This document shows positions 1-33,243 of a DNA stretch of 33,243 nt, one piece after another. Origin of the DNA: a virus; the IMG/VR virus record IMGVR_UViG_3300023174_000422, positions 1 through 33,243 of that record; one strand, given 5' to 3'. The stretch's first letter is position 1. Each line of letters starts with the position of its first letter. The notes under the pieces are model-generated. The model saw only the letters and a list, made by a program, of their open reading frames with translations. It was not told the DNA's origin and searched no databases. The translations under genes were made by a program, and so were the position numbers.

Positions 1-97
1 CTCCCAATCCTGTACAAGAGGGCGAGGAGCAACCACATATATAGGAGGAATAGGATAGTCGCCAACAGATACGCCTGCCTTTCCCTTAGAAGCCTTT
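1..97. repeat. Direct terminal repeat, left copy
   Basis: These 97 bases recur at 33147-33243 in the same orientation with one difference: base 84 is C here and base 33230 is A. This is the usual mark of a circular or circularly permuted genome whose assembly ran past its own start. The repeat lies inside a coding region, so it is more likely an assembly overlap than a defined physical end. Confidence 0.95.
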
Positions 98-665
98 CTT
101 CCTCCTTGCGTTGCCATGACTCATCATCCCGTTTCTTCCTTGCTTTGTCCTGCTCTACCTTGATGACATCCCGCATCTCAAAGACCTTGGAATACAAAGC
201 CCCCATCTCTTTCGGAGCACCGTACACCATCGCCTCTCTTATCTCCACCTCCAACGCCGCCATTTGATCTTGAGCCATTACCCGTTTTAGGGCAGCTTCC
301 ATCAAGTTAGCGTCAGGGTCGTAGACTGTTTTGCTCTTTTCTTCCTCTTCCCTTATGTGTTCAGCAAGCTGCTCTTGTAGTTTGAAAAAGTTGGAAAGCT
401 GAGTAACGATGTCTGCCATGACTTGGGTTTCGTCAACGGCAACGTAGGCTTCCTTCTTTTTCGCCACAGGCTTGGGGCTTGCGGTGGGCGCTGATCCAAA
501 GAGCTTTTGCCAAAAACTTCTGACTGCCTTGGCATCCGAGACAACCTCATCAACAGTCTTCTTGACCTCCATGAAAGACGTTTTAGCGTCTTTGTACAGC
601 TTGCATCCTTGCTTAATAGCGGCGACACAGGCATTGGCGGCAAAGAGAATGCTGAGAGGATCAAT
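1..665 (-). CDS. Conserved phage protein with C-terminal membrane segment, N-terminal part (gene cut by window edge)
   Basis: An open minus-strand frame runs off the left edge and continues at 33146-33143, ending in TAG. The joined protein has 222 residues if it begins at the codon after the upstream stop. The N-terminus (DPLSILFAANACVAA) looks like a family start, but the codon before DPL is ATT at 665-663; the first in-frame ATG is at 572 and would lose 31 residues. GGGG lies 6 bases before the ATT. The middle is highly charged and probably helical, and the last 25 residues form a hydrophobic segment ending YRIGR. I recall similar proteins of unknown role between tail and lysis genes of aquatic podoviruses. 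Its place between a holin-like gene and a spannin-like gene suggests a membrane or lysis-linked role, which is inference. Confidence 0.8.
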   Translation of the reverse strand, partial: MDPLSILFAANACVAAIKQGCKLYKDAKTSFMEVKKTVDEVVSDAKAVRSFWQKLFGSAPTASPKPVAKKKEAYVAVDETQVMADIVTQLSNFFKLQEQLAEHIREEEEKSKTVYDPDANLMEAALKRVMAQDQMAALEVEIREAMVYGAPKEMGALYSKVFEMRDVIKVEQDKARKKRDDESWQRKEEERLLRERQAYLLATILFLLYMWLLLALLYRIG

Positions 666-863
666 TTACAGCCCCAATAGTTTTTTGATGAATTCTGCCG
701 CCACGCCTGGCCCAAACAACACCACCACCATCACAGCATACAAAAGGTATTCAATGCGGGTCATGCGCTTGTCGCCACTAATAAAAGACTTTTCAATGGC
801 CTCATACCTTTGGGCGCATATAGCCTCATGCACAGCAAAATCTTTTTCTAAATCGCTCACCAC
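666..863 (-). CDS. Small holin-like / XhlA-like membrane protein
   Basis: A 65-residue protein with a charged helical N-terminal half (residues 1-36) followed by one hydrophobic segment (about 39-62, core AVMVVVLFGPGV) and a short KKLLGL tail. This charged-coil plus C-terminal membrane helix layout is that of XhlA-type and other single-span phage lysis accessory proteins. It starts 7 bases inside the end of the preceding gene, and its TAA immediately precedes the codon for the next protein, so it is probably translationally coupled. A holin role is inferred from topology and position only. Confidence 0.7.
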   Translation of the reverse strand: MVSDLEKDFAVHEAICAQRYEAIEKSFISGDKRMTRIEYLLYAVMVVVLFGPGVAAEFIKKLLGL

Positions 864-1141
864 GGCACTCCTGTTGCTGTTGTTGGGTTTTGCTTTGCAG
901 CAAGCTGAGAAACTAATGCAGCCTCAACAACTTCCTCGCCTAGCTTGTCTTTTACCCACTCAATCACTTGAGCCTTGGTCAGAGATGCGTAAGGGGTCTC
1001 AGGTGTATCTGCTGGAAAGTTAATAGTTCCATAAACAGATGCAGAAAATTCACCATCTACTTTGCTTACGCTGTAATGCACTGTCGTTACAAAGCCATCA
1101 GAAATGTTGCGGTCAAGTTGGGATATGTTCCAAGTAATCAT
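857..1141 (-). CDS. Conserved hypothetical protein following the tail spike
   Basis: A 94-residue protein starting MITWNISQLDRNISDGFVTT, predicted to be beta-rich in its first half and helical in its second (residues 53-80). I recall proteins with this opening next to tail-fibre genes of many environmental phages, but no function is known to me. Its ATG overlaps the stop of the tail-spike gene as ATGA, suggesting coupled expression. It may be a tail-spike accessory or assembly protein; this rests on position alone. Confidence 0.75.
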   Translation of the reverse strand: MITWNISQLDRNISDGFVTTVHYSVSKVDGEFSASVYGTINFPADTPETPYASLTKAQVIEWVKDKLGEEVVEAALVSQLAAKQNPTTATGVPW

Positions 1142-2775
1142 TTTGCCTCCAGTGCCGTGATTCGTGCTGTCAGGGATTGGATGGTGCTAGCTTGGGTGTC
1201 TACCAATGCTTTTAACTCTTGGATGGATTTACCAAGAAAACCAATTAGAGCGTTGTAATCAACAGTCTTATAGTCTTCATCACTTAGACCATTATTAACA
1301 TATTTTGATAAAGATGGTATGGCTTGTAGTTGTTGGGCAGTAACACCAGCACTTGAATTTCCGCTGTCTTTAAATTCAAAAGAAACAAAATCAACTTCCA
1401 TAATTGAAGACAAAGCATTTTCAATAGGAGATACATTTTGTTTCCAACGTGAATCAGATAAAGCAGCCCCACTAAAAGTTATTGTCACGCCATTTGTAGA
1501 AATATTACCAACAGCAGCACCAGCATAACGAAATTCTTGAATTTGTCCTGTGCTTGTCATCCTGTTTAAAATTACACAATTATCACCCGATGTGGCAACA
1601 TCAAAACTTGAGTTAACACGATAACAAACACCATTACCAGAGGTGTTGTTATACAGCGTTGTGTCTGTTGTGCCAACAGTAAAGCTACCACCATTAGGTT
1701 GTACAAATAAATCCTGATATGCAGTGCCTACCTTAGTTGCTTGAATAAATGCTTTGTCAGTAGAGGTGTTATATCCAAGTAACAATCTTTGATTTGTGTC
1801 TGTTCCACTTATTATTAATTGTGCAAGGTCATTTGAATAAGATGTTTGCAGTGCAGCTACTTGAAGCTTTGCCGCTGGCGAACTCGTACCAATCCCCACG
1901 TCACCAGCGGACGAAATACGCATACGTTCTGTGGCATTAGTTTCAAATGCAAGAGCATCAGCAAACTGAGTTCCAACTGTTGCAAGAGCGGAACTTGGCG
2001 CTCTTATGCGAAATGTACTCACTCCTGTTCTTTGAAAAACAGCCATGTCTGTTGTATCAGCTTGCGCTGTCAAAACAACAAACTTTCCAAGACTTGATGG
2101 CGAAGCAGTACCAATGCCCACATTACCCGAACTATCAATCCGCATAGCCTCCGCACCACCCTCAGAGAAAGCAATGGTGTCAGCGGCAGGGAAGAAGATA
2201 CCTGTGTTTGTGTCGCCTGTTGTGGTAATTGATGGCGTACCTACTGCGCCAGCGTTAAAAGTAACTGACGTTGCAGATGCCGCCCCTAAAACAGGAGTCA
2301 CTAATGTCGGGCTGGTCGCTAGCACGTTGTTGCCTGTGCCTGTGTTTGTAACGCTTACCAATGCTTTAGATGCGTCTGTTGCAACAGCACTTGAGGCGGT
2401 CAAGCTTGAGTAAATGGGCGCAGCGCTAAATGTAGCAACGCCAGTAACGCCTAGTGTGCTTTGCAAAGTCACAGCACCAGCTACGTTAGCCGTTGTGCCG
2501 ACATAAAGCGCCTTGGCTATACCTACCCCGCCTGAGGTAATTATTGAGCCTGTAGCGGTGCTTGTGGAGTCTGTGGCAGAGCTTGAGTTAATACCAGCGG
2601 CAAAAGGTATGCGAGCCGTTGTGGTGGTCTGACCGTCCTTTGTGATAGCCGTGGACAGACCTGTCGCCAAGTCCGCTGTAAGGGCGTTAAAGGCGGTCGA
2701 GGATATGACTGTACCCGCGACTACCGGTTGCCCCGAGGTGTTTATTTGGAATGTGCCGCTGCCGTTGTAACTCAT
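1138..2775 (-). CDS. Tail spike / fibre with C-terminal S74 self-cleaving chaperone domain
   Basis: A 545-residue receptor-binding protein candidate. Residues 1-60 (MSYNGSGTFQINTSGQP, then FNALTADLATGLSTAITKDGQ) form an N-terminal module seen in many podovirus fibres, presumably for particle attachment. The middle is Ser/Thr/Gly-rich with repeated GIGTSSP-like motifs, as expected for a trimeric beta structure. From Ser440 the chain matches the peptidase S74 intramolecular chaperone: Ser440 and Lys445 in SDSRWK form the catalytic Ser-Lys pair, VDYNALIGFLGKSIQELK follows, and a heptad-like helix ends the protein. In known members the chaperone releases itself before the Ser after trimer folding. 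The gene starts in ATGA overlap with the upstream internal-protein gene. Confidence 0.92.
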   Translation of the reverse strand: MSYNGSGTFQINTSGQPVVAGTVISSTAFNALTADLATGLSTAITKDGQTTTTARIPFAAGINSSSATDSTSTATGSIITSGGVGIAKALYVGTTANVAGAVTLQSTLGVTGVATFSAAPIYSSLTASSAVATDASKALVSVTNTGTGNNVLATSPTLVTPVLGAASATSVTFNAGAVGTPSITTTGDTNTGIFFPAADTIAFSEGGAEAMRIDSSGNVGIGTASPSSLGKFVVLTAQADTTDMAVFQRTGVSTFRIRAPSSALATVGTQFADALAFETNATERMRISSAGDVGIGTSSPAAKLQVAALQTSYSNDLAQLIISGTDTNQRLLLGYNTSTDKAFIQATKVGTAYQDLFVQPNGGSFTVGTTDTTLYNNTSGNGVCYRVNSSFDVATSGDNCVILNRMTSTGQIQEFRYAGAAVGNISTNGVTITFSGAALSDSRWKQNVSPIENALSSIMEVDFVSFEFKDSGNSSAGVTAQQLQAIPSLSKYVNNGLSDEDYKTVDYNALIGFLGKSIQELKALVDTQASTIQSLTARITALEAK

Positions 2776-4580
2776 TTCGTACCTTTCAAAGCATCAACTA
2801 ATGCGTTGTATTTTGTGGATTCTTGCACTTGTTTGGATATTTCTCGTGTCTTAGCTATGTCAGCCGCAGTTTTTGCCAATGGGAAACGAATAGCCGCTAA
2901 CTGATCCAAGCCGCGCATAACCACACTTCCAGTATTGGAGTAATTGACAGCGCCTTGCGGTTTGACCAAAGCATCTTGCACAGTATCACGCAAATCAATC
3001 AGGTTTTCACGCCCCTTTTTACCAAACATATAAGTTAACTTATCTTCACGATCTAGCGTGTCAATGGCAGATTTAAGCTTGGCAAACGACAGCTCACCGC
3101 TTGCATTCTTGGTTAACTGGTCTTTCAAATATTGCACAGTTTGACCTTGCAATTCTGCATAAGCCTGTTGCCCCTCAGGGCCACCCTTTTTCAGCAGCTT
3201 GGTGACTGTACGCATTTCTTCCAAACTGCCATCAAGCACCACATGGGAGAAAACATCATCCAGCGCCACAGCGCGGTCTGTATAGCCGCCTTTAGTGCCA
3301 AGCAATTTAGCCACGCGGTAGGTATTCTCAAACTCGTTAGCCAGCTCTTTGCGTTGCGTTCTTGCGGCGCGGTACATATCCCCGCCTGCGCCCTCAGTCA
3401 TGTCGTTAATTACGTTTTTGACTTGACGCATAAACACGCCCGATGGCTTGCCAGGCTCGCCTAACTGACCCGCAGCCTTATACAGATTTTCAACGTCATC
3501 AATGGTTACTTGCCCATTTGTAGTCGTTTTCAATGCTTCTAGCTTGGCTTTGATTGAATTGATCTCAGGCACAGAAATAGCCTCAGGCGCATTGTTAGCC
3601 AGCCATTGCTCTAAAGGCGCGGTGTCTACCACTTGTTTAGTTTCGCCAGCATCTCTAGCCGCTTGATAAGCTTCATCCACTTTAAGTTTTTTGGCATCAA
3701 ACTGCTTAACAATCTGTGTATCCACCAAAGAACCAATCTTGCGATAGGCGGTGGGGTCTGCATACTCAGCGCCAGTTTGATCTGCCAATTGCTCAAAGCG
3801 CTTCAAAATATCTTGTTTTTGACGCTGCTTAAACTCGGTCAGCGCTTTGGCTAAGTCAGGGTTTTCCTTAGGTAAATCAGATTCGCGCTTCAAAAGCCCA
3901 AAATCTTGTAACTGCTCGCCCTTGGTTAAAGGAATACCCTGTTGTAAGGCTCTTTCTTGGCGAATTAAAGCTTGATCTGTAGATGCCGCACCCATACCCG
4001 TCATTTGAGGATTTTTAGGCTGTAAAAGCGCCGCCATACGTTGCTGTGTGCTTGATGCAATAGGTGCAACCATGCCCCTAACTTGCCCAACTGCGGCAGG
4101 CGTTACAGCGCTTAACATAGCTCCAGTAGATCCCAATGTGGGCGGCAAAGCGCTTAAAACTTTGCCCATTGCGTTAACAATGTCAGGGCCTGTTTCTGTG
4201 CGTGGCTGATAAAACTGTTGGCTAGTGACTTGGGCGGCTTTTTGCCCCATTTCTTTGCCTTGTGGCGTTCCATAACCGCCATACGCCTCGCCAAACATCT
4301 TAGCCAAGGGCGTAGCTACCATTTGACCAACTTGGCCTGCAATGATCGCAGGGGTTTCAATTGCCCCCATGATTCGGTCTTGCATAGAAACAGGGGTAGG
4401 CGGTAAGGTTGTGCTACGTTCTGCGCCAGGTATCTGTGCGCTGCTTACGCCCAATTGCTCAAAGAATTTACCTCTTGGAATGTCCGCATAATATTTGCTA
4501 TGCAAGGCATCTGCCAATGCAAGATCAGGCATATCGTTGTATTCGGGGTTTTGAGCACGAAATTCAACTAAGGTTGCCAT
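2772..4580 (-). CDS. Probable internal virion / ejection protein, 602 aa
   Basis: The N-terminus (FRAQNPEYNDMPDLALADALHSKY, about residues 7-30) resembles the NPEYxDxxDxxLAxxLHxKYY motif of large phage internal proteins, followed by IPRGKFFEQLG. A moderately hydrophobic Ala/Gly-rich stretch (about residues 70-170) could interact with membranes. The rest is charged and mostly helical (residues 200-600). It lies between another internal-protein candidate and the tail spike, as ejection proteins do in podoviruses. No enzymatic motif is seen. Start and stop overlap the neighbours (TAATG upstream, ATGA downstream). Ejection is inferred from context and composition. Confidence 0.75.
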   Translation of the reverse strand: MATLVEFRAQNPEYNDMPDLALADALHSKYYADIPRGKFFEQLGVSSAQIPGAERSTTLPPTPVSMQDRIMGAIETPAIIAGQVGQMVATPLAKMFGEAYGGYGTPQGKEMGQKAAQVTSQQFYQPRTETGPDIVNAMGKVLSALPPTLGSTGAMLSAVTPAAVGQVRGMVAPIASSTQQRMAALLQPKNPQMTGMGAASTDQALIRQERALQQGIPLTKGEQLQDFGLLKRESDLPKENPDLAKALTEFKQRQKQDILKRFEQLADQTGAEYADPTAYRKIGSLVDTQIVKQFDAKKLKVDEAYQAARDAGETKQVVDTAPLEQWLANNAPEAISVPEINSIKAKLEALKTTTNGQVTIDDVENLYKAAGQLGEPGKPSGVFMRQVKNVINDMTEGAGGDMYRAARTQRKELANEFENTYRVAKLLGTKGGYTDRAVALDDVFSHVVLDGSLEEMRTVTKLLKKGGPEGQQAYAELQGQTVQYLKDQLTKNASGELSFAKLKSAIDTLDREDKLTYMFGKKGRENLIDLRDTVQDALVKPQGAVNYSNTGSVVMRGLDQLAAIRFPLAKTAADIAKTREISKQVQESTKYNALVDALKGTK

Positions 4581-6376
4581 TACTTTCTCCGCAAGCCTAA
4601 AGGATCAGTACCGCCACCCATTGGGGCTTTAGGTTGACCGCCCATATATTTGTCAATATAGGCTTGACCCTCTTTTGTAGTTCCAAGTCTCATGCCGTCA
4701 ATGGCTCGCTCTCGGGCTTCTGTTTTTTGTTTAATTACTTTGTCGCCCTCGCCAATCATGGGGAAAAACTCTTTAATGGTGTTTGACACCTCTGAAGCGC
4801 CAAACGATGCACCCGAGGTTTTACGCAACCATGCCGTGGCAAAGGCAATTTGAGCTTGTGCAAGGCGTTGCTGATCTGCGTTAGGGCCAACCAAACTTGT
4901 GGGGTCAGTCCTAGCAATAGATTCAATTTGATCTGCAACCTTTTCGCCAACGCCCAAAGGCACTAAACCAACCAAGCTTTGCATCATTGCAGGAATAACC
5001 GCATTTTTAACTGTTCCAGCTTTTTCAAGCTCTCTCATAGTGGTATTAGCTTGTGCCATTGAACCACCAAACAAAGCCGCATTGCTTTGACCCTCAGTCA
5101 TGTCTTTGTTGGCAGACATAAGTTTTTGTTTTGCAACCTCACGCTGATCCCGCGGGCTTAAGCCTGATACGTCTTGTATTTCTGCGGGCGCAGGCGCGGG
5201 CGCAGGAGCAACAGCGGGCGCTTTTGGGGCATTTAAAGGCGTGTATGCGCGACCTCTTGGCTGCACAGCAGGGGCAACAACAGGCGGCGCTCCAATAGGG
5301 GCGGCTTGTGCTGTTGGGATAGCAGGCTGCGAAACAGGTTGGTTTTGTATAGCACCTAAAACGCCAGTAGTAGGTGTGGGCGCGGTGGGTATTGCCACAT
5401 TTGCGCTAATACCTTGATCAGCCAATGTTGCTTTTTTAATATTAAGATCAGCCAAGGCCACCTTAAAGTCAAAGACATTTTTAGGTGTAATGCCACCCGC
5501 TTTGTTAACCAATGAAGTGTTGACCAAGTCCACAATGGCGGGGTTATCTTTCCAATTTTTTGGCAAAGCGCCAGCAACTTGCAAATCACCCAAAATGCCC
5601 ACCAAAGGTTTGGGTACACCAGCAGCCAACAATGGATCGCTCTTTTTAAAATAGCGTGTAACCGGTTGGCCTTGGTCATTGGTGGTTTCAACAGAAACCA
5701 AATCCTCAGGCTTTCTAGCGCCCTCAACAAATGTATCCAAAGGCGCGGGGGCGTTTTTATTAATCAATCCAGTGATTTCTTGACCATTAGGATCAAACTT
5801 ACTGTATTTTTCCCAGCTTGGTTTTTCGGGAATAGTTGACAATGGTTTTAATGTTCTTGGGTCTAAGAAAACATCCCCTGCGCTGGCTTTAATTGGCGCT
5901 TTAGGCGCGGCTTGTGCCAACAATTGCGCCATGTACGCTTGACGCACAGGCTCTGTCTTAATGCCCGATAAACCCTCGGCAGGCAGATAACCCGCTGGTC
6001 TTGCAGGAATAGTTGCTTGACCGCCTTGAGTGATAGTGCTTTGACCCTCTTGGAATGTTGGCTCAATAGCAGGCTGACCGGCTTGTGCTGGCGCTTGCAA
6101 AGCGCGAATCATGGCTTGGAAGTCGTTTGTAATGTCGCCTTGGTATTTTTCAGACAAGGCTTTTTGTTCTTCTTTTGCAGCTCTTGTTTCTTTGCCTGCT
6201 GTATAAGCATCAAGCATTTTGGCAAGACCTGAGGCGTGACTAACCCTTACGCCTGGCTGTTGGGGTAACGCCATCGGTTGCATAGACTGTTGTGCAAGCA
6301 TTTCTGCCATCCGCAAGCGCCTTGCAATAGCTTCGCTTTCAGCGGTGTAAGGGTTTAGGTTAATGTCAGGCATCAA
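4580..6376 (-). CDS. Probable internal virion / DNA-ejection protein, 598 aa
   Basis: A long, helical, Ala/Gln/Pro-rich protein. Near the C-terminus (about residues 515-565) it carries WLRKTSGASFGASEV, then EFFPMIGEGDKV and a KTEARERAIDGMR segment. This LRKxSGAxxxxxE...FFP..GD...K...R pattern recurs in putative DNA-transfer or internal proteins of many phages and prophages. A Pro/Ala linker around residues 375-395 suggests a flexible hinge. The gene overlaps its neighbours by 4 bases upstream (ATGA) and 1 base downstream (TAATG). A role in genome delivery is inferred. Confidence 0.75.
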   Translation of the reverse strand: MMPDINLNPYTAESEAIARRLRMAEMLAQQSMQPMALPQQPGVRVSHASGLAKMLDAYTAGKETRAAKEEQKALSEKYQGDITNDFQAMIRALQAPAQAGQPAIEPTFQEGQSTITQGGQATIPARPAGYLPAEGLSGIKTEPVRQAYMAQLLAQAAPKAPIKASAGDVFLDPRTLKPLSTIPEKPSWEKYSKFDPNGQEITGLINKNAPAPLDTFVEGARKPEDLVSVETTNDQGQPVTRYFKKSDPLLAAGVPKPLVGILGDLQVAGALPKNWKDNPAIVDLVNTSLVNKAGGITPKNVFDFKVALADLNIKKATLADQGISANVAIPTAPTPTTGVLGAIQNQPVSQPAIPTAQAAPIGAPPVVAPAVQPRGRAYTPLNAPKAPAVAPAPAPAPAEIQDVSGLSPRDQREVAKQKLMSANKDMTEGQSNAALFGGSMAQANTTMRELEKAGTVKNAVIPAMMQSLVGLVPLGVGEKVADQIESIARTDPTSLVGPNADQQRLAQAQIAFATAWLRKTSGASFGASEVSNTIKEFFPMIGEGDKVIKQKTEARERAIDGMRLGTTKEGQAYIDKYMGGQPKAPMGGGTDPLGLRRK

Positions 6377-7722
6377 AGTCTCCCGTAGTCAACCATCAAG
6401 AACCCAGCGGGGTGATGCAAGACAACATCAGGTCTTAATACCAATGCCTCTTGAGCCATTACGCCAACTTCATGTCGCCCAAAAATATCGTATTCATATA
6501 TGCCAAGACCCGATTTATGCGTTCCAAGGCGTTTAATGTTTGATTTCAAGCGAATGTCAGAAGCCCGAGCCGTTGCACCGCCCAAGTTATACAAACCCTC
6601 AACGTTGGTGTTATATGTACCAACTTGCTGGTTATACAAATTTTGGTTATATGCGCCTTGTTGAGCTGCGGCATTGGCAATTGGTGCTGGCGTAATCGTT
6701 TGACCTTGGTAAGCACCAAATTGCGGATTCTGAATCTGCGATCCTGACATCAACGCATTAATTTCATTCAATGGCAATTGACGTTGTGTAAGCGCTTGCG
6801 CTAATGCTTGCTGTTGGGCAGTATTGCCAAACTGAGCCGCTTGCATAGCTTGGTTATATCTTTGTGCCTCAGTAGCGTTTTGCGCTTGAGCTGCAGTCAT
6901 GCCCTGACCATAATTTTGAGCAATAGCTTGATTTTGAGCTTGCTGTGCTTGTTGAGCTGCGCCAAATTGCGCCAAATCAGCCGCATTAGCATACTGACCA
7001 CCTTGCAAAGCTTGGCTGAAACCTTGTTGGTTTGCACCAATATCCAAGTTCAATCCTTGCAATGCCGCTTGGCTTCTAAGATCGTTTTCTTGTTCGCCAA
7101 GAATTCGGGCGGCGTTGTCATAAGCTTCTGTGCCAGGCCGCAACCCTTGGTTAATCAATTGTGTTTCTGTGCTTGTGCGTTGTCTTGCCAAAGATGGCTC
7201 TAAGCGCCGCATGATGGCCTCTTGTGCCGTTGTGCCTGCGTTTACAGGCATCTTGGCAATATTGCTTAAATCCAATTGGGAATTTAAAGTAGGGGCATTT
7301 GGCCCACCTTGGGCAAGCCCATACTGTCCAGCGCTAGGTGCATTTTGTAGTGCATTACCTTGATTAAATTGAGTTTGTACTTGTCCACCAAACGAAAATG
7401 GTGTAGATAATGTACCAAAAGCATTTGTATAAGCTGTGCCGCCCAATCGAGCCAAATTACCTTGTAAAGCCTGTTGTGCCTCTAAAGTTTTTTGTGCCTC
7501 AGGCGTAAGGGTTTGCCTAATAGTAGGCACATCCCCCTCATAACTAACTAATTGAGTCCCATAAGGACTGTAAATATTGGGGTTAGATAATTTTGCAGAT
7601 GCCCTTGCGGTTTCTACGTTAGCCGCACCTTGAGCTACTGCCGCACCCGCATAATCGGGCGCTGCTGGTGGGGCCGGTGGTTTACCAAAAACTGTTTCTC
7701 TTAATTCAGTTAAAAAACCCAT
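6373..7722 (-). CDS. Internal or tail-associated virion protein with short C-terminal S74-like domain
   Basis: A 449-residue protein with an Ala/Gln/Asn-rich middle (about residues 120-340). Its last 62 residues resemble a compact S74 chaperone: Ser388 and Lys393 in SDIRLK, then SNIKRLGTH, IYEYDIFGRHEVGVMAQE and a terminal VDYGRL. The domain stops at VDYGRL and lacks the long C-terminal helix of the tail spike's S74 domain. I recall the same C-terminus on other structural proteins of environmental podoviruses. The gene sits between the stabilisation-type protein and two ejection candidates. Its exact role is unknown; self-cleavage should not be assumed from the two residues alone. Confidence 0.75.
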   Translation of the reverse strand: MGFLTELRETVFGKPPAPPAAPDYAGAAVAQGAANVETARASAKLSNPNIYSPYGTQLVSYEGDVPTIRQTLTPEAQKTLEAQQALQGNLARLGGTAYTNAFGTLSTPFSFGGQVQTQFNQGNALQNAPSAGQYGLAQGGPNAPTLNSQLDLSNIAKMPVNAGTTAQEAIMRRLEPSLARQRTSTETQLINQGLRPGTEAYDNAARILGEQENDLRSQAALQGLNLDIGANQQGFSQALQGGQYANAADLAQFGAAQQAQQAQNQAIAQNYGQGMTAAQAQNATEAQRYNQAMQAAQFGNTAQQQALAQALTQRQLPLNEINALMSGSQIQNPQFGAYQGQTITPAPIANAAAQQGAYNQNLYNQQVGTYNTNVEGLYNLGGATARASDIRLKSNIKRLGTHKSGLGIYEYDIFGRHEVGVMAQEALVLRPDVVLHHPAGFLMVDYGRL

Positions 7723-7733
7723 AATTTTATCCT

Positions 7734-9281
7734 TTACAAAACGCCACCAGCCTCAAACACTAGATCGGTAGCGACCCATTGCAATTGTATGCCCTGCGTA
7801 GCAGTTTTGATCAGCGGGGCAAACGTATATCCAATATTTGTGACCCCCTGCCAATCAGCGCTAGGCACTAAGCCCGATCCCCAAATAGCAGAATCCCACA
7901 ACCCTACTCCCCATATCCCATAACTACTAGGTGAAAAGTTAAGCTGTGCCGATTCATCTGCTAAGTTGTAATCCACGTTCACGTTTCCAAAGACAGATGG
8001 TGAACCATTTGATTGGAGGTGGTAGCGAATCATCTTGCATTGCTTTTGCAAGGCTGTGCCATAGGATTGGAAGCTCTGTAGCCCAAATCCAGCAATGTCG
8101 GCGGTGTCATCTGTGTTGCCATTCCAAGCCAAGCCCACATAGCCATCCCCACCAAAGTAAGGGTCATCTATGTGCAATTCCCAACAATTGGCATACCAGC
8201 CTGTAAAGTTACACCAGCTTTTGGTGATGTTGTTCATCACAAATTGCTGTTGCTCACCTTCGTCATAAGGCACATTTAAGATCAATTGATTTTCTTTTGG
8301 GTAATACAGCAAAGACCACCCAAAATTACCGCCATACGCCGATATTGCCGAACTCATGGCATATTGAATTTTGTTGGTAATAGATACCCTTGGATCAAGC
8401 CTAGAGCTTTGCAATGCCCCACTCATAGGCACTACGCCATCTTGAGTAATGATCAGCAAGTCCCCGCCAAACTTTGTATAGCAGCGCCTACCAATAGGTG
8501 CTCCAACTTTATAAAGTCCAATCTGTGAAATCCCTGTTGGTGTGGTTGGGTCTGTTAAGCGCCAAACAAGAGCCTCGCCATTGCTTGTGATAAACACCAA
8601 GTAATCATCAACACCATAACCCGCGTCTAGCGTCCAAGTCATCCCCGCCATGATGTAGCCGCCAAGCTGAAAAACACTGGTCATGTCTAACGCAACCGCC
8701 GCACCGCCAATAGAGTTAACAGGCAAATACCAAGCTTTTAAGGTGTTAGAAGTTGTAAGCCAAATGCGGTTTTTAAACAGGGTTATGTTTGAAACCGTTG
8801 CCGTATCCACATTGCTAATGTCATAAGGCGATCCATCGCCATCGGCGTGCCAATTTGTGCCATCAAAGGTGCGTAATTTATCTGCGCCGTTAACCGCCAT
8901 CAGGTAAGAGCCGCCTGGCGTGGTAATGTTTACATACTGAAATTTTGAGTTTGTAAGACCACTTACAGCCGCAGCTCCAACAGCGCCAGTATTGGTGGCA
9001 TCGTAAATCTTGCCATCAGAAACAGCAAATAACTTGTTTGAAGTTCCGGAGCTGTACGCCATCAGCGTTTGTACTTGAGCTGGCAAGCCTGTGGCGTGTT
9101 TGGTGTAGCCGTTTCGCAGGATGACCGAGTTAGTGCCAGGCCAAAAGTTTTGCAACGTCACAGCGTCTAGCGGGTCCATTGCCCCCAATGCATCCCGAGC
9201 ATTCCACCCACCAATGGGCGCGGCAACAGTAACCGTCTGAGATGCTTGCTGGCGCGGGATTCGGGCAAATGAATTTAACAT
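7734..9281 (-). CDS. Probable head-tail stabilisation / tail hub protein, P22 gp10-like
   Basis: A 515-residue protein beginning MLNSFARIPRQQ with TVAAPIGGWNARDALGAMDP, the start usual for packaged-DNA stabilisation or tail-hub proteins of podoviruses. The chain is beta-rich with repeated aromatic, Gly and Asp residues (for example FDGTNWHADGDG and SWCNFTGWYANCWELH), compatible with a propeller-like fold. It follows adaptor-type genes and precedes internal proteins, the expected place for a tail hub or nozzle component. Its ATG overlaps the preceding stop as TAATG. Assignment is by family resemblance from memory and by synteny. Confidence 0.78.
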   Translation of the reverse strand: MLNSFARIPRQQASQTVTVAAPIGGWNARDALGAMDPLDAVTLQNFWPGTNSVILRNGYTKHATGLPAQVQTLMAYSSGTSNKLFAVSDGKIYDATNTGAVGAAAVSGLTNSKFQYVNITTPGGSYLMAVNGADKLRTFDGTNWHADGDGSPYDISNVDTATVSNITLFKNRIWLTTSNTLKAWYLPVNSIGGAAVALDMTSVFQLGGYIMAGMTWTLDAGYGVDDYLVFITSNGEALVWRLTDPTTPTGISQIGLYKVGAPIGRRCYTKFGGDLLIITQDGVVPMSGALQSSRLDPRVSITNKIQYAMSSAISAYGGNFGWSLLYYPKENQLILNVPYDEGEQQQFVMNNITKSWCNFTGWYANCWELHIDDPYFGGDGYVGLAWNGNTDDTADIAGFGLQSFQSYGTALQKQCKMIRYHLQSNGSPSVFGNVNVDYNLADESAQLNFSPSSYGIWGVGLWDSAIWGSGLVPSADWQGVTNIGYTFAPLIKTATQGIQLQWVATDLVFEAGGVL

Positions 9282-9568
9282 TAGTCTTTGTTTCTGCGTG
9301 ATATGGCTTTGGATTTAGCCCTAGCGTCTTCTTTTGAACTAGCCCCCCAAGCCTTTAACGACAACGCTAGTCGGGTTGGCTCGCCGTTCTTTTCCATCGG
9401 GCCAGGCATATTGCCCATCCGCGCTAAAAATGATGCTCGGCGTGGGTTGTCTCCTGATTTCACAGGCGGCTTTAAATCCATGCCCTCTGCCTTTGCCGAG
9501 GCTCTGCCCTTGGCGTTTAGACCGCCCTCAGGATTCTTACCCTCTTTGCGTTGCCAAGCCGCTGTCAT
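9281..9568 (-). CDS. Small basic conserved phage protein, DUF6321-like
   Basis: A 95-residue, strongly basic protein with the pattern AWQRKEGKNPEGGLNAKGR, then PPVKSGDNPRRASFLARMG, then GPMEKNGEPTRLALSLKAWG. I recall these blocks as a widespread phage family (DUF6321, recalled not searched) often encoded near packaging or structural genes. The basic character suggests nucleic-acid contact, perhaps inside the head, but no function is established. Its ATG overlaps the stop of the 52-aa gene upstream as ATGA. Confidence 0.8.
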   Translation of the reverse strand: MTAAWQRKEGKNPEGGLNAKGRASAKAEGMDLKPPVKSGDNPRRASFLARMGNMPGPMEKNGEPTRLALSLKAWGASSKEDARAKSKAISRRNKD

Positions 9569-9723
9569 TTCTTCTTCTCAGGCTTTGCAGTCTTAGCAGC
9601 TTGTTTAAAGTCAGCCGCTGTGGGTGCATTTTTAGACCCCACTTTGTTCATCTTCTCGCCTGATCCAGCCTTGATGCGCTCGCGCTTGGCGTGGATGTTT
9701 GCATAAAGTCCATCTAATTTCAT
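9565..9723 (-). CDS. Short basic conserved phage protein, 52 aa
   Basis: A short frame read directly from the sequence: it starts with ATG at 9723-9721 and ends with TGA at 9567-9565. The product begins MKLDGLYANIHAKRERIKAG, continues with KNAPTAADFKQAAKTAK and ends in three lysines. AAGGAGATCAC lies just upstream of the ATG, a strong ribosome binding site. I recall similar short basic proteins in the same position of other environmental phages. Function unknown; DNA or scaffold contact is possible. It is coupled by ATGA to the next basic protein. Confidence 0.8.
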   Translation of the reverse strand: MKLDGLYANIHAKRERIKAGSGEKMNKVGSKNAPTAADFKQAAKTAKPEKKK

Positions 9724-9732
9724 GTGATCTCC

Positions 9733-10650
9733 TTAAACACTAGGCCAATTGCCGTCTTGCACACTCCAAGGCCCAACAAGCTGATTCATGCCAACAGGGG
9801 CAAGTGACATTGCTGAGACCGGTACATCCTGCGCTTTGCAGTACGAAAGCGATCTTGTGAATTCACCCAATTCAACGGTGAAATCAAGTTTCTTAGCTTT
9901 TAAGAAGTAAAACTTTAAGCCAGCCAGCATCAGGTCATCAGGGAAAATTGATGTGTCTGTGTCCGCTGTATATGTTGACTTTGAGCCTTGATCTGAGCCA
10001 GCCGCGCAAATCCAGTAGTTAGAAACATACTCAAAAGAGAAGTTATAAACCGTGGTCAAAGCTTGGAAAATCCTAAACTTGTTGTTGTATATCCGATAGC
10101 GCTCGCGTGGGCCAATAGAGATAATGCCGCCCTGTAAGAATTGCCAATCCTGAGATGACTTAGTTCCAAGGTTGCGCCAATGGTCTGTCCTGTCCCAATT
10201 GGTGTCCGAAATCATGCGGTCATAGCCGTCGGGCAAGTCATAGTCCTGTTTGGCAAACGTCATTGAAACCGAGGCAGTCGAGGTGGTTACAGGCGTGTTT
10301 AGCGTTACCTGTGTTGAGCTATCAATGGTCAAAATCTCAGCATAAGGCGCTTGCCCTGTGCCTGTAACCACGTTGCCAACTTGCAAAGCCGCTGTGCTTG
10401 GTATGTTAGTGATTACTTTAGAGTTTGCCGTTATGTTGCCTGTTGTGCTTACAGCGGTTTGGGTCTGCCAAATATACGCTTGCACCAAACGCTGCCATTC
10501 AAAGTCCCTGACCAAATCCCTGCCTAGCCGGTTAGCTAAAGCAAGAATTTGGATAGTCTGATTGTTAGATGAGCCAATTACTGACGGTGGCTGAGTTAAG
10601 CCCAGCTCTGCGGACATTTGATCAACCAGCTGCAGTAATGTGTAGCTCAT
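9733..10650 (-). CDS. Probable head-tail adaptor / connector protein, 305 aa
   Basis: Opens with MSYTLLQLVDQMSAELGL and contains QILALANRLGRDLVRDFEWQRL (about residues 31-52), a helical block seen in connector-type proteins of podoviruses with P22-like portals. A beta insertion (residues 65-130, GNITANSKVITNIPSTAALQVG) looks like a Hoc/Ig-like or barrel module, and a later part returns to helix (LKFYFLKAKKLDF). Position after the coat genes and before the stabilisation-type protein supports an adaptor. It is analogous to P22 gp4 by place; homology is not shown. Confidence 0.7.
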   Translation of the reverse strand: MSYTLLQLVDQMSAELGLTQPPSVIGSSNNQTIQILALANRLGRDLVRDFEWQRLVQAYIWQTQTAVSTTGNITANSKVITNIPSTAALQVGNVVTGTGQAPYAEILTIDSSTQVTLNTPVTTSTASVSMTFAKQDYDLPDGYDRMISDTNWDRTDHWRNLGTKSSQDWQFLQGGIISIGPRERYRIYNNKFRIFQALTTVYNFSFEYVSNYWICAAGSDQGSKSTYTADTDTSIFPDDLMLAGLKFYFLKAKKLDFTVELGEFTRSLSYCKAQDVPVSAMSLAPVGMNQLVGPWSVQDGNWPSV

Positions 10651-10651
10651 A

Positions 10652-11230
10652 TCATTCCTCTACGGTTTCTTTTTTAGGTCTTCCGGCTTTTTTGTAGATC
10701 ATCGCACGAAGCTCAGCCAATTCAGCCTCTTGAGCTTCCATTTTTTTATCCATCTCAGCGCGAATCTTGTCCATCATCTGCGAATCTTGAGCCGCCATGA
10801 TGAAAGCCCGAGCCTTTGATCTCAAGTCGTTAAAACCCATAATCTTGTCGCCAGCCACATCAGGCAAATTGGCAAACTGGTCAATGGTAAAAATGTTAAG
10901 CGCTTTGAACTCTGCTTTTTGTGTTTCTGAAATTGCCATCCATGCGTCTATGGGTGTGCCAGCTACTTTTTGTTCTTTCTTCTGCTCGTATCTTGCCCAC
11001 TCAATGGGGTAATCTTCCATGTCTTGCTCACGCATAGGGCGGTCAACAACCAAGGTCGAGTCGCCTGGCACTAACTTCTTGATAAAAATGCGTTCTTCAA
11101 AAATTGGGCGCTTTTCTGCGTCTGATTTAAAGTTATTACGCACCTGTACAGCATGAAAAAACACCGCCATTTTGCCACGGTTATCTTCCATGAAGCTCTC
11201 GTTTGTCCAGCCTGCCACTTCGTTTTTCAT
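10652..11230 (-). CDS. Conserved virion-region protein, 192 aa
   Basis: Residues 20-90 include FFHAVQVRNNFKSDAEKRPIFEERIFIKK, a conserved block I recall from podovirus structural regions. The segment AEFKALNIFTIDQFANLPD (about residues 106-124) resembles a helix-hairpin-helix-like turn, and the C-terminus is a charged coiled coil ending in a basic AGRPKK. The gene overlaps the DUF115-like gene upstream by 4 bases and ends just before the adaptor gene. Its role is unknown; a minor structural or assembly protein is likely. Confidence 0.7.
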   Translation of the reverse strand: MKNEVAGWTNESFMEDNRGKMAVFFHAVQVRNNFKSDAEKRPIFEERIFIKKLVPGDSTLVVDRPMREQDMEDYPIEWARYEQKKEQKVAGTPIDAWMAISETQKAEFKALNIFTIDQFANLPDVAGDKIMGFNDLRSKARAFIMAAQDSQMMDKIRAEMDKKMEAQEAELAELRAMIYKKAGRPKKETVEE

Positions 11231-11964
11231 ATTAATTCCTTGAGTTTGAAAGCAGTTTCCTGCATAAGACCATCGCCGTAAAACACCACTTCAGCATCCT
11301 GCGTTTCAATGAATTTTTCCATTTCAATCGCCGCTTGGAGCATCTGCTGTGTTGTTTGGAAAGTTCTCAAACCAACTCTGACCATGATTTTAATCTGATC
11401 TTTGCCAGTATGAGCACCCGCGTGGCGGTTATTTGTGAATGAACAATCCATGCCATGAATGTCAAACCGGCGAAACCCTAAGGCTGCCGAAACATTCATT
11501 GCCCTCATGCCTACACTTGAACCGCCACCAATCAGGCTTTCCATGCCCTCGGGGTGGTGCTGGGCTACCCATGCCACCGTCTCGAAATCATCTCCATTTA
11601 CCAAATGCCATACCTTAACATTTTTCCCTTTAAGAGTCTCCCAAAAGTTTGGGTGGCAAACCGAGGCCATTAGATACTTAGTGTCTTTCTGCGGCTTTCT
11701 TAACATTTCAGCCTTATGCGGTCTTGGATCGCAGTCCACATGAAAGTCAGGAATAACACCCCTCTCCACCAAGTAATCATGCGCCCCTGAAACGGTCATT
11801 ATTGGGCGTTTGAGCTGTTTCCAAGTGTCTGCAAGGCTTGGCCCATAACAAGCAATGGTCATGCGCCGGTCGTTGAATTTGCCCTTTTTCTTAAGCAGGG
11901 GCAAGTGCATTGACTTTGCCATCTGCTCATGGCGCTCGGCGTTACTCAAGACCCCTTTAAGCAT
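11227..11964 (-). CDS. DUF115 / MptE-like Rossmann protein, 245 aa
   Basis: Contains IACYGPSLADTW (about residues 37-48), PIMTVSGAHDYLVERGVIPDFHVDCDPRP, YLMASVCHP, LIGGGSSVGMRAMNVSAALGFRRFDIHGMD and HAGAH. The GPSL, D-x-D and GGGSSVG-x-RA elements are typical of the DUF115 / 6-hydroxymethylpterin pyrophosphokinase MptE-like fold, which in bacteria and phages accompanies glycan or flagellin-glycosylation loci. It pairs with a second DUF115 domain in the 544-aa protein; a methyltransferase gene lies between them. A role in sugar modification of the particle or host surface is inference. Confidence 0.75.
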   Translation of the reverse strand: MLKGVLSNAERHEQMAKSMHLPLLKKKGKFNDRRMTIACYGPSLADTWKQLKRPIMTVSGAHDYLVERGVIPDFHVDCDPRPHKAEMLRKPQKDTKYLMASVCHPNFWETLKGKNVKVWHLVNGDDFETVAWVAQHHPEGMESLIGGGSSVGMRAMNVSAALGFRRFDIHGMDCSFTNNRHAGAHTGKDQIKIMVRVGLRTFQTTQQMLQAAIEMEKFIETQDAEVVFYGDGLMQETAFKLKELI

Positions 11965-12458
11965 TCAACCCTCATGTCTCTAAATGGGAAATGGTAGCGA
12001 GGCTCGCAAAACGTGATGTTCTGCATTCCCACGGTTTCCAACATATCACGCAAAGGATTTTGAAACCAGCCCCAATGGTGGCACATGGCCTCAGACTTAT
12101 ATTTGGGGTCACCATACAACGCATTTAGCGTCATAAAGGGCTGTAAAGGCTCTTTGTTGACCACGCAGTTATGGACATAGGCAAACACCTTATCCATGCA
12201 GGGAAGCTCTAGAATCATCTTGCCGCCAGGCTTTAAAACCCGCTTCCACTCGCTCAGTAGGTCATAAACTTCCCACTCATAAAAGTGTTCTAGAACGTGA
12301 ATTGCCGCTACAGCATCAGCAGAATCGCTTGCAATTTCTAGTTTTCTAAGGTCGCATTTGATGTCGGAAATATCAGAATGCAGATCTACGTTTATCCAAC
12401 CGTCCCATTTCTTTGATCCGCATCCAAGGTTGTAGGCCGTCTCGTAGCGCTCTTCCAT
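11946..12458 (-). CDS. SAM-dependent methyltransferase, class I
   Basis: From the ATG at 12458 the 170-residue product starts MEERYETAYNLGCGSKKWDG; NLGCGSK is the SAM-binding motif I, INVDLHSD the acidic loop, and HVLEHFYEWEVYDLLSEWKRVLKPGGKMILELPC the usual motif IV-V block of small-molecule or sugar methyltransferases. The frame is open to 12626, but the extra N-terminus lies within the preceding gene and lacks family features. The gene overlaps the 544-aa gene by 67 bases and the DUF115-like gene by 19. The substrate is unknown; its two glycan-type neighbours suggest a sugar. Confidence 0.85.
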   Translation of the reverse strand: MEERYETAYNLGCGSKKWDGWINVDLHSDISDIKCDLRKLEIASDSADAVAAIHVLEHFYEWEVYDLLSEWKRVLKPGGKMILELPCMDKVFAYVHNCVVNKEPLQPFMTLNALYGDPKYKSEAMCHHWGWFQNPLRDMLETVGMQNITFCEPRYHFPFRDMRVECLKGS

Positions 12459-14026
12459 TTGTCGATCAGTATTTGAGGCGAGAATTCTTCCCTCACGAAT
12501 TTCTGCGCCTTGGAAATGAGTTCGTTCATGTTCTGCTGTTTTGTCCATTCGATGCCCTCTTTGATGTTGCCGATGTAGATCGGGAAACCCTCTAAGGCTG
12601 GATGCGGCTCTGCAACCACAAAACAACCCTGTCGAATTGCCTCAATTGCCCTGTTTGCGCTTTTGTAAGAAGCCGTGGTAGGGATCACCACTATATCGGC
12701 TCGGGCAAATTCTTCCAACATGGTTTCTTTCGACCAAGGAATCGCCCCCTCAAAGTTTGACACCACCCGCAAGGGATAACCCTTGAGGTCAGGCAGTATG
12801 CGCTGCAAGCTATCACGGTTGACGTGATGCCCAAACCACAGCAAATTTGTCCCAGCGTAATGCGGTGGCATCTCGGGAAACTCATAAGGGTCGGCAATGA
12901 CAGTAGCATCCCGCCCTAGCTCTTTAATCTTTTTAGCCATTTCTGCGGTGTTGCAAGTTACCGCATCAGCCAGCCGCAGCGCCTCTTGATAGTGAGGCCA
13001 ATCAAAATGATCGTCACAAAAGTCCACCACTACCCAAGCGCCTCGGGCTTTAGCTCTTGCCATGTCCATTAATTCATTGGCTTGCGGTTTAGCAAATATC
13101 AACGTGTCAGCGCTGTGGTCGTTTAGGCTGGCCCAATCTTGCGATGGAATATGCGCCCTGTAGCGCCAGCTTGCCGCATTCTTGTTGCCCCAATGAATGA
13201 ACGATGTACGCCCATTGGGTTGCTTGCTTGAGTCAATTAGCGCTTGAAGCTCTACCGCATTTTCCTCGCGCTTCTTAATAATTGCTTGAATCAGACCATG
13301 ACCAAATGGGTAAAACCTTGCATCAGGCAGATAGTCATAGTACGTTTGGAAGTGTTCGGCCTGCAAAGCCATAGACGCATTGCAATAAAACGTTTCGCCA
13401 TTTTCCTCAATTCTGACCTCGTTTAAATTATCGCTATCTTTAATATGGTCGCCGTTAACCCTAAGTTTGTCGCCATCATTGCAAGAATCAAACCCAAATA
13501 AAGCAAAGTGACGATAGCCCAAAACGTAATATAGGGAAATGGCTCTAAGCCCTGAGGTTGTGCCACCACCAATCAGCATTGAGTTTTTGGGGCGGTTTTG
13601 GCCTTTGGTTATGTAAGGATGCCAAATTGTAATTTTATGATCTTTAAGGTGATCAAACATCGACTGATGGCATTGGCTTGCAATCATGTATTCAACGCCC
13701 TTGTGTGGCGTTTTAAAGCAGTTCCAGCGGTGTTCTTGTGGGTCAATTGCCAAAGCATCGTTTGGAATCAATCCTTGGCTAATTAGCCAATCATGTGCGT
13801 CTTTGATGGCAACAATTTTTACGCCATCCGCTTGCATCTTTTTAATGGTATCTATTTGCCCCGACACGCTTGGCCCTGATGCTACCAACGCAATCATGCC
13901 CTCTTTAGCATTTTCTGCTTTGGTGATCTGCGGGTAGCCCCGCGCTATTGCTGCGTCCATGTTGGCAAACAATGTCTCATCATCTGCGACACATTTACCA
14001 ATAATTTTAAGGGGAACAAATGCCAT
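12392..14026 (-). CDS. Two-domain protein: N-terminal DUF115 / MptE-like, C-terminal glycosyltransferase-like
   Basis: Residues 45-270 carry the same elements as the 245-aa neighbour: ALVASGPSVSGQID, KDAHDWLISQGLIPNDALAIDPQEHR, YMIASQCHQ, LIGGGTTSGLRAISLYYVLGYRHFALFGFD. Residues 305-530 resemble a GT-B glycosyltransferase half (TLIFAKPQANEL, VTCNTAEMAKKIKELG, LLWFGHHVNRDSLQRILPDL, then ADIVVIPTTASYKSANRAIEAIRQGCFVVAEPHPALEGFP). The fusion suggests a single protein that makes and transfers a glycan. It begins just after an intrinsic terminator whose 3' arm contains its probable Shine-Dalgarno sequence. The acceptor is unknown; virion proteins or host surface are options. Confidence 0.75.
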   Translation of the reverse strand: MAFVPLKIIGKCVADDETLFANMDAAIARGYPQITKAENAKEGMIALVASGPSVSGQIDTIKKMQADGVKIVAIKDAHDWLISQGLIPNDALAIDPQEHRWNCFKTPHKGVEYMIASQCHQSMFDHLKDHKITIWHPYITKGQNRPKNSMLIGGGTTSGLRAISLYYVLGYRHFALFGFDSCNDGDKLRVNGDHIKDSDNLNEVRIEENGETFYCNASMALQAEHFQTYYDYLPDARFYPFGHGLIQAIIKKREENAVELQALIDSSKQPNGRTSFIHWGNKNAASWRYRAHIPSQDWASLNDHSADTLIFAKPQANELMDMARAKARGAWVVVDFCDDHFDWPHYQEALRLADAVTCNTAEMAKKIKELGRDATVIADPYEFPEMPPHYAGTNLLWFGHHVNRDSLQRILPDLKGYPLRVVSNFEGAIPWSKETMLEEFARADIVVIPTTASYKSANRAIEAIRQGCFVVAEPHPALEGFPIYIGNIKEGIEWTKQQNMNELISKAQKFVREEFSPQILIDKWKSATRRPTTLDADQRNGTVG

Positions 14027-14060
14027 TAAAAAGCCCCCTCCCTCGTGAGGAGGAGGCCAC
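14027..14060 (-). terminator. Intrinsic terminator after the capsid-decoration genes
   Basis: On the minus strand GCCTCCTCC is followed by a short loop and GGGAGGGGGC, then TTTTT at 14032-14028. The nine-pair stem (with one G-T pair) and U-tract fit rho-independent termination. It sits between the 177-aa gene stop (14066) and the next start (14026). The 3' arm contains GGAGG about 10 bases before that ATG, so the same hairpin may also hide the next ribosome binding site. Confidence 0.8.
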
Positions 14061-14065
14061 CAACT

Positions 14066-14599
14066 TTAGACTGGGTTGGAAGTCATCAGACCAGCGTTGT
14101 TGACAATACAGAACGGCGCGGATGCGGACGTAGCTGAAGTGTTGGCAACGATGCCCTGAATATAGCCAGCTGACACAGTAGCGTCATCCAGCTTACCAGC
14201 GGTTGCGGTTGTGTACAAAGGCACTTTAGGCTGGCAAGCAACTAGCAAGTTAACTTTCAAAATACCATTAATGCCAATCCAACCGTAATAGCTAGATGTG
14301 ATAGCAGTTTGGGCAAAGCCCACCATGCTGTAACCCAAAGCAGCGGCATTGGTTGTGGTCACAGGCACAGCGCGGAGAACAGGAGTCAAACTCGCTGAAT
14401 CTGCGTATGTGCTCATAATCACAGCGTCATAAGCGCTGATGTCGGATTCGGCGCGAGCAAAAATGTACACGCCGTTGTTGGATGTGCTTACCCGAGTGCC
14501 AGGTGTTACTGGAAACAATGTTGTAGAGCCTGCACTGGTTGACGCATAAGTAGCCGTCAAGTCAATGCCGATTTTGCCGTCTGTGACGTAATCTGCCAT
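14066..14599 (-). CDS. Probable head decoration protein, 177 aa
   Basis: A 177-residue, Ser/Thr/Ala-rich, beta-type protein directly after the major capsid gene. Segments such as KIGIDLTATYASTSAGST, FPVTPGTRVSTSNNGVYIFARA and GYSMVGFAQTAI fit a capsid-binding or decoration protein. AAGGAG upstream of its ATG is a strong ribosome binding site, as for the capsid gene, suggesting high expression. A strong terminator follows. Function is assigned by synteny; I do not recognise a named family. Confidence 0.72.
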   Translation of the reverse strand: MADYVTDGKIGIDLTATYASTSAGSTTLFPVTPGTRVSTSNNGVYIFARAESDISAYDAVIMSTYADSASLTPVLRAVPVTTTNAAALGYSMVGFAQTAITSSYYGWIGINGILKVNLLVACQPKVPLYTTATAGKLDDATVSAGYIQGIVANTSATSASAPFCIVNNAGLMTSNPV

Positions 14600-14611
14600 G
14601 ATATTTGCTCC

Positions 14612-15592
14612 TTATTCAGTCATCACGCCTTGGAACTGGAGTCCCGAGGCAGTCATATTGCCAGCCCAGCCGATCAAGCGCACGATGGCATCTTGGTTGG
14701 TGGACATACGCTCATCACCAATCGGAACAAAGTTACGATTTGCATGAGGACGGAAGAAAATGTATTTCGTGTTCAAGAAATAACCAGTAGATGTCGGGAT
14801 GTTGCCGCCGATACCACCGTCAAGAACAACGTCTGCATTCATGTACTTTGAAGCAACAAAGCCGAGTTCAGCCATTTTGCTAGATCCTGGGAAACGCTGA
14901 ATGTTTTGCAGGGAACTCATGAAGAAGCCCCACAAGTTGTTATCCAACAAAATCAAATCGACTACGTCAGAGCCGCGACTTGTCTTTGCATACAGGCGGT
15001 TAAAACCGGTCTGAATGTTTGAGCTGGAAGCAGAAGCACCCAAGTCAGAAGAGAAGTCAAAAGTCTGATTACGCCAAAATGACCATGTAGCGCGGTCAAT
15101 ACCACCGACCACACCCGTAGAGGGCGATGCGACCACCATAGCTTGCAGACCAGTGATCTGCTTGCCGTTGTTGGCTGTACCGTCTGAATAAATACCGGTA
15201 GAGATCAAGTTCTCAATCGATGCCTCGGCAACGTCCAAACGTGCATCAAACAAATCGATGATCTGTTCTTCGCCGCTGTTTTGGAGCATTTCCAAGCCAT
15301 TGATGGTAACTGCCACCGCTGCTTGTTTGATAGGGAACTGAGCCGCAGAGATAACGTCCGCAGGGCTGATGTCTAAGACTTCAGCGCCTGAGTAGTACAT
15401 AGCGGTTGAGTTTGCTTGGAATGACAATTCTTGCAGAATGGTCGAACCACCTGTGAAAGGCTTGTAACGGCCTTTCTCACGCAGGCGAGTCAGCAACGCA
15501 TTGTTTTTGGTCACGTTATCAGCAACGATGCCGGAACGTGATTCAATGGTAGTGGCTAAAACGTCTGAGTAATTACTATTGGCGTATGCCAT
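14612..15592 (-). CDS. Major capsid protein
   Basis: A 326-residue protein opening MAYANSNYSDVLATTIESRS, followed by ADNVTKNNALLTRLREKG, GGSTILQELSF, YYSGAEVLDISPADVISAA and VAVTINGLEMLQNSGEEQIIDLFDAR. I recall this set in major capsid proteins of podoviruses infecting Proteobacteria, including Bordetella BPP-1-type relatives, which have the HK97 fold. The length, the scaffold gene just upstream and a very strong ribosome binding site (AAAAAGGAG before the ATG) agree. Confidence 0.9.
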   Translation of the reverse strand: MAYANSNYSDVLATTIESRSGIVADNVTKNNALLTRLREKGRYKPFTGGSTILQELSFQANSTAMYYSGAEVLDISPADVISAAQFPIKQAAVAVTINGLEMLQNSGEEQIIDLFDARLDVAEASIENLISTGIYSDGTANNGKQITGLQAMVVASPSTGVVGGIDRATWSFWRNQTFDFSSDLGASASSSNIQTGFNRLYAKTSRGSDVVDLILLDNNLWGFFMSSLQNIQRFPGSSKMAELGFVASKYMNADVVLDGGIGGNIPTSTGYFLNTKYIFFRPHANRNFVPIGDERMSTNQDAIVRLIGWAGNMTASGLQFQGVMTE

Positions 15593-15605
15593 GATTTACT
15601 CCTTT

Positions 15606-16658
15606 TTAATTCACCTGCCGCAGCGCATTGGCAATGACGGCTCGGCGATCCATTTGATTGACTGCACCTGAGATGGCAGCGCCTGGCGCCCCCCTAACCT
15701 GTACAGCCGCTTGTTTTGCTTTTTGAACCTGATTCTGTGCGGCATAGTTTTGTTGCTGTTGAGCATATAAACTTTGTGCCAACTGTGGATCAAGCCTTAC
15801 AGCGGTGTCGTATGCCAATTGCAATTTTTCGCGTTCCGACATATGACTGATGTCCCCTAGAACCTGTGGCGCTTGGAGAAGCGACAACATTCGATCTTGG
15901 ACGGCCTCAAAGTGTGCGTTTGCGGGGTCGCTCGCAAACTGCTGGATTACAGAGAGTGCTCTGTTTTCATTCTGTTTCTGCGCTTCGTACTGGCTTTGCG
16001 TGATGTGTTGCGTGAGCTGCTGCACTTGTTGCGCTAATTGATTGTAGTGCGAATCTTGTTGTGGTGGTGCTTCGCCGCCAAAGTAAGCAGCCACTTGATC
16101 TAGCGGAATTTGAAACTGCTGGATCATTTGGGCAACAGCTTGGGATTTCTGTTGAGGTGTGCCTGTTCTTAACAATGCTGCCGTTTGAAGCAATGGGCCA
16201 ATTGCCGTAGCAGGCGTGGCGTTCTCGTTTCTCAGCATCCACTCGTAGGGCTGAAATAACTCGGTAATTGCCCGAGCCTCGGCATCCCTTTGCTTATACT
16301 GATTGATGCCCTTTTCATAGTCGGCATCCCGCTGGGCAAAGGCTTGCTGTAACTCAGGTGGGGCTTTTTCCCAATGGTCTTTCAGCTCAAGGCGCAGGCT
16401 TTTGGGCATCTCAGCTCTTGGCTTGTCAGCCATCTGAGGCGCTTGGGTTTCTGCGGTGGGGAATTTAGGTGCAAACTTTCCCCCCTCTCGGGGCTGTGTA
16501 GCTGCGTGTTTGCCCCGATTGGTTGGGGTCTTGGTCAAAGCCTCACGGATCGTATCGGCTCTGCTTTGCGGCTCTGCTGGCGCTTGGGGCGCTTCGACCG
16601 CTGGGGTTTCGGGTGCTGGTGTTTCTACTGTGTCGGGTGCGACAACTTCGTTTTCCAT
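15606..16658 (-). CDS. Probable scaffolding protein
   Basis: About 350 residues, immediately before the capsid gene. The first 70 residues are acidic and Pro/Ala/Glu-rich (disordered), then GKFAPKFP, AEMPKSLRLELKDHWEKAPPELQQAFAQRDADYEKG, and a long Gln-rich helical region to residue 330. Low hydrophobicity, helical and disordered character and gene order match phage scaffold proteins. I choose the ATG at 16658, which overlaps the preceding TGA as TGATG; a GTG at 16661 would add one residue. Confidence 0.82.
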   Translation of the reverse strand: MENEVVAPDTVETPAPETPAVEAPQAPAEPQSRADTIREALTKTPTNRGKHAATQPREGGKFAPKFPTAETQAPQMADKPRAEMPKSLRLELKDHWEKAPPELQQAFAQRDADYEKGINQYKQRDAEARAITELFQPYEWMLRNENATPATAIGPLLQTAALLRTGTPQQKSQAVAQMIQQFQIPLDQVAAYFGGEAPPQQDSHYNQLAQQVQQLTQHITQSQYEAQKQNENRALSVIQQFASDPANAHFEAVQDRMLSLLQAPQVLGDISHMSEREKLQLAYDTAVRLDPQLAQSLYAQQQQNYAAQNQVQKAKQAAVQVRGAPGAAISGAVNQMDRRAVIANALRQVN

Positions 16659-17086
16659 CACTTCATCCTTTTCATTTGTTCCAAAGTCATTTTGATCATC
16701 TCCTTGCGCTCGGGCATGGGACGGTTGTGCAATCTGTTTGCCATCTCAACATTCAGATTAGACATCTTAACAGGGGCTATCGGTGCGCCTGGTCGGTCAA
16801 ACTCTTGCACCGTAGCCAACTGACCACGCAACCGGTCTCGGTGCGCTTCTTTTTTCTTGTTCCACTCTTGCTGTGCATACTTAACGTCCGAATGCCCCAT
16901 CTCGATTGAATCGGTGCGCTTTAAGTGTTCGCGCCATTGCTTTCTGCCCTCAATCATCACGCCATCAGGCGACATAAAGGGCGCAATATCGCCCATGACC
17001 GAGGCCATCGATTCGTTTCGGTACTCGCCCCGTGTGACTTCGTAAGCCTCGCTGCCATCTGATGGATAAACCCAAGTACGTTTCAT
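16658..17086 (-). CDS. Conserved hypothetical protein upstream of scaffold, 142 aa
   Basis: Begins MKRTWVYPSDGSEAYEVTRG, with SVMGDIAPFMSPDGVMIEGRKQWREHLKRT (about residues 30-59) and a charged helical end. I recall short phage proteins with this opening, encoded before scaffold genes, but no known role. Its ATG overlaps the preceding stop as ATGA and its TGA overlaps the scaffold start, so it is part of the head-assembly block. Confidence 0.72.
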   Translation of the reverse strand: MKRTWVYPSDGSEAYEVTRGEYRNESMASVMGDIAPFMSPDGVMIEGRKQWREHLKRTDSIEMGHSDVKYAQQEWNKKKEAHRDRLRGQLATVQEFDRPGAPIAPVKMSNLNVEMANRLHNRPMPERKEMIKMTLEQMKRMK

Positions 17087-17442
17087 AGCAAATCCAAAAG
17101 TGTTTCGAAATCTTCTTCATCTTGCTCAAACTCAATCCGCTTTTTTAGCGTTTCAATCTGAACCATGACCGCATCATAAGTGATTACAGTTTGAGCTGCA
17201 ATATCTATTGTCTGAGCTGGTGCGCTGGTGATCTTCTCCCGCTGGTCAGGCGGCAACCCAAACAGCGCTGTCTTGATCTTTTCCCTGCGCTTGGCCTCTT
17301 GCTTCTTTTCCTGCTCCCAAGCCTTGTCGCGCTCATCAAACCCAAAATGCCCACCTAATAGGACTTCGCTTGGCGGTGGCGGCGTTACCGCTGGGCCAAT
17401 CGTGGCAAATGGAAGCTCGGCAAATGCGGCATATCCAAACAC
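17083..17442 (-). CDS. Conserved hypothetical protein, 119 aa, GTG start
   Basis: Opens with a hydrophobic Ala/Pro-rich stretch (MFGYAAFAELPFATIG) then a charged helical region (DERDKAWEQEKKQEAKRREKI) and an acidic C-terminus (EFEQDEEDFETLLDLL). The start codon is GTG at 17442-17440, directly after the preceding TAA (TAAGTG). It is probably a small head-associated protein; no function is known to me. Confidence 0.65.
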   Translation of the reverse strand: MFGYAAFAELPFATIGPAVTPPPPSEVLLGGHFGFDERDKAWEQEKKQEAKRREKIKTALFGLPPDQREKITSAPAQTIDIAAQTVITYDAVMVQIETLKKRIEFEQDEEDFETLLDLL

Positions 17443-18483
17443 TTATGCCCCCCACTTAGCTGCTAATCCATCCGCGTAAGTCTTGTTAACAATGTCTGTG
17501 GCTGCGCTTGGCGCTGTGCTGATCGTGCCTGTGGTCAAAGCCACCGATGTGATTGAGCCGCCAAGGGTTAAGTTTCCTGTGCTGGTGACTGTGCCTGTCA
17601 AGGTCAAGCCGTTAACTGTTCCTGTACCGCCGACTGAGGTAACTGTTCCTACGCTTGTTGAGCCGCCCAACGATGTGGCAACGCCATTTATTGTGATTGA
17701 GGAGTAAGTTAAGGCGCTGTTTGGTATTGATGTTAAGCCCGAACCTGACCCCGAAAATGACGTAGCCGTAATTGTTGTGCCTGTAATGGCTTTGGGCGTA
17801 ATCCCGCCAATTACCAAGTTATCCAATGTGCCTGTATTGGTAGGCGCTATCTCAACCGATCCTATCCCTGTGGGCTTCATGTGGACGTGGCCTGTCCCTG
17901 TGGGGCTTATATCGACTTGGGCATTTGAGCCGTTAATGTTGGTTGAGACATTTAGCGTCAAGTTATCGCCACCGCCTGCACCCATACTTAGCTGCGTTGT
18001 GCCTGATGCGTTTTTAAGGGATAACCCTGCCGAATTAGTGGCTTGAACTGTTGGAGTAGATAGGCTTGTAAGGGTAGCCGTTCCACCTGTAATCGTCACC
18101 GAATTGGCGTTTTGGGTAGACATTGTTCCCAAGCCGCTAATGTCAGTATTGCTTAACGTGACTTCGCCAAATTTGCCAGCCACCGAAATAACTGTTTTAC
18201 CAGCAGGCAAGGTAACAAACACATCTTTTGTGCCTGCCGTCAATAAAAGCTTAGACCCGCCGTTAGATGAGCTTAAAACAGTGTCTCGGCTTAACGTATT
18301 GGAAAGATACGTCCCAATGCCTACCTCCCATTCGGTAGTCCCTTGAATCGTGTAATAAGTTGTGTTGTTGTTGCCAACCGCTGTAAATGCTTGAAACCCA
18401 GCCACCGCGCCATCAAGAGATAACGTGCCTGTTCCTGTCGTGGTGGTGGTTTCCCTAACCCTGTCCGCTATGACAAAGCTCAT
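17443..18483 (-). CDS. Fibre-like structural protein encoded beside the portal, 346 aa
   Basis: Residues 1-100 (MSFVIADRVRETTTTTGTG, then NNTTYYTIQGTTEWEVGIGTYLS, LSRDTVLSSSNGG, TKDVFVTLPAGKTV) form a block I recall in many environmental phage structural proteins. Residues 110-330 are Thr/Gly/Ser-rich beta repeats. The end (SAATDIVNKTYADGLAAKWGA) resembles the ATxxxVNKxYvD motif of phage fibres. It lies between portal and small head proteins, far from the tail spike, so a head fibre or head-decorating appendage is possible. The ATG overlaps the portal stop as ATGA. Confidence 0.75.
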   Translation of the reverse strand: MSFVIADRVRETTTTTGTGTLSLDGAVAGFQAFTAVGNNNTTYYTIQGTTEWEVGIGTYLSNTLSRDTVLSSSNGGSKLLLTAGTKDVFVTLPAGKTVISVAGKFGEVTLSNTDISGLGTMSTQNANSVTITGGTATLTSLSTPTVQATNSAGLSLKNASGTTQLSMGAGGGDNLTLNVSTNINGSNAQVDISPTGTGHVHMKPTGIGSVEIAPTNTGTLDNLVIGGITPKAITGTTITATSFSGSGSGLTSIPNSALTYSSITINGVATSLGGSTSVGTVTSVGGTGTVNGLTLTGTVTSTGNLTLGGSITSVALTTGTISTAPSAATDIVNKTYADGLAAKWGA

Positions 18484-20765
18484 ACTGCAATCTCAACACC
18501 CGCCGCCCGACCATCAGGCCCACGAATAATGCGCTTGGGTGCGCTGATTGCCTGCATTACACCGGTAATCTGTCCAAGGGTTTGACCGTGCATATCAGCA
18601 AGGCGGTTAATTGCTTCGCTCATGCCGTCACCCAAGGTAGCGTCTAGCTCTTCGGATGCCGCCATTTGTGCGCTTAAGGCCGCTTGATCGAGGCCAGCTT
18701 TTGCACCAATTTGAGCCACAAGGACTTTAGTCGCTGCATCAAGCTCTGCTTTCCATCGCTCATATTCTTCCTTTCCAGCCATTTCACGGGCTTTTATCTG
18801 CATCTCGTTATTTTGTTTTGCCGCTTCAAACTCGGCTTTCATCTGCTGCAGCTGCATCTCGGCCTGCACCTTGGCTTGTTGCATCTGCATATCAAGCTGG
18901 GCTTTGACTTGCGTCATCTGTGCGTCAGCCTGCATTTTCATTTGCTCTGTCTGTGCCTGTGCTTGCATCCGCATCTGTTCAGCTTGCTGGTCAGCCTGTA
19001 GCTTCATCATCTCAGGATTTGGCTGTGGCTGCTGTGCCGCCTGTGCCGCTTTGTCGGTCAAGGCTTTCATGGCCTGCTCAATTGCGCCCTCCATCCCTCT
19101 ACCCGCCCTAAATCTGCGAACAAGGAATAAAAGCATTTCTGACATCATGGGCAACATCTCAGGGACGCTTTGCATGATAGGCAATGAGCTTTGCAGGAAT
19201 GAGCCAATGGTCTCCACCGCTTCAGCCGCCGCTTGCTTTTCTGCTTGCTCATCAATTTGAGCCAAGCTATCGGCCTCGACTTGGATGTGGAAGTCCCTGA
19301 TCGTGCTGTTAGACAGCATTTGGATCGCTGCTTGCAACAACTGGGGATTCTGACCGTCTTGCGTATTCATCACGCCCGACATCTCAACAATTAACTCAGG
19401 TGGGTAAAACTTGCAAATGATCTGAGCTTTGAGCTTAAACACATCAGTGGCAAACCGCGCCACATCGCCTTGGGCGCTACGCAGACGCAAGCTACCAAAG
19501 TTGGCCTTAAGCTGTTGAGCACCAAGGGTTTCTTGGGCTTTGGACGATCCGCGCAGAATGTCCGATATGCCCATAATCTCGTAGATCGACTGCTTGACCT
19601 GTTCCCGAGCCGCATACAACTCCCGCAAGGTCACAATGATCTGCGAGGTGTCCATCATGTCAATAGCGCCTTTTAAGCCGCCTTTTTCTGACATTGCCGC
19701 CCAGCCGGTCACAGGGAATAACTTGTTGTCCACGCCCTCGCTAAACATCCGCGCCAGCTCTTTAAACTCGGCATTGAACACACCAACCGCCTTACAAGCC
19801 TTGGTCAGCAAGTAAATGCGCTGTGTTAAGTTGTCTAACTCTTGTGCCTGATCCTCGTATTCGCAGTAATCAGGAATTGGAATCATTGTCCCTGTGGTGG
19901 TGGTCGCCAACAAGGGTTTAGGGCAAGGGAAGAATTCTTCTAGCTCTAAGGGGTCATCTCTCTCGTCTAGCGCCTGTGGATAACCTTTGGCAATCCAGCA
20001 AACTTTACCGCTGCGCTTATTCCATATCTCATAGACCTTGGCTTTTTTGTCATAGGTCATCTTGGCGGTCAAGGGATTCTTGCCGTCCATGTCGGTGTTT
20101 TGGCTGGTCAGGCTTACGTTTTTAAATACGTCCCCAAAGCGCTCAACGCCCTCATCCTTGGTCATGTAGACCGCCCGAGCTACCCACCAAACCTCGTCCC
20201 ATGTGCGAGCTGGTGAATGCAAGAAGTCAGCCCAGTAAACGTAATCAATGGGGCTGTGGGCGGCATCAATGCGCTCCACCGGCTCTTCCACTACGTCATA
20301 AACCTGTGCTTCTTCTGATTCTTGGCTTTCAATCTCAGGGCTACCGCCAACAATGATCGGCTCGTAGCGAATCCATGCTGTACCGCGACCAGGCAGCAAT
20401 CTATCCTCAACCACCCCACGCATTGCATTATCAAAGTCAGCAAATTGGGTGGTCTCGTACTCCATGACCCTCTCAAGCATTGTTGAGGCAAGGCGACCTA
20501 CAGGGTCTTGGTCGGAGAATCGGCGCGATACCTCGGGTTTGGCTTGTCTGCCGTAGAGAGACGGAAACAGAACTTGAATGTTTGACCACAGGATGTTGAA
20601 CTTCATCCTTGGCATCTCTATTGCATCACGTTCATCCCGATAGCGCTTGACAACCTTTTGACCGCGCTTTTCCCATTTGTCAAATGACTTTTGGGCGGTC
20701 TCTATTTGATCGTGCCAATAAGGGCCAGCATCTTCGCCCTCGTATGCGCCTGTTTCTTCGTACAT
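18480..20765 (-). CDS. Portal protein, P22-type
   Basis: A 761-residue protein right after the large terminase and a 92-aa gene. Residues 20-150 include KRGQKVVKRYRDERD, PRMKFNILWSNIQVLFPSLYGRQAKPEV and MRGVVEDRLLPGRGTAWIRYEP, blocks I recognise from P22-type portals. GISDILRGSSKAQETLGAQQLK (about residues 405-426) matches their conserved central helix. From about residue 583 to 680 runs a Met/Gln-rich coiled coil, comparable to the C-terminal helical barrel of P22 portal. Portal dodecamers form the packaging and ejection channel. Confidence 0.9.
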   Translation of the reverse strand: MYEETGAYEGEDAGPYWHDQIETAQKSFDKWEKRGQKVVKRYRDERDAIEMPRMKFNILWSNIQVLFPSLYGRQAKPEVSRRFSDQDPVGRLASTMLERVMEYETTQFADFDNAMRGVVEDRLLPGRGTAWIRYEPIIVGGSPEIESQESEEAQVYDVVEEPVERIDAAHSPIDYVYWADFLHSPARTWDEVWWVARAVYMTKDEGVERFGDVFKNVSLTSQNTDMDGKNPLTAKMTYDKKAKVYEIWNKRSGKVCWIAKGYPQALDERDDPLELEEFFPCPKPLLATTTTGTMIPIPDYCEYEDQAQELDNLTQRIYLLTKACKAVGVFNAEFKELARMFSEGVDNKLFPVTGWAAMSEKGGLKGAIDMMDTSQIIVTLRELYAAREQVKQSIYEIMGISDILRGSSKAQETLGAQQLKANFGSLRLRSAQGDVARFATDVFKLKAQIICKFYPPELIVEMSGVMNTQDGQNPQLLQAAIQMLSNSTIRDFHIQVEADSLAQIDEQAEKQAAAEAVETIGSFLQSSLPIMQSVPEMLPMMSEMLLFLVRRFRAGRGMEGAIEQAMKALTDKAAQAAQQPQPNPEMMKLQADQQAEQMRMQAQAQTEQMKMQADAQMTQVKAQLDMQMQQAKVQAEMQLQQMKAEFEAAKQNNEMQIKAREMAGKEEYERWKAELDAATKVLVAQIGAKAGLDQAALSAQMAASEELDATLGDGMSEAINRLADMHGQTLGQITGVMQAISAPKRIIRGPDGRAAGVEIAV

Positions 20766-20767
20766 GA

Positions 20768-21046
20768 TCAGCTACCAGCGGCAAAGAAGAATGTCACATC
20801 TAATGCTGTGCCACCAATCGTGGCGTACAAACTGACACCTACGTTTGCAGGGAATCGGTGAAACCCAATGGCAGGGGTAATAGTGCCACTCATTACTTCG
20901 CCACTAGCGCCGCCATTGCGGAGTACCAAAGTGCCTACGGTTGTGCTGTTGACGTAGAACCCAATCAACTGGCAAGGGCCTGGCGTTACTGCGCCGGTTG
21001 CGGTGATGTTCTTATATCCACCGACTTCTGCTACTGGTGCACTCAT
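20768..21046 (-). CDS. Small beta-rich structural protein, 92 aa
   Basis: Sequence GGYKNITATGAVTPGPCQLIGFYVNSTTVGTLVLRNG, then SGTITPAIGFHRFPANVGVSLYATI, ending FFFAAGS. Its short beta strands and Gly/Thr/Val content fit a small particle-surface or decoration-type protein. It is coupled to terminase by ATGA and sits two bases before the portal start. I know similar short proteins in phage genomes but no experimentally assigned role. Confidence 0.68.
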   Translation of the reverse strand: MSAPVAEVGGYKNITATGAVTPGPCQLIGFYVNSTTVGTLVLRNGGASGEVMSGTITPAIGFHRFPANVGVSLYATIGGTALDVTFFFAAGS

Positions 21047-22362
21047 ATTCGCTCCTCTTTATGTTGCATCTCATAATCCCACAGCTCATCAAGAGTGATG
21101 GTTTGCAGGGTCTTGCCCTTGGGCGGTGTCAAATCTCTTGCTTCTTGTCTATAAGCTACTGCAAGCATTCTAAACGCATCTGCGGGGTGTGAGCACCAAT
21201 CATGGCGTGGAGTTTGACGAAAAGTTTTCTTATCTTCATCATATTCCCGCTGATATTGCCTTAACGCTTCCAGCCCCTCATCGCAGCTTGTGTCAAACCA
21301 GCATATTGGCAAAATCATCCGCACCGCTTGGATGCCGTCCTGTATACCAATCTCAGGCACGATGGCTAACTTGCTCAAACCCCCAAGGTGCGATGCCAGC
21401 TGCTCAACAATAGACTTACCCCCCGATGCCAGCGTTTTAGCCCTAGCGTCATGCGGTAGGTAATGCTTGGTATATCGATAACCCTTAGAGTTAACAACGC
21501 TTGCAATTTCCTCAATGCTTGCGCCGCTGACCGCGTAATAGTCCATTACCCTGATCTCGCCCCTGACCACTTGATACCACCAAATCGCTGTGTCGTCCCG
21601 ATAACCTAAGTCCCATGCGGTGTAAACAGGGGACTCAGGCTCAAAGGGTAGCTCACATATTCGGCCTGCGTCTTGGGCTTGGCGCATCTCTTGACCATAG
21701 AAAGCCCCAAGGATGGCGGCATCAAAGCTGCACTCATACTCTTGGTCGTATTGGTCTTGGCTTAACTGAGACCGAGCCGCTTCTAATTCTGAGTCGGGCA
21801 ATAGATTGGACATTGATGCCGGCAGCCTTAACAAAAACCAATCAGGCACAACTTGGCTTACCTTATAGATGTCGTGAAACTGATTCTTGCCTTTGGGCGT
21901 ACCACCAAAGACCGCCCAGCCTAGTCGGTCTGACAATGTGGGACGAATGACGTTACCCCACACGCTAGGTTTGAAGTCGCCGTATTCATCAAGGTAAACG
22001 CCGTTAAAGCCCAAGCCCCGCATAGCATCTGCGTTATCTGAGCCAAACAGCATGATCTTTGCGCCGTTTAGCAGCTCAACTGACAAGTCCGATTCATTGG
22101 TGGCCTTAGTTACTGGCGCGGCGTAGAACTTAAGGTAATCCCATGCCACCCGCTTGGCTTGGCTACGAAATGGTGCAATGTAGGCATATTGGGCTGATCT
22201 ATTGCCCTCGGTTATGGCTCGCTTGATCAGGTCATTGATTGCCGCTACGGTCTTGCCAGCCCTACGGTGGGCAACCAAACAAGACCAGCGCTCAGTCCTG
22301 TTGTGGAATGGCATGAATGCCTCCCTTGGTGAATAGGGCAGGATTATTTCCCTGCTGCCCAC
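21043..22362 (-). CDS. terL: Terminase large subunit
   Basis: A 439-residue packaging ATPase-nuclease. Walker A is AHRRAGKT at residues 31-38, Walker B VYLDEYGD at 122-129, and the coupling motif GGTPKG at 153-158. The RNaseH-like nuclease half has Asp251 in AWDLGYRDD, HD at 304-305 in YLPHDARAK, and Asp395 in SHPADAFRM. The start is GTG at 22362, within the last 19 bases of the small-subunit gene. The protein docks on the portal to pump DNA and cut it. Confidence 0.95.
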   Translation of the reverse strand: MGSREIILPYSPREAFMPFHNRTERWSCLVAHRRAGKTVAAINDLIKRAITEGNRSAQYAYIAPFRSQAKRVAWDYLKFYAAPVTKATNESDLSVELLNGAKIMLFGSDNADAMRGLGFNGVYLDEYGDFKPSVWGNVIRPTLSDRLGWAVFGGTPKGKNQFHDIYKVSQVVPDWFLLRLPASMSNLLPDSELEAARSQLSQDQYDQEYECSFDAAILGAFYGQEMRQAQDAGRICELPFEPESPVYTAWDLGYRDDTAIWWYQVVRGEIRVMDYYAVSGASIEEIASVVNSKGYRYTKHYLPHDARAKTLASGGKSIVEQLASHLGGLSKLAIVPEIGIQDGIQAVRMILPICWFDTSCDEGLEALRQYQREYDEDKKTFRQTPRHDWCSHPADAFRMLAVAYRQEARDLTPPKGKTLQTITLDELWDYEMQHKEERI

Positions 22363-22682
22363 TTGATCACCAAGTCTTGACCCTCTGCGCCTGTGATTTC
22401 TTGCTTAACGGTTTCAGCCCAGCGCATCTGTGTCTTAGTCCACCAAATCAAAGCCGTTGTGTCGCCGCTTGTGGCCTTTGTAAACAGGGTTTTGGCTATT
22501 TGCCCATTGGCTTTAGCTTTGCCCATGTCTAGTTCTGCTCGGTAATACTTGCGTAGGGTCTTATCATCTATACCAACAAGCACCCCAATCGATTCATGCG
22601 GCAAGCCTAATCCGCTGCTGGATTCGACCAGTTTGCGGGTTTCGGGCGTTGGCTTATGAGCCTTTTGTGGGATTACTGGCAT
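22344..22682 (-). CDS. terS: Terminase small subunit
   Basis: A 112-residue protein just before terL. An N-terminal helix-turn-helix (about residues 12-52: ETRKLVESSSGLGLPHESIG, then GIDDKTLRKYYRAELDMGK) is followed by the block TLFTKATSGDTTALIWWTKTQMRW that is standard for this family. It recognises the packaging site and regulates the large subunit. The 20 bases before its start contain no clear ribosome binding site. Confidence 0.88.
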   Translation of the reverse strand: MPVIPQKAHKPTPETRKLVESSSGLGLPHESIGVLVGIDDKTLRKYYRAELDMGKAKANGQIAKTLFTKATSGDTTALIWWTKTQMRWAETVKQEITGAEGQDLVIKWAAGK

Positions 22683-22702
22683 CTTTTATATAGGGGAACT
22701 CG

Positions 22703-23905
22703 TTAAGCTGTTACGGTGGATTCTAACAACAATACGGCCTTTTTGCCTGTAAAGTCTTCCCATCGCTTAACAATTACATCGCAATATTTGGGGTCTAACT
22801 CCATTAATCGCGCATACCGTCCATGCTTTTCTGCTGCCAGCATTGTTGTACCGCTTCCACCAAAGGAATCCAACACAATATCGCCGCCTTTGGTGTTGTT
22901 AAGCATTTGGTACTCAAACAGGGCAACAGGCTTCATAGTTGGGTGTTCACCGCTTCTACTAGGGCGCTCAAATTCTAGGATGGTGGTTTGCTTGCGATCA
23001 GCCGACCAAAGGTGTCCAGCACCCTCTTTCCACCCATACAGGCAAGGCTCATGCTTCCAGTGGTAGTCTTGCCGCCCCATAACCATGCTGGACTTCTTCC
23101 ATATTAAGCATTGGCGCACTTTCCAGCCGGCATCGTGTGCCGCGCCGCGGAAGTTATAGCCCTCTGAATCTGCGTGCCAAATGTAAAAGACCGCGCCTGG
23201 CTTCATTACCAAATCCGCTGTCACATAAGCATCCCGCAAGAATTGCCGAAATTGCTCATCGCCCATGCTGTCGTTTTGAATTTTTAACGCATCCTTGGTT
23301 TTGCCCTCATACGCTACGTTATAAGGTGGGTCGGTTAACCACATATCCACAAGTTGGCCATCGCATAGCTTTTCCATGTCGGTCAGGCTGCACGAATCTC
23401 CACACATTAGGCGGTGTTTGCCCAATTGGTATATATCGCCCAATTTCGTGGTCGGCTCATCAGGCACTTCAGGAACAGCGTCCTCGTCTGTTAAGCCCTC
23501 AATTACCTCAGGCTCAAGCAATGCGCTTAACTCTTTAGGGTCAAAGCCAAGCAATTCCAGCGCAAAGCCGTCTGCCAGCAAGTCGTTAAGCTCAATGGTT
23601 AACAGCTCGTTGTCCCAGCCAGCGTTTAGCGCCAGGCGGTTGTCGGCAATGATGTAGGCTTTCTTTTGGGTCTCTGTTAAGTCTGCCAGCTCTATGGTGG
23701 GTACTTCCTTATAGCCCAGCTTTCTTGCCGCTAGTAGCCTGCCGTGGCCTGCAATGATGCCGTTTGCCCCATCTACCAATATTGGGTTAGTCCAGCCAAA
23801 CTCTTTAATGCTTGCCGCTATTTGTGCCACTTGCTCATCGCTGTGGGTTCGGCTGTTATTGATGTAGGGTATTAGGCTGTCAACCTTTTTTTGGGTTATC
23901 TTCAT
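22703..23905 (-). CDS. DNA methyltransferase with N-terminal ParB-like domain
   Basis: Residues 1-130 form a ParB/sulfiredoxin-like domain (NSRTHSDEQVAQIAASIKEFGW, IIAGHGRLLAA with GHGR at 53-56). Residues 160-400 form a beta-class amino-methyltransferase: TDPPY at 191-195 (motif IV) and DSFGGSGTT ending at 354 (motif I). DPPY suggests N6-adenine modification, but N4-cytosine cannot be excluded. Such fusions are frequent in phages, where modification protects DNA or marks it for packaging. No cognate restriction gene is present. It lies directly before the terminases. Confidence 0.92.
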   Translation of the reverse strand: MKITQKKVDSLIPYINNSRTHSDEQVAQIAASIKEFGWTNPILVDGANGIIAGHGRLLAARKLGYKEVPTIELADLTETQKKAYIIADNRLALNAGWDNELLTIELNDLLADGFALELLGFDPKELSALLEPEVIEGLTDEDAVPEVPDEPTTKLGDIYQLGKHRLMCGDSCSLTDMEKLCDGQLVDMWLTDPPYNVAYEGKTKDALKIQNDSMGDEQFRQFLRDAYVTADLVMKPGAVFYIWHADSEGYNFRGAAHDAGWKVRQCLIWKKSSMVMGRQDYHWKHEPCLYGWKEGAGHLWSADRKQTTILEFERPSRSGEHPTMKPVALFEYQMLNNTKGGDIVLDSFGGSGTTMLAAEKHGRYARLMELDPKYCDVIVKRWEDFTGKKAVLLLESTVTA

Positions 23906-23911
23906 TTACCG

Positions 23912-24592
23912 TTATCCATCAACCGTCTCCCGCATTTTGATTAGGCCGTTAAGCATCCTGCTTTTGGTATTAAACCATTGCTTGCTGAAGTCACAGTTTT
24001 GGTAATGGTCGAACTCAGGGATGCCTAACGTGTAATGGGCAATCTTGGCGTTCTTGTTCTCTTGTTCGCCAACCAGTACGTTCCATTCTTTCGGTAGCTC
24101 ACCGATAAGTGAATCAGGCAACCAACCGAATCGGTGAAGCTCTGAGCCTGTATGGTCATCTACAAACTCAGGCGTTAAAACTCTGTTTCTGAGGTGATCG
24201 CAATTCCAAAGTATTAAACTTGACCAGTTCTTTCGGGGATAATCCCGATTCGCCGATTCCATAGGTGTACCGATATATTTCCTTGGGTGCTTAGTCTGAT
24301 ATTCATGCTTGACCACTTGCACCGCCTTGGTTGGGTCAAATAGCTTGTTAAGGTTATCAATGTTGGCAAGCATCAGCATATCGCTTGCATCCAAAAATAT
24401 TGCTTTGCCGGTGAACTTTGTAAAGTAGGGGACTAAAAACCGCTGATAGGTGAATGCGTTTGTGCCGTCTCGCTGTAAGCCGTACAGAGGCGTTATGGCT
24501 ACTGGCTCGCTGGTGCGCTCAATCAGGCTTTGGCAGAACACATGGTAGCCAACAGCCTCCCTTGGGTCGTAACCAGCGAATATCCTAATCAT
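23912..24592 (-). CDS. Glycosyltransferase, GT8-like phage family
   Basis: Opens MIRIFAGYDPREAVGYHVF, followed by a DGTNAFTYQRFLVPYF block and FLDASDMLMLANIDNL, where Asp68 and Asp71 form a D-x-x-D version of the metal-binding DxD motif. Later blocks (WSSLILWNCDHLRNRVLTPEFV, KIAHYTLGIPEFD) are shared with GT8-like phage proteins. The sugar and acceptor are unknown; DNA, virion protein or host envelope are possible. The start overlaps the preceding stop as ATGA. Confidence 0.82.
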   Translation of the reverse strand: MIRIFAGYDPREAVGYHVFCQSLIERTSEPVAITPLYGLQRDGTNAFTYQRFLVPYFTKFTGKAIFLDASDMLMLANIDNLNKLFDPTKAVQVVKHEYQTKHPRKYIGTPMESANRDYPRKNWSSLILWNCDHLRNRVLTPEFVDDHTGSELHRFGWLPDSLIGELPKEWNVLVGEQENKNAKIAHYTLGIPEFDHYQNCDFSKQWFNTKSRMLNGLIKMRETVDG

Positions 24593-24945
24593 TTCAGCGT
24601 CAGCTTGTACAGGGTTGAGTCAATCAGCGCCGCTATTTCGTCCACAATGTTCTGCAGCTGGCTATCGTCAGGCAAAGCCTCGCGGTTTTTGTAAACGTAA
24701 TCCTTAATGCTGGTCAGGTACTTAACAGGGTCTTTGGCATTGTGGAAGTTCTCAGGAAAATCCTTGATCTTCTCGTAGCACCCTGCGTAAGCCTCGGCGT
24801 AGGTGTCAGCCAGCTCAAGAATCTCGGTGTAGTACGCCCCCAGCGCCATGTGGACTGCAAACGAATCAGTCGCCAAGTGCATGAAATGGGTAACTGTCGA
24901 GCTGTGAAACAGCGTGGAAATAAAGTCGGCAACGTCTTTTTTCAT
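24589..24945 (-). CDS. DUF5856-like protein with predicted Dps/ferritin-like helical fold
   Basis: A 118-residue all-helical protein: MKKDVADFISTLFHSSTVTHFMHLATDSFAVHMALGAYYTEI, then ELADTYAEAYAGCYEKIKDFP. H20, H23 and H32, with following acidic residues, resemble the helix-1 and helix-2 pattern of Dps-like proteins, and I recall the family as DUF5856. In phages it appears as a single small gene of unknown role. It is the first gene of the late leftward block, 110 bases past the early terminator. No metal-binding activity is shown. Confidence 0.72.
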   Translation of the reverse strand: MKKDVADFISTLFHSSTVTHFMHLATDSFAVHMALGAYYTEILELADTYAEAYAGCYEKIKDFPENFHNAKDPVKYLTSIKDYVYKNREALPDDSQLQNIVDEIAALIDSTLYKLTLK

Positions 24946-25054
24946 ATTTACCCTTAAAAGTTGTTAGTCAGCAACTATTTAGTTTTTACCAACACGGCTG
25001 GAGACTGTTGCGCTACCCCAGTAGTCCCTAGAGTCAATCTCCATGCGTCTTGGC
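24946..25054. other. Gap between early and late leftward operons with small inverted repeats
   Basis: No coding frame is supported. AGTTG and CAACT arms surround TTAGTCAG near 24960-24976. Further right GGAGA (25000-25004) pairs with TCTCC (25038-25042), enclosing CTAC-CCCA-GTAG (25013-25024). Read leftward, TTGACT is a good -35-like box, but no convincing -10 follows at 16-18 bases. The region probably contains the late promoter or its control structure. Confidence 0.45.
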
Positions 25055-25080
25055 AAAAAAGCAGGGGTCAATGCCCCTGC
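25055..25080 (-). terminator. Intrinsic terminator of leftward early operon
   Basis: On the minus strand GCAGGGG (25080-25074), a six-base loop and CCCCTGC (25067-25061) are followed by TTTTTT (25060-25055). The perfect seven-pair GC-rich stem with a U-tract is a classic rho-independent terminator. It overlaps the last codons and stop of the YbcO-like gene, so the operon ends exactly here. Confidence 0.9.
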
Positions 25081-25421
25081 GAATGAGACAACTGCGGATC
25101 AATTGTAAACGCTGGAATGGGTACGTCAACAGGCCAAGAGTCTTGATCACAAAGTTTTGCAATGGTAGCAATGTGGGCGTGATGCCATTTTCTTTGCCGT
25201 TCCTCTTTACTTAACTCTTTGCCTTGGTCAATCTCGTAATGGCATTTAAGGCACAAAGCCGCCACTAAGTTGTCGTCAGCCTTAACCCCTCTGCCCTTGC
25301 CGCCGCCCCAGTTTGTGTGTGCTGCTTGCACCATATTGCCTGACCCGCAGGCTTGGCAGTCAAGCCCCGCCACCAGCTTTAGTAGTTTTTTGCTTCTTAC
25401 GTATTGGTGTTTTTGGTACAA
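25068..25421 (-). CDS. YbcO / DUF1364-like HNH-type zinc protein
   Basis: Cys22 and Cys25 (CQAC), His35 in AAHTNWGGGKGRG, and Cys57, Cys60, His61 (CLKCH) form the zinc and HNH-like pattern of phage YbcO-type nucleases. The frame opens with TTG at 25421, which keeps the conserved RSKKLL segment and overlaps the zinc-ribbon gene by 62 bases; a GTG at LVAGL is the next option. A nuclease role, perhaps in recombination intermediates, follows from family knowledge and context with ERF and VRR-NUC; catalysis is not proved. Confidence 0.75.
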   Translation of the reverse strand: MYQKHQYVRSKKLLKLVAGLDCQACGSGNMVQAAHTNWGGGKGRGVKADDNLVAALCLKCHYEIDQGKELSKEERQRKWHHAHIATIAKLCDQDSWPVDVPIPAFTIDPQLSHSQGH

Positions 25422-25545
25422 GTATTGTCTCCAAAGTAGTAAATCTGTGCTCGTTAGCGCATTCCAAACGCCGCCTGCGTGTGTTTCCTGTTGAAGTTCT
25501 CGTTTCTTTTACGATAGTCCAAGTCCCACATTCGGGGCATTTCAT
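25360..25545 (-). CDS. Small zinc-ribbon protein, NrdR-like N-terminal module
   Basis: 61 residues from the ATG at 25545 (ATGA overlap with the upstream stop). MKCPECGTWTIVKETR followed by RRRRLECANEHRFTTLE is the NrdR-type ribbon with Cys3, Cys6, Cys29 and His33 as likely ligands; the ATP-cone domain of true NrdR is absent, and the tail is basic. The frame is open to 25593, but those residues lie in the upstream gene and are not ribbon-like. It probably binds nucleic acid, with a possible regulatory role. Confidence 0.75.
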   Translation of the reverse strand: MKCPECGTWTIVKETRTSTGNTRRRRLECANEHRFTTLETILVPKTPIRKKQKTTKAGGGA

Positions 25546-25871
25546 TGGTGCGCCTTGTCCTGCATTCGATTGGTGGCCTCGCGTGTTCGCCAAATCTCTA
25601 TGTCAAGCCTTGCCGCCTCTATCTCCCATTTAAGGGTTTCTTCTTTTTCAATTGCCGCAGCCAATCCCCTTAACAGCTTGGCATAAATGGGGTCTGCGTA
25701 GGCTTCACGTTCTTGAGCATTTGCCGCCTCAAAGCCCATTTCTAGGGCATCTTTCATTAACAAGGCTTTTTGACTTTTGCGAAATTCCTCAAGGTACACC
25801 CTTTGGGCTTTTGCTTCACCGTAAGCTGGCGCTTTGTCTCGGATGGCTTGCGCCGCTTCTTCAGGTTTCAT
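25542..25871 (-). CDS. Conserved hypothetical, helical, 109 aa
   Basis: A charged, almost fully helical protein (MKPEEAAQAIRDKAPAYGEA, then EFRKSQKALLMKDALE, and IEKEETLKWEIEAARLDIEIW). It likely forms a coiled coil. I recall it only as a conserved small protein of early phage operons. Its stop overlaps the ribbon-protein ATG. No catalytic motif is visible. Confidence 0.65.
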   Translation of the reverse strand: MKPEEAAQAIRDKAPAYGEAKAQRVYLEEFRKSQKALLMKDALEMGFEAANAQEREAYADPIYAKLLRGLAAAIEKEETLKWEIEAARLDIEIWRTREATNRMQDKAHQ

Positions 25872-25874
25872 GTG

Positions 25875-26183
25875 TTAATCCTGTGGTGGTGTGCAAGTGT
25901 GAATCGTAGTCAAGTCTGCTGTGCGTTTGCCGCATCGTGAACAGAAGTTTTGCTCTGTGCGCTGTGGTGGGTTGGTGTAGAGGGGTTCATTGTTTGGTGA
26001 AGGCTTACCATCAACGCCAATCACGGGGTCATCAAAGTCACGATAAACATACTCATCTGCGTTGTGTCCCCAATTTGGCGCTCTCCACGCCACAGGCTCT
26101 TGGCTTTCCAACTCGCCGCACCAATTGCATTTATCTTGGTAAGCAATTTCTGCTTTTTCAGCAGGGCAAAAGTGTTGTTTCAT
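25875..26183 (-). CDS. Small protein with two zinc-binding Cys clusters, 102 aa
   Basis: One cluster (CNWC at residues 19-22, with Cys6 nearby) opens the protein, and a second (CSRC at 81-84 with His95 and Cys97) closes it. Between them is EPVAWRAPNWGHNADEYVYRDF and NEPLYTNPP, a PLYTxPP-type block I recall from many small phage proteins of unknown role. The ATG overlaps the VRR-NUC stop. It likely forms a double zinc finger; partner unknown. Confidence 0.65.
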   Translation of the reverse strand: MKQHFCPAEKAEIAYQDKCNWCGELESQEPVAWRAPNWGHNADEYVYRDFDDPVIGVDGKPSPNNEPLYTNPPQRTEQNFCSRCGKRTADLTTIHTCTPPQD

Positions 26184-26446
26184 TTTAAAACTCCAATCAT
26201 GCGTAGAGCCGCGTCAGGGCTGTCAATCCTTGCCAAGGTACTTCCACCCCAACTTTCAAAAAAGTCTTGCTGTAGGGCTGTTAAACGCTTTTTAGCGCCC
26301 GTTTTGATCTCCACCAAGAATGTGTGATTTTTGTAGCCAACCAAAAGGTCAACAGGCAAGCCAATAATCCAAACATAAGCGCCAGCGGCTCGTAAGGCGG
26401 TCACAATTTGATCTTGGTTTGCGTCCACACGTTTAGCGTGTCTCAT
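26180..26446 (-). CDS. VRR-NUC-type nuclease, PD-(D/E)XK fold
   Basis: An 88-residue stand-alone nuclease: Asp33 in GLPVDLLVGY and Glu46/Lys48 in FLVEIKTG form the D...ExK active site, followed by LTALQQDFFESWGG, the typical helical Q-motif. Phage VRR-NUC proteins are usually Holliday-junction or branched-DNA nucleases acting in recombination or packaging-substrate cleanup. The frame overlaps the preceding gene by 14 bases. Confidence 0.85.
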   Translation of the reverse strand: MRHAKRVDANQDQIVTALRAAGAYVWIIGLPVDLLVGYKNHTFLVEIKTGAKKRLTALQQDFFESWGGSTLARIDSPDAALRMIGVLK

Positions 26447-26702
26447 TCATTCGCTTTCTTAAATCAACGGCGGCCGCTGATCCACGGCGTTTTTCTATGT
26501 CTAAGTAAACCTGTGACCACCATGCCGATGCTTTGATTTTCCCAAGGTCTTTCACTTTCTTGCGGTATCTCTGCACCCACTCCCGCGCTTCCATCGTCCT
26601 CATAGTCTCCAGTAGCTCTAAGCGCTGCTGTGGTGTCAGCGTAGCTAAGTTGGTGGGTTTCTTTGTGCTGGTCAAGGAATCGGTTTGCTTCAATTCGGTC
26701 AT
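26433..26702 (-). CDS. Conserved hypothetical, 89 aa
   Basis: Contains LTPQQRLELLETMRTMEAREWVQRYRKKVKDLG, then ASAWWSQVYLDIEKRRGSAAAVDLRKRMNE. I recall this AREWVQRYRxK...W...DIEKRRG block in small phage proteins adjacent to VRR-NUC genes, usually without assigned function. It is highly charged and helical. The gene starts immediately after the methyltransferase stop and overlaps VRR-NUC. Confidence 0.65.
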   Translation of the reverse strand: MTELKQTDSLTSTKKPTNLATLTPQQRLELLETMRTMEAREWVQRYRKKVKDLGKIKASAWWSQVYLDIEKRRGSAAAVDLRKRMNETR

Positions 26703-27632
26703 TCATGCTAATTCCAAAGAAAGTTGGCTTATGCGTTTATCTTGCAAAGGTTTGTAATTAAGATTTAATTCACATCCTAAATATTGCCGACCAAGGTCTT
26801 GTGCCACTTGTGCTGTTGTACCGCTACCCATAAAAGGGTCAAGCACTACACCGCCAACTGGTGCACCAGCAAGTATGCAAGGCTCAATTAATTCTGTTGG
26901 GAAAACTGCAAAATGTGCGCCAGCATACGGTTTGGTGTTAACTGTCCAAACGCTGCGTTTGTTTGCCATTTCGTAAGATTTTTCCAAACCACCGTGTGGC
27001 GGCAATCCACTTCCCTCATTGTGATACTTACCATCAGCTCTGTCTCTTGTTCCCCAATCTTGTTTAACAGGGTCTTTGATGGATTCGTGATCGTAATAAT
27101 ATTTATGAGATTTGCTTAATAAAAATATGTATTCATGCGCTTTTGTGCATCGATCTTGCACAGATTCAGGCATGGGGTTGGGTTTGTGCCAAATAATATC
27201 TTGACGTAAATACCAACCATCAGCACGAAGCGCAAAAGCAAGCATCCAAGGTATGCCAATTAAGTCTTTTTCTTTAAGGCCTTCAAGTTTTAATCCGCGC
27301 TTATGGCAAATTTCAACCTCTGAGAATTTTTGACTTGCAATTGATTGCTTACCTTGACGTTGACCTTGGCCAGGTCGGTAGTTGTAATAGCTATCCCCAA
27401 TGTTTAGCCACAGCGTCCCATCATTCTCCAAAACGTCCCACACACACCTAAAAACCTCCACCATTGATTTAATGTAATCCTCGGGAGTTTCTTCAAGGCC
27501 AATTTGCCCATCATGTCCATAATCTCGCAGACCATAGTAAGGGGGGCTAGTAACGCAAGTTTGTGCCTTTATACCCTGCTCTTTCCACCTACGCATAGTT
27601 TCCCTGCAATCACCAAATTCAATTTTGTTCAT
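26703..27632 (-). CDS. DNA methyltransferase, beta class (probably N4-cytosine)
   Basis: Motif IV is TSPPY at residues 28-32 (VTSPPYYGLRDYG) and motif I is DPFMGSGTT at 265-273; IV-before-I order defines the beta class. TSPPYYGLRDYG is a common phage-type signature, usually assigned to N4-cytosine or N6-adenine targets. Residues 96-117 (GQGQRQGKQS and on) may be the recognition segment. It is an orphan enzyme with no restriction partner. The start overlaps the preceding stop as ATGA. Confidence 0.92.
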   Translation of the reverse strand: MNKIEFGDCRETMRRWKEQGIKAQTCVTSPPYYGLRDYGHDGQIGLEETPEDYIKSMVEVFRCVWDVLENDGTLWLNIGDSYYNYRPGQGQRQGKQSIASQKFSEVEICHKRGLKLEGLKEKDLIGIPWMLAFALRADGWYLRQDIIWHKPNPMPESVQDRCTKAHEYIFLLSKSHKYYYDHESIKDPVKQDWGTRDRADGKYHNEGSGLPPHGGLEKSYEMANKRSVWTVNTKPYAGAHFAVFPTELIEPCILAGAPVGGVVLDPFMGSGTTAQVAQDLGRQYLGCELNLNYKPLQDKRISQLSLELA

Positions 27633-27976
27633 GACCTACCTCGCAACGCATCAAGTTTGGCTTTTATGTCCGCAGGCATTGGGACTGCTCTTGCACGGTC
27701 TTGGGCAATTTTTTCAAGGATGTGAGTGGTCTTTTTAACTTCGGGTATCTCAGCCCCATCCCAACGTCTTTGGTTAAGGTAAACAGCCGGTGAGGGTATA
27801 TAAGCCCCACCGTCTTTGCGCCATTGGTCGGTGGTTTTCATCCATTCAATGTGTTTGATTATTTGATCAGCACAGCTATCACAATAATACTTTTCCCACC
27901 GCTTGAGGCAATCAGACTTGCCCCCTTTGCGTGTACTGATAGGCCAAGCAGCCCAAAATTGTTCAAAGTTTGTCAT
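27629..27976 (-). CDS. Replication-protein-like domain, 115 aa
   Basis: MTNFEQFWAAWPISTRKGGKSDCLKRWEKYYC, then EWMKTTDQWRKDGGAYIPSPAVYLNQRRWDGAEI. This FxxFWxxYP...K...W...YIPxPxxYLNQRRW block is that of the C-terminal domain of phage replication initiators and helicase-loader-type proteins. Here it stands alone. The ATG at 27976 has GGGAGAAGAG before it and overlaps the preceding TGA; a longer start at 28015 would run inside the upstream gene. A role in recruiting host replication proteins is inference. Confidence 0.75.
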   Translation of the reverse strand: MTNFEQFWAAWPISTRKGGKSDCLKRWEKYYCDSCADQIIKHIEWMKTTDQWRKDGGAYIPSPAVYLNQRRWDGAEIPEVKKTTHILEKIAQDRARAVPMPADIKAKLDALRGRS

Positions 27977-28386
27977 CTCTTCTCCCTTGTTGCTCTTTGG
28001 TGAATGTTGGAGCAAAGCACAGCCTTACCGTGATCAAAATCAAAGTTCGCCTGTGCCTCGATGTTGCTCTTCGGAGCCATGTCATCGCATCGCACTGTCT
28101 CAGACTGTTTCAACCACCGCGCTCTAAGACTAAGCCCACGCTCCCCGATTTGGCTTGCTCGTGTATCGGGGTATCTCAATCGCAACCATCGACGTACCGC
28201 ATTGCGTTGTCCAAAAGCAAAAACCCCGCAAGATGCTCTGTGGTCTTGGCTCTTGGCGAGAGCAGCAGCTAAACGATTGAATCGACAAAAGTCACGCTTG
28301 CCACCTTGCAAGACCACACAGTACCCTGCGGGGTTCTCTGTCGATTCATCGTCTAAATGCCACTCTAGACGGTTGTGAGTATACAT
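27973..28386 (-). CDS. Unidentified ORF, 137 aa, carrying interleaved inverted repeats
   Basis: An open frame MYTHNRLEWHLDDEST..., rich in Arg and Cys, that ends in ATGA overlap with the replication-like gene, which is the main support for it being translated. No family is recognised. AVRRWLRLRYPDTRASQIGERG (residues 63-84) could be a helix-turn-helix-type segment. It contains a 27-base inverted repeat and two shorter ones, unlike ordinary coding DNA. No ribosome binding site precedes its ATG. An overlapping rightward frame of 105 residues has no better claim. It may instead be a structured non-coding region or replication origin. Confidence 0.5.
   Translation of the reverse strand: MYTHNRLEWHLDDESTENPAGYCVVLQGGKRDFCRFNRLAAALAKSQDHRASCGVFAFGQRNAVRRWLRLRYPDTRASQIGERGLSLRARWLKQSETVRCDDMAPKSNIEAQANFDFDHGKAVLCSNIHQRATREKR
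28143..28171. repeat. Inverted repeat, 7-bp arms
   Basis: CCCCGAT at 28143-28149 and ATCGGGG at 28165-28171 form a GC-rich hairpin with a 15-base loop. It lies within the unidentified ORF beside the larger inverted repeats. No T-tract follows, so it is not an intrinsic terminator. Confidence 0.7.
28222..28347. repeat. Two interleaved inverted repeats
   Basis: Arm 28222-28248 pairs with 28309-28335, matching at 23 of 27 positions (AACCCCGCA and TGTGGTCTTG are the exact outer and inner blocks). A second pair, GAATCGACA (28279-28287) and TGTCGATTC (28339-28347), starts in the first loop and ends outside the first arm. The order A-B-A'-B' permits a pseudoknot or two alternative folds. Read as the leftward transcript, two of the four mismatches in the long stem become G-U pairs. 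Confidence 0.8.
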
Positions 28387-28393
28387 AATTTTT

Positions 28394-28549
28394 TTAAGTT
28401 GTAAACCACTCGGGTCTAAGGTCTCTGAGCTGGCGCATTCGCAACTCAGGCACGGTTTTCCACATAGAAACTGCTGCCCTAGAAATCTTCAATAGCCTAG
28501 CAAGCTCACTTTGTGAGCCTGCTAACTGAATAATCTGTTCTTTTGTCAT
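28394..28549 (-). CDS. Cro-like helix-turn-helix repressor, 51 aa
   Basis: Translated directly: starts ATG at 28549-28547 and stops TAA at 28396-28394. The product begins MTKEQIIQLAGSQSELARLL and continues KISRAAVSMWKTVPELRMRQ. GSQSELARLLKISRAAVSMW is a clear helix-turn-helix, and the W-K-x-VPxLR tail is typical of small Cro-type proteins. It is the first gene of the leftward operon, beside the divergent control region, as Cro is in lambda-like phages. It would bind that region to repress early promoters. No partner CI repressor is seen. Confidence 0.85.
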   Translation of the reverse strand: MTKEQIIQLAGSQSELARLLKISRAAVSMWKTVPELRMRQLRDLRPEWFTT

Positions 28550-28693
28550 AGGATTATTCTATGTTAAGACAAATAAACAACAAAGCCCACACAAAATAGT
28601 CAGGAATTAAATAAAGTGCTTGCATGAGTGTTAATTAATCTTAACAATACACCCATGCCCCAGCAAATCGCATAGGGTCTTTAAGGAAACAAA
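28550..28693. promoter_or_regulatory. Divergent early promoter / operator region
   Basis: An AT-rich gap between the Cro-like gene and the rightward operon. Rightward candidate: TTGCAT (28620-28625), 17-base spacer, AACAAT (28643-28648). Leftward candidate: TTGTTG, 16 bases, TAGAAT upstream of 28549. GTTAAGA occurs at 28564-28570 and in reverse at about 28639-28645, as possible operator half-sites. A weak stem ACCC-ATGC/GCATAGGGT lies near 28650-28678. AAGGAA precedes the ATG at 28694. The promoters are predicted by eye only. Confidence 0.55.
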
Positions 28694-28891
28694 ATGAGAG
28701 TTACCCACCTAAATAAAAGCGGATTAGGAATGGCAAGCAAAACAGCTTGCGGTCGCAATATCTTACGAACACCCATTTCAGTTAATTGGGCAGGTTTCAA
28801 ACAAGAGCCAACAGAATATCGCTGCATCAAATGCGTTTCAAGCAAGCAGTTTGAACTCAACGCAAAAATGGATGCAAAAAAAGCCAACTAA
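28694..28891 (+). CDS. Small conserved protein, 65 aa, with CxxC
   Basis: MRVTHLNKSGLGMASKTACGRNILRTPISV, then CIKCVSSKQFELN. I recall this NKSGLGxAxKTACGRNxLRTP block with a C-terminal CxKC in small early phage proteins of unknown function. The single CIKC pair with an earlier Cys may bind zinc. It is first in the rightward operon with ribosome binding site AAGGAA. Confidence 0.75.
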   Translation: MRVTHLNKSGLGMASKTACGRNILRTPISVNWAGFKQEPTEYRCIKCVSSKQFELNAKMDAKKAN

Positions 28892-28896
28892 ACAAT

Positions 28897-28910
28897 GGGG
28901 CGCAAGCCCC
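28897..28910 (+). other. GNRA-loop hairpin between small genes
   Basis: GGGGC, GCAA, GCCCC: a five-pair GC stem with a GCAA tetraloop, immediately after the 65-aa gene and before the next ribosome binding site (AAAGGAAC). There is no T-tract, so it is more likely an RNA stability or spacing element than a terminator. Confidence 0.6.
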
Positions 28911-28925
28911 TACAAAGGAACAACC

Positions 28926-29042
28926 ATGTTTGAAATAGAAAAATACAAAAAACCTACCGATTGGTTTCAAGTCGCCATGTGGATCGTATCGATTGCTGCC
29001 ATCTTGGTGGTTGCTCTCGACATATTTGTTTGGAGAGCATGA
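28926..29042 (+). CDS. Single-pass membrane protein, 38 aa
   Basis: MFEIEKYKKPTDWFQVAMWI followed by a hydrophobic stretch to FVWRA; residues about 15-35 span the membrane, and the N-terminus is charged. AAAGGAAC before the ATG is a good ribosome binding site. Its stop overlaps the next ATG (ATGA). Small membrane proteins in early operons may affect host envelope or superinfection; this is inference. Confidence 0.7.
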   Translation: MFEIEKYKKPTDWFQVAMWIVSIAAILVVALDIFVWRA

Positions 29043-29314
29043 TGTTAGATGACGGCGATGAGGGTGAATTTATCACCTATTTAATTTGGGATGAAGTAAC
29101 CGTTAAATGGTCTTGGTCTGAGGGTGACGATTGGGAAACAGATGGCTACTTTGACATTTTTGTTTACAAAGATGGCTTAGACATTACTTACGACATTCCC
29201 AAATTGCATTTCAAATGGATTGAAGAAGAAGTTAAAAAACAAGCAGGCTATGAGCCACCAAGCCACCAGCGTGTTGCAAGTGCCATTAACGGCTATTTCA
29301 ACAAAACTTTTTAA
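29039..29314 (+). CDS. Acidic hypothetical protein, 91 aa
   Basis: From the ATG at 29039 the product is MMLDDGDEGEFITYLIWDEV, then KWSWSEGDDWETDGYFDIFVYKDG, and a helical end (HFKWIEEEVKKQAG). The upstream frame extension to 28961 lies in the preceding gene and is unlikely. Low pI and aromatic content suggest a small globular protein, perhaps a DNA mimic or protein inhibitor, but no family is recognised. Confidence 0.6.
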   Translation: MMLDDGDEGEFITYLIWDEVTVKWSWSEGDDWETDGYFDIFVYKDGLDITYDIPKLHFKWIEEEVKKQAGYEPPSHQRVASAINGYFNKTF

Positions 29315-29322
29315 GGATACCC

Positions 29323-29565
29323 ATGAAATACGCACTTTTACTCTTGGTGCTGGTCGGCTGCGCCAGCGAACCAAAGATGACCGAACAAAAGCTCATTATG
29401 GATAAAGAAATTCAAGCAATGGGCAGAAATGAAGTTATCGATGCCGTGAAGCAATGCGAAACCTCAGGGCTTCGCGCCATCACAATTTATGGCAAACGCA
29501 AGATCAATGGCTATACCGCAGAGACCATCGTAGATGTGACCTGTGGCCCTAAATGGTATTACTAA
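29323..29565 (+). CDS. Predicted lipoprotein, 80 aa
   Basis: MKYALLLLVLVGCASEP: a short signal peptide with lipobox LVGC, so Cys13 would be lipidated. No Asp at +2, hence likely outer membrane in Gram-negative hosts. The mature part has two further Cys (in KQCETSGLR and VDVTCGPKW) that could form a disulfide. It is not next to the spannin-like gene. Possible roles include superinfection exclusion or an outer-membrane spannin partner. AAGGATACCC precedes the ATG. Confidence 0.72.
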   Translation: MKYALLLLVLVGCASEPKMTEQKLIMDKEIQAMGRNEVIDAVKQCETSGLRAITIYGKRKINGYTAETIVDVTCGPKWYY

Positions 29566-29574
29566 GGAAAAATC

Positions 29575-30180
29575 ATGGAAACACCAATCGGAAAAAACAT
29601 CGCCGCAGCATTTGTCAAGGCACAGCGCCAGTTTGGGCCAGCTCTAAAAACCTCTGTAAACCCGCATTTTCGGTCTAAGTATGCTGACCTGTCTAACTGC
29701 ATTGAGGCTGTTATTGACGCTTTAAACAGCAATGGCATCGGTCTTATGCAACGCACCTATGAATCCAAAGACGGCGTGATGGTTGAGACAATCTTTGTCC
29801 ACGAATCGGGCGAGGTTATGGAATGCGGTCTTTTGCACGTTCCTGCCAGCAAACAAGACCCACAGGGTTACGGCTCGGCATTAACCTATGCCAGGCGTTA
29901 CAGCCTATTAGCTGCAACTGGGTTAGCGCCTGAGGATGACGATGGCAACAGCGCCAGCCGCCGCACCGAAATTAAGTCCACAGTCAATGAAAGCCAAATA
30001 GCTGACCTGTTGGCGGCAATGGATGAGGTCACCACCATTAAAGAGCTTCAGCAAGCCTACAAAGACGCTTACAAGGCCACAAATGGCGAGCAGGCATGGC
30101 AGGCCAAGGTCATAGCCAAAAAAGACGGCAAAAAGGCGCAATTGGAAGCCACATTGTCTGAACAACTGAAAGGCAAATAA
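29575..30180 (+). CDS. ERF-family single-strand annealing protein
   Basis: Residues 8-125 carry the ERF core: AAFVKAQRQFGPALKTSVNPHFRSKYADLSN, then GYGSALTYARRYSLLAATGLAPEDDDGN. This is the P22 Erf-type fold that anneals single strands in phage recombination. The C-terminal 70 residues are a charged helical tail. The gene is followed at once by the exonuclease (TAATG overlap), the usual pairing of annealase and nuclease. P22 Erf circularises the genome after injection; the same is inferred here. Confidence 0.92.
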   Translation: METPIGKNIAAAFVKAQRQFGPALKTSVNPHFRSKYADLSNCIEAVIDALNSNGIGLMQRTYESKDGVMVETIFVHESGEVMECGLLHVPASKQDPQGYGSALTYARRYSLLAATGLAPEDDDGNSASRRTEIKSTVNESQIADLLAAMDEVTTIKELQQAYKDAYKATNGEQAWQAKVIAKKDGKKAQLEATLSEQLKGK

Positions 30181-30785
30181 TGGAACAACGATCAGAGGAA
30201 TGGTTTGCCGCTAGATGTGGCAAGGTTACCGCCAGCCGCGTGGCAGACATCATTGCCAAAACCAAGACAGGGCCAAGTGCTAGCCGCGAAAATTACCTTG
30301 CCCAATTGGTCTGCGAAAGGTTAACCGGCAAGCCTGCCGAGTCCTACAGCAACGCAGCAATGGCTTGGGGAACGGAGCAGGAAGAATTTGCCCGCGCCGC
30401 TTATGAGGCAAGGATGGACATTTTAGTAACAGAGGTGGGGTTTATCGACCACCCTTGGATTGCTATGTCGGGCGCAAGTCCTGATGGTTTGGCAGCCGAG
30501 GGCATGGTTGAGATTAAATGCCCAAACACTGCCACACACATTGAAACGTTGTTAACTCAAACTGTACCGGCTAAATACATAACGCAAGTAATGTGGCAAA
30601 TGTGTTCTGCCAATCGTCCTTGGGTAGACTTTGTAAGCTTCGATCCGCGATTACCCGAGAAACATCAGCTATTCATCAAACGCATTAACTATGACCCCGA
30701 AATGGTTAATTTGCTTGAGAATTCAGTCATCCAGTTCTTGGGTGATGTAGACCTAAAAATCCAACAATTAGAAAGCCTGCCATGA
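30180..30785 (+). CDS. YqaJ-type viral exonuclease (lambda Exo family)
   Basis: MEQRSEEWFAARCGKVTASRVADII is the family start. The PD-(D/E)XK site is Asp102 in GASPDG and Glu111-x-Lys113 in MVEIKCP, with the helix MAWGTEQEEFARAAYE before it and QVMWQMCSANRPWVDFVSFDP after it. It resects double-strand ends to feed the ERF annealase encoded just upstream. Length 201, normal for the family. Confidence 0.92.
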   Translation: MEQRSEEWFAARCGKVTASRVADIIAKTKTGPSASRENYLAQLVCERLTGKPAESYSNAAMAWGTEQEEFARAAYEARMDILVTEVGFIDHPWIAMSGASPDGLAAEGMVEIKCPNTATHIETLLTQTVPAKYITQVMWQMCSANRPWVDFVSFDPRLPEKHQLFIKRINYDPEMVNLLENSVIQFLGDVDLKIQQLESLP

Positions 30786-31018
30786 AGAAATTTAAAAACA
30801 TCGTTGTCATTACCGGCACATACAAAACCCGCGAGGGTCAGGAAAAGAAACGCTACCAAAACATTGGGTCGGTGTTTTTAGACGATAACGACAACCTCAA
30901 GATTAAGATGGATTCAATGCCGCTTTTGGACGGTGGCTGGAATGGATGGGCAAACTGCTATGACTTGGAGGAAAAGGCAAATAAACAGGAGGATAGACAT
31001 GATGACATCCCTTTTTAG
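30782..31018 (+). CDS. Small protein with SSB-like acidic C-terminal tail, 78 aa
   Basis: Residues 1-55 (KNIVVITGTYKTREGQEKKRYQNIG, VFLDDNDNLKIKMDSMP) could form short OB-like strands. The chain ends DRHDDIPF, identical in its last residues to the DDIPF tip with which bacterial SSB recruits recombination proteins. It lies directly after ERF and exonuclease genes, overlapping by 4 bases. I infer a minimal ssDNA-binding or SSB-mimicking protein. A full SSB fold is not seen; the tail is the main evidence. Confidence 0.6.
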   Translation: MKKFKNIVVITGTYKTREGQEKKRYQNIGSVFLDDNDNLKIKMDSMPLLDGGWNGWANCYDLEEKANKQEDRHDDIPF

Positions 31019-31304
31019 AGCTAGGGGTCTTGACCCCTCAACCAGCCATGCCGCCGCAGATCAATCCATAGACCTTGCCAAACAGCACTTTGAAAAGATT
31101 GTGGAGTGCCTGCGCCGCTTTGGGCCAATGGGCAAAGATGGCATTGCCGAGCTGGTGGGGCTTGATGGCAACCAAGTGGCTAGGCGCATGAAAGAGCTTG
31201 AAAAGGATGGGCGTGTTGAGCTTACAGGGCGCACCACCAAATCCAACTCGGGCAGATCAGAAAGAGAATGGCAATTTGTGCCAGTACAGCAGGAGTTAAT
31301 TTGA
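30999..31304 (+). CDS. Winged-helix DNA-binding protein, 101 aa
   Basis: Start ATG at 30999, with AGGAGG eight bases upstream inside the preceding gene. LRRFGPMGKDGIAELVGLDGNQVARRMKELEKDGRVELTGR (residues about 38-78) is a clear winged helix-turn-helix. Similar phage proteins follow recombination genes. It may regulate the rightward operon. The frame is open to 30933, but the Shine-Dalgarno sequence favours 30999. Confidence 0.75.
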   Translation: MMTSLFRARGLDPSTSHAAADQSIDLAKQHFEKIVECLRRFGPMGKDGIAELVGLDGNQVARRMKELEKDGRVELTGRTTKSNSGRSEREWQFVPVQQELI

Positions 31305-31933
31305 GTTACCTTGTTTCATCATTACCGCCCATTAAATGCTTTGTAAAGGCTGAGTTTTTATACAACCACACCAAAAGGCATGGCGAGCTTGTGCCTTGCG
31401 TGTGGGTTAGCCTCAAAGCCCTTAGAGGGCAAGTGTTTAGGATTGAGTCGCTGCTGACCGAATACGGCGCTTTGTACGACAAACTGCCCATCCATGCCTA
31501 TGTGTGGAAAGAGGGCGCTAGTGACTTACCCATTGACATTCTTCAACTATGGGACTGCATGGGTTACCGATTCACTATTGTTGAAAAGATCAGCTTGCGT
31601 AATCTTGGTGTAAAGTTTTTGGGTAAAGACAAGCAATGGCACTTTGGCACATATTTGTTTACCGTGGATTTTTGTGCCGATGGCATGGATTTAGACACCG
31701 GCTTTACAGAGACCGCCGAGGAGCACAAGAGCTTTAACTTTATCAAACTTGAGTTGGGTCAGTTTGCTTGCCAGCCCAACAACCGATGCCTGTGGTATGA
31801 CCAAAGCCTTGTACCTGTTGAGACCAAGTTTCCCGATTTCCAAGCCGCGCAGCATCTATGGTCTGTGGATGGCACACGCAAATGGAGTGCTGGGGATGAT
31901 TGGTTTTACACAATAAAGGAAAAAAATGACTAA
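31301..31933 (+). CDS. Conserved phage protein of unknown function, 210 aa
   Basis: TTG start at 31301 (overlapping the preceding TGA) with AGGAG just upstream gives SYLVSSLPPIKCFVKAEFLY and on to VWVSLKALRGQVFRIESLLTEYGALYDKLPI, later AEEHKSFNFIKLELGQFACQPNNRCLWYD. I recall this whole pattern as a conserved early phage protein without function. The upstream ATG at 31268 would add 11 residues lying in the previous gene. No catalytic motif is evident. Confidence 0.8.
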   Translation: MSYLVSSLPPIKCFVKAEFLYNHTKRHGELVPCVWVSLKALRGQVFRIESLLTEYGALYDKLPIHAYVWKEGASDLPIDILQLWDCMGYRFTIVEKISLRNLGVKFLGKDKQWHFGTYLFTVDFCADGMDLDTGFTETAEEHKSFNFIKLELGQFACQPNNRCLWYDQSLVPVETKFPDFQAAQHLWSVDGTRKWSAGDDWFYTIKEKND

Positions 31934-32075
31934 AGCACAGCAGGTTTTTGAAGCCATGATGCGATCCAAAGGCTATACCGACTTTAACCAAGTTAAAGGA
32001 AAATACACAAATCCCAGCGTTGTTATGCGTTGGAATTACTTTCTTTTAGGTTGGGAAATGCGAGGTGTGCATTGA
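31926..32075 (+). CDS. Small conserved protein, 49 aa
   Basis: Read directly: MTKAQQVFEAMMRSKGYTDF, then KYTNPSVVMRWNYFLLGWEM and RGVH. I recall similar 45-50-residue proteins (TKAQxVFEAM...RWxYFLLGWEM) after the preceding gene in other phages. AAAGGAA precedes the ATG, which overlaps the preceding stop. Function unknown. Confidence 0.78.
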   Translation: MTKAQQVFEAMMRSKGYTDFNQVKGKYTNPSVVMRWNYFLLGWEMRGVH

Positions 32076-32269
32076 TCGCCACGGTCTTTGCTTTAGCCAT
32101 TGGCGCAATCATTGGCGTTGGAACGCTGGTTCTTTTTGCTATTTTGCTGGCACACGTTCAAAGTGTGGACAATCCACAAGATTGGAGAAATTCCCTCCCC
32201 AACGATTCTTTGGATGAAGAGTCTCCCAATAAGCGCCAAGAGGAGCAAGGATTTCCTTACTCCAAATAA
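32072..32269 (+). CDS. Possible membrane protein overlapping the endolysin gene on the other strand
   Basis: A TTG at 32072, overlapping the previous TGA, would start a 65-residue product with one long hydrophobic segment (IATVFALAIGAIIGVGTLVLFAILLA) and a polar tail. 131 bases overlap the M15 endolysin gene antisense. The hydrophobic part lies outside the endolysin gene, which favours a real short membrane protein; the polar tail is probably shaped by the other strand. No strong ribosome binding site. Doubtful. Confidence 0.4.
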   Translation: MIATVFALAIGAIIGVGTLVLFAILLAHVQSVDNPQDWRNSLPNDSLDEESPNKRQEEQGFPYSK

Positions 32270-32483
32270 TTTTGCCATCCTTAAAAAAGTTAAGGTCAAT
32301 GGCGCAGCGTTTAAGGTGGATGCTGTCCATAGTTTTGGATCGACCAGTTTTAAAGTAAATGGCTTGCTGTTCAGGAGTCCGCGCCAATTCCCCACCTGTG
32401 ACCACAAAACCTTGCTCTGTGGCGTACTGGATCAGTTTGCAGGCATCTAGCAGGAAAGCCGCTTGTTCGGTGCTTAAACTCAT
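32139..32483 (-). CDS. Endolysin, peptidase M15 type (DD-/LD-carboxypeptidase fold)
   Basis: A 114-residue single-domain lysin. The zinc site is His56 and Asp63 in SIHLKRCAIDLNFF and His107 in VDCPHFER; LGAYWETLHPKNRWGGNF precedes the last ligand as usual. The fold cuts peptide bonds of peptidoglycan. No signal peptide, so it needs a holin; the 3-TM holin gene overlaps its start as ATGA. Last gene of the leftward late operon. Confidence 0.92.
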   Translation of the reverse strand: MSLSTEQAAFLLDACKLIQYATEQGFVVTGGELARTPEQQAIYFKTGRSKTMDSIHLKRCAIDLNFFKDGKIIWSKEILAPLGAYWETLHPKNRWGGNFSNLVDCPHFERVPAK

Positions 32484-32989
32484 TTCTTCCTCATTTCTGC
32501 AAGTTTTTCAACCGTTCTGCCGGCAAAATAAGCCCCCATAATTAACTGTCCCCAGCCCCCCAAGAGGGTTACGTAGGATTCATTAGCGTTATAGCCAAAT
32601 GCACTCATCATGGCAAACAGGAAATAGCCCAAAAAGATGGCTATGAGGCTCATGGGGCGGATATTTTTGGACAGCCAAGAGTCACTGCTCATGTCGGCTT
32701 GCCAACGATCCGTGATGTTGTCAGCGTCGTTTTGTGCCGCCGCCGCTAAAACTTTCATTTCTTCCAGTTCCATCTTGGCCTTTTCGATGCCAAGCTCTAA
32801 CAGACGTTCTTCATGTTCAAACTGAAGCTGGCGCAATTTGGATACATCTTCAGGGGTTGGTGCGTCAGGAATCTTTACTCCAAGGGTGTTTTCAACCACC
32901 TCTTTGCCTTTGGCTTGGATGGCAGACGACAGTAACCCCAAGCCGTTCTCGGCAAGACTACTGAGGAGGGTTGCGACTATTGGAATCAT
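32480..32989 (-). CDS. Three-segment holin-like protein, 169 aa
   Basis: Start ATG at 32989 with AAAAAAGAG upstream. An N-terminal amphipathic or hydrophobic stretch (MIPIVATLLSSLAENGLGLLSSAIQ), a long charged coil (about residues 45-95), then SWLSKNIRPMSLIAIFLGYFLFAMM and VTLLGGWGQLIMGAYFAGRTVEKL, the paired helices of the 3TM holin family known from gene-transfer agents and phages. The C-terminus is RKK. Upstream ATG at 33037 is less likely because it lies inside the spannin-like gene. Confidence 0.85.
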   Translation of the reverse strand: MIPIVATLLSSLAENGLGLLSSAIQAKGKEVVENTLGVKIPDAPTPEDVSKLRQLQFEHEERLLELGIEKAKMELEEMKVLAAAAQNDADNITDRWQADMSSDSWLSKNIRPMSLIAIFLGYFLFAMMSAFGYNANESYVTLLGGWGQLIMGAYFAGRTVEKLAEMRKK

Positions 32990-33140
32990 CTCTTTTTTCC
33001 TTTTCAACTTGTCTACGCACTTTTTCCATTTTTTCAATTTGGACTTGAGCTTCTTTTTTGGTTTGTAATACGTCTATGTACAACATTCCAAGCAGGGGAA
33101 GCATCAACACCACCAAGACCAATGCCGCTATCCACCCCAC
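32958..33140 (-). CDS. Small inner-membrane spannin-like (Rz-type) protein, 60 aa
   Basis: From GTG at 33140, two bases after the preceding TAG, with GGGAG six bases upstream. One N-terminal membrane helix (about residues 1-22: GWIAALVLVVLMLPLLGML) then a charged coiled coil (KKEAQVQIEKMEKVRRQVEKEKR). This is Rz-like topology, though shorter than Rz. An alternative GTG at 33182 adds 14 residues inside the preceding gene. No outer-membrane spannin partner was found adjacent. It overlaps the holin gene by 32 bases. Confidence 0.65.
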   Translation of the reverse strand: MGWIAALVLVVLMLPLLGMLYIDVLQTKKEAQVQIEKMEKVRRQVEKEKRDDSNSRNPPQ

Positions 33141-33142
33141 AA

Positions 33143-33243
33143 CTATCTCCCAATCCTGTACAAGAGGGCGAGGAGCAACCACATATATAGGAGGAATAGG
33201 ATAGTCGCCAACAGATACGCCTGCCTTTCACTTAGAAGCCTTT
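33143..33243 (-). CDS. C-terminal part of the junction-spanning gene (see 1-665)
   Basis: The same frame as the gene cut at base 1: it enters at the right edge within ERLLSERQ, passes the hydrophobic segment (AYLLATILFLLYMWLLLALL) and ends YRIGR with TAG at 33145-33143. In this copy one residue differs from the left copy (Arg to Ser at about residue 194, AGG to AGT). The real gene is continuous on the circular genome. Confidence 0.85.
   Translation of the reverse strand, partial: RLLSERQAYLLATILFLLYMWLLLALLYRIGR
33147..33243. repeat. Direct terminal repeat, right copy
   Basis: Repeats bases 1-97 in the same orientation with one mismatch (A at 33230 against C at 84). It shows the contig overlaps itself; the unique genome is bases 1-33146 or an equivalent circular permutation. 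Confidence 0.95.

Follow-up and report, generated by a model that had tools for sequence, protein, structure and literature searches.

Organization of the locus

The stretch of viral DNA analyzed here, referred to as the window, is 33,243 nucleotides long (IMG/VR record IMGVR_UViG_3300023174_000422). In it, an Mx8-like podovirus module has its major capsid and decoration genes followed immediately downstream by a minus-strand block of three genes (11227-14026) encoding a compact DUF115 protein (DUF115b), a methyltransferase and a DUF115-glycosyltransferase fusion (DUF115GT); the neighboring features are collected in Table 1. The major capsid protein is 57% identical to that of Stenotrophomonas phage BUCT555 and 51% identical to that of Mx8. 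The original prediction had placed the block between the capsid/decoration genes and the head-tail adaptor. This is correct on the capsid/decoration side, but on the other side the gene at 10652-11230, whose p50 counterparts are similarly placed in Mx8, BUCT555 and ppBjS10J-1, separates the block from the adaptor. We call the place between the decoration gene and the p50-like gene the slot. The two DUF115 domains that had been claimed for the block both score above the curated PF01973 cut-off (67 and 61 bits versus 34.6).

Table 1. Coordinates of the block and of other features of the window
Feature	Position	Strand	Evidence or remark
Head-tail adaptor / Mx8 p51-like tail protein	9733..10650	-	phrog_6013 E 7e-43; SU10_adaptor weak
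Mx8 p50-like protein	10652..11230	-	phrog_20268 E 3e-13; downstream border of the slot
DUF115b, 245 aa, compact stand-alone DUF115	11227..11964	-	PF01973 E 1.9e-18
Class I SAM methyltransferase, 200 aa	11946..12548	-	PF08241 E 4e-10
DUF115GT/methyltransferase overlap, 157 nt, out of frame	12392..12548	-	both frames coding
DUF115GT, 544 aa	12392..14026	-	DUF115 ~residues 30-262; C-terminal GT-B glycosyltransferase ~270-530
Decoration protein, Mx8 p49-like, 177 aa	14066..14599	-	phrog_29386 virion structural protein E 1.8e-6
Major capsid protein, Mx8 p48-like	14612..15592	-	phrog_9953 major head protein E 2e-105
DNA N4/N6 methylases (two)	22703-23905, 26703-27632		one adjoins the GT8-like gene
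GT8-like glycosyltransferase, 226 aa	23912..24592	-	phrog_28018 E 9e-40; PF01501 weak, E 0.007

The methyltransferase has a Methyltransf_11 domain (40.6 bits versus a cut-off of 21.2) with an invariant motif I (NLGCG), and its nearest NCBIfam model, a weak match, is the mycofactocin oligosaccharide methyltransferase MftM. We assign its start to the conserved ATG at 12548 and not to the TTG at 12626 that opens the longest ORF, since relatives start at this ATG and a purine-rich site (AAAGAGGG) lies just upstream; both start and length are conserved. The overlap with DUF115GT is also kept in relatives. Within it synonymous change is suppressed (dS 0.32 and 0.55, versus 0.7 and 0.9 outside), a substitution pattern typical of dual coding.

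Folds and motifs of the DUF115 proteins

The AF2 model of DUF115b (pLDDT 91.4, pTM 0.90) is closest, among solved structures searched with Foldseek, to the flagellin glycosyltransferase Maf (5mu5; E 2e-7, TMq 0.68), followed by MptE (8sd5; E 1e-5) and then by a third tier consisting of human ST6GALNAC2/ST8SiaIII and CstII (E ~1e-3). Profile searches gave the same order for the leading pair (Maf 5e-10 versus MptE 1e-4). The GPS motif, the GxD motif and His181 are kept in 69/69 sequences of the DUF115b family. A search of genome contigs found no close bacterial homologues, and a profile run over 398 Pseudomonadota genomes recovered 3 compact DUF115 relatives (160-198 bits), the remaining matches being Maf-like proteins at 33-57 bits. 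A bacterial compact DUF115 adjoins two TPR/GT41 protein O-glycosyltransferases.

In DUF115GT, residues 34-183 match PF01973 (E 1.5e-16), and Foldseek searches with the AF2 model (pLDDT 84.9) returned Maf 5mu5 (E 1.6e-7) and the GT-B enzyme SenB (8jjn; E 3.8e-7, target TM 0.59). The glycosyltransferase half falls under the Pfam cut-off (PF13524, 22.4 versus 25 bits); in the predicted structure, however, the C-terminus is a complete two-Rossmann GT-B glycosyltransferase fold. These folds agree with the glycosyltransferase reading of the original prediction, with Maf, MptE and sialyltransferases for DUF115b and GT-B for DUF115GT. The DUF115 half keeps the PS and GxD positions, and none of 72/72 sequences has a His in the column after GxD. 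E-x7-E is a motif of GT-B (GT4-like) glycosyltransferases. At the aligned positions the second Glu of DUF115GT (E462, in NRAIEAIRQG) is invariant and the first is replaced by Tyr454.

Conservation of the block and recurrence in the slot

Relatives were picked by capsid alone. Absence of the block from close relatives had been named as a point against the original prediction; instead, the block was found in 68/68 relatives long enough to judge, with all three genes in each of the 38 that were fully covered. Purifying selection on all three genes is strong (median dN/dS 0.06-0.09; 0.06 for the methyltransferase outside the overlap and 0.08-0.09 for DUF115GT). Taken together, the Pfam E-values, the dN/dS values and the 38/38 count argue that the block is not a product of chance. 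The GT8-like gene was likewise thought to be linked to the block, and it is co-conserved in 30/30 near-complete block-bearing records. Its product shares 37% identity, across most of its sequence, with that of a gene in a glycosyltransferase cluster of another phage (L302, described below), and is likely an accessory member of the same pathway. Neither DUF115 protein had a homologue in a tblastn search of 50,697 annotated phage records (E 1e-5); the carriers are a widespread, uncultured group of tailed phages.

A search for the same block beside different capsids showed that the exact block of the window is confined to a single clade of capsids, but in Mx8-like phages and prophages whose capsids have diverged the slot holds rearranged DUF115/methyltransferase/GT8 sets, often fused. 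These include a DUF115-methyltransferase fusion with a GT8-like gene (L186 and L313, whose DUF115s are sisters in the tree), a DUF115-methyltransferase fusion (L334, L459 and L460/L461), a GT8-DUF115-FkbM fusion (L297) and a DUF115 alone (L252), the last without relatives in viral contigs. A single origin for the slot DUF115s was considered; in the tree, whose resolution is too low to decide on their monophyly, the two DUF115 domains of the window are not sisters, so the slot DUF115s may have been acquired once or several times. Other slots hold, for example, a concanavalin-like (LamG) protein. In L302, a phage with another tail type, a cluster adjoining the tail sheath gene comprises a weak DUF115-like gene, a GT8 of the window type, a GT-B-looking ORF, another GT8-like gene and FkbM. 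Mx8 and other relatives lack PF01973 proteins altogether and still make virions; the module as such can therefore do without the cassette.

The decoration protein as candidate acceptor

In other Mx8-like phages, too, the capsid gene is succeeded by a homologue of the decoration gene. Such homologues are widespread in genomes without DUF115, which rules out a DUF115-specific decoration family. Ser and Thr make up 23% of the window protein, whereas the median among 65 relatives is 17%, a difference that we regard as suggestive only and not as evidence of special Ser/Thr richness. Among close relatives, divergence of the decoration protein and divergence of the DUF115 half of DUF115GT form the best-correlated pair (rho 0.56-0.58, versus 0.16-0.33 for the capsid and 0.06-0.12 for the GT-B half). 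Judging by these sequence comparisons, the decoration protein may have been swapped along with the DUF115 domain beside it, though plain linkage of neighbors is also possible.

Proposed role and alternative explanations

We favor the possibility, with fair though not strong confidence, that the block is a phage-encoded virion-surface glycosylation cassette, probably acting on the decoration protein. Our reasoning is that enzymes akin to a bacterial flagellar sugar-transfer set, placed behind capsid genes, would probably serve phages to sugar-coat their own particles. The strongest argument for a role in the virion is the recurrence of such genes in the slot across diverged capsids. We infer that these enzymes, being cytoplasmic, would act on virion subunits during late gene expression. 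The GT-B domain of DUF115GT could move sugar from a host nucleotide-sugar to an acceptor, for which the Ser/Thr-rich decoration protein is the likeliest candidate, while its DUF115 half, which has no conserved His, might serve mainly in acceptor binding. DUF115b, with a fold nearest to Maf and the sialyltransferases, might then attach one more sugar, with a CMP-activated acidic sugar as a possible donor; the methyltransferase would methylate the glycan, and another residue would come from the GT8-like enzyme encoded at a distance. The capsid surface would thus bear a methylated oligosaccharide, which could alter adsorption, mask the particle, or both. As a point against the proposal, no gene for nucleotide-sugar synthesis was recognized among the proteins scanned, and the donors must therefore be host-derived.

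The original prediction did not decide between virion and host sugars as the target; the position of the slot favors the virion. Under the host-surface alternative, LPS, O-antigen or another surface glycan would be altered, thereby blocking superinfection or keeping new particles from sticking to debris. Consistent with this, one bacterial glycan locus contains both a compact DUF115 and a GT9 heptosyltransferase, and late-operon genes are not always structural, as the lysis genes in the slot of BUCT555 illustrate. We nevertheless consider it unlikely, given that the capsid/decoration neighborhood is constant across very different architectures, whereas a host-glycan cassette would be expected in a moron region and not repeatedly behind a decoration gene. 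Moreover, no membrane flippase or seroconversion protein was recognized among the ORFs scanned with PHROG and Pfam. A protein target other than the decoration protein, be it host flagellin or pilin or the phage p50, adaptor or fibres, strikes us as quite improbable. Maf modifies flagellin (PMC11339370) and the L302 cluster adjoins the tail sheath, not the head; however, no flagellar gene is nearby, and in the window lineage block and decoration gene are adjacent and co-diverging.

The DUF115 proteins share a Pfam family with MptE, an archaeal 6-hydroxymethylpterin pyrophosphokinase and the second-best fold, and could in principle act in pterin metabolism. We dropped this as a leading idea because Maf is the better match by both profile and fold and because no folate or pterin gene was recognized among the window proteins scanned; in other architectures, too, the partners are glycosyltransferases and methyltransferases, and we give the pterin reading very little credence. 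It is just as hard to credit that the glycosyltransferases act on modified DNA bases. The presence of two DNA methylases, one beside the GT8-like gene, would fit such a scheme, but no gene for hydroxymethylating bases or modifying pyrimidines was seen, the DUF115 block is part of the virion module, and its best relatives have proteins or glycans as their targets.

A more tentative extension of virion glycosylation, which on balance we doubt, is that the block is a swappable 'glycotype' cassette: the slot of Mx8-like phages would repeatedly have gained DUF115 sets, and in the window lineage the catalytically altered DUF115 half of DUF115GT would recognize the acceptor and could be swapped together with the decoration protein that it reads, while GT-B, methyltransferase and DUF115b stay put. 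If so, phages with near-identical capsids would wear different sugar coats.

Comparison with known systems

There is precedent for phage-encoded virion glycosylation. The mycobacteriophages Che8 (gp110), Corndog (gp38) and Myrna use their own glycosyltransferases to decorate virion proteins (PMC12363180), and in Maravista, a Che8 relative, glycosyltransferases lie near the genome end, outside the head module (PMC11256854). The block shares with these phages the possession of glycosyltransferase genes, here conserved with the virion module. Tailed-phage virion glycosylation is known from a few mycobacteriophages; the enzyme type here is different, a Maf/sialyltransferase-like DUF115. In an abundant group of environmental phages it has a fixed place behind the capsid genes, and in distant relatives it recurs in the slot in rearranged form. 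This enzyme set, the slot and its modularity appear to be undescribed; a literature search, with most subscription journals outside its reach, found no relevant paper on DUF115 or MptE-like proteins and phage. The decoration protein provides a concrete, testable acceptor hypothesis and, if our proposal is true, the purpose of phage sugar coats in nature, where antibodies are absent, becomes directly testable.

Maf/PseD (5MU5), the best structural and profile match, shares its PF01973 domain with the window proteins and its GPS and GxD...His signature with DUF115b, whereas DUF115GT has PS and GxD but no His. Maf O-glycosylates Ser/Thr of flagellin, and its PF01973 domain resembles the sialyltransferase CstII (PMC11339370). 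Unlike DUF115b, a bare domain, Maf is a large protein of three domains (632-666 aa), and DUF115b does not reach the full-length PseD model (18 bits versus a cut-off of 670). Maf-like proteins also split from the compact DUF115s in the tree with full support, and phage DUF115s, in contrast to Maf, also occur as fusions with GT-B, methyltransferase or GT8. In the window no flagellin gene was recognized. MptE (8SD5) has the core fold and compact size of DUF115b in common but is a weaker match than Maf, and the genomic partners of the phage genes act in sugar and methyl transfer and not in pterin metabolism. The GT42/GT29 sialyltransferases (CstII, ST6GALNAC2) come next by fold, with no significant sequence match to DUF115b. 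The C-terminal half of DUF115GT superposes over ~320 columns on SenB-type GT-B enzymes, including the protein O-glycosyltransferases SdgB/GtfA, at ~16% identity, and differs from them in being fused to DUF115.

Our analysis suggests that most phage DUF115 proteins, despite a name taken from a pterin kinase, function in glycan transfer. Proteins of uncultured Caudovirales listed in BFVD/UniProt (for example A0A6J5PVH5 and A0A6J5L5C1) have the DUF115 fold in common with the window proteins (TMq 0.85-0.87) and, at 540-700 aa, are of a size that suggests fusions similar to those of the slot phages. The present Pfam name of PF01973 (DUF115) is 'MptE-like', and these database entries carry an annotation taken from that name alone.

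Conservation of the block

The 33,243-base window virus record carries, on its minus strand, an Mx8-like podovirus head module in which three overlapping genes lie between the decoration gene and the p50-like gene. DUF115GT joins an N-terminal DUF115 (PF01973) domain to a C-terminal GT-B domain, DUF115b is a stand-alone DUF115 protein, and a methyltransferase gene separates them. Both PF01973 domains score well over the Pfam cut-off, and the two proteins are recognisable paralogues (28% identity). The methyltransferase start at 12548 is fixed by relatives; the longest ORF begins too early.

Features of the window, with the head module in transcription order
Feature	Position	Strand	Remark
Terminase	21043-22362	-	first in order
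Portal	18480-20765	-	after terminase; small genes next
Capsid	14612-15592	-	after small genes
Decoration	14066-14599	-	between capsid and block
DUF115GT	12392-14026	-	544 aa; first block gene
Methyltransferase	11946-12548	-	200 aa; second block gene
DUF115b	11227-11964	-	245 aa; third block gene
p50-like	10652-11230	-	directly after block
Adaptor	9733-10650	-	after p50-like gene
'Amidase'-type protein	7734-9281	-	after adaptor; fibres last in order
DUF115GT/methyltransferase overlap	12392-12548		157 nt, out of frame
GT8-like gene	23912-24592	-	226 aa; outside block
DNA methylases	22703-23905 and 26703-27632
phrog_3704 match	31268-31933

DUF115-based scans returned 160 loci, with many contigs counted in both scans, and wherever the contig covers the region the order is constant: capsid, decoration, DUF115GT, methyltransferase, DUF115b, p50, adaptor. 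To avoid selecting relatives via the block itself, we picked a second sample of 80 records by capsid. The block was present in all 68 of these that reach at least 1 kb beyond the capsid gene, and all three genes were found in each of the 38 spanning the full region. The GT8-like gene, 10 kb away, accompanied the block in 30/30 near-complete records bearing it. Median dN/dS was 0.058 for DUF115b, 0.060 for the methyltransferase (overlap excluded) and 0.089 and 0.081 for the two halves of DUF115GT, compared with 0.043 for the capsid gene. The DUF115GT/methyltransferase overlap is kept across the family and synonymous change is suppressed in both of its frames, a substitution pattern expected if both are read.

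Predicted activities of the block proteins

The high-confidence predicted DUF115b model (pLDDT 91.4, pTM 0.90) matched Maf first in Foldseek (5mu5, E 2.2e-7, TMq 0.68) and MptE second (8sd5, 1e-5), followed by CMP-bound human ST6GALNAC2, ST8SiaIII and CstII at about 1e-3. A profile of 46 phage sequences run against PDB sequences gave the same ranking (Maf 5e-10, MptE 1e-4). In GT42 enzymes the histidine after the GxD motif is the general base; GPS, GxD and a subsequent histidine are conserved in 69/69 DUF115b sequences, and the loop histidine also occurs in the eight other phage DUF115s examined, in a varying alignment column.

DUF115GT models well except at its ends and in one loop. Its N-terminal half also matches Maf and has glycine at the histidine column in 72/72 sequences and a loop without a conserved histidine; this half may have become a binding domain. 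The C-terminal half is a predicted GT-B enzyme closest to SenB, with the GT-B protein O-glycosyltransferases SdgB and GtfA also among its matches. For the methyltransferase, the closest curated model was the oligosaccharide methyltransferase MftM, but the score was far under the cut-off, so sugar methylation is just a hint.

DUF115 genes in other phages

In Mx8 and ppBjS10J-1 the decoration gene is directly followed by p50; in BUCT555 four small genes, holin and endolysin among them, occupy the slot between the two. Large inserts are uncommon among the 120 Mx8-like loci in which this slot could be measured. Loci outside the window clade hold different DUF115 architectures in the same slot: a DUF115-methyltransferase fusion with a GT8-like gene behind it (L186, L313), the fusion alone (L334, L459, L460/L461), a GT8-DUF115-FkbM fusion (L297, a Rhodopila MAG) or DUF115 alone (L252, a Gemmatimonadaceae MAG). 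For L459 and L460/L461, a methyltransferase half is deduced from protein length and from alignment across the entire L334 protein. No p50 or adaptor gene was recognised in L460/L461, where decoration, DUF115 fusion and 'amidase' genes still follow one another in this order. Thus, methyl transfer and two kinds of sugar transfer, one by DUF115 and one by a second fold, have been combined in several ways at one position. In other phages the slot is filled by long proteins rich in repeats or by a concanavalin-like (LamG) protein, which fits a site for particle-surface functions. The GT8-like domain of the L297 prophage protein matches P1 PmgQ (30% over 159 residues); pmgQ (P7 hdmD) has a putative morphogenetic function and is annotated as a glycosyltransferase.

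In a contractile-tail phage (L302 1714-5449), a five-gene set adjoins the tail sheath gene: a weak DUF115-like gene, a GT8 of the window type (37% identity), a GT-B-looking ORF, a second GT8-like gene and an FkbM methyltransferase. The tail may be its glycosylation target. Compact DUF115s also lie within tail or packaging gene runs of two other viruses (L331, L342). Four uncultured-phage proteins of 540-714 aa (BFVD A0A6J5PVH5, A0A6J5L5C1, A0A6J7XC21 and A0A6J7X5Q0) share the DUF115 fold; three carry misleading pterin-kinase-derived names, and the set probably represents further DUF115/GT/methyltransferase fusions.

The target of the block

Our best reading, which we consider reasonably probable, is that the block glycosylates the virion surface, the decoration protein being the favoured candidate acceptor. 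The main rival, modification of the host surface, strikes us as unlikely, and bacterial relatives bear on both. In 398 Pseudomonadota genomes, profile hits fell into a class of large Maf-like proteins scoring 33-57 bits and a class of three compact proteins scoring 160-198 bits. One of the compact DUF115 genes, in the region L457 3407-11999, has as neighbours two TPR proteins carrying GT41 domains, the protein-modifying O-GlcNAc-transferase type, with an NLGCG-type methyltransferase-like stretch ahead of the second TPR/GT41 gene; this arrangement resembles a locus for protein glycosylation. A second compact gene is found near a GT9 heptosyltransferase, as the host-surface alternative would have it. 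Compact DUF115 therefore accompanies protein and surface-glycan glycosylation alike.

The decoration protein as acceptor draws on sequence divergence. Between the window and a second phage locus (L002), the adaptor, p50, DUF115b, methyltransferase and capsid genes are 95-97% identical in DNA and the GT-B half of DUF115GT 89.6%, compared with 81% for the decoration gene and 69% for the DUF115 half. In these otherwise near-identical genomes, sharp differences are confined to the latter two, which may mark either a recombination tract or a co-evolving pair. Among close relatives, divergence of the decoration gene correlated more strongly with the DUF115 half (rho 0.56-0.58) than with the capsid gene on the opposite flank (0.16-0.33) or with the GT-B half (0.06-0.12), a pointer rather than proof since adjacency alone could yield part of the correlation.

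Virion glycosylation in tailed phages is established in mycobacteriophages (PMC12363180; PMC11256854), so this kind of system is already known. Three features appear to lack a description in the searchable literature: the Maf-like class of enzyme, the slot beside the capsid genes that recurrently holds rearranged cassettes, and the fusion of DUF115 to GT-B.

Elsewhere in this small phage genome are two DNA methylases, one a ParB-type domain fused to an N4/N6 methylase, and, adjoining the ERF/YqaJ recombination genes, a gene that strongly matches phrog_3704, whose assigned name is ferredoxin and whose category is moron/auxiliary.
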